A stretch of 44,560 nucleotides of DNA, taken from a virus. Of this stretch, positions 1-44,560 are shown one piece after another. Positions within the stretch are counted from its first letter, which is position 1. The number at the start of each line of letters is the position of its first letter. The notes under the pieces were generated by a model. It saw nothing but the letters and a program-made list of their open reading frames with translations. It was not told the DNA's origin and searched no databases. Both the position numbers and the translations under genes were made by a program. The DNA lies in the IMG/VR virus record IMGVR_UViG_3300026512_000698, positions 1 to 44,560 of that record, one strand, 5' to 3'.

Positions 1-86
1 ATTTAAACAAATTTGTTCTTGAAAATATAAAATATCATTTAAGATTTGGGATGTAATGTTGTAAATTTTTGGTAATTTGTAAATAC

Positions 87-548
87 TTAGTCCATTATAG
101 TATTATTAACAAGCTTTCCATCATTAAAAACTTCACATTTAATCACTTCACCATTTTCATTATAAGTTATCTTTTCGCCATGTAACTTACCATTTTTATA
201 AGATTTAGTACTTTTTATACTAGCATTTGCTTTTGAGATAAAGTACTTTGTTTCTACTCCATCTCTTTTACCATCTAAAAAATATGCTAACTTTGAAGTA
301 ACACCTTTTTCAGTAAAATATTTAACTTTTTCTATACCATCTTTTAAAGAACTCAATTCTTTAACATAAGCATCTTTAGTATTATAAAAATATTTCGTAA
401 CTAATGTATCATCATCTTTATAAATTTCAGTTTTTTTATTTCCACCAGGGTACTTTGTTATTTTACTTTTTACTTTCATCATCATCCTTATACATGAAAT
501 TGTATCATAATTAAAAAAAAGTAGAAAAGCAAACACCAATTTTTTCAT
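87..548 (-). CDS. Secreted YwqK/MORN-like repeat protein
   Basis: A 153-residue protein. The start was chosen at MKKLVFAFLLFF because a hydrophobic signal sequence begins there and ends in a lipobox-like TISC; the frame is open 54 nt further upstream. The C-terminal half has NGK-x-HGE and NDGKLV repeats, typical of MORN-variant YwqK-family proteins, often called toxin-antitoxin YwqK antitoxins in databases; real functions are poorly known. It lies outside the left attachment repeat, so it belongs to the host or to another element. Family assignment is moderately sure; function is unknown. Confidence 0.65.
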   Translation of the reverse strand: MKKLVFAFLLFFNYDTISCIRMMMKVKSKITKYPGGNKKTEIYKDDDTLVTKYFYNTKDAYVKELSSLKDGIEKVKYFTEKGVTSKLAYFLDGKRDGVETKYFISKANASIKSTKSYKNGKLHGEKITYNENGEVIKCEVFNDGKLVNNTIMD

Positions 549-621
549 TAGAGTATTATCAAGTTTGAAGTATATAATATGACAAAAGTATGTCCCAGTC
601 AATTTTTAAAGTAATTATTAT

Positions 622-710
622 TTTTTAAAATTCTTTGGAAGTCCGTTGTTTACGAAGAATAATAGTGGTGGGTCCTATGTGACTCGAACACATGACCACT
701 CCGTTATGAG
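622..710 (-). repeat. Attachment site, left copy (tRNA-CAT 3' half)
   Basis: This 89-bp segment recurs at 7526-7614 with one central patch of mismatches (654-664 region) and one single mismatch. Positions 666-710, read on the minus strand, are the 3' half of a tRNA from the anticodon loop CTCATAA through the T arm to the terminal CCA. The matching 5' half (anticodon stem, D arm) is absent at both copies, as expected for att sites of elements that insert into the anticodon loop of a tRNA gene. The intact tRNA should lie further right, outside the window. Confidence 0.85.
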
Positions 711-817
711 GGGGTTTGTCGTTTATGTCTTAAAGTGTATAATACCCTATAATAGCACCTATTCAAGGGTTATATACTTTTTATAATGTTTTTAATGGTA
801 TAATAAATTCCATAAAA

Positions 818-838
818 GTGGTACCCTTGCTGGTACCC
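818..838 (+). promoter_or_regulatory. Candidate integrase arm-type sites, left of element 1
   Basis: Two 9-bp near-direct repeats, GTGGTACCC (818-826) and CTGGTACCC (830-838), with a 12-bp period, sit just before the first integrase gene. The same doublet with the same period occurs at the other end of the element (7479-7499). In the circular form the two doublets would flank the core site, as arm-type sites of tyrosine integrases do. They also overlap the integrase promoter zone and could autoregulate it. Confidence 0.6.
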
Positions 839-853
839 CAAAAGGGAATATGA

Positions 854-1909
854 ATGGCTATAAATCCTAAAGACTATCCTCACAAGATTATTACTGGACT
901 TACATCAAATAATAACTACGATAAATTCTTTTATAGGTTTTTACATAATCAAAAAAGATATAAAGGCATAATTGATTACAGAAATAAATCTTGGAATAAA
1001 AGAGATAGAGTTGATTATGCAAAAGAAGCTTTCTTAGAAGCAAAAAAAGAAGCTAAAAGCACAATTGATACAGATGCAACAGTTGATGATATTGTTAATC
1101 TGTATTTAGAAACGATGCCAGAGAGTAAATACAAGACAAATCGCAAATCTTACTATGACAGAAAAGTTAAGCCCATAATTGGAAAAAAGAAAGCAGAAGA
1201 TATTTTACCAATGCATTTGCAGAAAATTATTAACGATAACATTAAGGATGGAAATAGCCCAGCGACTGCAAAACAAGCAATCGAAGTATTATCCCCTGCT
1301 TTTAACATTGCAAGAGCAAATAGGATTGTAGCTCATAATCCATGCATAGATGTAAAAATCAAAATGCCAAAGACTAAAAAAATTGTAGTTAATGCAACTG
1401 AACGATTAACAAATATCTACAAAGCAATTATAAAGTTATACAAAGACAATCCATATTACAGAGCTTTTTTCTTATTGGCACTTCAAGGTAGAAGAAAAGG
1501 AGAGATATTAAATCTAAGATGGGAGCATATCTCATTTGAATATGATTATTACTTTTTAGCAGACACTAAAAATGATGAAGAACAAAAAGTATATTTACCA
1601 CCAAATGTAAAAGAAGCACTACAAGAATTTCAACAAAAAGAGGGATGGGTATTTGAGTCACCAATCAACAGAGGACAAAGATTATCAGATGCGAAGCGAC
1701 AGACAGCACAACTTAAAAAAGAACTAGGAGACTGGTTTACAATGCACTACACTAGAAATGTAATGGTTTCAGCTATGGCAGAACAGGGAGTAGATGCAAT
1801 TTACATGAGTGGAGCTTTAGGACATAATGACCCTAATACAATTACTAAATATTTAACTATGAACTACTTGCAAGGCTCCAAAATCGCAAGTGATATGATA
1901 CAGAGATGA
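854..1909 (+). CDS. int: Tyrosine integrase of element 1
   Basis: 351 residues, normal length for a phage integrase. It has an N-terminal arm-binding region (1-60), a SAM-like core-binding domain (about 75-170) and a catalytic domain. The catalytic set is visible: Arg214 in QGRRKGE, Lys239 in DTKN, His298 and Arg301 in HYTRN, His324 in LGHND and the nucleophile Tyr333 in TKYLTM. An AAAGGGA ribosome site precedes the ATG. It is closely related to the second integrase at 7765, which fits use of the same tRNA-derived core. It should catalyse insertion and, with an excisionase, excision of the 7 kb element. Confidence 0.95.
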   Translation: MAINPKDYPHKIITGLTSNNNYDKFFYRFLHNQKRYKGIIDYRNKSWNKRDRVDYAKEAFLEAKKEAKSTIDTDATVDDIVNLYLETMPESKYKTNRKSYYDRKVKPIIGKKKAEDILPMHLQKIINDNIKDGNSPATAKQAIEVLSPAFNIARANRIVAHNPCIDVKIKMPKTKKIVVNATERLTNIYKAIIKLYKDNPYYRAFFLLALQGRRKGEILNLRWEHISFEYDYYFLADTKNDEEQKVYLPPNVKEALQEFQQKEGWVFESPINRGQRLSDAKRQTAQLKKELGDWFTMHYTRNVMVSAMAEQGVDAIYMSGALGHNDPNTITKYLTMNYLQGSKIASDMIQR

Positions 1910-1913
1910 TACT

Positions 1914-2684
1914 ATGACATTTTTAGAAGCACTAGAAGATTATACAAGAAGAATACATCATGCACCACTAGAAGAATATCACGAAGAAATATTAACAACT
2001 TTTAAGCTCTTTGGAGAATACTTAAATAAAATACCTTCAGACGGGTTTGGAATCATAGAGGGTTTAGAAGAAGTAGTATTTAATTATTATATTAAAAAAA
2101 GAGATTACGAGGACTTCAACAGAGGCAATAGCTCAATGATGTTTGAGAGTCGAGATGGAAAAACAACTCAAGGAAAGCAAAGAGCAAATTCAGATATAAA
2201 TGTGTTAAAAAAAACAAGAAATTTATTACAACATGTTTCTCACAAAGATTATAGAATTATGCAAGGAGACCAGCAAAATAATAGACAAGAAGAGTTTATT
2301 CCTAAACCTCCTATGGAATGGCAAACAAAAAAGAACGGAACACAAAAATATAAGAAAATTGAAGATTATAGTTTTATAAACTATCAAGATAAAGAAATTG
2401 CATTAAAAGCCTACAATCAGACCATAGCACTTTATGACGAATCTAAAAAGTATCCTTTTGCTGGAGAGCATAGAGTAGAAAAAGATGTATTTAATACTTA
2501 TTGGTTTTTAACAGCATTAATAAATGATTTAGAAGATAAAAAATTTTATCTATTTGAGAAATCACATTACTATAAACCAGAAAAACCATCAAAGGCAGAA
2601 CTAAAAAAAACTTTAACATTTATTCGAAATGCCTTTAACATAAAAGGCTCCTTAGAAGAAAAAGAACTCACAGATAACTTATAA
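1914..2684 (+). CDS. Hypothetical protein downstream of integrase
   Basis: 256 residues, starting 4 nt after the integrase stop, so it is cotranscribed with it. It is charged and soluble with no signal or membrane segment. The N-terminal 60 residues look helical; the middle (about 110-170) is rich in Gln, Lys and Tyr. I do not recognise the family. The operon ends at a perfect 13-bp hairpin. Its place next to int suggests a role in maintenance or regulation of the element, but nothing in the sequence shows it. Confidence 0.75.
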   Translation: MTFLEALEDYTRRIHHAPLEEYHEEILTTFKLFGEYLNKIPSDGFGIIEGLEEVVFNYYIKKRDYEDFNRGNSSMMFESRDGKTTQGKQRANSDINVLKKTRNLLQHVSHKDYRIMQGDQQNNRQEEFIPKPPMEWQTKKNGTQKYKKIEDYSFINYQDKEIALKAYNQTIALYDESKKYPFAGEHRVEKDVFNTYWFLTALINDLEDKKFYLFEKSHYYKPEKPSKAELKKTLTFIRNAFNIKGSLEEKELTDNL

Positions 2685-2690
2685 TTACTA

Positions 2691-2722
2691 CCACTAAAAT
2701 AAAAAAATCTTTATTTTAGTGG
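2691..2722. terminator. Perfect 13-bp hairpin after the int operon
   Basis: Arms 2691-2703 and 2710-2722 are exact inverted repeats (CCACTAAAATAAA and its complement) around a 6-nt loop, 6 nt after the stop codon. The A/T-rich inner stem supplies runs of A and T, but no U-tract follows the stem, so termination efficiency is uncertain. It could work in both directions or be an operator. Confidence 0.45.
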
Positions 2723-2815
2723 ATAGACTATAAAACCCTCAAATAATATACTTCCAACATCTGACGAGATAAATCATAAAACATTGATTAGCTAATCATA
2801 ACAAAGGAACTTGTT

Positions 2816-3010
2816 ATGAACGACAATTTACAAAAGAGGTGGCTCACTCCAAAAGAGCTTTTAACAGAATTTGGATTTTCAATAGATAACCAAGCAAAAA
2901 TGAGAATGGATAAAAGAATACCATTTTCTAAAATTGGAAAGTATATTAGATATGACCGGGAAGAGTTAGACAAATGGTTAAAAGACCATGCAGTAGTAAA
3001 GGCGGCTTAA
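2816..3010 (+). CDS. AlpA/excisionase-type HTH regulator
   Basis: 64 residues. The pattern WLTPKELLTEFG, then KMRMDKRIPFSKIGKYIRYDREELDKWL is the winged helix-turn-helix of the AlpA/Xis (HTH_17) family: recognition helix, a wing and a final helix. Such proteins bend DNA for excision or switch on satellite and prophage genes. An AAAGGA ribosome site lies upstream. A clear homolog with the same layout is at 22366 in the large prophage, so the two elements share this control module. Confidence 0.8.
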   Translation: MNDNLQKRWLTPKELLTEFGFSIDNQAKMRMDKRIPFSKIGKYIRYDREELDKWLKDHAVVKAA

Positions 3011-3011
3011 G

Positions 3012-3275
3012 ATGGCAAAGAAAAAACCAACACATACAACCATCATATTACAAAAGTTTCTAAAAGGCGAAACTATTATTAGTTCAGATGTTTTTGCATC
3101 AAACACTAACCAGTATTTTCCACCTATTAAGGACCAAGGCATTGAGCTAATTGAGTGGAATGACCCAACAGAGGGTAGACACTTAAAGCGTAAACTCAAT
3201 ATGACTGATGAGAACATAGAGAGAGCAAAGAAATATCTCAAAAAACTTACTGGTGTATCAGATGAGCTGGACTAA
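3012..3275 (+). CDS. Small putative DNA-binding protein
   Basis: 87 residues, one base after the preceding stop and so cotranscribed. Residues about 12-60 fit a small winged-helix shape, and the C-terminus (TDENIERAKKYLKKL) is a charged helix. Lysine-rich start. No family recognised with confidence; the DNA-binding guess rests on composition and on neighbours. Confidence 0.6.
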   Translation: MAKKKPTHTTIILQKFLKGETIISSDVFASNTNQYFPPIKDQGIELIEWNDPTEGRHLKRKLNMTDENIERAKKYLKKLTGVSDELD

Positions 3276-3603
3276 AGAAGAACTTGAAAAACTACAAGAT
3301 AAAAACTCTTTTTTAATTCAAAAATCTATCTATGAAGATTTAAAACTTATGAGCGAAGCCGAAACACATTATCTTGTTATGAGAATGTTTGAGTATGTAT
3401 TAAATGGAGAAATCCCAGCTCTTGATGATAAGAAGCACAGGTTTGTTAAAAGTGCTTTTAATCGTTTTAAAATTGCATATGATAGCGACTCAGCAAAGTG
3501 GTTAAAAGCTTGTAAAAAGAAAAGCGAAAATAAAAAAGCAGACTGGCAAAAAAAGAAAACAGATAGACAAGGTAACCCAACTGAACACCCAATATACAAG
3601 TAG
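3262..3603 (+). CDS. DUF6291-like phage/satellite protein
   Basis: 113 residues from the ATG at 3262; a GTG at 3253 would add three residues. The body (NSFLIQKSIYEDLKLMSEAE, then MFEYVLNGEIP and FVKSAFNRFKIAYDSD) resembles the DUF6291 group of small proteins found near phage replication genes. The tail is very Lys-rich, which suggests nucleic-acid binding. It overlaps the end of the previous gene by 14 nt and ends just before the tandem 19-bp repeats, a position compatible with a replication role. Function is inferred only from context. Confidence 0.65.
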   Translation: MSWTKEELEKLQDKNSFLIQKSIYEDLKLMSEAETHYLVMRMFEYVLNGEIPALDDKKHRFVKSAFNRFKIAYDSDSAKWLKACKKKSENKKADWQKKKTDRQGNPTEHPIYK

Positions 3604-3609
3604 TTTTAT

Positions 3610-3666
3610 ACAACTGTATAGAACTCTTACAACTGTATACAGTTCTTACAAATGTTTAGAGTTGTT
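3610..3666. repeat. Three tandem 19-bp repeats (iteron-like)
   Basis: Units at 3610-3628, 3629-3647 and 3648-3666 each begin ACAA-TGT and end in CTT or GTT. Unit 2 contains the perfect 14-bp palindrome AACTGTATACAGTT. They lie in the 210-bp gap between two gene groups of the satellite. Such arrays are either replication-origin iterons or a set of operators for the downstream operon at 3814. Confidence 0.65.
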
Positions 3667-3813
3667 ACAGAGGGGATAGGAAGTGAACGGTAGTGAACTG
3701 AACTATCTTTATCTTATAGGAAAAGAGTTTTATTCTATGAATATAAATATAAACTTACAAACTGTTAATAAGTTTTAATAGAGAGTAAGTAAACACTTTA
3801 AAAAGGACAAAAA

Positions 3814-4281
3814 ATGAAAGATACAAACACAGAGAGCTTAACAGCTAATTTAAGAACTATAACAACACAAGACAAAAGACAAATAATAAACGCATTATGT
3901 TTTAATGAGGGTGGATATGAGCTAACTAACCCAAATACTTTATTAAATCACTTTGGAGTAAGTACAGATGATTTAATGGGAAATATTGAATCTATCCCAA
4001 GTTGGATATTTGGAGCAAATGGCTTTGAAGCAGATATGCAATTAAGAGTAAAAGAGAGTGCTATAAATATGTACTTAGAAAAATACCCACAGTTTGATTT
4101 ACAATTTAGCAAGTCTATACTTCAAGATATTTTAGAAATGGATTTAGAAGACTTAGGACGAGCCAAGAAAGAATATAAAGAGATGTATAAAACAAAAGAT
4201 GCTGGTTATAAATTTATTAAGATGATATTAAAGTATAAAGAAAATATTGAGAAATACGGAGTTGAAAGCGTACAGCAGTAA
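3814..4281 (+). CDS. Hypothetical protein, first gene of satellite operon
   Basis: 155 residues with an AAAAGGA ribosome site. It heads a chain of five genes (3814-5856) linked by 1- to 4-nt overlaps or short gaps. Mostly helical by composition (LGRAKKEYKEMYKTKD, YKENIEKYG), no membrane segment. Not recognised. It lies directly after the tandem 19-bp repeats, so replication or regulation is possible. Confidence 0.7.
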   Translation: MKDTNTESLTANLRTITTQDKRQIINALCFNEGGYELTNPNTLLNHFGVSTDDLMGNIESIPSWIFGANGFEADMQLRVKESAINMYLEKYPQFDLQFSKSILQDILEMDLEDLGRAKKEYKEMYKTKDAGYKFIKMILKYKENIEKYGVESVQQ

Positions 4282-4526
4282 TGACCAATAATGCAAGAGT
4301 GCGACCTTATATGGATACAAGGATAGTTATTTTACTAGAACGATTGAGAGATATACAAGGACTCTCAATCGGTAAGGTCCTAACAATACTCTTAAATGAT
4401 TCTAGCGTGTTTCAAAGTTTGTTAGAAAATTACTATGCAGAAGATGAAACACTAGAAAATATCTTTTTAGGACTATTATCAGAGATCGATAAATGCGACA
4501 ATACAACAAATAAAACAAAAGGATAA
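4281..4526 (+). CDS. Small protein, possible ribbon-helix-helix
   Basis: 81 residues; its ATG overlaps the preceding TAA (TAATG), so translation is coupled. The pattern VRPYMDTRIVILLERLRDIQGLSIGKVLTILL, with a strand followed by two helices, resembles ribbon-helix-helix DNA-binding proteins of plasmids and phages. The acidic C-terminus could mediate oligomerisation. The assignment is tentative. Confidence 0.6.
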   Translation: MTNNARVRPYMDTRIVILLERLRDIQGLSIGKVLTILLNDSSVFQSLLENYYAEDETLENIFLGLLSEIDKCDNTTNKTKG

Positions 4527-4532
4527 AAAGAG

Positions 4533-4853
4533 ATGAATAAGCACTTAATAATGATGGCACTCAAAGAGATACCACAAATAAGTAAAAATCTAAAAAATGG
4601 AAATAGTGATGCAAAATCAGAAATGCGATTAATCATTACTGCATTAAGAAATACACGCCCTCAACAGGGAATAGCAACAGCGACAGCAAGTGCATCATCC
4701 TTATTAAAAGCAGTAGAAGGAAAAAAAATAAGTGAAGATATGGCAAAGACAATTAAACAGACTGCATTATCAGAGTTAGCAAGTCAATTTCGTGATGAAG
4801 CTGATTTTAAAGATGAAAATAAAATAAAACTTTTAGAGGAGTTAATCAAATGA
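4533..4853 (+). CDS. Hypothetical helical protein, paralog of the next gene
   Basis: 106 residues with an AAAAGGA ribosome site. All-helical composition, Ala/Ser-rich centre (ATATASASSLLKAVEG). Both its start (ALKEIPQISKNLK) and its end (FKDENKIKLLEELIK) resemble those of the next gene (TLQKIPSMIKEFDK and DDTKVKILEKYLK). The two may descend from one gene and interact. No known family. Confidence 0.65.
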   Translation: MNKHLIMMALKEIPQISKNLKNGNSDAKSEMRLIITALRNTRPQQGIATATASASSLLKAVEGKKISEDMAKTIKQTALSELASQFRDEADFKDENKIKLLEELIK

Positions 4854-5281
4854 AACAGCACAGAGAAATAATCACGACACTTCAAAAGATACCAAGCATG
4901 ATAAAAGAGTTTGATAAGCTTGAGAAGTCAATTGCTAATACAGATACGAGAAAAAAGCAAATATCAAAAGAAAATTATCAACTAGAGATACTAAATTTTG
5001 AAGCTACCAACGCACCTGATAATGCTCTTATTAGAAAGATTACTGCAACAGGCAACCATCTTGAATTAAGTAAGCCTGACTTTAAACCAGCATATCATAG
5101 TTTAAATGAAGTTCAAAGAGTAATTAATGTAATTGGTTTAGATAAAGCACCTAGCAGAATAAAACAGCAACTTGAACTTATGGAACTCTTAGAAGTTAAA
5201 AGCTTGTTTCAAACAGCAACAGACTTTTTAGACGATACAAAAGTAAAAATACTTGAAAAATATTTAAAAGGAAAGAAATAA
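4850..5281 (+). CDS. Hypothetical helical protein
   Basis: 143 residues. Its ATGA overlaps the previous stop, and a GAGGAG ribosome site lies inside the previous gene, so it is coupled. It is helical and charged, with termini like those of the 106-residue neighbour. No membrane segment or known motif. Its TAATG end couples it to the next gene. Confidence 0.65.
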   Translation: MKQHREIITTLQKIPSMIKEFDKLEKSIANTDTRKKQISKENYQLEILNFEATNAPDNALIRKITATGNHLELSKPDFKPAYHSLNEVQRVINVIGLDKAPSRIKQQLELMELLEVKSLFQTATDFLDDTKVKILEKYLKGKK

Positions 5282-5856
5282 TGAATTACAGACAAGCAGG
5301 AATATACACAGATAGAAGCACAATAGAACTTAAAACAGAGTTTGAGGATATTATAGAAGCTATGGGAGAGATAGGACAAAACAAAGAGATTACTCATGCC
5401 CTACTTGATTTTTGGTTACATGGAAGTGTACCGACAAATAATGATATCTATTTACTACAGCTACATGTTCAAAAGCTATTAAAAGATAATGGAATACCAG
5501 CAGAACATATAAAAAACTCTTTAGGTGGAAATGCACCATTAGATAAATACACACTATTCAAGAACGCTTGTTTAAATTTTATTGGAGAAGATTTAACACC
5601 GGACTTTAAAACATTAGTTATTGAACCCCTGATTAAGCATTATGTTACGCCAAGTGAAGCAAGTAAAAAACATAAACTAAAGCAGTTAGAAGTAGCACGA
5701 AAGACTATCAAGGGGTTATCTCCTAGTATTGATAAGTCTATTGCAGAACTAAGCAAAATAGAGCCTTTCATATTGGCAGGAACTTTTGAAGAAACAATCT
5801 TGATAAAGTTGCAACAGATAGAACACTTAATAGTCAATCAAATAGCCACTTCTTAG
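5281..5856 (+). CDS. Hypothetical protein, last gene of satellite operon
   Basis: 191 residues, coupled by TAATG to the preceding gene. Helical, with a Lys-rich middle (ASKKHKLKQLEVARKTIKG) and a hydrophobic C-terminal third. Not recognised. A 6-bp hairpin spans its stop codon. As part of the satellite-specific block it is a candidate for helper interference or capsid remodelling, but only by position. Confidence 0.65.
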   Translation: MNYRQAGIYTDRSTIELKTEFEDIIEAMGEIGQNKEITHALLDFWLHGSVPTNNDIYLLQLHVQKLLKDNGIPAEHIKNSLGGNAPLDKYTLFKNACLNFIGEDLTPDFKTLVIEPLIKHYVTPSEASKKHKLKQLEVARKTIKGLSPSIDKSIAELSKIEPFILAGTFEETILIKLQQIEHLIVNQIATS

Positions 5857-5862
5857 GTGGCT
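5844..5862. terminator. Weak hairpin over the operon's stop codon
   Basis: AGCCAC (5844-5849) and GTGGCT (5857-5862) pair around a 7-nt loop that holds the stop codon. No strong U-tract follows, so it may only attenuate transcription between the unknown operon and the terminase gene. Confidence 0.35.
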
Positions 5863-6003
5863 TATCTAATAGGGAGGGCGGATTGAGAAACTGACAGATT
5901 TTTTCTTTTTGTTAATCGACCCCCAGTCACGAAAAAATAAGAACGATTTTTCAAAATATTTGAAACAGTAACATATTTAATCACATATAAGGAGATAATA
6001 CAA

Positions 6004-6606
6004 ATGCACACGCAAAAAGAAGCCTTGATAGTCTTGAATTGTAGCAAGATGACTCTATCAAGATATGTAAAAGATGGTAAATTAGAGCGAACAAAAAAAG
6101 GTCGCAAAACTTATTACGATGAACACGAAGTAGCAACACTTGTTAAGCAGATAGAGGACAATAAAAGTAAATATCGACCTGATGTTCCAAAGAGAGAAAA
6201 AAAGCGTATAGAGCTACCAAATGAAGTTAAAGAGTTATGCAAAAATATTTCAAGTACAGAAAATTTAAGCAAAGTAGGTTTTGAGTATCTTGCAGAAACA
6301 ACAGAGTATTTAAAAAAATCTAATTTGTATCAAGATGCAGATAAAGAAATTTTAGTGCAATATGCTTTAAGCGTTCAAAACTTTTATAAATATCTCTACT
6401 TATCAAATCAAAACGAATGTATCTTTAAAAGCGATACAGGAGCGATAACACTACATCCTTTTTTTAAAGTAATGCAACACCACGAAAAACAGATGCTTTG
6501 TTACATGGATAGGTTAGGACTTAATCCACTAGCAAGACAAAAACTCAACATAGAAGCAGAAAAAGAACTTACAGAGATGGGAAAATTCTTACTTGGTATT
6601 GAATAA
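6004..6606 (+). CDS. terS: Terminase small subunit, P27 family, with N-terminal HTH
   Basis: 200 residues with an AAGGAGA ribosome site. Residues 1-55 form a MerR-like helix-turn-helix (EALIVLNCSKMTLSRYVKDG, then Tyr-Tyr-Asp-Glu-His-Glu-Val wing). The C-terminal part carries the P27 TerS signature: HPFFKVMQHHEKQM followed by LGLNPLARQKLNI. TerS proteins recognise the packaging site and recruit the large subunit. No large subunit lies in this element, so the protein would work with a helper phage's TerL, as TerS of SaPI/PICI satellites does. Family call is fairly sure; the helper is unknown. Confidence 0.75.
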   Translation: MHTQKEALIVLNCSKMTLSRYVKDGKLERTKKGRKTYYDEHEVATLVKQIEDNKSKYRPDVPKREKKRIELPNEVKELCKNISSTENLSKVGFEYLAETTEYLKKSNLYQDADKEILVQYALSVQNFYKYLYLSNQNECIFKSDTGAITLHPFFKVMQHHEKQMLCYMDRLGLNPLARQKLNIEAEKELTEMGKFLLGIE

Positions 6607-6611
6607 ATTCT

Positions 6612-6878
6612 TTAACTATCTTCCATTATAGGCAAAGCAATTTTTGCAAAGTCTTGATGTGCTTTATCGCAAATATTATCTTTTAGTAAATTTCTTAGTT
6701 TTATTCCATTATTGCAACACACCCATAGTTTCAACCATGATTTAACCCAATAAGGAATCTCACGATTTTTAGTATTCCAATTATTTACAACTTCACTTGA
6801 TGTACCAAGTAATTCAGCAAATTTCTTTTTAGTTAGCCCAGCTTCTTTTAATAGCCCTTTAAATTCTTCATTATTCAA
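6612..6878 (-). CDS. XRE-type repressor of the satellite
   Basis: 88 residues on the minus strand, divergent from the gene at 7062. Residues 1-40 show the classic XRE helix-turn-helix: FKGLLKEAGLTKKKFAELLG, then SSEVVNNWNTKNREIP. The segment PYWVKSWLKLW is shared with the partial regulator at the right edge of the window. It probably represses the satellite from palindromic sites in the 6879-7061 intergenic region. Confidence 0.8.
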   Translation of the reverse strand: MNNEEFKGLLKEAGLTKKKFAELLGTSSEVVNNWNTKNREIPYWVKSWLKLWVCCNNGIKLRNLLKDNICDKAHQDFAKIALPIMEDS

Positions 6879-6902
6879 ATATTTTTCCTTAAAAGTAATT
6901 AT

Positions 6903-6938
6903 ATGATTATATCATAATAATATTAATAATCATATGAT
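6903..6938. promoter_or_regulatory. Operator-like palindromes between divergent satellite genes
   Basis: ATGAT-TAT-ATCAT (6903-6915) and ATCATATGAT (6929-6938) are palindromes sharing the half-site ATCAT/ATGAT; further ATGATTAT copies follow near 6974. They lie between the repressor (start 6878) and the gene at 7062, whose -10 candidate TAAAAT is near 7016. The likely ligand is the XRE protein at 6612. Confidence 0.5.
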
Positions 6939-7061
6939 GAGTCCTTTAAGTGATAATTAATAATTAAATGATTATACTTTTAAAAGTTAAACTAATTATT
7001 TGATTAGTTATTAGCTAAAATAAAGATATGCAATATAAGTTGCAGTCAAAAAGGATATAAA

Positions 7062-7457
7062 ATGAGATTATCAACAAGTGGAAGAATAGAGAAATATGAG
7101 AACTTATCGGAGCAAATAGATGCCGCTTTTTATGGAACTATGGACAGAGTACATGGCTTAGAAGTCGTATCTAAACTATTATCACATGTAGCACTACATG
7201 CTGAGTGCCAGGATGACGAAGAATTAAGCAGTAGTGACCTACACTCTTTGTCTGAGCTAATGAGACTTAATTTAAAGCAAGTGTATGTAAATGTTTCAGA
7301 AATACGTCAATCCTTGCAAGATAATGAAGAAGTAGAGAATATTTTGAAAGAATCAGAACAAAGTGAAATAATTGAAGAATATTCACGAAGATCACCAACA
7401 GCACAAGAAAGCAATAGAGATGATAAAAAGTTTTTTGATAGTTATTTTAAAGATTAA
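7062..7457 (+). CDS. Hypothetical acidic protein, divergent from repressor
   Basis: 131 residues with an AAAAAGGA ribosome site. Helical and acidic, ending in a low-complexity charged tail (SPTAQESNRDDKKFFDSYF). It stands alone between the repressor and the right attachment site. Not recognised. The position suggests an accessory or regulatory product expressed when the repressor is lifted, or a lysogeny gene. Confidence 0.65.
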   Translation: MRLSTSGRIEKYENLSEQIDAAFYGTMDRVHGLEVVSKLLSHVALHAECQDDEELSSSDLHSLSELMRLNLKQVYVNVSEIRQSLQDNEEVENILKESEQSEIIEEYSRRSPTAQESNRDDKKFFDSYFKD

Positions 7458-7478
7458 AAGTTAAGTATTTTTATAAAA

Positions 7479-7499
7479 GTGGTACCCCAAGTGGTACCC
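7479..7499 (+). promoter_or_regulatory. Candidate integrase arm-type sites, right end of element 1
   Basis: Two exact GTGGTACCC repeats at 7479-7487 and 7491-7499, period 12 bp, close to the right attachment repeat. They match the doublet before the first integrase, so element 1 carries the same sites at both ends. Confidence 0.6.
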
Positions 7500-7525
7500 T
7501 AATGAAAACTTAAACGATAAATTGA

Positions 7526-7614
7526 TTTTTAAAATTCTTTGGAAGTACGTTGTTTACGAAGTTTGTAAGTGGTGGGTCCTATGTGACTCGAACACATGAC
7601 CACTCCGTTATGAG
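7526..7614 (-). repeat. Attachment site shared by elements 1 and 2
   Basis: This is the second copy of the 89-bp repeat. Positions 7570-7614 on the minus strand are the tRNA 3' half from the CTCATAA loop to the CCA end. The bases beyond the loop differ from those at the first copy and cannot complete the anticodon stem. This copy is the right end of element 1 and the left end of element 2, which shows tandem insertion at one site. Confidence 0.85.
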
Positions 7615-7720
7615 ACACCGTATCTCAACTATATATACTTATCCATTCCCATATATACACCTATCTAACTATGTTCTAATTCTATCTTAATCTATATTTA
7701 TCTATACTTCTACATACAAA

Positions 7721-7741
7721 GTGGACACCCAAGTGGACACC
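7721..7741 (+). promoter_or_regulatory. Candidate integrase arm-type sites of element 2
   Basis: Two exact GTGGACACC repeats at 7721-7729 and 7733-7741 have the same 12-bp period and position before an integrase as in element 1, but a different core (GGACACC for GGTACCC). The change parallels the divergence of the two integrase N-termini. Confidence 0.6.
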
Positions 7742-7764
7742 TAGCAATATAAAGTAGGGATTAT

Positions 7765-8838
7765 ATGGCAATCAACACAAAAGATTACCCAAATAAAGTT
7801 GAAAACAATTTATGGTCGAACAAGAACTATACTATATTTTTCTATACATTTACATTTGAAAAGAAAAAATATAGAGGCTTAATAGACTTAGCAGATAAAA
7901 TCAAGTGGAATAAAAAAGATAAAATCTTCACAGCTCGTGCTGAACTTATGAAGATTAAAAATGATAAAAAAGAAAATATACTTAATGATGGTATTACTCT
8001 TGATAAGTACATGGATAGTTTCTTTGACTTGCGACCAGATACAAACACCACTAAAAAACTAAAGAGTCATTACAAAAGATATATTAGTGATATATGTGGA
8101 ATGAAAAAACTTGTAGATATTCGTCAGCTTCATATAAAAAGGAGTATTAAGTATCAAGAAGATGTAGGTTTAGCAGCTCGTACTATAAAACAAACTTTAG
8201 AGGTCTTATCTCCAGCATTTAAAAGTGCTATTGCAAATCGTGTTATATCTTTTAATCCTCTTGATGGAATATCTATAAAGCTTCCAAAAACTAAGAAAAT
8301 AGTAAGTGAAGCATCTAAAGAGTTAATAAAAATTCATAAAGCCATATATGAAGAGTTTGCTACTGATCCTTTTTATTTAGCATTCTTCTTATTTGCTTTG
8401 CAAGGTAGAAGAAAGAGTGAGATATTTACTCTCAAGTGGGAAGATGTGAGTATTGACAATTCTTACTACATACTTAGAAACACTAAAAATAATGAAGAGC
8501 AAAAAATATTCTTGTCTGATATAATGAAAAAACAACTTAGCCAAATACCAAAAGTTAGCGAGTGGGTTTTTACATCAAGAAGAACAGGCTCTCATATAGT
8601 AGATGTTAGAAAAAGGGTTGGTAAGTTAAAAACTAGATTAAAAGATGATAGCTTTGGTATACACTACTTAAGAAATGTTATTGTTTCTGCTATGGCGGAG
8701 CAAGGCTTAGAGTCTATGCACTTAAGTGGAGCATTAGGACACAATGACCCAAATACCATAAAAAAATATCTTACTATGAACTATTTAAAATCTAGTGAAA
8801 TTGCTAGTGGGGTTATTGATACTATTGTTGGTAAATAG
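7765..8838 (+). CDS. int: Tyrosine integrase of element 2
   Basis: 357 residues, homologous to the integrase at 854 along its whole length. Catalytic residues are seen in QGRRKSE (Arg), NTKNNEE (Lys), HYLRNV (His, Arg), LGHNDPN (His) and KKYLTM (Tyr). An AGGGA ribosome site is present. It lies directly inside the shared attachment site, pointing into the element. It should insert the large prophage at the same tRNA core used by the satellite. Confidence 0.95.
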   Translation: MAINTKDYPNKVENNLWSNKNYTIFFYTFTFEKKKYRGLIDLADKIKWNKKDKIFTARAELMKIKNDKKENILNDGITLDKYMDSFFDLRPDTNTTKKLKSHYKRYISDICGMKKLVDIRQLHIKRSIKYQEDVGLAARTIKQTLEVLSPAFKSAIANRVISFNPLDGISIKLPKTKKIVSEASKELIKIHKAIYEEFATDPFYLAFFLFALQGRRKSEIFTLKWEDVSIDNSYYILRNTKNNEEQKIFLSDIMKKQLSQIPKVSEWVFTSRRTGSHIVDVRKRVGKLKTRLKDDSFGIHYLRNVIVSAMAEQGLESMHLSGALGHNDPNTIKKYLTMNYLKSSEIASGVIDTIVGK

Positions 8839-8877
8839 ATTTTTTACTATACTTGTATTTCCATATCACTATGGTAT

Positions 8878-8950
8878 GCGGTTGTAGCTCAGCGGATAGA
8901 GCACGAATTTCATAAATTCGAGGTCGAGGGTTCAAATCCCTCCAGCATTT
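8878..8950 (+). tRNA. tRNA-like gene, anticodon CAT, imperfect acceptor stem
   Basis: A cloverleaf can be drawn: D stem GCTC/GAGC (8887-8902), anticodon stem CGAAT/ATTCG with loop TTCATAA (8904-8920), variable AGGTC, T stem GAGGG/CCCTC with loop TTCAAAT (8926-8942). Acceptor strands 8878-8884 and 8943-8949 pair at four inner positions, but the outer three are two mismatches and one G-T. No CCA is encoded. CAT could be Met or lysidine-modified Ile. It is either a phage tRNA with a decayed end or a tRNA whose 3' end was replaced. Confidence 0.7.
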
Positions 8951-8953
8951 CAA

Positions 8954-9172
8954 TTACTCTCTCCCCATTAATATTCGCAACAAGACAGTATAGTCATAAT
9001 TAATCCTAACTGCAAAATATGGGTTAGAATATTTGTACCATGATTTTATAAATCTATATTTTGTAATACTTCCATCATTCTCATTATTTATTTTCTTTGG
9101 ATTATAGTTATCTTTTATAAATTCTACCGAGAAACCATAATCTAATATTTGTATTTTAAGTATTTTAAACAT
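8954..9172 (-). CDS. Hypothetical protein, last gene of minus-strand operon
   Basis: 72 residues; its ATG overlaps the end of the preceding gene. Aromatic-rich and basic (KYRFIKSWYKYSNPYFAVRINYDY). No membrane segment or recognised domain. It ends a few bases from the tRNA-like gene on the opposite strand. Confidence 0.55.
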   Translation of the reverse strand: MFKILKIQILDYGFSVEFIKDNYNPKKINNENDGSITKYRFIKSWYKYSNPYFAVRINYDYTVLLRILMGRE

Positions 9173-9533
9173 TTTTAATTACCCATTCCCCTGCACAAAA
9201 CAAGTCGATAATATCTCCATTCCCATCAAATTGACGAGTTGTACTTTTATCAATAGAATAACCACGACTATCTTCATAAATCTTAGATAAATAAAGATAG
9301 TTACTTATTTTATCACTTCTTGTTTCTATGTGAAAATTATTATCATATATCCACTTTTTTACTCTGTCTGCCATCTCATATTTATTGATAGCATTAGTAT
9401 ATGCCATACCACCCTCATACCATTTTGGATTAAAAACTATCATATTAGGTTGGTCTATTGTTTCATGAACATCTTTAACCTCTTTACCTAAAACTACACT
9501 CATCAATTCATTGCTTATTATTAAATTATTCAT
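9165..9533 (-). CDS. Hypothetical phage protein
   Basis: 122 residues from the ATG at 9533, which overlaps the methyltransferase stop; the open frame runs 75 nt further upstream but only inside that gene. Residues 45-70 (AINKYEMADRVKKWIYDNNF) and GEWVIKNV at the end resemble small proteins often seen in phage early regions. Function is unknown. Confidence 0.65.
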   Translation of the reverse strand: MNNLIISNELMSVVLGKEVKDVHETIDQPNMIVFNPKWYEGGMAYTNAINKYEMADRVKKWIYDNNFHIETRSDKISNYLYLSKIYEDSRGYSIDKSTTRQFDGNGDIIDLFCAGEWVIKNV

Positions 9534-10326
9534 CAAATACTCCTCGTATTCTATCATTCGCAATATCTGCAAAAGGTCTATTAGTTTTTTCACAAACTCC
9601 ATCATCAAAGCCTATAAAATTCCTTTTTGTTTTAATACATGCAACTGCAGTAGTTCCACTACCAATACAATTATCAAGAACAATGTCATTTTTATTTGTG
9701 TATGTTTTTATAAGGTACTCAAACAAAGCTACAGGCTTTTGTGTTGGATGAAGTCTTGATTGTTGTTTATCTGATTTGAAAGTCAAAACACTTCTAGGGT
9801 ATCGTTCATCACTATCGTATGTTGTTCTTTTGAAATTTTTCCCATAGTTACTAGATTTAATACATTTTTCTTGGCTCTCTTTTTTAGATACCTTTCTAGC
9901 ACCTTTGGTTTTGATAGGGTTATATTGTGGTAGTTTTTTATAGAAAACAAGTATAGCCTCGTGAGGTATTTCATCTTTTGAAAATACTAAAATATTTTCA
10001 TGTGCTTTCATCGGCATTTTACTAGCATTTAGATGTCCTGATGCACTTGTTTTTTCCCATATCCATTCATATCTAAACATCTTCAAGTTTGAACATGCGA
10101 GTACCTTATCAAATGGAGCTTGAGCAAATAGCAAAATCGCACCTTTATCTTTTATAATCCTTTCATATTGTTCCCACAATTCAGGAAGAGGAATAATACT
10201 ATCCCACCTATTTTTAGTTGTTCCATATGGCATATCACAAAGAATAAGGTCTATTGACTTATCTTTTATATCAGACATACCTATTAAACATTCTTTATTT
10301 TGGATTGTATTTATTAAGTTATTCAT
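9526..10326 (-). CDS. DNA adenine/cytosine-N4 methyltransferase
   Basis: 266 residues, beta-class layout. Motif IV is LILCDMPYGTT (about 28-38), a variant of the D/N/S-P-P-Y catalytic motif. The AdoMet-binding motif near the C-terminus is DNCIGSGTTAVAC, followed by FIGFDD. HPTQKP is the usual conserved stretch between them. It methylates the exocyclic amino group of A or C in DNA. No restriction partner is nearby, so it is an orphan phage methylase, probably protecting phage DNA or affecting regulation. Confidence 0.9.
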   Translation of the reverse strand: MNNLINTIQNKECLIGMSDIKDKSIDLILCDMPYGTTKNRWDSIIPLPELWEQYERIIKDKGAILLFAQAPFDKVLACSNLKMFRYEWIWEKTSASGHLNASKMPMKAHENILVFSKDEIPHEAILVFYKKLPQYNPIKTKGARKVSKKESQEKCIKSSNYGKNFKRTTYDSDERYPRSVLTFKSDKQQSRLHPTQKPVALFEYLIKTYTNKNDIVLDNCIGSGTTAVACIKTKRNFIGFDDGVCEKTNRPFADIANDRIRGVFDE

Positions 10327-10498
10327 CTTCCATCTCCCTAAACTTTTTATATCTAGCCCATTGTGCAGCTAATTGTCTTTTTACATCCCAAACTATCATT
10401 AAATCACTATATACTCTTCTTGTCTCTACGAAAGCTACAACAAGAGGGATAAGTAGAAAAGATAGCCAATACTGAAAATGGATAGATATTCTTTTCAT
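10319..10498 (-). CDS. Small membrane protein
   Basis: 59 residues from the ATG that overlaps the previous stop (TAATG). One transmembrane segment (YWLSFLLIPLVVAFVE, about 9-24) is followed by a charged cytoplasmic-type tail. It overlaps the methyltransferase start by 8 nt. Unknown function. Confidence 0.55.
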   Translation of the reverse strand: MKRISIHFQYWLSFLLIPLVVAFVETRRVYSDLMIVWDVKRQLAAQWARYKKFREMEDE

Positions 10499-10728
10499 TA
10501 TATTTTGTACCAAATACTTCTTAGAAATTTAATATCTTCTACCGTTAGCTCCGTTCTTTCTTCATACATCTTCATTGTAGTTCCATCTGCTTTAGAGCAT
10601 AGAAAATTCAAACCATCATACTTATTTTCATGAGCTTCTATCTCTTCTAATTTTTCTGATAGATAAGGCTTGTCGTGTGCAAACCTTTCTTTATATATCT
10701 CTATGAGAGTTCTTGTAATGTAGTTCAT
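10498..10728 (-). CDS. Hypothetical protein
   Basis: 76 residues, coupled to the exonuclease gene by a 4-nt overlap. Charged and helical, with no signal or membrane segment. The end (LTVEDIKFLRSIWY) is a helix typical of many small phage proteins. Not recognised. Confidence 0.6.
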   Translation of the reverse strand: MNYITRTLIEIYKERFAHDKPYLSEKLEEIEAHENKYDGLNFLCSKADGTTMKMYEERTELTVEDIKFLRSIWYKI

Positions 10729-11300
10729 TTTATAAAATCCTCAACCAATACTTGATGTAGTATCTTTGTGGCTTGAATATCTGATAGTGCTTGATGAGCA
10801 TTTATATCTATCTCAAAGTGTTCACATAGAGTTTCTAGTTTATTGTTTTCAGTTTCAAAAAGGTTTAAATATCTAAAGTGTCTTACCAGTTCTAATACAT
10901 CTAGTTTTTGATAGCCAAAAAAACTATTAAAATCACTACTTTGTGGAGTATCATTAAACCACTCTTTTATGAACTCATAATCAAACTCAACATTGAAACC
11001 AGCCATTTGAAACTTACTTTTATTAAGCCTATTTACATATTTATGTAAGATGTTTTTAAATGCTATTTGTTGAAATGATGAACTTGGATAAGATGCTAAT
11101 AACTCTTCGTTTATATCCATCTTCTCCCGAACATATTTACTTATATATTTTTCATTTTCATAAGTTGCGGTATTTATCTGAAGAAAACCCTCTTCTACTA
11201 TCTGACCATCTATCTCTATTAAAAAACCAACTTCTCTAAGTCCATGTATTTTAGTATCTAGCCCTGTTGTTTCCGTATCTATCCATATTATTTTTTTCAT
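10725..11300 (-). CDS. DnaQ-like 3'-5' exonuclease
   Basis: 191 residues. The DEDDh exonuclease signature is complete: Exo I DTETTGLD (residues 8-15), Exo II around GFNVEFDYEF, and Exo III INAHQALSDIQAT with the catalytic His and Asp. This is the fold of the proofreading subunit of DNA polymerase III and RNase T. No polymerase is in the window, so the enzyme would assist host polymerase or trim DNA or RNA ends. It lies one nucleotide after the preceding gene. Confidence 0.9.
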   Translation of the reverse strand: MKKIIWIDTETTGLDTKIHGLREVGFLIEIDGQIVEEGFLQINTATYENEKYISKYVREKMDINEELLASYPSSSFQQIAFKNILHKYVNRLNKSKFQMAGFNVEFDYEFIKEWFNDTPQSSDFNSFFGYQKLDVLELVRHFRYLNLFETENNKLETLCEHFEIDINAHQALSDIQATKILHQVLVEDFIK

Positions 11301-11301
11301 T

Positions 11302-11799
11302 TTAGCATCCTTTCGTATGTGCTTCTATAACTTGTCCCAAGCTGATAATGTCTTCTTTATATAAGTTCATAATTTCACATTTTAAAAATCTTGAACTGTT
11401 AAAACCAAGCTTTATCGCCATTGCCTGTTTAATGATGTCCTTTTGCTCCCATCCACTAAGTTCTTCAAAAGCATCCAAGGGAGTATAAGTATAGATATAA
11501 TAATAAAATCCTGCCCACTCTTCTTCGGTTTCTAGTATTGCATCACTCACTTGAGCTACTTGATATTTTGCTAACTCTTTGTTCATCTTTGCTACACTTT
11601 TTGATACAGCTTCAAAACTATCATCACTTTTAATATCAAAAGCCATGTTTGTAGTACTCTCACTTTTCATCAACTTCAAGTTATATTTATTGACTTCTGT
11701 TGAGCCATCTTCAAATAACTTTTTATTAGTGGCTAAATCAGCCTCTATGTTTTTCATAACTTCAGCTATAAACTCATCATATTTCATATCAACATTCAT
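11302..11799 (-). CDS. Hypothetical protein
   Basis: 165 residues. The ATG at 11799 has a GGGAGA ribosome site; an alternative ATG at 11787 lies just after the upstream stop. Mixed charged protein with an aromatic patch (EEWAGFYYYIYTYTPLD). No recognised domain. Transcribed between primase-side and exonuclease genes. Confidence 0.65.
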   Translation of the reverse strand: MNVDMKYDEFIAEVMKNIEADLATNKKLFEDGSTEVNKYNLKLMKSESTTNMAFDIKSDDSFEAVSKSVAKMNKELAKYQVAQVSDAILETEEEWAGFYYYIYTYTPLDAFEELSGWEQKDIIKQAMAIKLGFNSSRFLKCEIMNLYKEDIISLGQVIEAHTKGC

Positions 11800-11986
11800 T
11801 TATATTCTCCCAAAAATCAATCGCTTTTATAACAGCGTTGTATCTATCTGTATCTCTTTGCAAAAGAGGCACTTCCAGTAACTCGTTCAACATATCTTTA
11901 AGTAACCCTATTCTCCTCATAATTATGTAGTCTGGTATCTCTGGCACTTCTTCATCTTTTCCATACAGGTATGAATTAGCTCTCAC
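11789..11986 (-). CDS. Small hypothetical protein
   Basis: 65 residues, overlapping the primase stop at its 5' end and the next gene at its 3' end. Helical (RIGLLKDMLNELLEVP). Overlaps on both sides support it as a real coupled gene. Function unknown. Confidence 0.6.
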   Translation of the reverse strand: MRANSYLYGKDEEVPEIPDYIIMRRIGLLKDMLNELLEVPLLQRDTDRYNAVIKAIDFWENINEC

Positions 11987-13610
11987 TTTCTATCTCCTTT
12001 GCTATAAATTTTTTCAACTCAAAAATAATCCCTCTAAGCTTTCTTATCTCAAAAGATTTTTTGTCATAATTTCCATCACTATGGATCACTTCATGTAGTT
12101 CTTTAGTGTGATGTCTTACTTGCATTATTTTTACTTCTTTTTGCAGTTCTTGAAAAGTATAGATAGTAAGCCCATCCATAAGTAACAATCCTTGCAGTTT
12201 GCTATCTTGATTTATGAGCATTGAAAACTCTTCTTTATGAACATCAAACATTTCAACTTTTAAACCTTGTGTAGCTACATGTAGACGCTCATCATCTTCA
12301 TTCGCACTTTTAATTATGTTCATCTCTGAAACATTTATAGTTTGAGTAGATATGTGTTTCTCTACATGTAGAGCTTGAGTCTGTTGTACCAGTATGTGAT
12401 TTTGATTTATGCTTAATGTTTGAGCAACAAAAGGTTTATACTCATCTTGAAGAAGTGGTGCTAATGTTTTTAAAAACTCTTGTATATCTCTAAGTGCCTC
12501 TTGCTTTTGTTGAGGAATACTTAGGTTAAAACTAGAGGCAATCGTTTCAATTACATATTTGATAAGTGGAGTACTTTTCTTCATAATATCAAAGAGTTCT
12601 TTTGTGTTTCCATCTTTTACCATATCTGCTGGGTCTTTTCCCTTGGGAAAAATTACAACACCACCATATACTTCATGTGAGCATAAAAGTTTACTAGCTT
12701 TTAGTGCTGCACTCTTTCCAGCTTTATCTCCATCAAAACAAAGTAAAGCTTGTGCTTTAGCTTTTTTAATAGTGTTACAGTGAAGTTCAGTAAGAGCAGT
12801 TCCCATAGTTGCTACTGCTGTTTTTATTCCAGCTTGATGGAACATGATTACATCTAAGTAACCCTCAGTTATAACAAAAGTTCCTTTTTTGTAGATATAC
12901 TCTTTAGCTATGTTATACCCATATAAGTTACGAGACTTATCAAACAGTGGAGTTTGAGGGGAGTTTATATATTTAGCACCATCGCCTTTAGTTATGCGAC
13001 CACCGAAACCTATTAGTTTACCTGTATGATTACGAATAGGGAAACTAATACGATTGCTCAACCTTGCATAAGTATTGCTCTTGCCATCTACTGCAACTAC
13101 TCCACACTCCATTGCATCACTAATATTAAACATTTGTCGGTTTATGTAAGCAATTTGCTCTTTTGAACTTTTTGTAAAACCTACTTCAAAAGTTTTTATA
13201 CTATCATTTGTCAAACCTCTATCTATAAGATACTCATGCGTTTCTTGGTCAAGGTTTGATAAATAATAGCTATTGATATTTTCCATAAATGTTTTATAGT
13301 CTTTTTTATTACTATTTTCTTCATACTCTAGTGAAAAATTTAGGTCATTCGCAATATCTTCAACTGCTTCTATAAAACTAAGTTTTTTGTACTCTTGAAC
13401 AAAACCAATAGCATCAGAACCCATTCCGCAACCAAAACAATGATAGATTTGTTTTGCTGGACTCACAACTAAAGATGCTGTTTTTTCTCCATGAAAAGGA
13501 CAACATGCTTTATAATTTGCTCCAGCTTTTTTAAGTTCTAATGAGTTCTCTAAAATATCAACTATATCTATCTGGGCTTTTAGAGCTTCTAGTGATGTTG
13601 ATTTAATCAT
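11976..13610 (-). CDS. dnaG: DNA primase, DnaG type
   Basis: 544 residues, near bacterial DnaG length. The N-terminal CHC2 zinc finger is seen as CCPFHGEK (36-43) and HCFGCG (57-62). The RNA polymerase-like core contains the RFG-type segment RISFPIRNHTGKLIGFGGR. The TOPRIM domain has VITEGYLDV with the catalytic Glu and CFDGDKAGK with the metal-binding Asp pair. It makes RNA primers for lagging-strand synthesis. The element also encodes a DnaB-like helicase (22556), so it carries much of its own primosome. The C-terminal helicase-binding part is short and divergent. Confidence 0.93.
   Translation of the reverse strand: MIKSTSLEALKAQIDIVDILENSLELKKAGANYKACCPFHGEKTASLVVSPAKQIYHCFGCGMGSDAIGFVQEYKKLSFIEAVEDIANDLNFSLEYEENSNKKDYKTFMENINSYYLSNLDQETHEYLIDRGLTNDSIKTFEVGFTKSSKEQIAYINRQMFNISDAMECGVVAVDGKSNTYARLSNRISFPIRNHTGKLIGFGGRITKGDGAKYINSPQTPLFDKSRNLYGYNIAKEYIYKKGTFVITEGYLDVIMFHQAGIKTAVATMGTALTELHCNTIKKAKAQALLCFDGDKAGKSAALKASKLLCSHEVYGGVVIFPKGKDPADMVKDGNTKELFDIMKKSTPLIKYVIETIASSFNLSIPQQKQEALRDIQEFLKTLAPLLQDEYKPFVAQTLSINQNHILVQQTQALHVEKHISTQTINVSEMNIIKSANEDDERLHVATQGLKVEMFDVHKEEFSMLINQDSKLQGLLLMDGLTIYTFQELQKEVKIMQVRHHTKELHEVIHSDGNYDKKSFEIRKLRGIIFELKKFIAKEIESES
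12636..12651. promoter_or_regulatory. parS-like palindrome 1
   Basis: TTTTCCC-TT-GGGAAAA is a perfect 7-bp-arm palindrome inside the primase gene. The same palindrome occurs at 16945-16958 and 39679-39694. It resembles ParB centromere sites in length and symmetry. Confidence 0.45.
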
Positions 13611-14034
13611 TGTTAATCCTATAATTAAATTCAGCCATTGTAATATTTAACTTTTCAGTCATGATACTTGCTGTTTTTGAACTTCTAAAAACATAACTCC
13701 CTATATTGTTAGAAAGTTGTAAAACCTTATCCACAAGTTTATAATCTATTTTATAGTAAGCCATTATGTCAGTGTTCTTTTTAAGAAGCATAGATATTAA
13801 GCCTGTGTAAGTCATGTCAAAAGTAGAGTCTTTAAGGCTCTTCTCCCATGCCTCGGTAGATATGTCTACATGTAGATTGTAAAGCTCTGCATCTCTTTTC
13901 ATAAAAGGTAAATGCTTCTTTTTTATTTGAGCATATACTTTTTTCAAGTATTTGTTTTGAGCATCTTCTTTATCCATATTGATATAAAGAGTTATGATGA
14001 TAAGCCCTAAGACTATTCTTCTATCTAGCTTCAT
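13603..14034 (-). CDS. Hypothetical protein
   Basis: 143 residues, overlapping the primase start by 8 nt and coupled to dut by a 4-nt overlap. The first 20 residues are hydrophobic (IVLGLIIITLYINM) and could be a membrane anchor; if translation starts at the Met of MDKEDAQNK the product is soluble. Otherwise charged and helical. Not recognised. Confidence 0.6.
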   Translation of the reverse strand: MKLDRRIVLGLIIITLYINMDKEDAQNKYLKKVYAQIKKKHLPFMKRDAELYNLHVDISTEAWEKSLKDSTFDMTYTGLISMLLKKNTDIMAYYKIDYKLVDKVLQLSNNIGSYVFRSSKTASIMTEKLNITMAEFNYRINND

Positions 14035-14582
14035 TTTCCAGTACTTCCAAACCCACCAGCTCTTTTACTTTCACTCTCTATATCAAAAAGATATGACTTA
14101 TGTTCTAGTAGTGTTATTTGAGCAATGCGGTCGCCTTTTTTGATTTCAAACGACTCTACTATGAGGTCTTCTCTATCTGAATATGAATAAGTTTTAAGGC
14201 TTAAATCTGCATTCTCCTCATTAAATACATAAGCTATAGGATTATGTATAATCATTTTGATTTCATCTTTATAGTCTAAGTCTATTACTCCTACACCATT
14301 TGGAAGTATCAAACCTTTTTTACCAAGTGAGCTTCTTAGCATTAGTTGTAGGTAGTGAGATTGTTTAAATCTTTTTACTTCATCTTTGTACCACATAGTA
14401 GGTACATTTGATGTAGGCACAACCTTTAAAAGCAGTTCCTTTAAATCAATACAAACACCAAGGCCTACCAATTTGGTAGCTCCAGCTTCAATCGTAACAT
14501 CCTCACTAGCATATAAATCTACACAAGCCGAGTACTTACTACCGCGAGTAGGTTTACACCCATCTGTTAATATTTTAAACAT
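14031..14582 (-). CDS. dut: dUTP diphosphatase
   Basis: 183 residues, trimeric dUTPase family. Motif 1 is SACVDLYA, motif 2 LRSSLGKKG, motif 3 GVGVIDLDYKDEI, motif 4 KKGDRIAQITLL, motif 5 RAGGFGSTGK, which closes the active site. It splits dUTP to dUMP and diphosphate, keeping uracil out of phage DNA and feeding dTMP synthesis. It is longer than the 150-residue norm because of an insertion (about 48-80) before motif 2. Confidence 0.93.
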   Translation of the reverse strand: MFKILTDGCKPTRGSKYSACVDLYASEDVTIEAGATKLVGLGVCIDLKELLLKVVPTSNVPTMWYKDEVKRFKQSHYLQLMLRSSLGKKGLILPNGVGVIDLDYKDEIKMIIHNPIAYVFNEENADLSLKTYSYSDREDLIVESFEIKKGDRIAQITLLEHKSYLFDIESESKRAGGFGSTGK

Positions 14583-14877
14583 TAACTTCTTCCTTGAGTG
14601 CTAACCATCTTTTACGGATAACTTTTGTCTTGTTGCTATTTGCTAGTTCGCAAAAGTTGTCTATCTTTGTATCAATTTTAAGAGCCATTAAAGATATAAC
14701 CTCTAAGGGTGGAGCATCATTTTTTAATACTGGTGCTTTCATAGACTTTTTAATATCTCTAAATCTCTTCTTTTTTGTAGGCTTCTTTATTATGCCAGTA
14801 AGTTTACAAAACTCAACTACATCTCTATCTATCTCTTCCATCATTATTTCAATAATATTTTTATCTTCTTGTTTCAT
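14575..14877 (-). CDS. Hypothetical protein
   Basis: 100 residues; its end overlaps the dut start. Basic middle (KKPTKKKRFRDIKKSMK), helical ends. The repeated pattern of acidic residues and Cys (DRDVVEFCKLTG and DTKIDNFCELAN) suggests an internal duplication of a short helix. No known family. Confidence 0.6.
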   Translation of the reverse strand: MKQEDKNIIEIMMEEIDRDVVEFCKLTGIIKKPTKKKRFRDIKKSMKAPVLKNDAPPLEVISLMALKIDTKIDNFCELANSNKTKVIRKRWLALKEEVNV

Positions 14878-14898
14878 ACTAATCTCCTCAGATTTATT

Positions 14899-15030
14899 TT
14901 AACTTTCTCGGAAGATATAACCACTTCCACCTCTTCTTAGCACTAGTGTCAAGAACTGTTTTAAGTATTCAACATCTAAAGCAAATTGCTCAAACTCTTC
15001 TCCATTATGTTTACCTCTTAGTGCCCACAT
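14899..15030 (-). CDS. Small hypothetical protein
   Basis: 43 residues from the ATG at 15030, two bases after the preceding stop and with a TGGAGG ribosome site; the frame is open further upstream only over the neighbouring gene. Short, mixed composition, ending GGSGYIFRES. Probably a real small phage gene. Confidence 0.5.
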   Translation of the reverse strand: MWALRGKHNGEEFEQFALDVEYLKQFLTLVLRRGGSGYIFRES

Positions 15031-15032
15031 AA

Positions 15033-15308
15033 TCAATCCTCCAATAGCTTGGCTTCTTCTGGTGTACCAAACATTCTTATTTTTATCCATTTCTCATTCA
15101 AGATTCTTCTTTGGGGAGACTCCTCATTTAGTAGTCCTAACCAATACTTATATAATTTTGTATTGTAATAAACTCCTGCATCAGTTCTATTCATAGGTAC
15201 TGGTTTGTATGATATGTGCAAAGTTTTTACGAACTCACCTTTTATAAGCTTTATAGAGTCCAACTCCGCAACATGTGCTTCTCCGTAAGTCAATGGTTTT
15301 CTCCCCAC
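15033..15308 (-). CDS. Hypothetical protein
   Basis: 91 residues starting with GTG, overlapping the 38-residue gene upstream. Beta-rich start (HVAELDSIKLIKGEFVKTLHISY) and a charged end. No recognised domain. Confidence 0.55.
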   Translation of the reverse strand: MGRKPLTYGEAHVAELDSIKLIKGEFVKTLHISYKPVPMNRTDAGVYYNTKLYKYWLGLLNEESPQRRILNEKWIKIRMFGTPEEAKLLED

Positions 15309-15406
15309 TTTCTCTTTTTAAAAGCTTTTATACTTACTAATACCAAAACATAAAAAGCTATACATGTACCAACTGCTAGATATGGATGAGCTTGAAAATA
15401 ATTCAT
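15290..15406 (-). CDS. Tiny membrane peptide
   Basis: 38 residues, with an AGGAG ribosome site about 8 nt before the ATG at 15406. One transmembrane helix (YLAVGTCIAFYVLVLVSI) and a strongly basic C-terminus (KAFKKRKWGENH). It fills the gap between parB and the 91-residue gene and overlaps the latter. Likely a real small gene; function unknown. Confidence 0.55.
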   Translation of the reverse strand: MNYFQAHPYLAVGTCIAFYVLVLVSIKAFKKRKWGENH

Positions 15407-15409
15407 GTT

Positions 15410-16258
15410 TTATATCTCCTCGATTGTGATTTTGTAATTTATATCGTTTGAGTGATTAATTCTTTGTCCATTTACATCTACACGAATAGCACCCTCAATA
15501 TCTCCCCTGCATATAGAGATAAAAGCACCATCATCATTTTGTGTACCAAATCCATAGCATATAAGTTGTTTTTTCCTTTTACTCATTCTCTTCGCAAATC
15601 CCTCATCACTTTCTGCATTTTTATGTGCAGCTATACCCTCACGAGTAATCTCTTTATTTAAATATTGCTTATATACTTCTTTTTGTATTACCTTGTCTTT
15701 TACTCTTGCTAACTCTTCTAAAACAGACAACCCTATATCATGCTTCGCAACTTCAAGGTCTTTTACTATCTCATCATCTAACTTTAAGCATGAAAAAGCT
15801 TTAGAGATATATGTTTGAGATTTACCAAGAGTATCAGCGAGAGCACCTTTTGTTTCATAGTTACCACTTGCCCAAAGCTTACCAATATGCACAGCAGTTT
15901 CAAATGCTGTTAAATCATCTCTTTGTATATTTTCTATAAGTGATAACTCTAAAACTTTTAGATCATCTTCAACCTCTATGATATGAGCTTTAATAGTAGG
16001 AGCTTGTAACAGCTGGTGTGCTCTATATCTTCTTTCGCCACTTACTATCATGTATCCATCATCTCTTTTGACTACAACGATTGGCTGGAGTAAACCATCT
16101 TGGCTTATCTCTTTAGCAAACTCTTCAAGATTGTTAAAACTCTTTCTAGGTTGTTCTGGATTAGCATACACTTTAGATAGCACCAGTTCTTTAAACGGAC
16201 TCACTCCGTCTATGCGTGTTTTACCACTTACTACGCTGTTAAGCTTGTCTAAGTTCAT
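15410..16258 (-). CDS. parB: ParB-family partition protein
   Basis: 282 residues. The N-terminal ParB/Sulfiredoxin domain is clear: NPEQPRKSF, LLQPIVVVKRDDGYMIVSGE and ERRYRAHQLL (CTP-binding box), then LIENIQRDDLTAFETA. A helix-turn-helix follows (ALADTLGKSQTYISKAFSCL, about 137-158). The C-terminus differs from chromosomal ParB. It should bind a centromere site and spread along DNA to guide segregation by ParA. The gene start overlaps the ParA gene by 20 nt, so the two are coupled. Confidence 0.9.
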   Translation of the reverse strand: MNLDKLNSVVSGKTRIDGVSPFKELVLSKVYANPEQPRKSFNNLEEFAKEISQDGLLQPIVVVKRDDGYMIVSGERRYRAHQLLQAPTIKAHIIEVEDDLKVLELSLIENIQRDDLTAFETAVHIGKLWASGNYETKGALADTLGKSQTYISKAFSCLKLDDEIVKDLEVAKHDIGLSVLEELARVKDKVIQKEVYKQYLNKEITREGIAAHKNAESDEGFAKRMSKRKKQLICYGFGTQNDDGAFISICRGDIEGAIRVDVNGQRINHSNDINYKITIEEI

Positions 16259-16853
16259 CTCTGAGTCCTCTTATCTCATCTTGTGCTATTTTATGTGAAG
16301 TGTCAAATACGCTAGAGCCAACACCAATAGAAGTTCTATATATCTTTCTACTTCGTATAACAGTATCTAGGAGTTCTATGTCTGAGTTATTTTGTATAGC
16401 TTCTTTTATGATGTCAAAGTTTTTAGTAAGTGGGTGTATGTTGTTGAGAACCACATAGGCTTTAGTATCAAGTACCATATCTGTTAGTATATTTTCAAAA
16501 GTTTTAAATCCTAAAACTTCTGTAATGCTATCTGAGATAGGTACTACTACTTTGTTACTCATATCAATAGCTGTTCTGTTGATGTCGCTATCAAAACCAC
16601 CAACATCAACTATGGTGTAGTCTGTTTGTTTTTTTGGCTTTAACAGTACTTGCATAACTTCTGCTACTGTTTTAGGTTGAAGTACTTCAATAGAATCAAC
16701 ACCACGAATTTCATTTATAAAAAATAATGTTTGTTGAAAATCTAAATCTACCAAAGTAACTGTTTTACCAAGCTCTCTAAATGCAAATGCTAAGTTCCAA
16801 GCTATTGTGCTTTTTCCAACACCGCCCTTTGTGTGTCCTACTGTAATAATCAT
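16239..16853 (-). CDS. parA: ParA-family partition ATPase
   Basis: 204 residues, the short form without an N-terminal DNA-binding domain. Deviant Walker A is HTKGGVGKST (7-16), Walker A' VDLDFQQT (35-42) and Walker B TIVDVGG. These ATPases form gradients on the nucleoid and move ParB-bound DNA. With parB downstream it makes a complete partition operon. Its promoter contains the 15-bp box found before the structural operons and a TTAAGTGGTA inverted repeat. A partition operon in a prophage indicates extrachromosomal maintenance. Confidence 0.92.
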   Translation of the reverse strand: MIITVGHTKGGVGKSTIAWNLAFAFRELGKTVTLVDLDFQQTLFFINEIRGVDSIEVLQPKTVAEVMQVLLKPKKQTDYTIVDVGGFDSDINRTAIDMSNKVVVPISDSITEVLGFKTFENILTDMVLDTKAYVVLNNIHPLTKNFDIIKEAIQNNSDIELLDTVIRSRKIYRTSIGVGSSVFDTSHKIAQDEIRGLRDELRQA

Positions 16854-16874
16854 CGCTAACCCTTTGTATCTGAA

Positions 16875-16925
16875 ATTATATTAATATGTTTGATGTTAAG
16901 TGGTATGTCAATCTGTACCACTTAA
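16875..16925 (-). promoter_or_regulatory. parA promoter with 15-bp phage box and inverted repeat
   Basis: On the minus strand GACATACCACTTAAC (16909-16895) is followed, after exactly 14 nt, by the perfect -10 hexamer TATAAT (16880-16875). A second half-site makes a 10-bp inverted repeat, TTAAGTGGTA (16896-16905) and TACCACTTAA (16916-16925). The box and 14-nt spacing recur at 26984 and 35259. Confidence 0.7.
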
Positions 16926-16926
16926 T

Positions 16927-17520
16927 CTACCAAGCTCTCTTGTTTTTCCCTTGGGAAATTTCCTCATTCGTTACTGTTGCATACCTAGCTGTCGTGGCAA
17001 TATCTTTATGCCCTATATCTTGTCGTATATGCTCCAGTGATAAACCAAGTTGATGAGCAGTAGTGATATAACCACTCCTGAAGCTGTGAGTGCTGTAAAG
17101 TGCTCCAAGTGTTCTATGTATAAAAGTATTCATCATAAGCTTTAATGCACTTACCGTCATAGGTTTATCTGAATTATTTTTAGCAAATAGATAACATCTA
17201 CTTTGTGGCAATATCTTTTTTAGGAGTTCAGCTTGTTTGCGATTTGAGTCAAAGCTAATAAGTCTTGGCTTATCAGTCTTCGTATTATTTGTTAAAGAAA
17301 ATTCATTGTTTTCTATCATATACTCAACATCATCTACATGTAGAGATGTTATTTCACTAACTCTACATCCAGTAAGATATAGAAGTGTAAAAGCTCTATA
17401 TAGTTTTGCTTTTGTTGTTTCTTGCATATCGTAAGAGTTTTCAACTGCTCGAATAAGCTTTTCATACTCTTGTTTAGATATAGGCTTCTTGGCTCTTGCT
17501 GTTCCTTTTGGTCTTGCCAT
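16927..17520 (-). CDS. Short tyrosine recombinase (catalytic domain only)
   Basis: 197 residues, lacking the usual core-binding domain. All catalytic parts are present: Arg in LTGCRVSEI, Lys in NTKTDKPR, His and Arg in STHSFRSG, His in IGHKDI and Tyr in TTARYA. Domain-only recombinases of this size occur on plasmids and may resolve multimers or invert DNA; a role at the partition locus, 73 nt upstream of parA, fits a dimer-resolution enzyme. It is distinct from the integrase at 7765. A parS-like palindrome lies in its last codons. Confidence 0.88.
   Translation of the reverse strand: MARPKGTARAKKPISKQEYEKLIRAVENSYDMQETTKAKLYRAFTLLYLTGCRVSEITSLHVDDVEYMIENNEFSLTNNTKTDKPRLISFDSNRKQAELLKKILPQSRCYLFAKNNSDKPMTVSALKLMMNTFIHRTLGALYSTHSFRSGYITTAHQLGLSLEHIRQDIGHKDIATTARYATVTNEEISQGKNKRAW
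16945..16958. promoter_or_regulatory. parS-like palindrome 2, near parA
   Basis: TTTCCC-TT-GGGAAA, a perfect palindrome about 90 bp upstream of parA and inside the end of the recombinase gene. It shares 14 bp with the palindrome in the primase gene. Proximity to parAB makes it the best centromere candidate. Confidence 0.5.
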
Positions 17521-17523
17521 GAC

Positions 17524-17748
17524 TTACTCCTTGCTTATTAAGATTGCATGATAAAGAAAAGCCTCTTCATCTACTTCTGATGTTAAGAACCTAAATCTAT
17601 CCATCTCATTAAAGTCTCTAATATCTTCAATATCTATAACAATAGAGTCTATTGTTTCATCAAAGTAGATATATTTTCCATCCTTTTTATCTGAGTACTT
17701 AGTAAATAAATCATTGCTCGTAATAGATAATGCTTCTTGGTAATACAT
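17524..17748 (-). CDS. Hypothetical protein
   Basis: 74 residues from the ATG at 17748, which has an AAAAGGAAAA ribosome site; the open frame extends 42 nt upstream without such a site. Acidic, with a beta-rich centre (YIYFDETIDSIVIDIEDI). It ends three bases before the recombinase start. Unknown. Confidence 0.6.
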   Translation of the reverse strand: MYYQEALSITSNDLFTKYSDKKDGKYIYFDETIDSIVIDIEDIRDFNEMDRFRFLTSEVDEEAFLYHAILISKE

Positions 17749-17793
17749 ATTGATTTTCCTTTTACTTTTTTTTAAGCTATAATTGCTCAATCA

Positions 17794-17819
17794 GTTGTAT
17801 TAGCTCCAACTAATACAAC
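17794..17819. repeat. Perfect 10-bp inverted repeat
   Basis: GTTGTATTAG (17794-17803) and CTAATACAAC (17810-17819) flank a 6-nt spacer in the gap between 17748 and 17837. Its size fits either a recombinase binding site with a 6-bp crossover region, which would suit the nearby short tyrosine recombinase, or an operator or hairpin. The sequence alone does not decide. Confidence 0.5.
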
Positions 17820-17836
17820 CTGTTAAACAATCTTCT

Positions 17837-17920
17837 TTAGAAGTATCTGTTAGCTAAAGTCTCTAGTGTATTTTCAAATCTTTCTAAGAGACTGTTAGTT
17901 TTTTTTATTATTCTTGCCAT
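17837..17920 (-). CDS. Candidate 27-residue peptide
   Basis: The ORF MARIIKKTNSLLERF... follows the stop of the 125-residue gene by two bases. A strong GGGAGGT ribosome site sits 9 nt before the ATG, overlapping the end of that gene. Amphipathic helix with a basic start. The ribosome site is the main support. Confidence 0.4.
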   Translation of the reverse strand: MARIIKKTNSLLERFENTLETLANRYF

Positions 17921-17922
17921 AA

Positions 17923-18300
17923 TTATTTACCTCCCGCTTCTGTTTTTAAAAATTCTATTAATATATGATTATCTGTTTTTATAATTAATTCTTTATTTTG
18001 AGTTACTTGACCAATTTGTTTATAATCTCCAAACTCTTCATTTCTTTTATCCCAATACACTACACCATTACCAAAGCATCCATGACCTAGATAAAATCCA
18101 TTGTTAAATCTATTTGTTGTTTCATAAAGTGGAATATCTGGTTCTCCTGATGCTGTGTATGTATGAAGAACTTTATCAACCAATAAATAACTATCTCCAT
18201 CAAGCATGTCATTAACAAATTCTCTATGCCAATCATCAAACCCACCAAAATAAAAAATATTTTCTCTTACCTGTTTTGTATGTAGAGTGTGTACTTTCAT
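17923..18300 (-). CDS. Hypothetical protein
   Basis: 125 residues, two bases after the next upstream gene. Rich in Gly, Phe, Tyr and Trp (ENIFYFGGFDDWHREFVND, GFYLGHGCFGNG). No signal peptide. Not recognised; early position in the minus operon suggests a gene expressed soon after induction. Confidence 0.65.
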   Translation of the reverse strand: MKVHTLHTKQVRENIFYFGGFDDWHREFVNDMLDGDSYLLVDKVLHTYTASGEPDIPLYETTNRFNNGFYLGHGCFGNGVVYWDKRNEEFGDYKQIGQVTQNKELIIKTDNHILIEFLKTEAGGK

Positions 18301-18302
18301 AA

Positions 18303-18602
18303 TTAATCCTTCGTTGTTTCAGCTTCAAGATAATTAATTAAATCTTGAATATTTTCATGTACTGTTAAAAAATGTACTTTGCAATATCTATACACTTTAC
18401 TTTTACTAAACTCTACATCAGTTAGATAACCAGCATTTGAAGTAGCTATTGTAATGCTATCGCTAGGAAACCTCTCTAATTTTTCAAGCAATCTTTCTAG
18501 GGCAAACATATAAGACCATTTGTTTTTTGTTCCACATACATCCGTATCTGTCATTTCTGTTAATCCTTCTAAACCTTTTAAGTCTTTTAATAAAACTTTC
18601 AT
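18303..18602 (-). CDS. Hypothetical protein, first gene of minus operon
   Basis: 99 residues. It is the promoter-proximal gene of the minus-strand arm and diverges from the HTH gene at 18747. Starts MKVLLKDLKGLEGL; mixed alpha/beta composition. No recognised domain. Its upstream region holds a perfect 15-bp inverted repeat. Confidence 0.6.
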   Translation of the reverse strand: MKVLLKDLKGLEGLTEMTDTDVCGTKNKWSYMFALERLLEKLERFPSDSITIATSNAGYLTDVEFSKSKVYRYCKVHFLTVHENIQDLINYLEAETTKD

Positions 18603-18617
18603 ATATTTTCCTTTATC

Positions 18618-18695
18618 TTGCTTATTTGCAAGTTATATATTGAAATCTTTCCATAATGAAACTTAATAACATATTAAAATCTTGCAAATAAGCAA
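18618..18695. promoter_or_regulatory. Divergent control region with 15-bp inverted repeats
   Basis: TTGCTTATTTGCAAG (18618-18632) and its exact complement (18681-18695) are 48 nt apart. Each arm also contains the smaller palindrome CTTGC...GCAAG. They sit between the minus operon (start 18602) and the HTH gene (18747), which has a TAAAAT -10 candidate near 18735. Paired operators with DNA looping by the HTH protein are plausible. Confidence 0.6.
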
Positions 18696-18746
18696 TATTT
18701 GATATGTTTTCTTGTAGAAATATAGACATTTAGCTAAAATATAGAC

Positions 18747-18947
18747 ATGAATATAGAAAAACCTACAATAAAAGACATATCAAACTATGTCAAAAAGAAT
18801 GAGAATACAATTAGTGGATGGAGTACTAAACAACCTGCTCTATTAGAGATAGTGAAACTTGGCTCCTTTTGTAAAAAAAACAACATTGATGTTGAGAAGA
18901 TTACAAAATTAGTGGAGCTACAAGAAATTATAAAGAGTAAAGAATGA
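18747..18947 (+). CDS. Small HTH regulator, divergent from minus operon
   Basis: 66 residues. DISNYVKKNENTISGWSTKQP is a compact XRE-like helix-turn-helix. It diverges from the 10-kb minus operon and probably controls it through the inverted repeats at 18618-18695. No clear ribosome site is visible, and the ATG lies very close to the -10 candidate, so the message may be leaderless. Confidence 0.7.
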   Translation: MNIEKPTIKDISNYVKKNENTISGWSTKQPALLEIVKLGSFCKKNNIDVEKITKLVELQEIIKSKE

Positions 18948-19300
18948 GAAGATTAGCCATTTTTTTAATACTAGCTGCACAACTAGTAGCTAGTGATTAT
19001 AGTTATACTCACATACAAATAAAAGAGATGGCATCTTCTTATAGAGATATAGTTAATAATAAACTTAATCTAGCCCCATCAAACACATCGCTATTCTTAC
19101 AGGCAAATGAATTTAGAGGTTATATTGCATCAACTCTTGACTCAAGTATAGATTTTAAGGCATGTAGAGAGAGATTGACTCTAAACCAAGTTACATATAG
19201 AACTGCAGTTGTTATTTCTTCTTCAAAGATTAATACATCAGCAATAGTTCCAATCAATGTATTGGTAGCGATACAGATTGTTTGCAAATCTACTAAATAA
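18944..19300 (+). CDS. Secreted hypothetical protein
   Basis: 118 residues, coupled to the HTH gene by ATGA overlap. A signal peptide (RRLAIFLILAAQLVAS) is followed by a periplasmic-type domain with two Cys (KACRER and IVCKS) that could form a disulfide. Not recognised. A periplasmic protein cotranscribed with a lysogeny regulator is compatible with superinfection exclusion or pilus- or conjugation-type roles; this is only inference. Confidence 0.65.
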   Translation: MRRLAIFLILAAQLVASDYSYTHIQIKEMASSYRDIVNNKLNLAPSNTSLFLQANEFRGYIASTLDSSIDFKACRERLTLNQVTYRTAVVISSSKINTSAIVPINVLVAIQIVCKSTK

Positions 19301-19310
19301 AAGGATAATC

Positions 19311-19640
19311 ATGAAAATAATATTAACAACACTACTGTTAGCATCAGCTCTACTTGCAACTGAACTCCACCCCCAATGTGCAAAGCCAATAGGAAATGCA
19401 AACGCAGACTTATATAAAGCATGTATAGATGATTTTATAAGAGAACACAAACAAAAGCGTCAAGAACATACTAAAGCTGTAAACAATGCCATAAATGAAT
19501 GGAACGACTTTGTAGCTGTGAGAAATGGTACAAAGAAACAAACGAGAACTTTTACTGGTTCAACAGGTGTTCCAATTGGCGGTGCTCATACAGTTGGACA
19601 TTCGGACGAATCAAGGGTTACAACAGGGTTTAAGTTCTAA
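19311..19640 (+). CDS. Secreted hypothetical protein
   Basis: 109 residues from the ATG at 19311, which has an AAAGGA ribosome site. Signal peptide MKIILTTLLLASALLATE. The mature part has two Cys (HPQCAKP and KACIDD), a charged helix and a Gly/Thr-rich tail. It ends the short plus-strand operon before a 12-bp hairpin. The two secreted neighbours may act together in the periplasm. Not recognised. Confidence 0.65.
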   Translation: MKIILTTLLLASALLATELHPQCAKPIGNANADLYKACIDDFIREHKQKRQEHTKAVNNAINEWNDFVAVRNGTKKQTRTFTGSTGVPIGGAHTVGHSDESRVTTGFKF

Positions 19641-19656
19641 TCATAAACTCTACAAC

Positions 19657-19688
19657 ACTTCAAGACATGCTTAGGTATGTATTGAAGT
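19657..19688 (+). terminator. Hairpin after the plus-strand operon
   Basis: ACTTCAAGACAT (19657-19668) pairs with ATGTATTGAAGT (19677-19688) with one mismatch around an 8-nt loop, 17 nt after the stop. The following bases are A-rich, not T-rich, so it is a weak or Rho-assisted terminator. Confidence 0.45.
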
Positions 19689-19803
19689 ATAAAAAGCCCT
19701 CACAGAGCCTTATATAGCCACTTCAACACACAAAAACCACACGAAAAAGCAAAAAATCGCACCAAAACCCGAGTCGCGCATCTTCCACTACCACCACAAA
19801 AAT

Positions 19804-20442
19804 CGCCGCCATTTGAAATTTTTTTGGCTCTTTTTTGAGTTTTCCAATTTTTTTAAAGATGTCAAGGATTTTATGATAGCAATTATATAAATAAGGTTGA
19901 ACTTTAGTTGAACTCCATGAAAATGAACATTTTTACGGAGGGAAATGGTGGGTGAGTTTGGTTTTGTGAGATATATCGGAATGTTCGGGTTTCGATTTGG
20001 TGGTTTTTGGTAGCGACATTGATGTCGTGAGCAAAATATCAGCATATTGTTAGCATCAAAAAGATGCTCATAAAAGTTGTTTGATGTGGCAAAAACATAT
20101 TTAATTATTTATTTTAATATGTATTAATACCCCTATTTTGTGGGGTTTGGTGCGTTTGTTTAAGGTTAGAGGGCTTTTTTGTGCTTAAATGGCTTAAGGT
20201 TAGAGATATTTATGTGGAATGTTTATATGTATCTGATGGTATAAATCTATTATCTTAGCGCATCTGTTTGTGTAAAAAACTGCTTTTTCGTTTTGATATC
20301 CGCAGGGGCGGGGTAATTCCCCAAACCAATCTCTGTCTGAACTATATATGTGATATATGCCCTATAAATATTTGAAATACAGTCAATATCACATAAATGA
20401 TGCTATCTCAAAAAAGAGCTAAAAAAATTTCAAATGGCGGCG
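19804..20442. repeat. Non-coding region framed by 36-bp inverted repeats
   Basis: Positions 19804-19839 and 20407-20442 are inverted copies (35 of 36 bases match), starting CGCCGCCATTTGAAA. The 567 bp between and the flanks to 20617 contain no convincing gene. Other dyads: CGACAT-TG-ATGTCG (20014-20027), AGCATC-AAAAA-GATGCT (about 20052), TATGTGATAT with its complement (about 20347 and 20384), TAGTCCA-TTTT-TGGACTA (20493-20510), AGACCG-AAAT-CGGTCT (20536-20551). Direct repeats TTAAGGTTAGAG lie near 20160 and 20192. It could be a replication origin, a structured RNA or a MITE-like insertion. Confidence 0.7.
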
Positions 20443-20577
20443 ACTTGTCGCATGATGTGTGGTGTCATTTTTTTAATTTATTATTTTTTTGGTAGTCCAT
20501 TTTTGGACTAGGTAAACCGATTTTATGAAGAGGGTAGACCGAAATCGGTCTCAATTATATTATTAATTATCCTACTC

Positions 20578-20595
20578 CTTTTTCTAAAGAAAAAG
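20578..20595 (-). terminator. Hairpin after the CI-like repressor gene
   Basis: CTTTTTCT and AGAAAAAG pair perfectly around AA, 23 bp beyond the repressor's stop codon in the minus direction. The A/T-rich stem gives a short U-run, compatible with a simple terminator. Confidence 0.4.
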
Positions 20596-20617
20596 AAGTA
20601 TATATACGGACACTTTT

Positions 20618-20977
20618 TTATATCTTTGACATCTCTTTAAATTGCTCAAGTCTTTTTATTATTTGTTGCACAAATTCATCAGGAGCATAAGAGATTAAAC
20701 TTATGATAGTCTGTAAATCTTTATTTGATTCAATCATATCTGCAATAGCAATATCATCATTATTTAATCTCATAGATCCTTTACCAGTTAAAAGCCATGT
20801 AATGTTTATATCTTTATCTTTTAGATGCACTAGTAAAGTTTGGATAACCACTTTCTTTTTACTTGACCAAGATTTTAAAGTATTGTAATCTAAATCTAAT
20901 AATTCTCCTACCTTCTTATTGGTGGAAACTTCAAAATACTGTTTTAATCTACCCATAATTTCATTAAATTCGTACAT
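20618..20977 (-). CDS. CI-like phage repressor (DNA-binding domain)
   Basis: 119 residues. IMGRLKQYFEVSTNKKVGELLDLDYNTLKSW and ITWLLTGKGSM match the bacteriophage CI-repressor helix-turn-helix domain. The usual LexA/S24 peptidase half is missing, so it is not a RecA-cleaved repressor, and induction must use an antirepressor or another route. It diverges from the plus-strand arm and probably binds the palindromes at 21000-21049. Confidence 0.82.
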   Translation of the reverse strand: MYEFNEIMGRLKQYFEVSTNKKVGELLDLDYNTLKSWSSKKKVVIQTLLVHLKDKDINITWLLTGKGSMRLNNDDIAIADMIESNKDLQTIISLISYAPDEFVQQIIKRLEQFKEMSKI

Positions 20978-20991
20978 TTATTATCCTTTTA

Positions 20992-21049
20992 TTGACAAAG
21001 TAGTATTTTTTATACTACAATCCTTATCTAGTTTAATCAATTATACTAG
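20992..21049 (+). promoter_or_regulatory. Right-arm promoter with operator palindromes
   Basis: TTGACA (20992-20997) and TACAAT (21016-21021), 18 nt apart, form a strong sigma-70 type promoter toward 21076. The perfect palindrome GTAGTAT-TTTTT-ATACTAC (21000-21018) fills the spacer. A second related dyad, CTAGT...ACTAG, spans 21028-21049. Repressor bound here would exclude polymerase. Confidence 0.7.
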
Positions 21050-21075
21050 AAAACAATTGATAAAGGTATTAGAAG

Positions 21076-21300
21076 ATGGAAAATAATTTTGAAACAGTAG
21101 AATTTATACTACCTGTAGCAAAGCCTGAGTTAGCGGAAATACTACAAGTATCAGTTGTAACTATTGATAGGCTCATAGCTGCTAAGAAGTTACCTCACTT
21201 ACGAGTAGGAACATCTATTAGATTTACTAAAGCTAACATAGAAGAGTTTATTTCAACAAATACTAGAGACTCAAAAAAAACAAATAACGGCGAAAATTAA
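21076..21300 (+). CDS. Excisionase/Cro-type HTH protein
   Basis: 74 residues. VAKPELAEILQVSVVTIDRLIAAKKLPHLRVGTSIRFTKANIEEFI is a textbook HTH_17 (Xis/AlpA/MerR-like) domain: helix-turn-helix, wing and a last helix. First gene of the right arm, so it is a candidate Cro-like switch or excisionase. Its TAATG end couples it to the next gene. Confidence 0.78.
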   Translation: MENNFETVEFILPVAKPELAEILQVSVVTIDRLIAAKKLPHLRVGTSIRFTKANIEEFISTNTRDSKKTNNGEN

Positions 21301-21929
21301 TGACTTACACTATGCTTCTCAATTTAGAGAAAATTAATGAATGGGACTTAAGTAAGACTACTTGTTTTGTTATGGGTGTATTTGCTGATTTAGAAAGTTG
21401 GGCTATAAAATATAAAACAAATAACGGCGAAAATGATGATTTTTATTATTTACTTTATCGAAACAAAATACTTAAAGATTTACCTTTTTTAGGTTCAAAG
21501 AGTTCTATATCTCGTTCGATTAAAGAACTAGAAGATAAGGGTATTATAAAATCAATCAATAAACATTCTAATCCTGCATACTGCTTAACTGAAAAAGGGC
21601 TAACATGGAAAAGAAATTCTACATCTAGTGAACCAACTCAAAAGCAAATTACACCTAAAACTAAAAAAAGTACATTATCACTTACAAAAAAACAAAGATT
21701 TGATGATGCTCCTTTGGAATATCAAAAACTAGTGTATCAAAAAGCTAATGAACATTGTAAGGCTAATAATATAGACACAAACGAAGTTCAAAAATGTATA
21801 GACTGGCATGTCTCAAAAGGAAATACTTTTGTAAATTGGTTAAGTGCATTTAGGACATGGTGTAGAAATTTGAAAAAATACAATCCAAATGATGGCGATA
21901 ACACAACTTTAGGTGGTATGAGTTTATGA
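21300..21929 (+). CDS. Putative replication initiator, winged-helix protein
   Basis: 209 residues. The N-terminal half is winged-helix-like (LGSKSSISRSIKELEDKGII, followed by AYCLTEKG). After a Ser/Thr/Lys linker (about 105-135) the C-terminal part ends FVNWLSAFRTWCRNL, like the DnaT/DUF-type domain of phage replisome organisers and of O-like proteins that load the helicase. With the DnaB-like gene downstream this suggests an initiator or helicase loader. The assignment is by pattern and context. Confidence 0.65.
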   Translation: MTYTMLLNLEKINEWDLSKTTCFVMGVFADLESWAIKYKTNNGENDDFYYLLYRNKILKDLPFLGSKSSISRSIKELEDKGIIKSINKHSNPAYCLTEKGLTWKRNSTSSEPTQKQITPKTKKSTLSLTKKQRFDDAPLEYQKLVYQKANEHCKANNIDTNEVQKCIDWHVSKGNTFVNWLSAFRTWCRNLKKYNPNDGDNTTLGGMSL

Positions 21930-22366
21930 TTAGATTATTAGATAACTTAGTGTTGTTAAAAGAGATAGATGAAATTAAGGGGGTTAAATATAACTCTACA
22001 AAATTAAAAAAATTATATCCAAATAAAATAGTTGTTATTAGACATACCTCATATATTTATAGAGATGTACTTTGTCAAATTGCTCAAAAGAATGCTACTC
22101 CACTAAATGACTACATACAGCTTGGAGAGTTCGTAGAACATGTTTGTATAAATAAAAGTTTAGTTAGAGAAAGAATATCTTTTATGGAAAAAACAGGTGT
22201 TAAATTTTTTGATTATATTATGGTTTCAAATATCCAGTTTATACGACTAGATGATGAGTTTAAATACCTACTACAAAATTTTCAACCTTTTTTAGCAAAC
22301 CTACAAGATGCTGGTAATTTACTTCATTGTAAATTATTAGGTGATTTAAAAATAGGATTTTATTAA
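21926..22366 (+). CDS. Hypothetical protein in replication operon
   Basis: 146 residues, coupled by ATGA at its start and TAATG at its end. Mixed alpha/beta with long hydrophobic helices (DYIQLGEFVEHVCINKSLVRERISF); one region may be a helix-turn-helix. No transmembrane segment. Not recognised. Confidence 0.65.
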   Translation: MIRLLDNLVLLKEIDEIKGVKYNSTKLKKLYPNKIVVIRHTSYIYRDVLCQIAQKNATPLNDYIQLGEFVEHVCINKSLVRERISFMEKTGVKFFDYIMVSNIQFIRLDDEFKYLLQNFQPFLANLQDAGNLLHCKLLGDLKIGFY

Positions 22367-22563
22367 TGCAAAATTCACAATGGTTAAATACTAAAACACT
22401 ACAAGAAGAGTTTGGAATAGCAGAGAGTACTCAAGCAAAGTATCGTGCTGAAAAAACTATACCCTACTCTAAGATAGGTGGGTTTATATTTTATTCCCGC
22501 GAGAAAATATACCAATGGTTAGAGAGACATAGTTTTGAAGCGGAGGGTTTAGTTTATGAATAA
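22366..22563 (+). CDS. AlpA-like HTH protein, homolog of the satellite regulator
   Basis: 65 residues: WLNTKTLQEEFGIAESTQAK, YRAEKTIPYSKIGGFIFYSREKIYQWL. The layout and several blocks (PxSKIG, YxRE, WL) match the 64-residue protein at 2816. It overlaps the helicase gene by 8 nt. It may be an excisionase or transcription switch. Confidence 0.75.
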   Translation: MQNSQWLNTKTLQEEFGIAESTQAKYRAEKTIPYSKIGGFIFYSREKIYQWLERHSFEAEGLVYE

Positions 22564-23905
22564 TATAGAAAATATCAGAGTATTAGTTCTTGCGTCATTA
22601 TTGACTGTTAATGAATTTGGAGCAATTGACTTAAATATAGTTATGTCAAGTGGGATAAATAAAGAGTTCTTTGAAGATGAATCTCAAAGGGTTATGTTTG
22701 AAGTGATTAGCGTTTGCTATGAGGGAAATATTACTTATGATGATGGTATTATCATGAACTATATGAAAAAAGCAGGGATATCAAATCCTGAAAATATAGT
22801 ACTTAATATTATGGCTCAAAAACAAGTACCTCAAAATACACTCTTAGAATATATAGCATTTTTAAAAGAGTCCTACCATAAAAAAATGCTTCATGTGTTA
22901 AATTCAGAAATAGCAAATATGCTTCAAGATGAAAATCTAAGTGCTGATGCAATTACTCAAACTATGCAAAATACAATAGATGGTTATGCCAGTTTAACTA
23001 AAGGTAATTCTACTAAAAGATTAAGTGAAGTTAGAAAACTAAGAAAACTACAGCCCCCAGCTCAAAGGATTAGAACATACATACCTTTTATTGACACGGT
23101 TCTTACTGATAAGCATGGAGGTAAGGGTATTAGAAATGAGGGTTTATTTTTCATAAGTGGTAAAAAACAAAGTGGTAAAACTTTTGTTCTCACAAGACTT
23201 ATAGAGAATGTGTCGAGAGAGCATCCTGTAATGTTTGGAAGTATGGAATTTGGACAAGATTTATATGATGAAAATATAGAACAACAACAAGAAGATAAAC
23301 ATTTTGAGGGAAACATAGAAAATATATTTACCTTTGATGATATTTATGATGTTAATGCCATTATGGCTGAGATAAGACTTCAACATAAGCTTTATGGAAT
23401 TAAGTTAGTTGCTCTTGATAGTATGATGAGAATGACAAATAATAATCCTGACCTTAAAACAGATGAACGAAGAATATCTGAGATGTTTTCAAAACTTGGA
23501 AAACTTTCAAAAGAGTTAAAGATCCCAATTATTGTAGTAGTACAGTCATCTAAAGAGGATTTAAAATCGAGCATAATTAGTGTTAAGGGGAGTATGAACG
23601 CAGACCATGAGGCTTATGTATGGTTTCATCTTTCAAAAACAAAACCTAAAGAACCTGATGATGAGATGAGAAATGTTGTATGGAATAAAAATAAAGATAC
23701 TCATAAGCACCCTATTCAAACTTTAATGTTTGTTCCACAAACAAGTGATTTTTATAGAGTTGAATTAGATGAACATGGTAATGCTGGTAAAGCCCTTGAT
23801 AAATTTAGAAAACCACCTGTAAAAGTAGTTGAAACAACTTATGAAACTATACCTAGTAATCAAGACCAAGGCACTCAAGATACTTTTGATATGCCCCAAT
23901 TTTAG
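22556..23905 (+). CDS. DnaB-like replicative helicase
   Basis: 449 residues. An N-terminal DnaB-type helical domain (about 1-120) is followed by a RecA-like ATPase: Walker A ISGKKQSGKTF (about 200-210), a Glu-containing strand GSMEFGQ, and Walker B LVALDSMMRM (about 284-293). SSKEDLKSSIISVKGS resembles the DnaB motif that follows the sensor. It should unwind DNA at the fork, in partnership with the primase at 11976. A low-complexity tail is rich in Thr, Gln and Pro. Confidence 0.85.
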   Translation: MNNIENIRVLVLASLLTVNEFGAIDLNIVMSSGINKEFFEDESQRVMFEVISVCYEGNITYDDGIIMNYMKKAGISNPENIVLNIMAQKQVPQNTLLEYIAFLKESYHKKMLHVLNSEIANMLQDENLSADAITQTMQNTIDGYASLTKGNSTKRLSEVRKLRKLQPPAQRIRTYIPFIDTVLTDKHGGKGIRNEGLFFISGKKQSGKTFVLTRLIENVSREHPVMFGSMEFGQDLYDENIEQQQEDKHFEGNIENIFTFDDIYDVNAIMAEIRLQHKLYGIKLVALDSMMRMTNNNPDLKTDERRISEMFSKLGKLSKELKIPIIVVVQSSKEDLKSSIISVKGSMNADHEAYVWFHLSKTKPKEPDDEMRNVVWNKNKDTHKHPIQTLMFVPQTSDFYRVELDEHGNAGKALDKFRKPPVKVVETTYETIPSNQDQGTQDTFDMPQF

Positions 23906-23910
23906 GAGAT

Positions 23911-23982
23911 ATGATGAAAGCAAGTGAAAAAAGAAAACTTAGAAAAAAAAGAAAAGCTAGACTAGAAAAAGGAGAAAAGTAA
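23911..23982 (+). CDS. Very basic 23-residue peptide
   Basis: ORF MMKASEKRKLRKKRKARLEKGEK with an AGGAGA ribosome site 6 nt upstream, filling the gap between helicase and the next gene. More than half its residues are Lys or Arg. It ends one base before the next ATG and contains that gene's ribosome site (AAGGAGAA), so it may act as a translated leader. Real but function unknown. Confidence 0.5.
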   Translation: MMKASEKRKLRKKRKARLEKGEK

Positions 23983-23983
23983 G

Positions 23984-24847
23984 ATGAAAATTAAAAAGAT
24001 AAATGCACATACAGTTAAACTAGATGGACAAGAGTTATCACTAAATGATAGTGAGAAAATAGTTAAAAAAGCTGGTACTGACTACTATATCCATAAAAAT
24101 AAAAAACAAGATGAGTTTATTATTTCAGAAAATAAAAAACTTAAAATGTATAAACTAGTTGGTGGTTTTCACTATGGTCTTATTCCTGAAGAGTTTACAA
24201 CTATAAACAATATTAGCAAAAAATCCTCTAAAAAAATAGCTGGTATAAATCACTACTCTATCTGGAGTAAAAAACATAGACCACTATGTGAACCAGAAGG
24301 GATGGTATTTATTCCTAAACTAAAGATTTGGATAGATATATATCTGCTAAATGCAGACCATAAAGTAAATGGCTCATCAAAAGCTAATGCGATTATAGCT
24401 AGTGGAGATAATTACAATGGTAGAAAAATACCAGTAGATGAAGAAGACTTAAAAGGTAATGTTGTAGATGCCATTGCTTCACATCATAATAAAAGACTAC
24501 TGACTCAAAAAGAGTTTAGAAAAGCTATGTATGGTGTAAAAGAAGGTTTGAGTGCTGAGGACTTAGATGATGGAACAACTAAACATATAAAAGACTTTGT
24601 ATCAAGATACGGGATAGAACAAGCAACTGGTGTTCAATGGATATGGAGTAAAGATTTATATAATTCTAGTGATAAGTTAAGGGTGCTTTTGGGTGGCGCT
24701 CGTGGCAGTGGCGTGCACGCAGGTTCTCGTGCCTCGGATTGGAGCTACTATGTTTGGAACTCGTACTGGGACATTGGTGTGCGTCTGTCATGTGACATGA
24801 AACTTAAAAATGAAGCGAAAGCGAATTTAAAGACAAAGGATAAATAA
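23984..24847 (+). CDS. DGR variable protein 1 (C-type-lectin-like domain)
   Basis: 287 residues, homologous through most of its length to the last 300 residues of the fibre at 27556 (shared AGTDYY, GGFHYGL, YGIEQATGVQWIW). The variable segment (about residues 233-270: LLGGARGSGVHAGSRASDW ... WDIGVRLSCD) is the end of a CLec/formylglycine-enzyme-like fold used by DGR target proteins. It has no fibre stalk. It lies between helicase and SSB-like genes, about 5 kb from the retroelement, and joins the next gene by TAATG. Likely a displayed binding protein; the partner is unknown. Confidence 0.85.
   Translation: MKIKKINAHTVKLDGQELSLNDSEKIVKKAGTDYYIHKNKKQDEFIISENKKLKMYKLVGGFHYGLIPEEFTTINNISKKSSKKIAGINHYSIWSKKHRPLCEPEGMVFIPKLKIWIDIYLLNADHKVNGSSKANAIIASGDNYNGRKIPVDEEDLKGNVVDAIASHHNKRLLTQKEFRKAMYGVKEGLSAEDLDDGTTKHIKDFVSRYGIEQATGVQWIWSKDLYNSSDKLRVLLGGARGSGVHAGSRASDWSYYVWNSYWDIGVRLSCDMKLKNEAKANLKTKDK
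24682..24794 (+). repeat. DGR variable repeat 1 (VR1)
   Basis: 113 bp aligned without gaps to the template repeat (29834-29946). Ten differences are at template adenines (A to T, G or C). One, near the 3' end (TCG to TCA), is not. Eight of the nine template Asn codons have changed (to Ala, Ser, His, Asp, Ser, Tyr, Tyr, Asp). Confidence 0.95.
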
Positions 24848-25407
24848 TGGCAAACATAGGAATAGTTTATAGAGATAGTTATAAAAAAGAGGGTAAAGAT
24901 ATACCTATAATCATGTTAGATATTCGTACTATTAGTATTAGAAAAAAGTTTACTATCAGTGTAAATAAAAATAAATATCCTGATGGTGTAGTTAATGATA
25001 ATATAGTACAGGGTAAAGAAGACTATCCTGATTATCATATTTGGTGCAATATGGCAAATCGTGGAGAGACTGGAAGAAGTGAAATAGTTGGAAGTATTAA
25101 AGATGCTGTTGCTGAGGGTAGCGGACTCAAATATAAAAGATGTAAAATATTTGACCCTTTTATCTCTGAAAAAAACATATATTTTACTTTATTTAGTGTT
25201 GATGAAGATAAAAAAAGAGATGCTTCTCATGTTTATAATGTTGTGGCTCAACCATATCAAAAACCACAAAGTGAGTATAACAATACTCAAAATGAACAAA
25301 CAGCACAGCCTAGCTATGATGGACAAAATATTCCAACTACATACGAAACAGTAGATAAAAACAGTGTACCAAGTATAGATGTTGATGAAGATGAGATTCC
25401 ATTTTAG
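24847..25407 (+). CDS. SSB-like single-stranded DNA-binding protein
   Basis: 186 residues. The N-terminal part could form an OB fold but is divergent. A Gln/Asn/Pro-rich linker (about 135-170) leads to the tip DEDEIPF, which is the classic acidic SSB C-terminus that recruits replication proteins. It would protect single strands during phage replication. It is coupled by TAATG to the variable protein gene upstream. Confidence 0.75.
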   Translation: MANIGIVYRDSYKKEGKDIPIIMLDIRTISIRKKFTISVNKNKYPDGVVNDNIVQGKEDYPDYHIWCNMANRGETGRSEIVGSIKDAVAEGSGLKYKRCKIFDPFISEKNIYFTLFSVDEDKKRDASHVYNVVAQPYQKPQSEYNNTQNEQTAQPSYDGQNIPTTYETVDKNSVPSIDVDEDEIPF

Positions 25408-25417
25408 GTTTTAACAA

Positions 25418-26971
25418 ATGAATGAAATACAAAAAGCTTTAGCTGCTAAAAAAGCAGAACCTATACGACATGCTTTATGTCGTAAGGATTTACTTCATTA
25501 TGGTCGTTATATATTTGAAAAAGAATATGAAACTCCACTTCTTGAAGCATGGTATCACGAGCTACTATGTAATGCATTGATGAAAGTAGCTCACGGAGAA
25601 GTCACTAGACTTATTATAAACATACCACCAGCCTATGGAAAAACAGAGTTTGCAGTAAGACTTTTTGTGTCTTGGTATCTTGGTAATTTTCCAAAAAAAA
25701 GAGTTATTTATACATCATATAGTGATGACTTAGCTACTAAAACACCTGCCGAAGTTAAAGAACTTATCGTATCTCCATCTTATAAAAAAGTATTTAATAA
25801 TATTAGTCTAGGTAGAAAAACAGCAGATAAAGAGTGGTATTTAGAGTCTAAGGGTGGTATGTTTTCTACTACTGTTGGTGGAGGTATTACAGGTTTTCAC
25901 GGGAATATAGTGATAATAGATGATCCAATGAAAGCGATAGAGAAAAACTCTAAAGCTACAAGAGACTTAGTTACTAATTTTTATAAAGGTTCTATTACTT
26001 CAAGACTTAGAAAAGATGACCCTAACTCTGCCATAATAGTTATTATGCAAAGGCTACATGAAGATGACTTAGTTGGGTATCTACTTGAAGAGGAGCAAGA
26101 TATATGGACTCATATAAATCTAACAGGGATAAACCCTAAAGAAACTATATATGATTTTTTTGATTATTACTACAAGCGTGAAGCGTATGAGCCTTTGAAC
26201 CCTCACTTTGAAACAGTGCAAAAGCTGGAACAACAAAAAAAAGTAATGAAAGAAGATTGGTATTCTCAATATATGCAAGACCCTAGAACTATTGAGACTG
26301 GGTATGTAAGTGATAGTGATTTTGTTAGTATAGCTTCGTGGGAACTTAGTGAGGATAATAAATGTATCAGCATTGACCCTGCTCAATCAACAAAACAAAC
26401 AAGTGATAATAGAGCCATATCTTTAGTTGGAGTAGCACTTTCCCCCGAGAAAATAGAGCTATTTAATGTTTACGGAACATGGTTTGGAAAATGGGGTAAT
26501 GAAGAATTTATAGAACAAATCATACAAGTAATGATTGAAAATAGTGGTGTACCTGTATTTATGGAAAGCAGTGGTGGTGGTATTATTACAGAACAATATC
26601 TCAAAAAAGAGATACAAAAAGTAAATTACAAACTTAAAACTGAGGGTAAATCTATCCTTACCAATAGAGTTACCTTATTTAATCCAAAAACAAAAATAAG
26701 TAAAAATCAAAAAATTGACCAAAGTATTACATGTCTGCAAAATCATCAAATTCGCTTTGTTGTTGGGGGTCATGGTCAAGAACAAGTAAAAAAAGAGTAT
26801 CTAGGGTTTCATCCAGAAAAAGATTCTAAAGAAGATGACTGTATGGAAACTATTGCTAATGTAGTTGTAAATAATTTTGTATCTCCAAAAACTAAACCCA
26901 AAGATAAAACTATCAACAATCCAAGCGTTATGAGAAATTTTACTCAAAGAAGAATTGGTTGGAGAATTTAA
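25418..26971 (+). CDS. terL: Terminase large subunit
   Basis: 517 residues. ATPase domain: Walker A NIPPAYGKTEF (about 68-78), Walker B IVIIDDPMK (about 164-172), coupling motif after SAIIVIMQRLHEDDL. The RNase H-like nuclease domain starts at ISIDPAQST with Asp near 320. It cuts and pumps DNA into the prohead. No adjacent small subunit is recognised; the expected slot upstream holds SSB-like and DGR target genes. The 31-bp late-promoter element begins at its stop codon. Confidence 0.93.
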   Translation: MNEIQKALAAKKAEPIRHALCRKDLLHYGRYIFEKEYETPLLEAWYHELLCNALMKVAHGEVTRLIINIPPAYGKTEFAVRLFVSWYLGNFPKKRVIYTSYSDDLATKTPAEVKELIVSPSYKKVFNNISLGRKTADKEWYLESKGGMFSTTVGGGITGFHGNIVIIDDPMKAIEKNSKATRDLVTNFYKGSITSRLRKDDPNSAIIVIMQRLHEDDLVGYLLEEEQDIWTHINLTGINPKETIYDFFDYYYKREAYEPLNPHFETVQKLEQQKKVMKEDWYSQYMQDPRTIETGYVSDSDFVSIASWELSEDNKCISIDPAQSTKQTSDNRAISLVGVALSPEKIELFNVYGTWFGKWGNEEFIEQIIQVMIENSGVPVFMESSGGGIITEQYLKKEIQKVNYKLKTEGKSILTNRVTLFNPKTKISKNQKIDQSITCLQNHQIRFVVGGHGQEQVKKEYLGFHPEKDSKEDDCMETIANVVVNNFVSPKTKPKDKTINNPSVMRNFTQRRIGWRI

Positions 26972-27018
26972 AACTACCAAATAGACATACCACTTAACAC
27001 TTTTTAAAAAGCTAAAAT
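26968..27018 (+). promoter_or_regulatory. Structural-operon promoter 1 with 15-bp box
   Basis: A 31-bp sequence (26968-26998) is identical to 35243-35273. It ends in GACATACCACTTAAC (26984-26998); exactly 14 nt later comes the -10 hexamer TAAAAT (27013-27018). The box replaces the normal -35. It drives the 27047 gene and the DGR/fibre unit. Confidence 0.7.
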
Positions 27019-27046
27019 TGTTTTCATAATCAAATCAAGGAATTTT

Positions 27047-27553
27047 ATGAGAACTGTATCTATTGACATCTCTAAACTAAGACTAAATGTTGGGGATAAA
27101 ATAACGATACAGTTGATAAACAGTATCGGTGACTTAGCTACAACTATTGATGGATATTCACTTGATGAAGAAATAACTTTAGATAGTGTTTTTTCAAAAG
27201 AGTTGATGCCAACTCAAGATATAGATTTTATATCAACCTATAAGTTGATATTTCCAAATGCTTCATACATAAACTTCATTGTACCAAGTACGAACACTAC
27301 TGCTCATGACTTATTATCTCTATTTAAAATGCCATGTACTGATGGGGTTATTAATAAAGACAACTCTCTAAGCAATAGTTTTATAGCAAAGTTGGATTTA
27401 TACTTAATAGGTGAAAGTCCAAATTTTAATGCTAATGAATTAAATATAGTAAAGCTATATGAATATTTTGCAGATGAAATTATATCTGATACCACCAAAA
27501 CAATAGACATCATGGAAGTGATGGATAAATACTTAACAACAATAGGAGTTTAA
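27047..27553 (+). CDS. Putative virion protein upstream of the fibre
   Basis: 168 residues. The first 80 residues are beta-rich (TVSIDISKLRLNVGDKITIQL), the rest helical. It begins the DGR/fibre transcription unit and ends 2 nt before the fibre gene. It could be a fibre-attachment or baseplate-like protein. Not recognised. Confidence 0.6.
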   Translation: MRTVSIDISKLRLNVGDKITIQLINSIGDLATTIDGYSLDEEITLDSVFSKELMPTQDIDFISTYKLIFPNASYINFIVPSTNTTAHDLLSLFKMPCTDGVINKDNSLSNSFIAKLDLYLIGESPNFNANELNIVKLYEYFADEIISDTTKTIDIMEVMDKYLTTIGV

Positions 27554-27555
27554 CA

Positions 27556-29454
27556 ATGGGTTTTATACAAAATATGAATGAGCTTTATCTATCTTTAGAT
27601 AAATTACTTTTGCTTCACGATAGTCTTGGAACTATTTCTTTAACTGATAAACAACTTGCAGATATAGCAAATATTCAGAACAATATAGATGTAGTCACTT
27701 CGGTAAATGATAATAATGCAGATATAACTGTTGTTGCTCAAAATCTTGCTGATATTATAAATGCTAGTAAAATAATAAACATGACTGTCTCTACTGGTGC
27801 TACTGGAACTTCAGTTTCATGGGATGCAAATACTTCTGTTTTGACTGTTCCTATTGGCGCTACTGGTGCAACTGGAAATAGTGGTCAAGATGGCAACGAT
27901 GGTATAAATGGCTTAGATGTAGACCATGTTTCTAAAACAGACGGAACAGGAGAAAGTGGTACTACTGACACATACACTTTATGGCAAGACTCAGATGAAA
28001 CTGTATCACTTGGGACTTTTGAAGTTTACAATGGTGCTGATGGTGACGGTGCTGGTGACATGTCGAAAGACACATACGATACTAGTGATAGTGGAGTAGT
28101 TGATAACTCTGAAAAAGTAAATGGACTTACTGTAGAAACTGCTGTGCCAGAAAATGCAGTTTTTACAGATACAGTTACTTCTCTAGTTGATGCTCTTGAC
28201 TCAAGTTCAACATCAGAAGCATTAACTGCCAATCAAGGATTAGTTCTAAAAGGATTGATCGATAACCTAAATAGTTTAATAGCAAGTGATGATACAACTC
28301 TTGATGATTTACAAGAGATAGTTGATTTTATAAAAATAAATAAAGATACTTTAGATTCTTTAGCAATTGCTAGTATATCTGGTTTATCTGATGCCCTTGA
28401 TGCCAAGATGGATGCAGATGCAGTATCATCATCTGTTGATTTTAAAAAACCTAATACTAATGTTCTTTTTACAAAAACAAACCCAGCTGATTTCACTATA
28501 GCAGTAGGTTTTAAAGTTACAGTTGGAACTACTGCCGTAGAGATAACAGAAGAACAAACACTAAGTTTAGATGACAATCTTGATACAGGGACAAAAGAGG
28601 CTGGTACTGACTACTATGTTTATGCAAAAGCAGATAGTACATTTTATATTAGTGCTGATAAAACTATAACAGCTGATAGACTTATTGGTGGTTTTCATTA
28701 TGGTTTAACCGCTGAAGATGAAGCAAAAACTGGAAATAAAACAGATAATGATATGGTCGCTATTCGTGGTATTAACAAATATTCATTTTGGGATTTGAAG
28801 TTTAAGGCTATTGCTGGAAATGATGGAATGGCATTAGTTGGCACTAAGTGGTATGACATATATTTAACAAATAGTGAGCATATCACAAAGGGTACTTCAA
28901 AAGCTGGATTACTTATATCTGGTGGTACTACAGATAACGGTCGTGGAGTTCCAAAAATACCATTAGCTTATGGTGGTGATGGAGATGTTGATTATGGAAA
29001 GCTGACTTGGTTTCAAGTTTGTGAGATTGCTAAATCACACGGTAAAGAACTTATAGACTATGCAGAATTTCCAACTATTGCCTATGGTGTTGATGAGGGC
29101 AAATCATCTGATACTGATGACTATGAAACAACTGCTGGAAAAATTGAACACTACTCTCATCTTACTTCAAAATTTGGTATTGAGCAAGCTACTGGGGTTC
29201 AGTGGATTTGGGGTAAAGATGTTGGCGGTAACAGAGATGAAGATAGTACATCATGGGGATGGAGAGACAAAGCAGATTCAAGAGGTCAAATATATGCACT
29301 TCATGATAATCACATTACGGCGGTGCTGTTGGGTGGCCATCGTGGCAATGGCGTGCACGCAGGTTCTCGTGCCTCGGTTTGGAACTACTATGTTTGGAAC
29401 TCGAACTGGCTCATTGGTGTGCGTCTGTCGTGTGCCCACATGGAACTTGTGTAG
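27556..29454 (+). CDS. DGR variable protein 2: collagen-containing fibre
   Basis: 632 residues. Order: helical N-terminal segment for virion attachment (1-80), collagen-like G-x-y stretch (GATGATGNSGQDGNDGING, about 101-119), a Ser/Thr/Asp-rich shaft with a helical segment (about 205-285), then from about 345 the domain shared with variable protein 1, ending in the variable CLec segment (587-626). The architecture is that of a receptor-binding fibre whose tip is diversified. The avd gene follows in the same transcript. Confidence 0.9.
   Translation: MGFIQNMNELYLSLDKLLLLHDSLGTISLTDKQLADIANIQNNIDVVTSVNDNNADITVVAQNLADIINASKIINMTVSTGATGTSVSWDANTSVLTVPIGATGATGNSGQDGNDGINGLDVDHVSKTDGTGESGTTDTYTLWQDSDETVSLGTFEVYNGADGDGAGDMSKDTYDTSDSGVVDNSEKVNGLTVETAVPENAVFTDTVTSLVDALDSSSTSEALTANQGLVLKGLIDNLNSLIASDDTTLDDLQEIVDFIKINKDTLDSLAIASISGLSDALDAKMDADAVSSSVDFKKPNTNVLFTKTNPADFTIAVGFKVTVGTTAVEITEEQTLSLDDNLDTGTKEAGTDYYVYAKADSTFYISADKTITADRLIGGFHYGLTAEDEAKTGNKTDNDMVAIRGINKYSFWDLKFKAIAGNDGMALVGTKWYDIYLTNSEHITKGTSKAGLLISGGTTDNGRGVPKIPLAYGGDGDVDYGKLTWFQVCEIAKSHGKELIDYAEFPTIAYGVDEGKSSDTDDYETTAGKIEHYSHLTSKFGIEQATGVQWIWGKDVGGNRDEDSTSWGWRDKADSRGQIYALHDNHITAVLLGGHRGNGVHAGSRASVWNYYVWNSNWLIGVRLSCAHMELV
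29314..29434 (+). repeat. DGR variable repeat 2 (VR2)
   Basis: 121 bp aligned without gaps to the template 29826-29946. Nine differences, all at template adenines, including two silent third positions. Five of nine template Asn codons have changed (to His, His, Val, Tyr, Leu). The 3' end (GTGCGTCTGTCGTGTG) is identical to the template. Confidence 0.96.
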
Positions 29455-29472
29455 AGTGAGCGGAAGCGAACG

Positions 29473-29808
29473 ATGAATGATTCTAAGAATTTGATTATTA
29501 TTGAAAAGTATGAAAGCTTTTTAAATTACATCTACCCTCATTTACAACATATACCGAGGAAACATGGAATTTTAAAAGAAAGAATTATTTTAATAGTTTT
29601 TGAACAAACAGAATTATTTTACAAAGCTATAAAATCTAACCAAAAAAGTAAACTATATGAAGCAGATGCAAATTTAGCAAGTATTAGATACTACCTTAGA
29701 TTTTTAGCTGATGAAAAAAGAAAACTTATAAGTCAAAAGCAACACAATACTGCTGGTGTAAAACTAGCAGAAGTTGGTAAGATTTTAAATAGTTGGATAA
29801 AAAAATGA
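29473..29808 (+). CDS. avd: Avd, DGR accessory variability determinant
   Basis: 111 residues, all helical, with the sequence character of Avd four-helix bundles: IIEKYESFLNYIYPHL, IPRKHGILKERIILIVFEQT, a basic helix and RYYLRFLADEKRKLI, ending GVKLAEVGKILNSWI. Avd forms a positively charged pentameric barrel that binds the reverse transcriptase and template RNA. It sits between VR2 and the template repeat, the standard place. Confidence 0.88.
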   Translation: MNDSKNLIIIEKYESFLNYIYPHLQHIPRKHGILKERIILIVFEQTELFYKAIKSNQKSKLYEADANLASIRYYLRFLADEKRKLISQKQHNTAGVKLAEVGKILNSWIKK

Positions 29809-29825
29809 GTTTATGGGCGAGTAAG

Positions 29826-29946
29826 ATTACAGCGGTGCTATTGGGTGGCAATCGTGGCAATGGCGTGAACGCAGGTTCTCGTGCCTCGAATTGGAACAAC
29901 TATGTTTGGAACTCGAACTGGAACATTGGTGTGCGTCTGTCGTGTG
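29826..29946 (+). repeat. DGR template repeat (TR)
   Basis: This 121-bp segment is the adenine-rich donor for VR1 and VR2. It has nine AAC or AAT codons in the reading frame of the target proteins, set where the binding surface varies. It lies 17 nt after avd and about 170 nt before the likely start of the reverse transcriptase. Its 3' flank (after GTGTG) differs from the flanks of both variable repeats, which marks it as donor rather than acceptor. Confidence 0.96.
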
Positions 29947-30113
29947 AGTATAAGATATGGATATTGCTCTCATATATAGTTACGGCTTATATGGAGCGAC
30001 CTTATAAAATATGGTCAGCTTACTTGTCCAGCGAAAGCAAATACATTGAGAGGTCTGTAAAAGTTGGAGTAGCTTTAATAGTGAAAGAACAAGACAGCAT
30101 TAAAAGGTATATA

Positions 30114-31130
30114 GTGGGTAAAAAATACAAGATATTATTTGAAAAGATAATTGATATAGATAACTTAAGATTAGCATATAAAAAAGCTTTAAAAGGTGGC
30201 AATAGATATACAACTAGTCATCTAAAGTTTAAAGAGAACTTAGAGGCAAATTTATCTCTACTACAGGCACAGCTTGAGAGTGGAGTATATAGACATGGAA
30301 ACTATCATACATTTCTTGTATATGAGCCTAAAGAGAGATTAATTGCATCACTTCCATTTAGAGATAGAGTAGCACAACATGCTATCAACAATATTGTTGA
30401 GCCTATTTTTGAGAGCATGTTTTACTCAACATCTTATGCTTGTAGAAGCAATAAAGGCACACATAAAGGTGTTAAAGCCGTTCAAGCTAAGATAAGAAAA
30501 TTAGATAATGATGGAAGTGTGTATTATCTAAAGATGGACTTTAGTAAGTATTTTCATTCTATAAATACGGATATATTATTTAGAGAAATATCTAAAAAAA
30601 TTAGTGATGTAAAAGTGCTTAATCTTCTTAAAGGGTTTGTTAGTATTGACTCTAAGGGTATCCCTATTGGAAACTTACTTAGTCAATTATTTGCAAATAT
30701 ATATGGACATATCTTTGATAGATTTGTTAAAACAAAACTAAAAGCTAGATACTACTTTAGATATATGGACGACACGGTTATCTTAAGTAACTGTAAAAAA
30801 GAACTTGTTTTGTATCAACAGAAACTATACTTATTTATAAAGTTATTTATGAAATTAAAGTTTAGTAAGTGGTATATAAATGCAATATCTAAACCTTTAA
30901 ACTTTTTAGGTTATAGGATTTCACAAAATTATAAACTCATAAGAAAAGATAGTGTTGTTCGTGCAAAGCGAAAGATAAAAAGATATAAAAAAATAGATGA
31001 TGTACTAAGTTTAAAGCTATTTCTAGCTTCATGGCGTGGACACTTACGAAGTGCCGATAGTTGGAACTTAGTTAAATTTATAAACAAAGAGGAGCAATTA
31101 TGCAAGATGAAATTAGCGTTAAGCCGTTAG
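30114..31130 (+). CDS. DGR reverse transcriptase
   Basis: 338 residues from the GTG at 30114, which has an AAAGG ribosome site 7 nt upstream and gives the usual DGR-RT N-terminus (KKYKILFEKIIDIDNLRLAY). The frame is open back to 29793, straight through the template repeat; an ATG at 29991 is another option. Motifs: catalytic Asp142 in LKMDFSKYF, DGR-type IGNLLSQ (185-191), YMDD (217-220), GYRIS thumb-side motif. It copies template RNA, misincorporating at adenines, and the cDNA replaces VR1 or VR2. Confidence 0.95.
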   Translation: MGKKYKILFEKIIDIDNLRLAYKKALKGGNRYTTSHLKFKENLEANLSLLQAQLESGVYRHGNYHTFLVYEPKERLIASLPFRDRVAQHAINNIVEPIFESMFYSTSYACRSNKGTHKGVKAVQAKIRKLDNDGSVYYLKMDFSKYFHSINTDILFREISKKISDVKVLNLLKGFVSIDSKGIPIGNLLSQLFANIYGHIFDRFVKTKLKARYYFRYMDDTVILSNCKKELVLYQQKLYLFIKLFMKLKFSKWYINAISKPLNFLGYRISQNYKLIRKDSVVRAKRKIKRYKKIDDVLSLKLFLASWRGHLRSADSWNLVKFINKEEQLCKMKLALSR

Positions 31131-31537
31131 TAGATGTATTAAGTGAACAGTTGGGTAAAACTATTGTAATGAGAGGGAGTGAATATGTAGATTTAGTAAC
31201 TCTTAGTACTTTAAGTCAAAGTGATGTGGATGAGGCTTTAGCTGAACAGCAAAGACTTTTAGATGTTGATATATTAGCATTACAACAAGATGGGTTTAAC
31301 AATGCAATTCAAAAACACTTAGACACGCAAGCACAAAGTCTTAGATATGACAACATAAATGCTATTGGTAAGTATGTTGGTTATGCGAACGACTTTCAAG
31401 CTGAAGCTGAAGCACTGGGTGCTTGGGCTAGTTCTTGTTGGAAAGTTGCTGGAGAGATTGAAGCAGATGTAAAAGCTGGGAATATAGATATGCCTACAGT
31501 TGATACAGTATTGGCAGAATTGCCAGATTATGAATAG
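31100..31537 (+). CDS. Putative tail-fibre assembly/structural protein
   Basis: 145 residues, overlapping the reverse transcriptase end by 31 nt, with a GAGGAG ribosome site. The C-terminal half (QKHLDTQAQSLRYDNINAI, YVGYANDFQAEAEALGAWAS, WKVAGEI) resembles domains found in phage fibre-assembly proteins (DUF4376-like). It may help fold the variable fibre. Tentative. Confidence 0.6.
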   Translation: MQDEISVKPLVDVLSEQLGKTIVMRGSEYVDLVTLSTLSQSDVDEALAEQQRLLDVDILALQQDGFNNAIQKHLDTQAQSLRYDNINAIGKYVGYANDFQAEAEALGAWASSCWKVAGEIEADVKAGNIDMPTVDTVLAELPDYE

Positions 31538-31545
31538 TAGAAATT

Positions 31546-31773
31546 ATGACAAAGCAAGAGATGATAGCTAAGTTTGAAGATGATACAAGTAAGAGGAGTA
31601 GGATAATGCGTCTACTCCTCGTCCTTGACCAACTAGGGAATGTAGTATTTTTTAACGGAAGTCAAGATGAAACTATATCAAGCCATATCGGAAGAACAGG
31701 TAAAGCTAAGTGGCTATGTAAGATTTTACAAAAATTAGAGAGTAAACATTGCTTAAAGAGCTTGGGAGAATAA
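31546..31773 (+). CDS. Small conserved phage protein
   Basis: 75 residues. Pattern LDQLGNVVFFNGSQDETISSHIGR followed by a helical end with His and Cys is one I have seen in small proteins near phage lysis genes, with no known function. It lies 8 nt after its neighbour and 3 nt before the next gene. Confidence 0.6.
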   Translation: MTKQEMIAKFEDDTSKRSRIMRLLLVLDQLGNVVFFNGSQDETISSHIGRTGKAKWLCKILQKLESKHCLKSLGE

Positions 31774-31776
31774 AAT

Positions 31777-32361
31777 ATGACAGATGATGTAATGAAAGAC
31801 TTAGTTACTAAGCATGATGCAACTATAACACAGTTAGTTGCTAGTGTTGAGCATCTAGTTAGTTCACAAGCTGAGACAAATACACAGCTAAAAGATATCA
31901 GTAAGTACTTAGCTAAACAAGCAGTATTTAGTACTCGATTTGACAGTATGGACAAAGAACTTACTGATAGCTTTAAGAGGGTACATCGTCGTATTGATGA
32001 GATTGATGATATACAAAAGAATGAGAGCGGTTGCAATAGCGTGAGACTACTAACCAAAGATATAGAATCACTAACTAAAGACACTATCAGACTTGTAGGG
32101 CTTAGTGAAGACCATAGACTAAGTATAGAAGCACTCCAAAAAGTTCAGAGTAACTACCCAAGTTCTGGAGCTATTAGATGGGGTGTAGGTATAGTAATAC
32201 TTTATGTTGTAACATTTGGAACTTATGTAGTTCAATCGTTAAACATATTATCTAATACAGAAGTAAAGATTACGGCTCTTGTAGAAAGAGACATAGTAGA
32301 CATAGATAGATTAACAATAAAAGTAGAAAAATTAGTAGATAAAATGATGAAGGATAAATAA
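31777..32361 (+). CDS. Coiled-coil membrane protein of the lysis region
   Basis: 194 residues. A long coiled coil (about 1-115) precedes one transmembrane helix (WGVGIVILYVVTFGTYVVQSL, about 130-150) and a short helical tail. It couples to the endolysin by TAATG. It could be a spanin- or holin-like lysis factor, or a virion protein. Position favours lysis. Confidence 0.6.
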   Translation: MTDDVMKDLVTKHDATITQLVASVEHLVSSQAETNTQLKDISKYLAKQAVFSTRFDSMDKELTDSFKRVHRRIDEIDDIQKNESGCNSVRLLTKDIESLTKDTIRLVGLSEDHRLSIEALQKVQSNYPSSGAIRWGVGIVILYVVTFGTYVVQSLNILSNTEVKITALVERDIVDIDRLTIKVEKLVDKMMKDK

Positions 32362-32837
32362 TGGGTGCCAAGTTTAAAGATGCAATAAATAAAACTTTGA
32401 TTAGTGAGGGTGGTTATGTAAATGATCCACAAGATAGAGGTGGTGAGACAAACTTTGGAATCTCAAAGAGAGCTTACCCAGATGTAGATATAAAAAATCT
32501 AACAGTAGCTGGTGCAAAAGAGATTTATAAGCGTGACTACTGGGATAGAGTTAGAGCTGATGAGATAAACTCACAAGAGATAGCAAATGGGTTATTTGAT
32601 ACAGCAGTAAACATGGGTGTTCGTACTGCATCTAAACTACTTCAAGCTTGTGTAGATGCTCATCCTGATGGAATAATTGGCAATGTGAGTATACAAAAGA
32701 TAAATAGCATGGATACTGAAACATTGTTGCTGAGATTTAAGATAAGCAAAATAGCTAGATATACATACTTAGCTAAGAAACGACCAGCAAATCGTAAATA
32801 TCTGCTAGGTTGGATAAATAGAGCGTTGGAGGCTTAA
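32361..32837 (+). CDS. Endolysin, glycoside hydrolase family 108
   Basis: 158 residues. SEGGYVNDPQDRGGETNFGIS with catalytic Glu16 is the GH108 (DUF847) muramidase signature; AKEIYKRDYWDRVRAD and GLFDTAVNMG follow as in the family, and the C-terminal peptidoglycan-binding part (HPDGIIGNVSIQKIN) is fused to it. It cuts the glycan strands of the cell wall at the end of infection. No signal peptide, so it needs the holin encoded next. Confidence 0.9.
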   Translation: MGAKFKDAINKTLISEGGYVNDPQDRGGETNFGISKRAYPDVDIKNLTVAGAKEIYKRDYWDRVRADEINSQEIANGLFDTAVNMGVRTASKLLQACVDAHPDGIIGNVSIQKINSMDTETLLLRFKISKIARYTYLAKKRPANRKYLLGWINRALEA

Positions 32838-32838
32838 G

Positions 32839-33243
32839 ATGGGATTTTTTGATTTTTTAGGAAGTGGAATAGTTGAGAGTGTTGGAAAAGTTGCAGATGA
32901 ACTGATAACTTCTGATGAAGAACGCATGGAAAAAGATAATGAGAAATTAAAAACAAAACTTTCATTTGAAAATGAGATGGCTAAAAATGATTTAGCTTAT
33001 GAAGGGGAACTCACTAAAAGACTTCAAAGCGACAATCGAGGTAACTTTTTAACAAAGAGTGCTAGACCTATTACTCTTTACTTGATGCTTGGCTTGATTG
33101 GTATCATGGTTTTTGGAAATATGTTTGGCATAGTAATAGATGATAAATACATAGATATGGTTCAGATACTAGCTATGACTGTTTTTTCATTTTATTTTGG
33201 TGGTAAAAGTATAGAAGCTTTTAAACATGGAAAAGTTTTATGA
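32839..33243 (+). CDS. Holin, 3TM (GTA-type) family
   Basis: 134 residues. An amphipathic, charged N-terminal half is followed by SARPITLYLMLGLIGIMVFGNMFGIV and a second hydrophobic helix ending FYFGGKSIEAFKH, the pattern of the 3TM holin family found in gene transfer agents and phages. It opens the inner membrane for the endolysin. It overlaps the next gene by 4 nt. Confidence 0.82.
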   Translation: MGFFDFLGSGIVESVGKVADELITSDEERMEKDNEKLKTKLSFENEMAKNDLAYEGELTKRLQSDNRGNFLTKSARPITLYLMLGLIGIMVFGNMFGIVIDDKYIDMVQILAMTVFSFYFGGKSIEAFKHGKVL

Positions 33244-33602
33244 AGAAAAATAATAAACTTGCCAGTGTTGCAGTTGCAAAAGCTAGAGAACTACAAACTC
33301 TTATAGATACTTTAAATAGTACTACTGTTGGTGGGCTTAGTGATAGAATTGATGAAAATAATTTAGCTATTGCTCAACTTCAACAAGTTAATACCTCTAC
33401 AAATGAGACTATTAATGTTTTAATCAATAAACTTAATGCACTTGTTTCATTATTTGGAATTGAGTTTGACTCTGATGAAAAAATAACTAGTGAAGATTAT
33501 CTATCTCATACTCATTCATATGAAGATGCAACAATAAACGATACTACTGATGGAACTGGCGAAGAATCAGTTACCACAAAAACAACACAAGGGGTTAATT
33601 AA
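33240..33602 (+). CDS. Hypothetical structural protein
   Basis: 120 residues, ATGA-coupled to the holin. A coiled-coil-like core (DRIDENNLAIAQLQQVNTST) and a Thr/Asp/Ser-rich tail with DGTGEESVTTKT, similar in style to the fibre shaft. TAATG couples it to the next gene. It could be a trimerising fibre-type protein. Not recognised. Confidence 0.6.
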   Translation: MKKNNKLASVAVAKARELQTLIDTLNSTTVGGLSDRIDENNLAIAQLQQVNTSTNETINVLINKLNALVSLFGIEFDSDEKITSEDYLSHTHSYEDATINDTTDGTGEESVTTKTTQGVN

Positions 33603-34159
33603 TGGCTATTGTAACCACAGATTTAGAAACTATCTATAATGAGTTTTTAACAAAAGGTATAGAGCAGTTGGCGCAACTGCAAAAAGACACTCAGATGGAA
33701 GATGAACAATTTGCATCTGCTAGTAGCAGTGTTATTATTGGAGCTATGGCGAATAGTGCCAAAGCGTTAGAGGTGTTAAAAAGAAATGAGCTTATGGATA
33801 AGCAAATACAAACTGAGGTTAATAAAGCACTTGATGTGATAAGCTCAACTGCAGTTCGTGATGCTCAGTCCGCACAAGATATTATAAATAAACAAGCTCA
33901 AAAGATTTTAATAGATAAGCAAGTTTTAAAGCTTGTTGAGGATACATTGTTTACAGCTCAACAAAAAGCGGAACTGATTCGTTCTGTTGATTTTAACAAC
34001 AAGATTAAAGCACTTGACAGCTATGCTGATATGATTGGTACTATGGGTGCTGGTGGGTTGATAGTAAGTTCCAATATGTGGAGTACTCTATTTAAAATGA
34101 TAAATGATTTAAACAATGCAGCTACTATACCAGAATCAACTACTGTTGTTAAGGCTTAG
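33602..34159 (+). CDS. Hypothetical virion protein
   Basis: 185 residues, almost all helical, Gln- and Ala-rich (LAQLQKDTQMEDEQFASASS, ALDVISSTAVRDAQSAQDI). The length and composition resemble tail or internal virion proteins of podoviruses. No known domain. Confidence 0.6.
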   Translation: MAIVTTDLETIYNEFLTKGIEQLAQLQKDTQMEDEQFASASSSVIIGAMANSAKALEVLKRNELMDKQIQTEVNKALDVISSTAVRDAQSAQDIINKQAQKILIDKQVLKLVEDTLFTAQQKAELIRSVDFNNKIKALDSYADMIGTMGAGGLIVSSNMWSTLFKMINDLNNAATIPESTTVVKA

Positions 34160-34165
34160 GACAAT

Positions 34166-35236
34166 ATGAGTGATTTAGTTTACCAACCAGCAGGAGGAGA
34201 TGCTGGTTTTAGTGTAGTTGGTGGAGGAAGTGGAAGTGACTGGTTTGGGAATGGTCTTCCAGCAGATGGTGGCTCTCGAACTACATCTACTGGAAGCAGA
34301 ACTCAAACGGATATAACTACCGTAGATTATTTGATAGATAATGCTGGAAGTAACCTCGGCAGCTTAGATAACCCTTACGATAAAACAGTACAGACAGGAA
34401 CAAAACATATAGATATATATATCCCTATATGTGGGAGAACTGGTTGTGTTATGAGATATAGCAGAACAATCCATGTTCCTATATATGGAGATAATCCAGC
34501 ATATTATGAGTATGAAAATACATTAACAAAAGCTCAAACAGCAGTCTATAATGATGTTTACAATTTTTCATCAAGTAATTATTCGAGTGCATTATCTGAT
34601 GCAACAAGCAATCTAAAAGAAAATTATGATAATGATAGATTTGGAGATATAAATAATATATCCAACTACTTAGATGATATGCAGTTTTTAGAGTCAAGTA
34701 TATATGACTTACAACTTCAAGATGAGCTTACTTCTAATTATAATAGGATTAGTGATACTAATAATAGTTCTTTAATCCAAGACCAAAAAGAAGAATTATC
34801 TAACTTGCAATCTGAGTATAATAAGCTAACTGCTGAATATGATAATAAAAAATTCCAAGATACTTTAAAAGCATTACAAAATCAAAATAGGTCTAGTTCG
34901 AATTCATCAGATTGGGTTTGGGATTATAATTATATACAAGTACCAAACTATGAAAGCTTTAATGGTTATTCAATATCTTACAATCAAGATATAAGGTCTA
35001 GCCTTGTTTTAAATACAACTAATGAACTAAATAGATGGATGGCTGGAGGGGACTTGTACGACGCTCCTCGTGCTGGGGATGTTTTGTTTAATCCTATTGG
35101 AGATATGAACACTGTAAAGTTCTTAGGATTGCAAAACAAAAACTTTACACCTAATCTAAATATAGCTTTTGCTAACCCTGATGTATATAAATCATTAGGG
35201 ATAAATGCTGGAGATGACAATTTCTCAGTATTGTAA
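34166..35236 (+). CDS. Hypothetical virion protein
   Basis: 356 residues. Gly/Ser/Thr-rich N-terminus (AGFSVVGGGSGSDWFGNG), a paired-Cys stretch (ICGRTGCVMRYSR), a coiled-coil middle (about 170-235) and a beta-rich, Asn-rich end. It ends the DGR/lysis transcription unit just before the second late-promoter element. Likely a tail or spike component; not recognised. Confidence 0.6.
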   Translation: MSDLVYQPAGGDAGFSVVGGGSGSDWFGNGLPADGGSRTTSTGSRTQTDITTVDYLIDNAGSNLGSLDNPYDKTVQTGTKHIDIYIPICGRTGCVMRYSRTIHVPIYGDNPAYYEYENTLTKAQTAVYNDVYNFSSSNYSSALSDATSNLKENYDNDRFGDINNISNYLDDMQFLESSIYDLQLQDELTSNYNRISDTNNSSLIQDQKEELSNLQSEYNKLTAEYDNKKFQDTLKALQNQNRSSSNSSDWVWDYNYIQVPNYESFNGYSISYNQDIRSSLVLNTTNELNRWMAGGDLYDAPRAGDVLFNPIGDMNTVKFLGLQNKNFTPNLNIAFANPDVYKSLGINAGDDNFSVL

Positions 35237-35242
35237 AAAAAC

Positions 35243-35293
35243 TTAAAACTACCAAATAGACATACCACTTAACCCATTTTTTCTCACTACAAT
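35243..35293 (+). promoter_or_regulatory. Structural-operon promoter 2 with 15-bp box
   Basis: The 31 bp at 35243-35273 are identical to 26968-26998 and end in GACATACCACTTAAC (35259-35273). Exactly 14 nt later is TACAAT (35288-35293) as -10. It drives the capsid/portal operon. Confidence 0.7.
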
Positions 35294-35325
35294 ACTTAAA
35301 ATAAAATGAAGTATAAGGATACAAA

Positions 35326-36072
35326 ATGGGAAAAGAAAATACAGAGGTAGCAACTGAGATGGAAGATATATTGGGTTTTAAAAAAGAAGAAGAGAATATA
35401 GTTGATGACAAAACTATATCTGATGATAAAAAACCTGATGATAAAAAAGAAGAAACTCCACCAGCACCTGTAACAAAAACAACTCCAGTTACGGATGAAC
35501 AAATCAGCATAAATCAAGAGATAGCTAAGATTGATGTAAAGATAACAGAACTTGAAAAAGAGACTGTTGATACAGATGATTTTTATGCAAATATTGAAGC
35601 TGAACTTAGTGAAGATGAACAAGCTTTAGAGTTTAGCGATAAACCAGCATATATGAAACTTGTGAATGCTAAGGCAAAAGAGTATGAAACAAAGCACTCT
35701 AAAGCAACTGAGATACAATCTCTTAAAGATACTAAAAAAGAGATGGAGAGTGTTTACGCTAGACAAAGTGCCATCGTTGAAGTTAGTACAGAATTTCCTG
35801 AGTATGATCATGAAAAAGTTTTAAGTTTTTTTAATGATGATTTAACAAAAAACCAACAACAAGCTATCTATGATGAGTCTACTTCTTATACTGATGTATA
35901 TAAAAAAGCTTATCAGAAGTATGTAGAGAGTAATCCTAAAAACATAAAACAAACCCCTGCTCCAGCTATACCAGATGTGAACAATGTAACTAAAGTCGTT
36001 CCATCGGATAATGATACGGATGATGGACTAAAAAGTGAAGACCAACAACTTCGTGATGCGATGGGTCTTTAA
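35326..36072 (+). CDS. Putative capsid scaffold protein
   Basis: 248 residues, very acidic and Lys-rich with a low-complexity N-terminus (DDKTISDDKKPDDKKEETP) and a long coiled coil (about 60-150). These properties and the place two genes before the major capsid protein fit a scaffolding protein. The ribosome site is AAGGA. No sequence family recognised. Confidence 0.65.
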   Translation: MGKENTEVATEMEDILGFKKEEENIVDDKTISDDKKPDDKKEETPPAPVTKTTPVTDEQISINQEIAKIDVKITELEKETVDTDDFYANIEAELSEDEQALEFSDKPAYMKLVNAKAKEYETKHSKATEIQSLKDTKKEMESVYARQSAIVEVSTEFPEYDHEKVLSFFNDDLTKNQQQAIYDESTSYTDVYKKAYQKYVESNPKNIKQTPAPAIPDVNNVTKVVPSDNDTDDGLKSEDQQLRDAMGL

Positions 36073-36080
36073 ACTAAATA

Positions 36081-36299
36081 ATGGAGAACAAGATGGATGA
36101 AAAAATAGTAGCTAAACCAACTAAGCGTGATGAATGGGAAATCAAAGATGATTTAAGAGCAGTTAAAAGAGCTTTGGCAGTTTTTAAAGATAAAGATAGA
36201 CTTAAAGATGTTCAAGACTTAATCAAAGAAAAAAAAGAGGTTGAGACTGAACTTGATGCTATTGCAGAGGGTAATCTAAAAGAAGCTTTAGGTCTTTAA
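36081..36299 (+). CDS. Small helical protein before the capsid gene
   Basis: 72 residues, charged and helical (KDDLRAVKRALAVFKDKDRL). Its last residues (LKEALGL) resemble the end of the scaffold-like protein (LRDAMGL), so the two may share a short capsid-binding tail. Unknown otherwise. Confidence 0.6.
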   Translation: MENKMDEKIVAKPTKRDEWEIKDDLRAVKRALAVFKDKDRLKDVQDLIKEKKEVETELDAIAEGNLKEALGL

Positions 36300-36309
36300 A
36301 AAGTATGTT

Positions 36310-36390
36310 CCTACCTTAAGTAAGGTAGTAAGAAGAGAACTCGCCAACCCTAACGGTATCCTCTTTTCTTACTATCTTACTTAGGGTAGG
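36310..36390. promoter_or_regulatory. Long RNA hairpin before the major capsid gene
   Basis: Positions 36310-36337 pair with 36361-36390: about 27 base pairs with two G-U pairs and a small bulge, loop of 23 nt. The G-U positions show that both strands of the stem tolerate compensating change. The left arm can also fold on itself (TACCTTA-AG-TAAGGTA). No U-tract follows, so processing, stabilisation or partial termination upstream of the capsid gene is more likely than simple termination. Confidence 0.65.
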
Positions 36391-36443
36391 CACAAATAAA
36401 AAATGTCATCAATTACATTGACATAAAAAAACAAGGAAATAAC

Positions 36444-37601
36444 ATGGGTGTTTTTAATGGAATGTCAGCTGTAGATTTTTTATCTGATGCTGATACAAGA
36501 GTTTCTTATAGTAAAGCTATAACAAAAGAAGTTACAAGAAAGTCGAAGGTTAAACCTTTTATTGCTACAAGTGAAAATGATACTACAAGTATTGTAAAAG
36601 TTGCTCTTAAAACGGCAGAGATGGGTTCAGTAGTTGGTGTTGAGATGGAAGACTCTCTTATTGAGAGTGGAGCTGTTGGAAATGTAGACTTTTCAGCAAG
36701 TGGTGAAGAGCTTAAAAATATTAAGCAATTTATCAAAATTGATAGATTTCAACATAAAGTTCCCTCAACTCAAAATATTGTAACTCAAAGAAAAGCTGAT
36801 AGCTTTAAATCAAGTGCAAAAACTCGTCTAGGTAACTGGGGTACTATGAAGTTTGATAAAATCTTCTTTTCTGCTATGAGTGCTGATTGTACAAACATTG
36901 TTGCAAGTGGTCATCATGAAGATGCTACTACTTCAAATATAACAAAAGCTGATGTTCTTACAACTGCTGATGTTGAAGAAGCAAAAAGAAGAGCATTGCT
37001 TGGTGTTGATTCTCAAGGTAATGGAGTTCCACCGCTTATACCTGTTAAAACTTCTCAAGAAGAAAACATGGGTTATTATGAAGAGGTTGAATACTTTGTA
37101 ATGTTTGTTGGAACTAACACAGCTCGTAACATCAAAAATGATGCTAACTGGGATGCTGCTAGAAAAGATGCACTAGAGCGTGGTAAAACAAACCCTATCT
37201 TTAGCGGTGCGTTAGGTTTTTGGGATGGTGTTCTTTTACTTGATGTAAAAACAGATACAGAGCGTCAATCTGGTGTACTTACTTCTAAGTCTAAATTTGT
37301 TGGTTTTGGAAATGTTAAGACTTCTGATTTAACTATTTATGCTGGTGATGGCGGACAAGAAACTGAAATCAACTTACTTGTTGGTGCTGGTGCATGTCAT
37401 GTTGTTGTAGATCAAGGTATTGCTTATTATGATTGGGCTGATGAAAAAGACCCTCGTAGAATGAATACTGGTATCGATCGAGTGTATGGTCTTGCTAAAA
37501 CAAAGTATGAAGCAAGTGCTAATGATGGTATCTTAGAAGATAGTATCTTTGATGGAAAAGATTATGGTGTTGTAGCTGTAGTTTCATCTACTGGTTTATA
37601 A
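36444..37601 (+). CDS. Major capsid protein, N4-gp56 type
   Basis: 385 residues with an AAGGAA ribosome site. The pattern of the N4-gp56/DUF4043 capsid family is clear: VSYSKAITKEVTRKSKV near the start, VEMEDSLIESGAVGNVDF, IDRFQHKVPSTQNIV, FVMFVGTNTARNIKNDANWD, NPIFSGALGFWDGV and the end GAGACHVVVDQGI. HK97-fold shell protein. The family is typical of podovirus-like phages. Confidence 0.88.
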   Translation: MGVFNGMSAVDFLSDADTRVSYSKAITKEVTRKSKVKPFIATSENDTTSIVKVALKTAEMGSVVGVEMEDSLIESGAVGNVDFSASGEELKNIKQFIKIDRFQHKVPSTQNIVTQRKADSFKSSAKTRLGNWGTMKFDKIFFSAMSADCTNIVASGHHEDATTSNITKADVLTTADVEEAKRRALLGVDSQGNGVPPLIPVKTSQEENMGYYEEVEYFVMFVGTNTARNIKNDANWDAARKDALERGKTNPIFSGALGFWDGVLLLDVKTDTERQSGVLTSKSKFVGFGNVKTSDLTIYAGDGGQETEINLLVGAGACHVVVDQGIAYYDWADEKDPRRMNTGIDRVYGLAKTKYEASANDGILEDSIFDGKDYGVVAVVSSTGL

Positions 37602-37610
37602 GGGTAAAAA

Positions 37611-37997
37611 ATGGCTATTACAGTTAAAAGAAAAAATCGTGAAATTCGTGACAGTGGTGTTATCACTACTGTCGTTACTGGTGCTAATGTTGGTCAAACT
37701 CTTGACTTTATGGGTATTGCTGATGGGTTTAGAGTTGTTGGAGTAAATGTAACTGTTGAAGAGGCATTTGCAAATGATAACAACACTATTGCTATTGGTT
37801 TAGAGGGTGACTACAATCGTTTTATAACTGCAACTGCTGTTAATGCAGTTAAAGGTATTGGGTTTAATAACCGTCAGTTTTCTGCATCTGCTCCTACGGC
37901 TATTGTTGCTGATATCGTTGGAGATGCTAGTGCTACGGGTAAGGCAATCATTACAGTAGAGTATGTAAAGCTTCCTGTATCTAAGCAAGAGTACTAG
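37611..37997 (+). CDS. Capsid-associated protein, possible decoration protein
   Basis: 128 residues, directly after the major capsid gene. Beta-rich, Ala/Val/Gly/Thr-rich and without charge clusters (VITTVVTGANVGQTLDFMG, SATGKAIITVEYVKL). Position and composition suggest a head decoration or fibre protein. Not recognised at family level. Confidence 0.6.
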   Translation: MAITVKRKNREIRDSGVITTVVTGANVGQTLDFMGIADGFRVVGVNVTVEEAFANDNNTIAIGLEGDYNRFITATAVNAVKGIGFNNRQFSASAPTAIVADIVGDASATGKAIITVEYVKLPVSKQEY

Positions 37998-38006
37998 GCT
38001 AAAGTT

Positions 38007-38327
38007 ATGGCTAAAGTACACTTCGCACCAAATAGTGCTATAAAGTATGTTGGGGCTAAGTCTAAAGAGTTTGTAACTTCTTTGGCTCGTCCTAAGCCTA
38101 GACTAAAAAAAGGTGACATAGTTATTGTTGATAAAAAAACAGCATTTAATCTTGTTACTAAAGGTTTTGGAGATTTTGAAAATGTAGAAGCGATAGAATT
38201 TGTAAAAAATGATGTAGCTACTTCAAATGAAATAACTCTTTTAAAAGCTGAAAATGAAGAACTTAAAAAAGAACTAGCTGAAGCGTTAGAACTTTTAGTA
38301 GCTGAAACTCCAGAGTCTAAGAAATAA
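38007..38327 (+). CDS. Hypothetical head protein
   Basis: 106 residues. A beta-rich front part (KGDIVIVDKKTAFNLVTKG) precedes a short coiled coil (EITLLKAENEELKKELAEAL). It lies between the capsid and adaptor genes. A head or packaging accessory role is inferred from position. Confidence 0.6.
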   Translation: MAKVHFAPNSAIKYVGAKSKEFVTSLARPKPRLKKGDIVIVDKKTAFNLVTKGFGDFENVEAIEFVKNDVATSNEITLLKAENEELKKELAEALELLVAETPESKK

Positions 38328-38329
38328 TC

Positions 38330-38917
38330 ATGAAAGCAAAAGACTTCATACTACAAGTTCGTGCAGATTTGCAAGAAAAATCAGAACATTGGAAAGATGA
38401 AGAGTTGCTAATCAAATTGCAAAGAAGCTATATGTCTTTGCAGTTTGACTTACCTTTTTTTATAACTAAAGATACTTTAGCTATAAAAAAAGATATAAGC
38501 CAATATCAACTACCTTTTAAAGTTTTAAAAAATGTAAGCCTATATGTTGATGACAAAAAATATGAATACAATGATATTGAGAACTTTCATATAACACTAA
38601 AAGATAGACAATATACTTTTGATGAAGATGTACTACTTCTTAACAATATACCTGTAAAAGATACAGAGGCAAAAATAGTATATATGTATGAAAAACAATT
38701 GCATACCATGAACTGTGAAATCGGTATACCCTTAAACTATCATAAAGCTTTAAGGCTTATGTTTTTAAGTGAGATACACGAAAAACCAACTAGAAACACA
38801 AAAGATAGAAACTTAAATACTCACTACTTAAAACTTTATGCACTAGAAGTAAACAAGCTTAAGCTTGGCAAAAAAGTAAGACCTGTAAATATAACATCAG
38901 AATTTCAAAGGATTTAA
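38330..38917 (+). CDS. Putative head-to-tail adaptor protein
   Basis: 195 residues. The start (AKDFILQVRADLQEKSEHWKDEELLIKLQRSYMSLQFDLPFF) has the helix pattern of phage adaptor proteins that sit below the portal; a beta domain and a long C-terminal helix (YHKALRLMFLSEIHEKP) follow. Location next to the portal agrees. Family call is tentative. Confidence 0.65.
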   Translation: MKAKDFILQVRADLQEKSEHWKDEELLIKLQRSYMSLQFDLPFFITKDTLAIKKDISQYQLPFKVLKNVSLYVDDKKYEYNDIENFHITLKDRQYTFDEDVLLLNNIPVKDTEAKIVYMYEKQLHTMNCEIGIPLNYHKALRLMFLSEIHEKPTRNTKDRNLNTHYLKLYALEVNKLKLGKKVRPVNITSEFQRI

Positions 38918-38919
38918 CT

Positions 38920-39192
38920 ATGGCATGGACAACAAGAGATACAGCACTAACGATAGGAGGAGTTGGTTCACTGGCTTCTGCATGGGGTCAGTATAAAACA
39001 GATAAAGAGAGAAATAGACTTATCAACAAACAGATGGCATATGATAAAGAGCGTAATGATAAAGCAGATGCAAAGTTAAATCAAGCTCAAGATAATCTTG
39101 ATGATGCTTTTTCGGATAGTGACTTCAATGTTAAAAAGAAAAAGAAAAAAATCGGCGATGTAACAGTAGATGATACAACAACAGTAGTATAA
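38920..39192 (+). CDS. Small structural protein
   Basis: 90 residues. Gly/Ala-rich short hydrophobic start (ALTIGGVGSLASAWGQ) and a charged helical remainder with a Lys run. Similar N-termini occur in internal virion proteins that insert in membranes. Just upstream of the portal gene. Not recognised. Confidence 0.55.
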   Translation: MAWTTRDTALTIGGVGSLASAWGQYKTDKERNRLINKQMAYDKERNDKADAKLNQAQDNLDDAFSDSDFNVKKKKKKIGDVTVDDTTTVV

Positions 39193-39201
39193 GGCTAAAA
39201 G

Positions 39202-41073
39202 ATGTTTGAAGATACAGTTATACTTACTGATTGGCTTAGAGAGTCATCGCGCCATTTTAAAGAAACTAAAGCATTTAGCAGAAAAGTCCGTGAGTACTAT
39301 AACGGCGACCAACTTGACAATACTATAAAAAATATATTAGCAAATCGTGGACAGCCAGAATCTTATGAAAATCAAATAGCGAAGCACAATAACTCTATAC
39401 TAGGCTTCAAACAAGAAAGACAAATAGATATAAAACTATTTGGAAGACAACAAGCCGATAAGACTGGTGCAGATATGTTAAATGCTCTTTTAAAAGCGAT
39501 TATGCAAGTTAGTGACTTTGAAGATGAGCAAGAAGAACTTGATGATGAACTAAGCATAGAGGGTGTAGCGATAGCTGAACTAAGCATAAGTGCTAGTGGA
39601 GAGTACGATATATTTAATCGTGAGCATAAAGACTTAGATATAAAACAAGTACCATCTGCGGAAGTATTTCTTGACCCATTTTCCCGCGGGAAAAATTATA
39701 ATGATGATGCTAGATATATAACTAGATGTTTTTGGATTGATGAAGATGATTTAGAATCACTTGGTTTTAATGAAGAAAAAATAAATCAGCTAAGTACTTC
39801 AAACTTTATATCAGATATGGTTGATGATGACTTGTATGCAGATGAAACAGTTAGAAAAAGAGTACTTCTCGCATATACATGGTATAGAAAATGGGATAAA
39901 GAGTCAAAGAAGAATAAGTATTATTATTGTTTTTGGAGTGATAACACTATCTTGATGCAAGATGAAACACCTTTTAACTTTGATGGGTTTCCTTATGAAG
40001 TTGAGTTTTTAAAGCGTGATTTTAGTGGTACGATTAAGTACTGGGGTTTATATAAAGACATTATGCCTTTACAAGATAACATCAACTATGCAAAGCTTAG
40101 ACTTCAAAATATGCTCGGTAACAATAAAACATATATAAATAAATCTGCATTAGTAGATGAAGATATAGTACAGTTCAATGCTGAAAACTCTGTTGATGAT
40201 GCTACTATAATGGTTGAAGATATAAACGGAATAAAAGATATAAAACGCAATGCTCAAATACAGCAAATACTAAATACTATCATAGATACTCGTAACCAGA
40301 TAAGTGAACTACTTAACTCAAACAAAGAGATGCTTGGAACTGCAAACAATCGTATGAGTGGAGTAGGACAAGAGCAACGAATAAGTACAGGACTCGTTGG
40401 GCTATCAAGATTTATGAAGTCCGCAGATAGACTTCAAAAGCGAATCATTAAAAAGAGTATAAAGTTTATAGAACAGTATTATGATACTCAAAGAGTTGTG
40501 AGTATCATAGATGAAGATTATACTCAAGAGTTTATCACTATGAATGAAGCTAAAACCAATGAACATGGTTCGTATGAGTTTGATATGCTAGATAGTGGTC
40601 TACTGAAGCCAAAAGTTACAAATGAGATACAAGTAGGCAAATATGACTTAGTATTTACTGCTAAACCTAAATCTAGTTCTATGAGCGCAGAGAGACTTAG
40701 ACATAATGTAGAGCTTTTAAAAGTACTACAAAGTACAGACCCTGAGCTTGTTAAGTATCTTGTGCCTGAGATACTTAAAGATAGTGACTCTCCTAGTGCT
40801 AAGAAAATAAGATCTATCATAGAACAAAGAGATGAGATGGCTAAGAACTCTCCAGAAGCTGATGCAAACGCTCAAATGCAACAGCAAATAGAGAACTTAA
40901 ATATGCAACTAAAGCATTCTCAAACAAATCTTAATAATGCTAAGGCTAAAGCTATGTTAGATAAAAATAAAATAGATTTACAAAAAGCTTTTAGCAATTC
41001 ACTTATAGCTAAACAAAATCTTCAAACTAAAAAAGATAAAAATCAACTTGACGCACTTAAAGGAGTAAGATAA
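39202..41073 (+). CDS. Portal protein
   Basis: 623 residues, typical podovirus portal length. Signs of the family: N-terminal REYYNGDQLDNTIKNILANRGQP, central AEVFLDPFSRGKNYNDDARYI, YRKWDKESKKNKYYYCFW, the helix LRLQNMLGNNKTYINKSALV and a Gln-rich coiled C-terminus (about 550-610). It forms the dodecameric gate for DNA at the capsid vertex and docks the terminase. A parS-like palindrome lies inside the gene. Encoded after the capsid gene, the reverse of the common order. Confidence 0.82.
   Translation: MFEDTVILTDWLRESSRHFKETKAFSRKVREYYNGDQLDNTIKNILANRGQPESYENQIAKHNNSILGFKQERQIDIKLFGRQQADKTGADMLNALLKAIMQVSDFEDEQEELDDELSIEGVAIAELSISASGEYDIFNREHKDLDIKQVPSAEVFLDPFSRGKNYNDDARYITRCFWIDEDDLESLGFNEEKINQLSTSNFISDMVDDDLYADETVRKRVLLAYTWYRKWDKESKKNKYYYCFWSDNTILMQDETPFNFDGFPYEVEFLKRDFSGTIKYWGLYKDIMPLQDNINYAKLRLQNMLGNNKTYINKSALVDEDIVQFNAENSVDDATIMVEDINGIKDIKRNAQIQQILNTIIDTRNQISELLNSNKEMLGTANNRMSGVGQEQRISTGLVGLSRFMKSADRLQKRIIKKSIKFIEQYYDTQRVVSIIDEDYTQEFITMNEAKTNEHGSYEFDMLDSGLLKPKVTNEIQVGKYDLVFTAKPKSSSMSAERLRHNVELLKVLQSTDPELVKYLVPEILKDSDSPSAKKIRSIIEQRDEMAKNSPEADANAQMQQQIENLNMQLKHSQTNLNNAKAKAMLDKNKIDLQKAFSNSLIAKQNLQTKKDKNQLDALKGVR
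39679..39694. promoter_or_regulatory. parS-like palindrome 3
   Basis: TTTTCCC-GC-GGGAAAA, arms identical to the palindrome at 12636, inside the portal gene. It differs from the other two only in the central dinucleotide. A one-mismatch relative, TTTCCC-CC-GAGAAA, is at 26439-26452. Confidence 0.4.
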
Positions 41074-42158
41074 TGGGATGGTATGACGCATATAGAAAAG
41101 ACAACGCAACTGCAGCGGTTTTAAATACTATAACAAGTGATAGTGGAAGTGCTGGTAAAAACTTTGGAGATGCTTTTGTGGACTTCTCAAAAAGTTTAAT
41201 GGATAGTGAAGATGCTAAGGATAAGTCCAAATTAGTAGGACTTCAAGCTACTAATGAGCAAAACAAGCTAGATACATTTACTGAAACAAAAAAACAAAAC
41301 AAAATAGATGACGCATTTAAAAAAGATTTTAATTTTGATTCTAAAAATATACAATATCAAAAAGATTTACTTGAGTTTGAAAAACCTGATGGAACTTTTG
41401 ATAGTGATGTAAGTAACAGTGCTTTAGAATATGCAAACAATAAAATACAACTTAATGAAAAGGTAGCTCAACAAAAGTTTAATGATGAAGCGTTAGAGCA
41501 GTCTGTAGTAAAACCATATAAAAACATGCAAAAGTTTGTTGAGTCAAACCCTGACTTAGTTAAAAATGCTGATGGTGTAACTATGTCAAAGATAGAAAAT
41601 TATTTTGCTGGTAAAGATAAAACTCTAGCAACTCTTAGTGCAAAAGAAAAAGATATTAAACAGGCTACTGCTTTAACTAAGCTTGAGGCTAGGTTAAACC
41701 AGTCAAGCACTAAAAACTCTAAAGCAGATAAGCCACTAAGTTTACAAGCTCAAAGTGTTCTTAAAAAACTTATAGATAACGACAACTATAAACTAGATGA
41801 GAAGGGTAAACCAGAAATAGATGATGATGGAAATATGATATTAAAAGATGATATATCTCCAGCTAAAAATGATTTTATGGTTAATGCTATCAATAAGTAT
41901 ATGGTAACAGCTGGTAGTGATAAGAACTATAAAAATGCTAGAGCTTTTGCTATGCAATCATGGGATGCTTTACCTCAAGACTCTAATGAGAAAAACCTTG
42001 AACAAGAGTACTTAACTAAAAAAGAAAAAGATAGTAAAAATATGTTTGAAAATGTGTATGATTACTTTGCTGGAGATGGCAAAAAAGTACCTGACACTAA
42101 AGCAGATACTAAAGCTCCATCTATATTTGAAGAGTTTAAAAAGAATAAAGAACTATAG
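41073..42158 (+). CDS. Hypothetical virion protein, last of capsid operon
   Basis: 361 residues, TAATG-coupled to the portal gene. Charged and mostly helical, rich in Lys, Asp and Asn. Short Gly/Ala start (AGKNFGDAFVDFSKSLMDS), long coiled segments and a Lys/Asp-rich tail. Composition suits an internal or ejection protein of a podovirus. Not recognised. Confidence 0.6.
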   Translation: MGWYDAYRKDNATAAVLNTITSDSGSAGKNFGDAFVDFSKSLMDSEDAKDKSKLVGLQATNEQNKLDTFTETKKQNKIDDAFKKDFNFDSKNIQYQKDLLEFEKPDGTFDSDVSNSALEYANNKIQLNEKVAQQKFNDEALEQSVVKPYKNMQKFVESNPDLVKNADGVTMSKIENYFAGKDKTLATLSAKEKDIKQATALTKLEARLNQSSTKNSKADKPLSLQAQSVLKKLIDNDNYKLDEKGKPEIDDDGNMILKDDISPAKNDFMVNAINKYMVTAGSDKNYKNARAFAMQSWDALPQDSNEKNLEQEYLTKKEKDSKNMFENVYDYFAGDGKKVPDTKADTKAPSIFEEFKKNKEL

Positions 42159-42160
42159 GT

Positions 42161-42916
42161 TTATCTATAAGTTCTATCTCTATCTTTAAGTGTTGCTCTC
42201 ATGAAGTGGTAGCTTATGGATAGATAGTAACTATCCCAATCATTGTCGTGTGAGTACAAAAAAGATGTTTCAAAATTATCATTTAAAAAATTTGGTTGAT
42301 ATGAAACTCCAAGAGTATAAAAATCAGAGCTTATGTCACTACCGCCTACATCGCTAATATACTCCGCCTTTAATTTTATATTTTCTAAGATATACCATGA
42401 AACTCCCAATGAACAATCTACATAACTATCATCTGCTAACTCCACAAAGGTATTATAATCTTGATGTTTAATATCCAAATCCATAGTATAATGATTCAAT
42501 GAACCATCAAAAGTAAAATTAGCAAGGTAATACTCAACATAGGTAAAAACTGTTTTAGTAGTTATATCAAAGTTTACATCATCTGTGTCTACTCCACTTA
42601 CAGCATAAGAAAAACCAACTCCAAATTTTCCTATATTTTTATCTCTTAAAAATATATCAGACGATAAGCCTTTATAGTCTGATTTTATATCTTGGTTTGT
42701 TTTATCTTTACTATAAAAAGCATCTAAACTAAGTCCCACATAAGTACTTATAGGAATATTTATATCTCCAAATACACCATAGCCTTTTGAGTCTAGGTTA
42801 TCTGAGAACTCATCATAGTGTACTCCAGTACCTACTGAGTAGTTTAGCTCTTTTACTGCTTCACCTGCTGAGGCAATAGAGCCAAGAGCTAGTATGAATA
42901 TTAATATTTTTATCAT
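42161..42916 (-). CDS. Outer-membrane beta-barrel protein
   Basis: 251 residues from the ATG at 42916 (AAAGGTG ribosome site; signal peptide MIKILIFILALGSIASAGEA). Alternating aromatic strands through the whole length and a near-terminal LSISYHF strand with Phe mark a small barrel of the YfaZ or OmpW-like kind. It is convergent with the capsid operon, so it is a lysogen-expressed moron or host gene. It may alter the cell surface and receptor access. The Arg-rich 13 residues after the last strand are unusual for a barrel. Confidence 0.75.
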   Translation of the reverse strand: MIKILIFILALGSIASAGEAVKELNYSVGTGVHYDEFSDNLDSKGYGVFGDINIPISTYVGLSLDAFYSKDKTNQDIKSDYKGLSSDIFLRDKNIGKFGVGFSYAVSGVDTDDVNFDITTKTVFTYVEYYLANFTFDGSLNHYTMDLDIKHQDYNTFVELADDSYVDCSLGVSWYILENIKLKAEYISDVGGSDISSDFYTLGVSYQPNFLNDNFETSFLYSHDNDWDSYYLSISYHFMRATLKDRDRTYR

Positions 42917-43092
42917 TGTGTTTACACCTTTGTTGTTATATATACTTCTATATTTATACATATTGTACTATATTTTTTTACTTGTGTTTGAAATATTGTT
43001 TTAAATTTGGTATAATATTAATTCAAACAAAAAGATGTGGACTCCAAATTCTACTTAGTTTCTAAGTTCACCCAATAGAGGTTTCCAAAGAT

Positions 43093-43407
43093 TTAATCTT
43101 TTGGAGAGTTTGCCCCATCTTTGCTTTGAATCTTATCTATCTTATAGACACTCAAAACTCCATCAGAATTTATATCTTTAAAAAGTATTAGTTTGTATTT
43201 CTCACAATTATTTTTATTGTAAATAAAACCATATTTATTTGAATCTTCATTAAACTTTATAAGTTGTTGATTTTTACTTAACGATTTATTTTTCTTTTTA
43301 AATCTAGCCTCAATACTTTTTATATCTGCTCTAAGTTTATAAAGTCTTTGAAGATAAACAGCATTAATTTTATCATCTGTTGCTAATAAAATCTCTTCTT
43401 GTGTCAC
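43093..43407 (-). CDS. Hypothetical protein
   Basis: 104 residues, GTG start, directly after a degenerate copy of a regulator's 3' end. Lys-rich coiled N-terminal half (YKLRADIKSIEARFKKKNKSL) and a beta-rich C-terminal half. Not recognised. A hairpin (43083-43102) covers its stop codon. Confidence 0.6.
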   Translation of the reverse strand: MTQEEILLATDDKINAVYLQRLYKLRADIKSIEARFKKKNKSLSKNQQLIKFNEDSNKYGFIYNKNNCEKYKLILFKDINSDGVLSVYKIDKIQSKDGANSPKD

Positions 43408-43419
43408 GCTTATTTATCC

Positions 43420-43472
43420 CCACAATCAAAATAAGGTTTCATAGTTTATGCCATCTTATCTATATTTTTTGC
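43420..43472 (-). repeat. 53-bp direct repeat, degenerate regulator end
   Basis: 48 of 53 bases match 44457-44509. On the minus strand it reads as the last residues of the regulator (AKNIDKMA-stop-TMKPYFDCGDK), with an internal stop codon. It is a remnant, not a gene, and flanks the nuclease cassette. Confidence 0.8.
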
Positions 43473-43612
43473 CGATTATGACTTATCTTTCTTCCTTGAT
43501 ATATTGATGTTGGAGGTTTAACGCAAGGCGACTCATAGTTCATCCATTTAAGTGGTTCTGCATTTACTATTCCAATAGACAAAAGAAATAAAAGGATAAT
43601 TGTTTTAATCAT
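43460..43612 (-). CDS. Small secreted peptide
   Basis: 50 residues from the ATG that overlaps the nuclease stop. Signal peptide MIKTIILLFLLSIGIVNA, mature part of about 32 residues with one Cys (NYESPCVKPP) and a basic end. Its stop codon lies inside the 53-bp repeat. Probably acts with the nuclease; unknown. Confidence 0.5.
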   Translation of the reverse strand: MIKTIILLFLLSIGIVNAEPLKWMNYESPCVKPPTSIYQGRKISHNRQKI

Positions 43613-44054
43613 TACACCAATCAATCTTAGTACCACCATCATACTCAACCGCAAGATTATTTTTAAGTAATTCATTTGCTATGGATATATTATCTATATA
43701 TACATCAGCAATCAATCTAAAGTATTTCCCTCTTTTAATATTCTTAAGTTCTATGAGTTCTGCATTTCGTAAAAGTGATACCGTTAATCGTTTAGCTTTT
43801 CTAGCTAATAGTTTTTCCTGCTCACACTTCCCCCTCATTTCTGGAGTGTCAATTCCTCTTATTCTAATTGATATGCGATGACCAACTATCTTTGGAAAAT
43901 CTTTTATATTAGCTCTAAAAGTATCCCCATCATAAATACTTGTAATTTTTTCTATTATTGCATTTCCGTACTTAATATCTTTTAGAGATTGAGCATTTAG
44001 AGTGGCAAATAAGGCTACAAATGTAATGATTAGTTTATGTATTTTAGTTTTCAA
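43605..44054 (-). CDS. Secreted thermonuclease-like nuclease (SNase)
   Basis: 149 residues with a TTG start and AAAGG ribosome site. Signal peptide (HKLIITFVALFATLNAQS), then the SNase OB fold: SIYDGDTFRANI, IRIRGIDTPEMRGKCEQEKL and GKYFRLIADVYID, which supply the metal Asp residues and the catalytic Arg-Glu-Arg. A calcium-dependent nuclease in periplasm or outside. In a prophage it could destroy incoming DNA or feed on it. It has one paired partner on each side in the same operon. Confidence 0.88.
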   Translation of the reverse strand: MKTKIHKLIITFVALFATLNAQSLKDIKYGNAIIEKITSIYDGDTFRANIKDFPKIVGHRISIRIRGIDTPEMRGKCEQEKLLARKAKRLTVSLLRNAELIELKNIKRGKYFRLIADVYIDNISIANELLKNNLAVEYDGGTKIDWCND

Positions 44055-44057
44055 AAT

Positions 44058-44447
44058 TTACCTTTGTGCTACTATTGATAGGAATATACCAAATGCAAAA
44101 AAACTTGTACTAATCCCCATTGAACAAAATAATCGTTCGAGATATAATGTTTTTGTATTTAAAAATCCATCTACAGAAAGTTTAATAGGTGCTGTTATTA
44201 ACATAAAAGGTAATAATAAAAACATAGCGATTGTAAAAAAAATATTATTCTGAATATTTGTACAATCCTTGTCATCTATAAAACTAAGTGATGTTGCTAT
44301 GATAGATGGGAAGATTATAATACTAAGCGTATAAATTTCAGTATTTATGACTATATCTTTAAAAGAATATAAAGTTAATGCTACAAATAAAAAGATTGAT
44401 AAATAAACAATAATAAGATTTATTGTGCATTCTTTATTAATTTGCAT
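44058..44447 (-). CDS. Membrane protein with four TM helices
   Basis: 129 residues; its ATG overlaps the stop of the regulator gene (TAATG), so it is translated with it. Hydrophobic segments near 10-28, 38-56, 68-88 and 105-126. It ends three bases before the nuclease gene. Function unknown; cotranscription with nuclease and secreted peptide suggests an export, immunity or entry-exclusion set. Confidence 0.6.
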   Translation of the reverse strand: MQINKECTINLIIVYLSIFLFVALTLYSFKDIVINTEIYTLSIIIFPSIIATSLSFIDDKDCTNIQNNIFFTIAMFLLLPFMLITAPIKLSVDGFLNTKTLYLERLFCSMGISTSFFAFGIFLSIVAQR

Positions 44448-44560
44448 TATTTTTCTCCACAATCAAAATAAGGTTTCATAGTCTCTGCCACTTTATCTAT
44501 ATCTTTTGCTTTGATGTAGTTTTGTAGCCATGATTTTACCCAAGGGGGTACAGGTCTATT
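44447..44560 (-). CDS. Regulator, 3' part only (cut by window edge)
   Basis: The last 37 codons read NRPVPPWVKSWLQNYIK ... MKPYFDCGEK. The NRxxPxWVKSWL stretch is shared with the XRE repressor of the satellite (6612), so this is probably the end of an XRE-type regulator. The helix-turn-helix lies beyond the edge. Its 3' end is the source of the 53-bp repeat. Confidence 0.65.
   Translation of the reverse strand, partial: NRPVPPWVKSWLQNYIKAKDIDKVAETMKPYFDCGEK
44457..44509 (-). repeat. 53-bp direct repeat, intact regulator end
   Basis: Intact copy of the sequence at 43420-43472, inside the regulator gene. The two copies frame a cassette of about 1 kb holding the membrane protein, nuclease and secreted peptide. 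Confidence 0.8.

Follow-up and report, generated by a model that had tools for sequence, protein, structure and literature searches.

The window, a 44,560-nucleotide stretch of viral DNA, contains at positions 622–7614 a bounded element of 6,904 bp (6.9 kb) which, judging from sequence comparison, is most likely a satellite of Campylobacterota that encodes its own small terminase subunit (TerS) and is packaged by HK97-like cos siphophages, not by the prophage adjoining it (Table 1). The element carries a TerS of a phage family and an apparent packaging site, with no particle of its own, so that it probably travels in the particles of tailed phages with the same TerS. The initial annotation had proposed a PICI-like satellite in Campylobacterota-type DNA; we find related bounded elements in Campylobacterota genomes, as well as phages that share both the TerS and a similar site.

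Table 1 Features of the element, its flanks and the adjoining prophage, in window coordinates
Feature	Position	Strand	Remarks
Host flank gene, 171 aa	87–602	−	Outside element; homologues in relatives
Left direct repeat (att)	622–710	n/a	3′ part of tRNA-Met and DNA downstream
Doubled GTGGTACC-type word, 5′ of int	815–840	+	Repeat family D5, shared with 7476–7501; candidate integrase or AlpA arm site
Tyrosine integrase	854–1909	+	Faces inward; PF00589 2.5e-15; 46% to adjoining prophage's integrase
g2, 256 aa	1914–2684	+	Variable gene in int–alpA interval; family matches none
AlpA-type regulator/excisionase	2816–3010	+	HTH_17 1e-6; phrog_66 3.5e-7
g4, 87 aa	3012–3275	+	Conserved front-end protein
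g5, DUF6291	3262–3603	+	PF19808 2.4e-14; 81% in L020, 67% in L085
Conserved non-coding stretch with repeats	3604–3813	n/a	Aligns with L020 and L085, behind same gene; candidate origin
g6, 155 aa	3814–4281	+	Homologues in L083, L084; weaker in L092
g7, 81 aa	4281–4526	+	Ribbon-helix-helix-like by eye; homologues in L080, L081, L107, L108
g8, 106 aa	4533–4853	+	Related to g9; 70% in L080
g9, 143 aa	4850–5281	+	Predicted all-helical, pLDDT 90.2; homologues in L080, L081, L082, L107, L108
g10, 191 aa	5281–5856	+	Predicted all-helical, pLDDT 86.8; homologues in L080, L081, L082, L107, L108
Conserved non-coding site before TerS	5869–5991	+	Common to element and siphophages, by alignment; putative cos/TerS-binding site
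Small terminase subunit (TerS)	6004–6606	+	PF05119 Terminase_4 1.1e-11; phrog_83 3.7e-13
Repressor-like protein	6612–6878	−	HTH_3 0.022, under Pfam cut-off
g13, 131 aa	7062–7457	+	Nothing above family cut-off
Second doubled GTGGTACCC word	7476–7501	+	Repeat family D5; candidate arm site
Right direct repeat	7526–7614	n/a	Common to element and adjoining prophage
Second, full-size prophage, in tandem	7615–44560	n/a	Outside satellite; right end beyond record
Prophage integrase	7765–8838		
Prophage TerL	25418–26971		
Prophage capsid	36444–37601		
Prophage portal	39202–41073		

The direct repeats at the two ends agree at 93% over 89 bp when the record is compared with itself (E 2e-34), and the same pair is returned by a repeat finder at 88% over 105 bp. 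The exact boundaries claimed in the initial annotation hold, with the repeat coordinates amended to those of Table 1. The right ~45 bp of the repeats correspond to the 3′ portion of a minus-strand tRNA whose anticodon is CAT, and in the relatives L130 and L131 the same 105-bp stretch (92%) ends an intact, uninterrupted tRNA-Met gene, giving examples of empty sites. The 171-aa flank gene has no Pfam match, and its homologue in L129 adjoins the same tRNA-Met locus.

The integrase, AlpA-like regulator and TerS that had been read from the sequence are recovered by family searches; the divergent repressor, read there too, resembles helix-turn-helix proteins weakly, but its family recurs at 7 of the 19 loci compared and that of g4 at 12 of the 19, counts that are not frequencies because the loci were hand-picked among matches. 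The variable gene g2 lies outside the shared families of these 19 loci. As also claimed, no virion protein is found among the element's ORFs (13/13 by Pfam, 10/13 by PHROGs), and the same searches return no primase or replication family. An element with its own integrase, a specific site and a bounded integrated state, and without a complete virion gene set, shows two of the general hallmarks of a satellite.

The TerS, whose N terminus carries an HTH_17 domain, is 45–55% identical to the TerS of five phages, each encoded ahead of the large terminase subunit (TerL). In a TerS tree, four satellite TerS form one group beside those of HK97-type siphophages (93/95). The gap between g10 and TerS is 147 nt long and is itself a conserved site, a correction to the initial annotation. 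A leave-one-out profile matches it at 5874–5991 (E 1.7e-11): the window site is detected once the profile includes related satellites, whereas a phage-only profile misses it and finds the L080 site at noise level only. No hairpin is supported in the site (z −0.54). We regard it as a putative cos/TerS-binding site from its conservation, and it could instead regulate terS. Wider TerS searches gave no useful match among named phages, no relatives among 70 pattern matches to a profile in genome contigs, and 20 weak matches to a two-row profile in 397 genomes of the phylum, the best at 1.3e-8.

Ahead of this site lies the block 3814–5856, five ORFs of 155, 81, 106, 143 and 191 aa separated by 1–4 nt overlaps or 6 nt gaps. 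It had been described as a coupled block resembling nothing recognised, and so it proves: none of g6–g10 exceeds a Pfam cut-off, the best PHROGs E-value is 0.022, profiles against 134 phage protein families reach a probability of 5% at best, and no fold match was found. Within the block, the g9 profile matches g8 of L080 at 1.5e-4. Searches of viral contigs and of plasmids with g10 gave no useful match. Hidden virion genes were rejected in the absence of any Pfam, PHROGs, fold or profile match, and defence cargo was set aside after PADLOC, run on 10 proteins (7 from the element), returned three matches of 0.0007 to 0.006 that we read as chance. The block is also present in L107, where tail genes accompany it, and in L108, where replication and capsid-type genes lie nearby, so that its connection with packaging may be a secondary one. 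On the reading favoured here, g7–g10 would be the lineage's own helper-manipulation module, most likely redirecting packaging or capsid assembly, a role read solely from their place before TerS and their co-inheritance with it.

A search for the same gene order in other genomes, as the initial annotation had suggested, found it at other tRNA genes. The sister elements in L080 and L081 measure 6,765 and 6,786 bp; they occupy tRNA-Arg and tRNA-Ser genes, are flanked by exact repeats of 15 and 20 bp, and keep g7–(g8)–g9–g10–TerS at 50–70% identity; an unassigned protein of ~223 aa takes the position of the window's DUF6291 gene. Sisters with the block and TerS were found in genomes of the Sulfurimonas-containing family, presumably Sulfurimonadaceae, the family and phylum genome sets having been drawn around L004, a Sulfurimonas assembly; counts from the joined-query genome search, with at most two candidates scored per genome, are lower bounds. 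Other related elements have the front end in common and differ in the back end, which is a pac-type TerS in some and a capsid-forming module in others. L020 shares int–AlpA–g4–g5 at 71–81% and then continues into head genes (capsid), and L087 has the same front end plus capsid, TerL and portal; rather than prophages, both appear to be capsid-forming satellites built on this front end. The initial annotation had counted capsid genes in close relatives sharing its boundaries as evidence against a satellite; these two bear that out in part, as head genes are present, but their boundaries are not comparable, the contigs being without element ends. Among further relatives, L083, L089 and L090 have a tRNA near but no repeat of at least 11 bp was found, L086 and L088 gave no repeat by BLAST, and L084, L085, L087, L092, L020 and L091 are unbounded because no tRNA was found.

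The TerS is phage-like and a prophage adjoins the element, as might be expected of a siphophage prophage remnant that kept integrase, regulators and TerS and lost the remainder. Such an origin is nonetheless improbable. The element would, according to the initial annotation, be suspect if found only as a decayed end of full prophages, whereas L080 and L081 are bounded and nearly equal in size, and recurrence at different tRNA genes, between exact repeats, means that the gene set is not a one-off remnant. All ORFs of the element are open and under purifying selection, which is seen in 28/28 gene pairs; together with the recurrence, this led us to reject a decayed prophage. The examined parts of the TerS-matched phages contain no block genes, and an inward integrase with AlpA fits PICIs, not prophages, as these are described in PMC10111431. 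Least probable of all is a genomic island in which a former TerS serves as DNA-binding regulator with no packaging role: the N-terminal HTH_17 would suit it, but the phage TerS resemble the satellite TerS over their full length, this part included, and precede TerL.

Somewhat less remote, yet still unlikely, is the view that the element is a satellite belonging to the tandem prophage (or to any phage) and that the region preceding TerS regulates terS instead of acting as cos. Element and prophage lie in tandem with an att common to both and related integrases (46%). Against this, the site profiles have no significant match in the portion of the window that the prophage occupies, and the prophage TerL (phrog_38) belongs to another family than that of the proposed helpers. 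We rejected the tandem prophage as the TerS-matched helper. A purely regulatory site also sits poorly with L107, which has a copy without a TerS match, and L082, whose second copy is far from TerS. Slightly less credible is a cf-PICI-type capsid-forming satellite after loss of its head genes. L020 and L087 do combine the same front end with head genes, but the TerS clade and the block are common to four members and missing from the capsid-forming relatives, and the TerS-like ORF of L087 is distant (phrog_83 4.5e-5). Packaging of the element by HK97-like cos siphophages is thus the reading that we prefer.

SaPIs encode a TerS of their own, and the small genes ahead of it redirect capsid or packaging; the element resembles these PICIs of Firmicutes in having its TerS behind small genes. 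Unlike theirs, its TerS is Terminase_4 and lies downstream of a cos-like site, and no sequence link from the block to those SaPI genes came to light. For the Gram-negative PICIs (GN-PICIs), PMC10111431 describes regulatory, replication and late zones after an inward integrase and AlpA, with a conserved and essential primase in the replication zone. The inward integrase, AlpA, zone order, helper-type packaging gene and tRNA site agree, but no primase was found, so that the element is not a textbook PICI; DUF6291, or the ~223-aa protein in the sisters, stands in its place. The element and its sisters are also smaller (6.8–6.9 kb, where PMC10803314 gives a mean of 9.5 kb), have their own g7–g10 block and belong to a different phylum. 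Likeness to cf-PICIs lies in L020 and L087, and the window element itself has no capsid, portal, TerL or other head genes. PICMIs of Vibrionaceae, as described in PMC10803314, are similarly small (about 6 kb) and gene-poor, with integrase, AlpA and primase beside fis and no TerS among the genes listed there, whereas the element occupies tRNA-Met, lacks a recognisable primase and has TerS and the block; by analogy, PICMI-style packaging of concatemer DNA in full-size particles could apply to it. Among the seven P4-like core genes given in PMC12424806 (alpha, ash, alpA, Sid, Delta, Psu and integrase), only the integrase and an AlpA-type gene are present, the others being unmatched in Pfam and PHROGs.

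On the preferred reading, the integrase would keep the element in the 3′ end of tRNA-Met while the opposed repressor holds it silent. On helper action, AlpA would drive excision at the 89-bp repeats, and the circle may replicate from 3604–3813 using g5 or host or helper enzymes. The satellite TerS would then bind the helper-type site that the element itself carries and recruit the helper's large terminase, bringing satellite DNA into helper heads, with g7–g10 presumably manipulating the helper. The helper would be a siphophage with an HK97-like HNH–TerS–TerL–portal–protease–capsid cluster.

Most of the satellites studied in depth are from Firmicutes, Gammaproteobacteria and a few marine groups (PMC10803314), and searches of open-access literature, judged by titles and abstract openings, turned up no satellite of Campylobacterota. 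It is quite possible, if slightly short of probable, that this phylum has its own satellite lineage, in which one int–AlpA–g4 front end swaps back ends (Terminase_4/cos with g7–g10, pac-type TerS or a capsid-forming module). If so, a single lineage would contain PICI-like and cf-PICI-like satellites that trade strategies, and g7–g10 would represent a new kind of helper-hijack module, made of all-helical proteins and tied to HK97-type cos phages. A lineage with matching phages, a candidate cos site and interchangeable back ends would open two questions to testing, by what means satellites switch helpers and what the minimum size of a packaging-hijack set is, and the block supplies four to five proteins for assay.

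Comparison of sequences strongly supports the reading of the element as a phage satellite, which the initial annotation had called probable. The element lies between direct repeats (622–710 and 7526–7614) that are 93% identical over 89 bp within the window, and the final ~45 bp of both repeats form the 3′ part of a minus-strand tRNA with a CAT anticodon. Both copies in the window lack the 5′ part, and ARAGORN called no tRNA there. In two relatives, L130 and L131, the corresponding 105-bp stretch (92%) is the unbroken end of an intact tRNA-Met gene; these loci are empty sites. A third locus, L129, reads left-flank gene, tRNA piece, ~7.2-kb insert with a distant integrase and intact tRNA-Met, which indicates that the tRNA-Met locus is used repeatedly. 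The 44,560-base virus record is laid out as host flank, element, shared repeat and second prophage, with the right end of the prophage outside the record.

The claimed absence of virion genes also held, with none in all 13 element ORFs by Pfam or in 10 of the 13 by PHROGs. The element is PICI-style in logic, as suggested initially; because a primase was looked for in it and not found, it is not filed as a PICI by membership. Genes g6–g10, hereafter the block, follow one another almost without gaps. Conserved non-coding stretches, each after its replication-place gene, occur at 3604–3813 and behind the gene for a ~223-aa protein in the sister loci L080 and L081, and are candidate origins.

Features of the element, two sister elements and the tandem prophage
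Feature	Position or length	Context
Integrase	854–1909	
g2		between integrase and AlpA-type gene
AlpA-type gene	2816–3010	
g4, then g5 (DUF6291)		after AlpA-type gene
Gap	210 nt	between g5 and g6
g6–g10	3814–5856	between the 210-nt and 147-nt gaps
Gap	147 nt	between g10 and TerS
TerS, then repressor-like gene (opposed), then g13		right part of element
L080 element	6,765 bp	tRNA-Arg(CCT), 15-bp repeat
L081 element	6,786 bp	tRNA-Ser(GGA), 20-bp repeat
Diversity-generating retroelement parts	24682–24795, 29314–29434, 29826–29946, 29793–31130	tandem prophage

In the family to which a Sulfurimonas assembly belongs, at least 72 of 228 genomes matched a query joined from 11 element proteins, mostly through the AlpA and repressor stretches. 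A TerS profile matched 7 of the 228, 3 strongly (E below 1e-100), and a g10 profile matched 4, its strong matches being the same three; across the phylum set of 397 genomes, the g10 profile matched 3, one strongly (2.7e-35). The three strong matches (L080, L081 and L082, the last beginning within g9) keep g7, (g8), g9, g10 and TerS at 50–70% identity. The window element measures 6,904 bp, slightly more than those of L080 and L081. The integrases of both are distant from that of the window element (25% over 231 residues for L080, no tblastn match for L081), so the same block is carried by more than one kind of integration system, several in all. Purifying selection was found in all 28 gene pairs tested (pN/pS 0.14–0.59).

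Structure prediction gives all-helical folds for g9, to which g8 is related, and for g10; at E 0.001 neither fold had a match among viral folds, nor g10 in the PDB. From the place and joint inheritance of the block only, we infer a role in helper manipulation. L107, an 11,987-bp element (7584–19570, tRNA-Met, 50-bp repeat), likewise contains g7, g9 and g10, with three tail-type genes between g7 and g9, including a tape measure (Pfam), that resemble tail genes of the viral contigs L117 and L118. This element has a cos-like site but no TerS, TerL or capsid match, and is either a satellite with acquired tail genes or a remnant. In L108, the same three genes lie between replication-type and capsid-type genes. 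Given both loci, the block may be older than the satellite lineage.

The front end is shared more widely. Blastp clustering of 19 loci, chosen from matches so that counts are not frequencies, joined the integrase in 14, g4 in 12, and the repressor and the ~223-aa protein in 7 each. The latter occupies the replication place, resembles a rolling-circle initiator by eye only and matches phrog_1085 (function unknown, 2.7e-4). Back ends include a Terminase_2 TerS in L089 (2.5e-26) and a TerS-like protein in L091 (phrog_309, 2.1e-8). After AlpA, L089 and L090 encode Rha and KilA-N proteins, in agreement with the order of zones that PMC10111431 gives for Gram-negative PICIs. Behind the same front end, L087:1–8166 and L020:1–6023 carry connector, head-completion and capsid genes, to which L087 adds HNH, a TerS-like ORF, TerL and portal; both are candidate capsid-forming satellites of the same lineage. 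Very small elements with integrase and AlpA lie at tRNA-Phe in Sulfurospirillum-type genomes (L016:9847–14772, 4.8 kb; L018:9849–15982, 6.0 kb), bounded by 26–27-bp repeats.

Five viral contigs (L003 and L115–L118) encode a TerS 45–55% identical to that of the window, preceded by an HNH gene and followed by TerL, portal and capsid genes. Pfam confirms TerL in four of them (L003, L115, L117 and L118) and a capsid protein in two (L003 and L115); the remaining assignments were made from lists of ORFs and by blastp comparison with L087. The retrieved stretches of these contigs yielded no block protein. In a ten-TerS tree, the four satellite proteins form one group (93/95), and 4 of 500 shuffles of the labels gave a value as low.

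The gap upstream of TerS is alignable between satellites and phages. A profile of the five phage sites matched L082 (3.7e-9) and L081 (1.9e-7), missed the window and reached L080 at noise level only (best of 20 shuffles, 8.4 bits). With L081 and L082 added, the top matches were 5875–5986 in the window (2.3e-4) and 12015–12109 in L080 (1.9e-4); with L080 also added, the window site was 5874–5991 (1.7e-11). Conversely, a four-satellite profile, window included, matched all five phages at the site's place (1.2e-11 to 0.004). Such a stretch could be a terS promoter; a second copy in L082 far from TerS, and the L107 copy without a TerS match, favour a putative packaging site. In a Sulfurimonas prophage of another type, cos ends were mapped at the TerS start, according to PMC11290706.

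The tandem prophage carries a diversity-generating retroelement, composed of a reverse transcriptase (phrog_1423), a template repeat and a pair of variable repeats (93% and 90%), one of which lies inside an Mtd-like gene; by eye, nearly all differences fall at template adenines. Directly after the prophage integrase, positions 8876–8950 resemble a tRNA whose anticodon loop reads CAT; ARAGORN gives no call for this sequence. The record stops within a minus-strand gene (44440–44560), whose end resembles, by eye, the satellite's repressor.

Follow-up and report, generated by a model that had tools for sequence, protein, structure and literature searches.

A P27-type small terminase with an N-terminal helix-turn-helix, adjoining a cos-like site, in a small phage satellite in which no large terminase subunit was found

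The gene at positions 6004-6606 (+ strand) of the window, that is, of the whole 44,560-nt stretch of viral DNA analysed here, encodes a terminase small subunit (TerS) in which an N-terminal helix-turn-helix (HTH) is joined to a P27-type core. It lies in an integrated satellite element with defined borders and no large terminase subunit (TerL), is preceded by a phage-like site, and has counterparts in three close and one distant relative of the element. We think it probable that the protein is the specificity subunit of the satellite's own packaging-start module, which would rely on an HK97-type helper phage for TerL and shells. The TerS profiles, the phage-like junction and the relatives without TerL make such a module the best explanation. 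The TerS and the satellite family are real, and the core idea of a first-pass annotation, a small terminase carried by a satellite, holds, whereas its proposals that the HTH is the satellite's own and that the neighbouring phage is the partner fail.

The TerS protein

The protein starts at an ATG and is 200 aa long. Profile searches against small-terminase families, the check proposed in the first-pass annotation, matched PF05119 (Terminase_4) on residues 100-188 (E 1.1e-11, 45.4 bits, Pfam cut-off 24.7), the PHROGs small-terminase family phrog_83 (E 3.7e-13) and a further small-terminase family, phrog_9452, which spans residues 4-196 and so covers the HTH and P27 parts jointly (E 4.7e-8). The P27 model of NCBIfam, TIGR01558, scored 44.9 bits, slightly below its cut-off of 45.6. 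HTH_17 (PF12728) was matched on residues 8-47 (E 3.5e-6, 27.6 bits, cut-off 27). The P27 motif letters quoted in that annotation are present in the ORF, which is the sole PF05119 match of the whole record, and no clear second TerS, a finding that would argue against the reading, turned up in the same satellite family. The gene is thus confirmed as encoding a P27-type TerS with an N-terminal HTH.

An AlphaFold2 model, calculated from an input of four sequences, has a mean pLDDT of 74, and within it the N-terminal part adopts a well predicted HTH fold. Convincing Foldseek matches were obtained for the HTH part only, which resembles BldC and the Xis of mycobacteriophage Pukovnik with a probability of 0.96-0.99 but E-values of only 0.4-0.7. 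Given these poor E-values, the reading of the HTH fold leans on profile and model together. A PDB sequence search with the P27 core gave no match.

Homologues in phages

Among viral contigs the search with TerS found one relative, L002, with 55% identity across residues 1-196; two further entries were dropped from the counts, L003 because it duplicates the L002 contig and L001 because it is part of the window. L002 is an HK97-type phage with the order HNH, short noncoding stretch, TerS, TerL, portal, protease and capsid, in which all gene names except TerL were assigned by reading the ORFs; its TerL is of the PF03354/PF20441 kind. Used as a query, this TerL retrieved 137 loci. Among the best 80 of the 137, which were used for the analysis, a full-length HTH-P27 TerS is carried by L002 and L004 (54-56% identical) and by L006 (37%); the TerS of L005 is a weaker match, and the others carry the P27 part only. 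In the siphoviruses L002, L004 and L006, the terS gene is flanked by HNH on one side and a PF03354-type TerL on the other. The Campylobacter CJIE4 phages are related to this HK97-type set by TerL (39%).

A TerS profile matched 23 of 397 Campylobacteria genomes, many of the weak matches covering the HTH only. Wide regions were examined for six of the 23 (L131-L136); an L002-like TerL lies directly beside TerS, with HNH nearby, in five, and the sixth (G367) has no TerL. The five regions and L002 point to a PF03354/PF20441-type TerL as the usual partner of this TerS family. Since phages and Campylobacteria regions alike carry the HTH-bearing TerS next to TerL, the HTH belongs to the ordinary make-up of the family. 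The HTH singled out in the first-pass annotation is therefore present, but it is not a satellite-specific addition, a possibility ruled out by the full-length, HTH-bearing homologues in L002, L004 and L006. INPHARED yielded no phage with a closely similar TerS; one weak TerS match appeared there at E up to 10, and the satellite DNA had no useful match. A further query, A1, found L002 only among viral contigs and nothing useful among genome contigs.

Borders and gene content of the satellite

The element extends from about 664 to 7614. Exact 47-nt repeats at both ends (664-710 and 7568-7614, both - strand) set its size at 6,904 bp, and the right copy is also the left att of the next prophage. 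The reverse complement of the repeat is the 3' part of a tRNA-Met gene with a CAT anticodon and matches the 3' end of the tRNA-Met(CAT) of a related satellite's genome (G556, below) at 40 of 47 positions. No complete tRNA was found in the window, so the intact tRNA gene should stand rightwards, past the next prophage. Just inside the borders lie two copies of a further repeat (801-841 and 7462-7502, both +) with GTGGTACCC, which occurs in the window at 818, 7479 and 7491 only, i.e. at both element ends. Within the window GTGGACACC occurs only ahead of the prophage integrase. We infer that these sequences are arm-type sites of the satellite and prophage integrases, respectively.

The gene series, on the + strand, begins with an integrase (854-1909; PF00589, E 2.5e-15; phrog_1), followed directly by orf2 (1914-2684), which has no family match in Pfam and PHROGs scans, and by an AlpA/excisionase-like HTH protein (2816-3010; PF12728, E 1e-6; phrog_66, E 3.5e-7). 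Then come a small protein, orf4 (3012-3275), with a homologue in the G471 satellite (phmmer 3.5e-5), a DUF6291 protein (3253-3603; PF19808, E 2.4e-14) and orf6 (3814-4281; no Pfam or PHROGs family match). The satellite backbone consists of orf7 (4281-4526; 60-65% identity in G471 and G513), orf8 (4533-4853; phmmer 3.9e-44 in G471), orf9 (4850-5281; 49-55% identity in G471, G513 and G556) and orf10 (5281-5856; 59-61% identity in the same three). Beyond terS, at the far end of the element, a small HTH repressor-like protein is encoded on the - strand (6612-6878; phrog_8898, E 3.5e-15; phrog_4779, E 9.8e-7), followed by orf13 (7062-7457, +; no family match in Pfam or PHROGs). The only candidate for a replication gene in the window satellite is that for the DUF6291 protein, which occupies the place of a 223-aa gene product of G471 and G513 that we label Rep-like, its Pfam matches being below cut-off.

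No phage structural or lytic genes were found in the element with Pfam, PHROGs or L002 queries, and the TerL of L002 and L004 and the portal and capsid of L002 had no match anywhere in the window. The element is thus satellite-like, with integrase, att repeats and an AlpA-like gene and with no TerL, portal or capsid gene, as had been proposed. The usual phage setting of a P27 TerS, beside TerL, is not found in it. With PADLOC, 10 satellite proteins yielded weak matches only, and a defence cargo is therefore not claimed.

Relatives of the integrase occur in named genomes (n=16), including Sulfurimonas (the best, 76%), Sulfurospirillum, Sulfuricurvum and Arcobacter, and on this basis the satellite host is probably a sulfur-oxidising bacterium. 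TerS was found in 0/16 of these integrase-bearing genomes. Searches of viral contigs with the satellite orf2, the G471 TerS and the G471 orf10 returned nothing useful.

Related satellites in other genomes

In 228 genomes of the family of the Sulfurimonas MAG G001, the satellite TerS had nine matches, strong in G471, G513 and G556 and middling in G452. The last was rejected as a satellite, being a prophage in which HNH, TerS and TerL genes follow one another. A profile of orf9 found exactly G471, G513 and G556 (3/228), and four of 397 genomes in a wider draw from the class; orf10, searched against 151 genomes of the G001 family, had two matches, one of them strong (G471). TerS shows 57-72% identity in G471, G513 and G556, and in each it is encoded after orf9-orf10 and without TerL.

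In G471 the order is tRNA-Arg(CCT), integrase (of another type), AlpA-like, Rep-like, orf7-orf10, HNH, site, TerS and then chromosomal genes, and the satellite measures 6,765 bp between 15-nt repeats formed by the tRNA-Arg 3' end. The G513 satellite, at tRNA-Ser(GGA), has the same order without HNH; its 20-nt repeats, from the tRNA-Ser 3' end, enclose 6,786 bp. In both, the ORF after int overlaps int by 4 nt. G556 has the same right part, with tRNA-Met(CAT) at the right end, on a contig that begins inside orf9. The G471 HNH gene (positions 9636-9983 of locus L129; PF01844, E 3e-6) encodes a protein 58% identical to the HNH protein of phage L004; the satellites of the window, G513 and G556 have no HNH gene in this position.

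Neither L002-type nor window-type TerL, portal or capsid genes turned up in the G471, G513 and G556 regions. A PF03354 TerL was present in 0/3 of these genomes and in 3/14 controls, in assemblies whose completeness is not stated, and none of the three belongs to the nine genomes, out of 228, in which an L002-like TerL was found. A distant relative in G367 (locus L133, 7901-14036) occupies a tmRNA gene site, with 6.1 kb between 25-nt repeats, and carries an integrase, a Rep-like gene and two adjacent TerS-like genes, one with HTH and P27 parts (10090-10845) and one with P27 only (9519-10025). TerL was not found in this element.

Relatives of the backbone genes were also seen elsewhere. An element at tRNA-Met in G077 (locus L164, 5505-17001) has relatives of orf7, orf9 and orf10. 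Its orf7 and orf9 relatives flank two ORFs that by eye resemble a tail tube and a tape measure, the latter of 1,007 aa. A TerS of the present family was not seen in it, and the element may be a satellite equipped with tail parts or a prophage remnant. In G421 (L130), relatives of orf7 and orf10 stand beside a different small-terminase-like ORF (315-653, by eye), which indicates that these backbone genes occur in other phage-like elements too.

The cos-like site ahead of terS

Orf10 and terS are separated by a noncoding gap of 147 nt that resembles the HNH-terS junctions of phages. The boxes in common are AGGG..CGG.TT, about 32-42 bases on AGTCAC, then TTTCAAAA and TAACA repeats. By this likeness the stretch at 5869-5987 (+) is read as a putative cos site. 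It includes a perfect 17-bp inverted repeat, TTTCAAAATATTTGAAA (5949-5965), which is a candidate TerS-binding site, and two TAACA-type repeats 12 bp apart (5969-5985, +; the second copy here is TCACA), which may have a similar role. The TAACA-type pair is present in all four satellites and in L002 and L004, and absent from L006. An alignment of the site covers the window, the three other satellites and two phages; in it G471 shares with the window AGTCACGAA, the identical inverted repeat and GTAACAT.

A regular expression for the first boxes matched a single place in the window, 5875, and elsewhere among 98 loci HNH-terS junctions only (L002, L004, L006, L007 and L009), against a background of one match per 500 simulated windows. 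Its spacer of 33-38 had missed the window and was enlarged to 32-42 afterwards, which makes a profile built from the five phage junctions alone the cleaner test. Searched over 25 loci, the phage-only profile placed terS junctions of satellites or prophage loci at all of ranks 1-6: G513 (E 4e-7), the window (0.012), G556 (0.05) and the prophage loci L136, L135 and L140. Within the window the 5869-5987 region was the top match, the next having an E of 22. The profile misses the G471 site (E 13), and sequence conservation directly ahead of terS could in part reflect expression signals. The first-pass annotation was right about the gene and its HTH but overlooked both this site and the relatives with the same arrangement.

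Apparent exchange of TerS, and its two parts

The relatedness of TerS does not follow that of the backbone gene orf9. Between G471 and G556, orf9 is 89% identical as against 59% for TerS, whereas between the window and G471 the values are 55% for orf9 and 72% for TerS. This disagreement makes the TerS module look exchanged rather than decaying. In a tree of whole TerS (7 rows), the four satellites were grouped in 4% of bootstraps, and the window and G471 joined phages L002 and L004 (93/95), a result that argues against a single, simple lineage of satellite TerS.

The two parts of the protein behave differently. Identities for the HTH and the core were compared for 8 of 12 aligned TerS. In residues 1-50 identity among the four satellites is 80-88%, as against 66-78% with phages L002 and L004, whereas in the core (residues 91-182) the window TerS has 58-62% identity with L002 and L004 and 50-52% with G513 and G556; the cores of both the window and G471 are nearer to L002/L004 than to G513/G556. 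In separate trees (7 TerS; 60 columns for the HTH and 98 for the core), the satellites came together in 78% of bootstraps for the N-terminal part and in 2% for the core, neither value being strong. Our tentative suggestion, which we regard as somewhat doubtful, is that a satellite-specific HTH reads the satellite cos and that the P27 core is swapped to match the TerL of the current helper. If true, a constant address tag would be carried on a changeable docking part, and packaging would be independent of the cos specificity of the helper.

Proposed packaging mechanism

The helper would be an HK97-type phage of the HNH, P27-TerS and PF03354-TerL kind, whose infection or induction would lift the repression of the satellite. 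Excision would be carried out by Int and the AlpA-like protein, and the satellite would then replicate to concatemers and express TerS. The HTH of TerS may bind the repeats and the inverted repeat within the cos-like site, and its P27 core may form a ring and recruit the helper TerL. The HNH nuclease would be that of the helper here, and the satellite's own copy in the G471 relative. Helper TerL and HNH would cut, and the motor would fill the helper shell with satellite concatemers. The satellite is about one fifth of the size of the 34-36-kb phage contigs (those of L006, L007 and L002 measure 33.6-36.1 kb), and a five-copy concatemer (34.5 kb) would suit a full-size shell, which is arithmetic only.

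The neighbouring prophage and other explanations

The first-pass annotation had noted a prophage next to the satellite, with a TerL at 25418 and no recognised TerS, and had suggested that the satellite protein may redirect the packaging of that phage or of another helper; in the first case it would supply the missing small subunit of this P22-like phage. The prophage is indeed there, with an integrase (7765-8838, +; PF00589) 46% identical to that of the satellite, a TerL (25418-26971, +; phrog_38, E 2e-81), a P22_portal portal and a Phage_capsid_3 capsid; it probably extends past the right edge of the window, which lacks right-end copies of its GTGGACACC. In favour of a partnership, PHROGs matched no small terminase in 27 different prophage ORFs, a set that takes in TerL and part of the small ORFs. 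The ORF at 24847-25407 was rejected as the prophage TerS, having no PHROGs match; by eye, from its acidic DEDEIPF tail, it looks like an SSB. Prophage and satellite also stand in tandem at the same 47-nt tRNA repeat, although the common site and the related integrases explain their neighbourhood and not a cooperation. The prophage TerL is of another family than the PF03354/PF20441-type TerL that adjoins homologous TerS, which makes it an unlikely partner, and it was rejected as such; it goes with a portal and a capsid of the P22_portal and Phage_capsid_3 families, the site ahead of terS is that of HNH-cos phages, and the 25418 TerL was unmatched in 3/3 other satellite hosts in a search without a positive control. 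We therefore regard redirection of the adjacent prophage as highly improbable.

Chance survival of terS in a decayed HNH-cos prophage would agree with the lack, in the window element, of the HNH gene found in this position in G471. This origin is improbable, however: three elements share their gene order, have att repeats and barely differ in length (6.77-6.90 kb); all four satellites retain TerS and its preceding site; and the divergent relatedness of orf9 and TerS speaks for exchange rather than decay. We give similarly little credence to TerS acting mainly against the helper, by titrating TerL or occupying the helper cos, with packaging secondary. The combination of a satellite-like HTH with a phage-like core would fit a competitor, and phage-inducible chromosomal islands (PICIs) interfere through the packaging proteins Rpp and Ppi, according to extracts of PMC6739421. 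Interference alone, however, needs no cos-like site, and one adjoins terS in 4/4 satellites.

Comparison with known satellites

The packaging-start module proposed here, a cos-like site and TerS with an optional HNH and no TerL, would be an intermediate packaging kit. On one side of it stand the cos SaPIs, with a borrowed TerS, and on the other the capsid-forming satellites, which carry the full set themselves. Most known phage satellites come from Gram-positive cocci, Enterobacterales or Vibrionaceae. No description of a satellite in Campylobacterota or Sulfurimonas was found in open-licence PubMed Central literature, and a cos-like site with TerS (and HNH) but no TerL in 6-7-kb Campylobacterota elements is undescribed in the open-licence literature searched. 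The family offers a natural test of DNA choice by TerS and of its docking to a foreign TerL. With the HK97-type phages L002, L004 and L006 the satellite has in common the whole-length TerS and the HNH-terS junction site, but it is without their TerL, portal, protease and capsid genes. The cfPICIs have their own capsid genes and TerL, whereas neither was found in the element with L002/L004 queries. A phage-encoded HNH nuclease is reportedly involved in cos SaPI packaging, in work from 2014 by Quiles-Puchalt.

That a satellite TerS can direct packaging is established for SaPIs (extracts of PMC6092414 and PMC5052747), and satellites with TerS are known among pac SaPIs and some Gram-negative PICIs (extracts of PMC6092414, PMC6739421 and PMC5052747). 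Like pac SaPIs of the SaPIbov1 type and PICIs with terS, as described in these extracts, the present element is an integrated satellite with its own TerS, which would direct a helper TerL. It differs in that its TerS is of the HTH-P27 kind with a cos-like site, in its size (6.9 kb versus about 15 kb in the extracts), in having no divergent regulator pair by int, and in an att site common with a prophage. Extracts of the literature describe EcCICFT073 as carrying cos and using the helper's TerS modified by Rpp (PMC6739421), and SaPIbov5 as keeping only a 3' piece of terS (PMC5052747). Cos packaging would be in common with these, the cos-like site being recognised here by sequence alone, whereas the present satellite supplies TerS too, and in G471 also HNH.

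The PICMI of Vibrionaceae, in the extracts of PMC10803314, are likewise small, with int followed by a gene that overlaps or adjoins it and then by alpA, and orf2 (1914-2684) resembles the PICMI iolg/icg in position. The same extracts describe PICMI115 as 6,110 bp long, integrated next to fis, without terS, apparently using headful packaging, and packed as an eight-copy concatemer in full-size shells. In contrast, the DUF3987/DUF5906 primase was not found here (Pfam), and the site is tRNA-Met, not fis.

Measured against the PICI features listed in the extracts of PMC6092414, the element has an integrase and att repeats and no phage structural or lytic genes. The att site of Gram-positive PICIs is described there as never occupied by prophages, whereas here it holds a tandem prophage at the same 47-nt repeat; PICIs are typically around 15 kb, as against 6,904 bp; and in place of divergent regulators with int on one side and xis and replication genes on the other, int, the AlpA-like gene and those that follow are all on the + strand. 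With a shared att site and a different size and regulator layout, the element is not a PICI by that list, though it would work like one.

Other features of the neighbouring prophage

The prophage contains a diversity-generating retroelement, with three copies of a 121-nt repeat (24674-24794, 29314-29434 and 29826-29946; 86-93% to the reference copy), an Avd gene (29473-29808; phrog_3206, E 1.6e-26) and a reverse transcriptase (29793-31130; PF00078), the start of whose ORF is overlapped by one repeat copy. Target-like ORFs ending in the other copies lie at 23984-24847 (a tail protein family) and 27556-29454. A 41-nt repeat (93%) is found at the TerL end (26965-27005) and directly after the prophage ORF 34166-35236 (35240-35280), and a 63-nt direct repeat (89%) lies by the right edge of the window (43410-43472 and 44447-44509).

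Follow-up and report, generated by a model that had tools for sequence, protein, structure and literature searches.

One template and two targets: a BPP-1-type diversity-generating retroelement in a phage genome and a stand-alone family of Mtd-like target genes in replication or lysogeny-control operons

The window analysed in this work is the whole of IMG/VR virus record IMGVR_UViG_3300026512_000698 (44,560 bases), a temperate phage whose hosts are probably Sulfurimonas-like bacteria; a near-identity search of phage records retrieved no close relative of this virus. The DGR features and the genes adjoining them that are listed here lie on the + strand. The diversity-generating retroelement (DGR) comprises the gene of a tail fibre with a C-terminal Mtd-like tip (27556..29454), the gene of the accessory protein Avd (29473..29808), a template repeat (TR, 29826..29946), a DGR RNA in the spacer between TR and the reverse transcriptase (29967..30098), and the DGR reverse transcriptase gene itself (RT, 30114..31130). 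The fibre gene carries the variable repeat VR2 (29314..29434), and a further variable repeat, VR1 (24682..24794), separated from VR2 by about 4.6 kb, is found in a stand-alone gene encoding an Mtd-like DGR target (23984..24847).

The RT gene encodes 338 aa from a GTG start codon, and the profile search that the initial annotation of this locus had suggested as a check returned matches to PF00078 (8.4e-20) and PHROG 1423 (1.3e-102); the protein shares 43.5% identity with BPP-1 brt across 96% of its length as query. The YMDD and IGNLLSQ motifs pointed out in that annotation are indeed present (GIPIGNLLSQ and YMDD) and agree with the (I/V/L)GxxxSQ and YxDD motifs of the DGR clade, and the gene preceding TR, described there as Avd-like, encodes a 111-aa protein that matches PF22296 bAvd (E=5.6e-34) and PHROG 3206 Avd. 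Further, the TR-RT spacer was recognized as the Rfam family RF03022 Phage_DGR, with a match spanning the full model (1-127) at 81.4 bits against a gathering score of 50 (E=1.7e-12), and 17 sequences align throughout this spacer with a mean column identity of 71%. The RT gene does not begin with the long open frame running through TR; comparison with relatives places the start of the RT proper at the GTG at 30114. An MGKKYK-like RT start, located 148-211 nt past TR, was found in 22 of the 24 loci compared. The long open frame upstream of the RT was considered as a possible TR-RT fusion protein, and in most relatives it is closed or shifted; since the spacer corresponds to the Rfam DGR RNA and the RTs of relatives begin in this MGKKYK-like manner, the TR-RT open frame does not encode a fusion protein.

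Our repeat comparison reproduced to the base the gap-free alignments of TR with VR2 and VR1 that had been proposed initially. Over 121 nt (TR 29826-29946), VR2 shows nine differences, all at template adenines (P=1.8e-7 under random placement of differences), and over 113 nt (TR 29834-29946) VR1 shows 11, ten of them at template adenines (P=1.0e-7 under the same model), as previously counted; the TR stretches compared contain 25 and 22 adenines, respectively. Changes at C, G and T as frequent as those at A, which the initial annotation had named as evidence against a DGR, are not what is observed, as 19 of the 20 TR/VR differences are at A, leaving one non-adenine difference in the 234 aligned bases of the two VRs together. 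This sole exception, in VR1, is a G to A change at TR position 117, four bases before the 3' end of the repeat. Homing leaves the target sequence unchanged at the repeat 3' end (the information-transfer boundary), and in one relative, G242, the six non-adenine differences are all located within the last 20 bases of the repeat. Adenines 15, 25 and 97 are changed in both VRs, to different bases in each, and thus neither VR is a copy of the other. With TR read in the frame of the VRs, the adenine changes fall mostly in Asn codons (7/9 in VR2 and 9/10 in VR1) and produce no frameshift, consistent with the first description. The exact VR/TR core has no second occurrence in IMG/VR.

Both VRs are followed by a hairpin. 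The one located 3' of VR2 (29456..29471), GT-GA-GC [GGAA] GC-GA-AC, has a tandem GA/GA in the stem and a GRNA loop, and matches the strict pattern of our scan, which found no hairpin 3' of TR. The one located 3' of VR1 (24808..24828), AAATGA-A-GC [GAAA] GC-GA-ATTT, was read from the sequence inside the coding region and is a bulged variant with one extra A that falls short of the strict pattern; the same variant is present in L164 and G242. The typical hairpin, placed 6-29 nt downstream of the VR, consists of an outer stem, the tandem GA/GA, two base pairs and a GNNA loop, and this pattern reached the threshold in 30 of 38 VRs, in none of 12 TRs and in 0.5% of shuffles. Its base pairs covary (score of 0.92, against 0.32 when shuffled), a signal lost when the partners are slid. 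A search for plain, perfect-stem hairpins missed most VRs, which was accounted for once the GA/GA pair was allowed; the form with tandem GA/GA is a covarying variant of the target hairpin that these data add. Homing in BPP-1 requires a hairpin with a GRNA loop 3' of the VR (PMC3240598). The presence of hairpins after both repeats thus marks VR1 and VR2 as true homing targets, and their absence 3' of TR explains why TR is not one. Taken together, the RT, Avd, the DGR RNA, the adenine-biased TR/VR differences and the VR-specific hairpins support, by every feature that can be tested in sequence, the original proposal of a complete DGR of the BPP-1 type. The DGR machinery itself is ordinary.

The two target genes lie in different functional modules, a point absent from the initial annotation, as was the nature of the VR1 gene product as a fibre-less Mtd-like protein. 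The fibre protein (632 aa) matches PF21916 (3.3e-15), a fibre repeat and the tail families PHROG 11262/19602. The stand-alone protein (287 aa) matches PF21916 mtd_2nd (7.3e-6) and PHROG 11262 tail protein (1.6e-43), and profile E-values of 1e-99 and below identify an Mtd C-type-lectin domain with the VR near its C-terminus. Its AlphaFold2 model (pLDDT 90.7) predicts the same fold, with Mtd variants (1yu0-1yu4) as all of the best PDB matches (probability 1.0, TMq 0.73). Residue 54 of this protein aligns to residue 134 of Mtd, and about the first 80 Mtd residues are missing; Pfam matched neither fibre repeats nor a fibre stalk in it, and it shows no N-terminal beta-prism, virion-attaching part or fibre fusion. 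Directly upstream of the gene is that of a DnaB-like replicative helicase (22556..23905; PF03796, E=3.7e-10; PHROG 19, E=6.6e-22), and downstream is an SSB-like gene (24847..25407), identified by its acidic C-terminal DVDEDEIPF tail, with zero matches in Pfam or PHROG; the last base of the stop codon of the target is the first base of the SSB-like gene (gap of -1). VR1 is hence located outside the structural module, and the neighbours of its gene are replication genes, with no defence or counter-defence gene among them. PADLOC gave no match for the target, the helicase or the SSB-like protein, and weak matches only to a 209-aa protein at 21300-21929. A sigma-70 and terminator scan yielded fewer promoter-like sites than were obtained in shuffles. 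The stand-alone target shares its strand with the late genes and is placed one gene upstream of that of the terminase large subunit (25418..26971; PHROG 38, E=2.1e-81), an arrangement that speaks against early expression.

Protein searches with the stand-alone target recovered eight further members (L164, G027, G242, G091, G016, G006, L190 and G028), of which G027 is a Sulfurimonas MAG and G028 an Arcobacteraceae MAG with a partial member; L165, taken as a member in a first search, encodes a 499-aa fibre-type protein. In the nine genomes, the stand-alone targets occupy varied places in replication or lysogeny-control operons. The order DnaB, target, SSB is found in the window, L164 and G242, and the order DnaB, target, DnaQ, SSB in G091, a prophage within a 192-kb contig; in G027 a CII-like regulator gene (PF06892) lies three bases upstream of the target and a replication gene downstream. 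The target adjoins clamp-like and SSB-like genes in G006, is placed between the integrase and DnaQ genes in G016 and upstream of DnaG in G028, and belongs in L190 to an early gene cluster with exonuclease- and SSB-like genes, the clamp-like, DnaQ-like and some of the SSB-like labels being derived from reading of the sequences and similarity to genes of the window. A same-strand neighbour overlaps the target or lies within 4 nt of it in 6/9 genomes. In L011, a phage of the same type without the gene, DnaB is directly followed by SSB, which indicates that the target was gained or lost as an accessory gene.

Outside the VR, the eight full-length stand-alone genes form one clade against 29 fibre-type sequences, separated by a branch with SH-aLRT 100 / UFBoot 100, in a tree where the F_G242 branch is artefactually long, probably from translation of its fragment. 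This clade has conserved insertions and deletions of its own, the frame is intact in every full-length member, and dN/dS values of about 0.18-0.27 between close pairs, calculated outside the VR, reveal purifying selection. Four members carry an N-terminal extension of 50-70 aa, to which no family was assigned and for which a beta-beta-alpha structure is predicted with low confidence; this extension could be an anchor, which would count against a non-virion protein.

When compared to the TR of its own genome, the stand-alone VR differs mainly at adenines in the six relatives with a locatable TR (7/7 in G027, 11/11 in G091, 7/7 in G016, 12/12 in G006, 8/8 in G028 and 7/13 in G242) as in the window (10/11), adding up to 62/69 differences in seven genomes, next to 70/73 for the VRs that these genomes carry in their fibre genes. 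The cassette and the stand-alone target of G027, and likewise those of G028, were assembled on separate contigs of the MAG, and the adenine-only match between VR and TR indicates that they belong together. Repeated homing predicts just such a combination, in which the gene body is old but the VR consistently agrees with the TR of its own genome. Along with the intact genes, these matches lend indirect, sequence-based support to the earlier suggestion that the system is or was recently active.

Repeats whose differences are biased towards adenines were also sought in 14 annotated DGR phages, a small sample picked by RT similarity; of BPP-1 the scan covered a part, and of Toutatis and Dulem virus 37 all but a few kb. 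A second VR was detected in 6/14, and in all six it lies outside the virion module, which is poorly annotated in nd12. It was located in gp40 of Lagaffe, which overlaps an exonuclease gene followed by Gam, ERF and SSB (11/11 differences at A); in gp24 of Toutatis (13/14); in orf43 of Shimadzu, adjoining Erf and SSB (15/15); in a CDS of nd4 overlapping a DNA polymerase III gene (9/10); in CDS 31285-32178 of nd12 (13/13); and in a second lectin gene of Dulem virus 37, close to a gene for Lar restriction alleviation (16/20). Four of these phages (nd4, Lagaffe, Toutatis and Shimadzu) have the second VR next to early genes, among them those for DNA polymerase, exonuclease, ERF and SSB. Tandem targets adjoining the cassette exist in L023 and L024, and therefore the early-module placement of the second target is a tendency only.

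In BPP-1, the TR RNA is copied in an error-prone manner at adenines and the copy replaces the VR. By analogy, one template RNA would feed two targets in the window: the RT, with Avd, would copy the TR RNA, making random errors at adenines, and the resulting cDNA would replace VR1 or VR2 at the hairpin-marked sites. Variation of VR2 would alter the fibre tip and hence the host range, as in BPP-1, and variation of VR1 would change a free-standing Mtd-like binder co-encoded with the helicase and SSB genes. The position of its gene and the tight gene packing suggest that this binder is made early, and its missing attachment parts that it stays outside the virion; in the infected or lysogenic cell it would probably bind variable partners, either components of host defence or of competing phages. 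On balance, we consider it somewhat probable that the window encodes a BPP-1-type DGR whose single template serves two targets, namely the fibre tip and an early-made, non-virion variable binder acting in the cell.

Chief among the rival explanations is that both targets are receptor-binding proteins of the virion, the stand-alone protein being a second tail tip attached non-covalently, and its genomic position an accident of mosaicism. BPP-1 Mtd, also encoded by a separate gene, is attached to the tail non-covalently, and lack of fusion is therefore no proof of absence from the virion. The Mtd fold and the PHROG 'tail protein' assignment of the stand-alone protein agree with this explanation, and the authors of a published study assume receptor binding by second targets (PMC10743442). 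Nevertheless, we regard it as rather unlikely, considering that the stand-alone protein is without about the first 80 Mtd residues and without a fibre, that in all nine genomes its gene forms part of an operon for replication or lysogeny, often overlapping early neighbours, and that the separation from virion genes is repeated in six further two-target phages. Much less probable is that the stand-alone gene constitutes an archive or by-product, i.e., a duplicate of the tip overwritten by homing and at most a recombination donor for the fibre. As homology and a hairpin suffice for homing (PMC3240598), rewriting would continue even in a silent copy, and the VR cores of both genes can in principle recombine; against this, the gene body is under purifying selection, the genes group in a single ancient clade that has distinctive conserved indels and an intact frame in every full-length member, and outside the VR core the DNA likeness to the fibre gene is limited to short stretches. 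Finally, a decayed DGR with an adenine pattern that is merely historical would fit the result that the searches returned no near-identical virus, but is hardly credible when the RT, Avd and the DGR RNA, the hairpins and the frames of both targets are all intact and the 234 aligned bases hold a single non-adenine difference.

Extending the reading of the VR1 product as an early-made intracellular binder, we tentatively propose that temperate phages repeatedly evolve a second, virion-free copy of the DGR-varied lectin domain, expressed together with the early replication genes and providing reprogrammable intracellular recognition for counter-defence or competitor exclusion, a generalization that we see as possible though short of probable. 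Phage DGRs have been understood as switches of tropism that work by varying tail tips. If our reading is correct, one template RNA would diversify host entry as well as a function inside the cell, and a conserved, fibre-less target in replication operons that the same template rewrites suggests a second, barely examined use of targeted hypermutation in phages. Having a defined gene family makes the purpose of the non-structural target directly testable, and the prophages G091 and G242 in bacterial assemblies, which both belong to the family of a Sulfurimonas MAG, serve as experimental handles.

The second target is unusual. Two-target phage DGRs are already described (PMC10743442, PMC11792537), and Benler et al. 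2021 draw attention to a second, non-structural target that Quimbyvirus carries among defence-related genes (PMC8008677); thus, the general idea of such a target is prior art. A search of the openly searchable text of papers returned no description of this stand-alone family or of its recurrent placement in replication operons.

The system described here resembles the BPP-1 DGR in its order (mtd-avd-TR-brt), Avd, DGR RNA, adenine mutagenesis, Mtd-fold target, and hairpin with a GRNA loop 3' of the VR. It differs in having two VRs instead of one, in the fusion of the Mtd tip to a fibre, where BPP-1 Mtd is a separate gene, and in the tandem GA/GA interruption that most of the window's clade shows in the hairpin, the BPP-1 stem being plain and of 7-10 bp. 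The combination of one TR with two VRs in two C-lectin-type proteins is shared with nd4 and nd12 (PMC10743442) and with Lelie/CP11/Lagaffe_CP (PMC11792537), according to text passages of both papers that make no remark on an early location of the second VR; these phages have unrelated hosts and mostly other lectin subfamilies. Bacterial DGR antigen-sensor targets (PNAS 2024, PMC10907252) offer a precedent for DGR-varied proteins that take part in conflict systems and are not phage receptor binders; however, those targets are cellular, whereas the protein of the window is a phage product without a recognisable effector domain. A parallel in layout is Quimbyvirus, where one DGR has two C-type-lectin targets, one near the tail genes and the other distal and non-structural (PMC8008677). 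In that phage the RT is split over three frames and the second target, encoded on the opposite strand, is surrounded by defence-related genes that include methyltransferase and nuclease genes (PMC8008677), whereas in the window the RT is intact and the second target resides in a replication operon, as a member of a stand-alone family conserved in nine phage genomes.

ParB- and ParA-like partition genes are carried both by the window phage (15410-16853) and by L181 (13643-15029), a contig of a Sulfurimonas MAG that also holds a stand-alone target, which suggests that some of these phages have a plasmid-like prophage stage. An 89-bp direct repeat (622-710 and 7526-7614) contains the apparent 3' part of a tRNA. 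Tyrosine integrase genes come after both copies, at 854-1909 after the first and at 7765-8838 after the second, with 46% identity between the two integrases, and the arrangement looks like an integrated 6.9-kb element, a satellite or remnant, adjoining the phage. A tRNA missed by ARAGORN was found at 8878-8950 by an Rfam match. Further, an exact 31-bp direct repeat, TTAAAACTACCAAATAGACATACCACTTAAC, lies directly past the terminase gene (26968-26998) and directly past a 356-aa gene (35243-35273), and is perhaps a regulatory site common to both places.

The SSB-like gene beside the stand-alone target (24847-25407) encodes a protein with an acidic DEDEIPF tail, for which no match was obtained in Pfam and PHROG; this gene, adjoining TerL, is kept in L164, in the G242 prophage, and in L011, a phage of the same type lacking the stand-alone target. 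In G242, the RT and DnaB genes are broken by frameshifts (L250, 4131-5164 and 12395-13739), most likely as a result of assembly or sequencing errors, decay of the prophage being a possible alternative source.

The longer stand-alone targets bear an N-terminal extension of 50-70 aa, absent from the window member, with a beta-beta-alpha fold predicted at low confidence; it occupies the N-terminal 60 codons at L019 (13889-14914), and is also present at loci L182, L190 and L252.

In six published phages, the second DGR targets (L258, 31798-33060; L259, 6506-7153; L262, 32976-33605; L267, 30965-31669; L270, 31285-32178; L271, 30448-31593) are found within non-structural modules, mostly of replication/recombination; among them, Lagaffe gp40 continues for ~118 aa beyond its VR.

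Follow-up and report, generated by a model that had tools for sequence, protein, structure and literature searches.

The DNA analyzed here (the window) comprises the 44,560 nt (44.6 kb) of virus record IMGVR_UViG_3300026512_000698; its close relatives are located in Sulfurimonas MAGs, and no relative was found in a plasmid collection. Its temperate-phage genes include three tyrosine-integrase genes, ParA/ParB, a primase, a repressor-like gene, an endolysin, a major head protein, and a portal. The combination of ParA/ParB with three integrase genes may point to a phage-plasmid or to a recombination island carried by a prophage. A DGR, made up of bAvd, the template TR, and a reverse transcriptase (RT), adjoins a tail fiber gene, which is its first target. 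The 5′ part of the RT ORF overlaps the TR and reads through it, and the true start of RT is probably downstream of the first position of the ORF. A preliminary description had placed a second, 287-residue target, referred to below as T2, about 5 kb upstream between genes for a DnaB-like helicase and an SSB-like protein, and this ORF was confirmed (Table 1).

Table 1. Features of the window and, in the last three lines, of related records
Feature	Position	Strand	Remarks
Tyrosine integrases	854-1909, 7765-8838, 16927-17520		
ParA/ParB	15410-16853	-	
Divergent repressor-like gene	20618..20977	-	phrog_27605, weak; beside early-type promoter
Early-type promoter	20992..21021	+	TTGACA-N18-TACAAT; dyad GTAGTAT..ATACTAC in spacer
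DnaB-like replicative helicase	22556..23905	+	
Basic ORF, 23 aa	23911..23982	+	between helicase and T2; also in relatives without T2
T2, second DGR target, 287 aa	23984..24847	+	ATG start; Mtd-like β-sandwich and C-type-lectin head
VR2, variable repeat of T2	24682..24795	+	10/11 differences at TR adenines
DGR target hairpin after VR2	24808..24828	+	AAATGAAGC-GAAA-GCGAATTT; GRNA loop, one bulged A
SSB-like protein	24847..25407	+	acidic tail ...DVDEDEIPF; NCBIfam SSB tail profile matched weakly (E 0.003), well under its cut-off
Terminase large subunit (terL)	25418..26971	+	last gene of the gap-free run of T2
Late-type box	26986..27035	+	CCACTTA..GCTAAAAT..CATAAT; after terL, ahead of fiber unit
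Target 1, tail fiber	27556..29454	+	collagen-like/fiber repeats and Mtd-like head
VR1, variable repeat of fiber	29314..29434	+	9/9 differences at TR adenines
Hairpin after VR1	29456..29471	+	GTGAGC-GGAA-GCGAAC
bAvd accessory protein	29473..29808	+	PF22296, E 5.6e-34
DGR reverse transcriptase ORF	29793..31130	+	RVT_1, E 1.2e-19; phrog_1423, E 3.7e-107
TR	29826..29947	+	template for both VR1 and VR2
Second late-type box	35261..35310	+	ahead of head gene unit
Longer T2s	L053:17698-18699; L209:9860-10819; L075:16588-17613		
Tad2-like anti-Thoeris gene	L161:9015-9434; records G250 (L142) and G254 (L149)		in helicase-SSB slot
RT of Sulfurimonas Faavne prophage	L008:17130-18139		several frames

VR2 differs from positions 29834-29947 of the TR at 11 of 114 nt; 10 of the differences fall at TR adenines (binomial P of about 1e-6 for this bias), and the other is a G-to-A change near the 3′ end. 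At that end VR2 shares with the window's TR the variant GTGCGTCTGTC; the T2s of the related phages L005, L007, and L008 have a different 3′ end. The hairpin that follows VR2 lies inside the coding end (24808-24847) and supplies the codons for most of the Lys-rich tail at the C terminus of T2. Because of its bulge the automatic search missed it, and the bulged-A hairpins of the window, L005, and L008 T2s were read by eye. Among the relatives examined, hairpins of the GTGAGC-GRAA-GCGAAC type follow the VRs of both targets and never the TR. In BPP-1, the source of the loop rule, a GRNA-loop hairpin directs retrohoming (Guo et al., PMC3240598). The BPP-1 stems are plain and GC-rich, whereas the VR hairpins here (29456-29471 in the window, and those of relatives) carry tandem G-A mismatches in the stem, as in GTGAGC-GGAA-GCGAAC. 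With a VR that differs from the TR almost only at adenines, a target hairpin, a C-type-lectin fold, and RT, Avd, and TR encoded in the same genome, T2 is established as a second target of this DGR.

It had also been proposed that T2, with eight of nine Asn codons diversified, is rewritten more than the fiber. The counts hold for the window (8/9 in T2, 5/9 in the fiber), but across seven phages the changed codons in T2 and fiber were 8/5, 7/6, 5/7, 7/8, 7/6, 6/4, and 5/6, and a generally greater diversification of T2 was rejected; it is a peculiarity of the window record.

T2 genes were found in eight phages: the window, L005, L008, OB8 (L007), G065, G232, G238, and, as a partial copy, G554. 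To compare templates, six T2 repeats were each aligned with the TRs of six phages, and mismatches at positions other than adenine were counted. Against their own TR, the repeats of OB8, G065, G232, and G238 had none, that of the window had 1, and that of L008 had 6; against the TRs of other phages the counts were 10 to 24. A slightly longer alignment gave 7 for L008 and 1 for G065 against their own TRs. The G554 repeat differs from its own TR at eight positions, all of them A. For OB8 and G554 the TR and T2 are on different contigs of one MAG, and the match between the repeats suggests that each pair belongs to one phage. Where both are on one contig, T2 and TR are separated by about 5 kb (window), 6 kb (L008), 7 kb (G238), 12 kb (G232), and 15 kb (G065). 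Since the repeats match their own TR and not those of other phages, T2 is rewritten in place, at distances of up to 15 kb. The matches show that TR reverse transcripts carrying mutations at adenines have replaced the VR of T2, independently in at least seven phages. In L008 the mismatches are concentrated toward the 3′ end, and frameshifts interrupt the reading of the RT, so this copy may be old or its assembly faulty; decay, programmed frameshifting, or assembly error could each account for the several frames of this Faavne prophage RT.

A structure prediction had been suggested for the N-terminal 200 residues of T2; prediction for T2 returned an Mtd head. Pfam finds mtd_2nd (PF21916, E 7.3e-6), and a profile of the T2s matched only Mtd in the PDB (residues 81-379, E 1.5e-26). 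The AlphaFold2 model has a mean pLDDT of 84, with a weak VR region (about 40 to 65 in places), and its residues 1-275 align with residues 64-380 of BPP-1 Mtd (1yu1) with a Z score of 25.2 and an rmsd of 2.7. T2 and the fiber agree at 42% over residues 14-231 and at 77% in the VR. The two had been said to share a C-terminal domain; they do, but what is common is the whole Mtd-like head, the mtd_2nd β-sandwich as well as the lectin. Residue 1 of T2 pairs with residue 64 of Mtd, whose N-terminal β-prism we take to be residues 1 to about 48. T2 is thus an Mtd head, with β-sandwich and C-type lectin but without the N-terminal β-prism.

In the fiber the same head is carried on a long shaft, the N-terminal part that is absent from T2, and the observation that T2 has neither collagen nor shaft was correct; a signal peptide is also lacking. 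The missing stalk by itself is a weak argument about function: collagen and shaft are also absent from BPP-1 Mtd, which is a receptor-binding protein of the virion. The lack of the Mtd β-prism is the stronger structural point. Instead of a shaft, the three longer T2s (G065, G232, and G238) have an N-terminal extension of about 35 to 60 residues, predicted in the G232 model to be a compact β-β-α unit; it matched no PHROG family (best E 0.06). The nearest named family of T2 is a tail protein (phrog_11262, E 1.6e-43), and a fold search of a viral library gave only two good matches, both Mtd-like or tail-fiber proteins. Searches of PADLOC, NCBIfam, and Pfam gave no match to a defense or anti-defense protein, and the VR residues gave no clue to the ligand.

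This homology is the basis of the main rival explanation, which we consider unlikely but by no means negligible: T2 could be a second virion receptor-binding protein, an Mtd-like trimer that docks on the tail or on the fiber head and serves as an independently diversified adhesin. The Mtd-head fold and the tail-protein family speak for it, as does the fact that Mtd itself is a stalkless virion protein; the absence from T2 of both shaft and β-prism speaks against it. The genomic context, described below, also bears on this explanation.

A phylogenetic tree of the seven complete T2s and 23 fiber heads, built with the VR left out, placed all T2s in one clade with support of 100/99, apart from the fibers. 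Profile scores separate the two groups as well (at least 519 bits for T2s, at most 266 for fibers). The dN/dS of the constant part of T2 is 0.12 to 0.27, which indicates purifying selection outside the VR; reading frames are intact in all complete copies, and the T2s have their own ribosome-binding sites. These results bear on the alternative that the preliminary description had itself named as fatal to its proposal, a misplaced copy of the fiber end made recently. In the form considered here the copy could also be decaying, and it would be kept only to receive or store VR sequence passively. VR and hairpin are indeed common to T2 and fiber, but the separate clade, the selection, the intact frames with their own ribosome-binding sites, and the recurrent early-region placement leave this alternative with very little probability, and a recent copy was rejected on the tree and the dN/dS values. 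T2 appears instead to represent a protein lineage that is old, distinct from the fibers, and located in the early/replication region. The OB8 T2 nests with those of L005 and L008 despite unrelated packaging genes, so T2 seems to move independently as a single gene. One record, G239, seemed to have this DGR but no T2. The record is the G065 prophage, truncated just past T2, and is therefore silent on absence of the gene.

Homologs in the same slot of related phages, another suggested check, were found: the window, L005, and L008 share the order helicase-T2-SSB-terL. G065, whose terL, capsid, and portal are 39%, 30%, and 33% identical to those of the window, has helicase-T2-exonuclease-SSB. In OB8, a lambda-type prophage with a GpA terminase and a lambda-type portal, T2 lies between a cII-like regulator and a replication O-like protein. 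G232, which has a tail sheath, shows T2, a 215-residue ORF, and a phage SSB, with exonuclease VIII further upstream; G238 shows an integrase, a 164-residue ORF, T2, a 182-residue ORF, and an exonuclease, with a primase in the same run; and in G554, T2 is a few genes ahead of a primase. For OB8, G238, and G554, placement in the early region is read from the gene neighbors. The T2-bearing phages thus have unrelated packaging and tail genes, with T2 mostly among replication and recombination genes, and the fiber target adjoins Avd/RT wherever both were seen. This pattern counts against the second-adhesin explanation, since T2 is repeatedly placed with replication genes, not tail genes, and since the part of an adhesin that docks on the tail should differ among tails as unrelated as those of sheathed G232, the GpA/lambda-type OB8, and the window type, in which a single T2 clade occurs. 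Docking onto a common fiber head would escape the latter argument.

Of the records of this phage group fetched by helicase or terminase, most are without T2, with nothing or with other small genes in the slot. In two sibling records the helicase-SSB slot holds a Tad2-like gene (PF11195, E 1.6e-22), of a family described as phage proteins that counter abortive-infection defenses by sequestering signal molecules (PMC12043709). T2 therefore occupies an accessory slot, within the early-type unit, that in siblings also holds known anti-defense genes. From these gene contents the slot appears to be an accessory site able to carry counter-defense functions, for which T2 itself is a candidate.

The genes from 21076 to 26971 follow one another with gaps of 10 nt or less, the gap between SSB and terL being 10 nt. 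Sites similar to the early-type promoter, which lies upstream of this run, occupy the same place in several, though not all, relatives; the region has no more consensus promoters than shuffled sequence, so only sites with counterparts in relatives were used. The late-type box after terL is recognizable in most relatives aligned there. Its profile scored 46 at 26986 (one of the training sequences) and 18.8 at 35261, compared with a best score of 6 to 11 in shuffled sequence, and found nothing comparable near T2 in the window, where the boxes are only downstream. The earlier claim that T2 is outside the late-driven unit of the fiber stands, with the conserved box at 26986 between the two. We infer that T2 belongs to an early-type unit that also holds terL; because terL shares the gap-free run, the run is not purely early, and a structural product from it is possible.

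The most likely reading, with chances that we consider about even, is that T2 is an early, soluble, diversified C-type-lectin binder acting in the cell. T2 would be expressed together with the helicase and SSB genes, all driven by a repressor-controlled early promoter, and, having neither a signal peptide nor a shaft for virion attachment, would stay in the cytoplasm. Its diversified face would capture a fast-changing molecule of the host or of a competitor, most plausibly part of a defense system or some other host factor inside the cell that is encountered early in infection. In an alternative that we think improbable, T2 would instead act outside the particle as a free head, released by lysis or joined to the fiber head in a heterotrimer, and would block or tune receptor binding, thereby avoiding debris or interfering with rival phages. 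The fiber head has the same fold and the same diversification chemistry, and early synthesis would allow T2 to build up. Against this, T2 has no secretion signal, and the diversified residues of T2 and fiber in the same phage are unlike, with only 0 to 2 shared non-Asn residues of 8 to 10, so a common receptor bound through like diversified residues is unsupported. Returning to the intracellular binder, a broader proposal, which we put forward tentatively and with somewhat less confidence, is that T2 may be the founder of a mobile family of early-expressed, DGR-diversified, antibody-like intracellular binders, directed against fast-evolving defense or competitor factors. Such a family would be distinct from tail diversification and would pass between phages as an independent gene.

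To our knowledge, the one phage DGR target studied experimentally is an adhesin. The window DGR resembles that of BPP-1 in its RT, Avd, TR, adenine-specific mutagenesis, C-type-lectin head, and GRNA-loop hairpin after the VR. BPP-1 Mtd, however, has an N-terminal β-prism, adjoins the DGR, and is a virion protein, whereas T2 has no such prism, is encoded 5 kb upstream amid replication genes, and is accompanied by a fiber that is a target in its own right. A published precedent for T2 is Quimbyvirus, in which one target lies by the tail fibers and a second, distal C-type-lectin target lies among nonstructural genes, beside genes related to defense, with a proposed role in phage-host conflict (Benler et al. 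2021, PMC8008677). Those are Bacteroides phages, in which the gene for the second target runs on the opposite strand and has methyltransferases, a nuclease, and a tRNA ligase as neighbors (PMC8008677). T2 differs, when compared by description, in its Mtd-type head, its replication unit, and its occurrence as one clade in structurally unrelated phages; the unusual strength of the present case is that the instances are repeated and phylogenetically separable. Remote targets rewritten in trans are also known from multicellular bacteria, as DGR-diversified putative antigen sensors with proposed non-adhesin roles in conflict (PMC10907252). These DGRs are cellular, with targets tied to NACHT/STAND and other conflict modules (PMC10907252); T2 is phage encoded and has no effector domain. 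A literature search of open-licence papers found no description of the T2 family. Remote targets escape the method of the largest DGR survey (Roux et al., PMC8144416) and are therefore probably under-counted; the cross-comparison of T2 repeats with TRs offers a simple test for finding more of them. A conserved, horizontally moving target that stays with replication genes across tail types would imply that hypermutation also serves an intracellular contest. The like arrangement in related phages suggests a rapidly varying binding protein with a role inside infected cells, and T2 provides a defined gene family with which this use of hypermutation can be tested.

Four sibling phages (L144, L146, L161, and L164) carry a DGR of another type at the same place, after a 168-residue gene, with an RT that is 34 to 39% identical and a different lectin target, as if DGR-fiber modules were swapped as a unit; no second target was found in their helicase-SSB slot. 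Two lectin targets rewritten from one TR are a feature that T2 and the fiber share with the tentaclin-type DGRs (PMC10743442), in which, as a difference, both targets are in the cassette. For the tentaclin phages, the tandem targets have been interpreted as receptor-binding proteins (PMC10743442), a further point in favor of a second adhesin. A tandem pair of lectin targets adjoining the TR was also observed in three other DGR phages, L081, L082, and L090.
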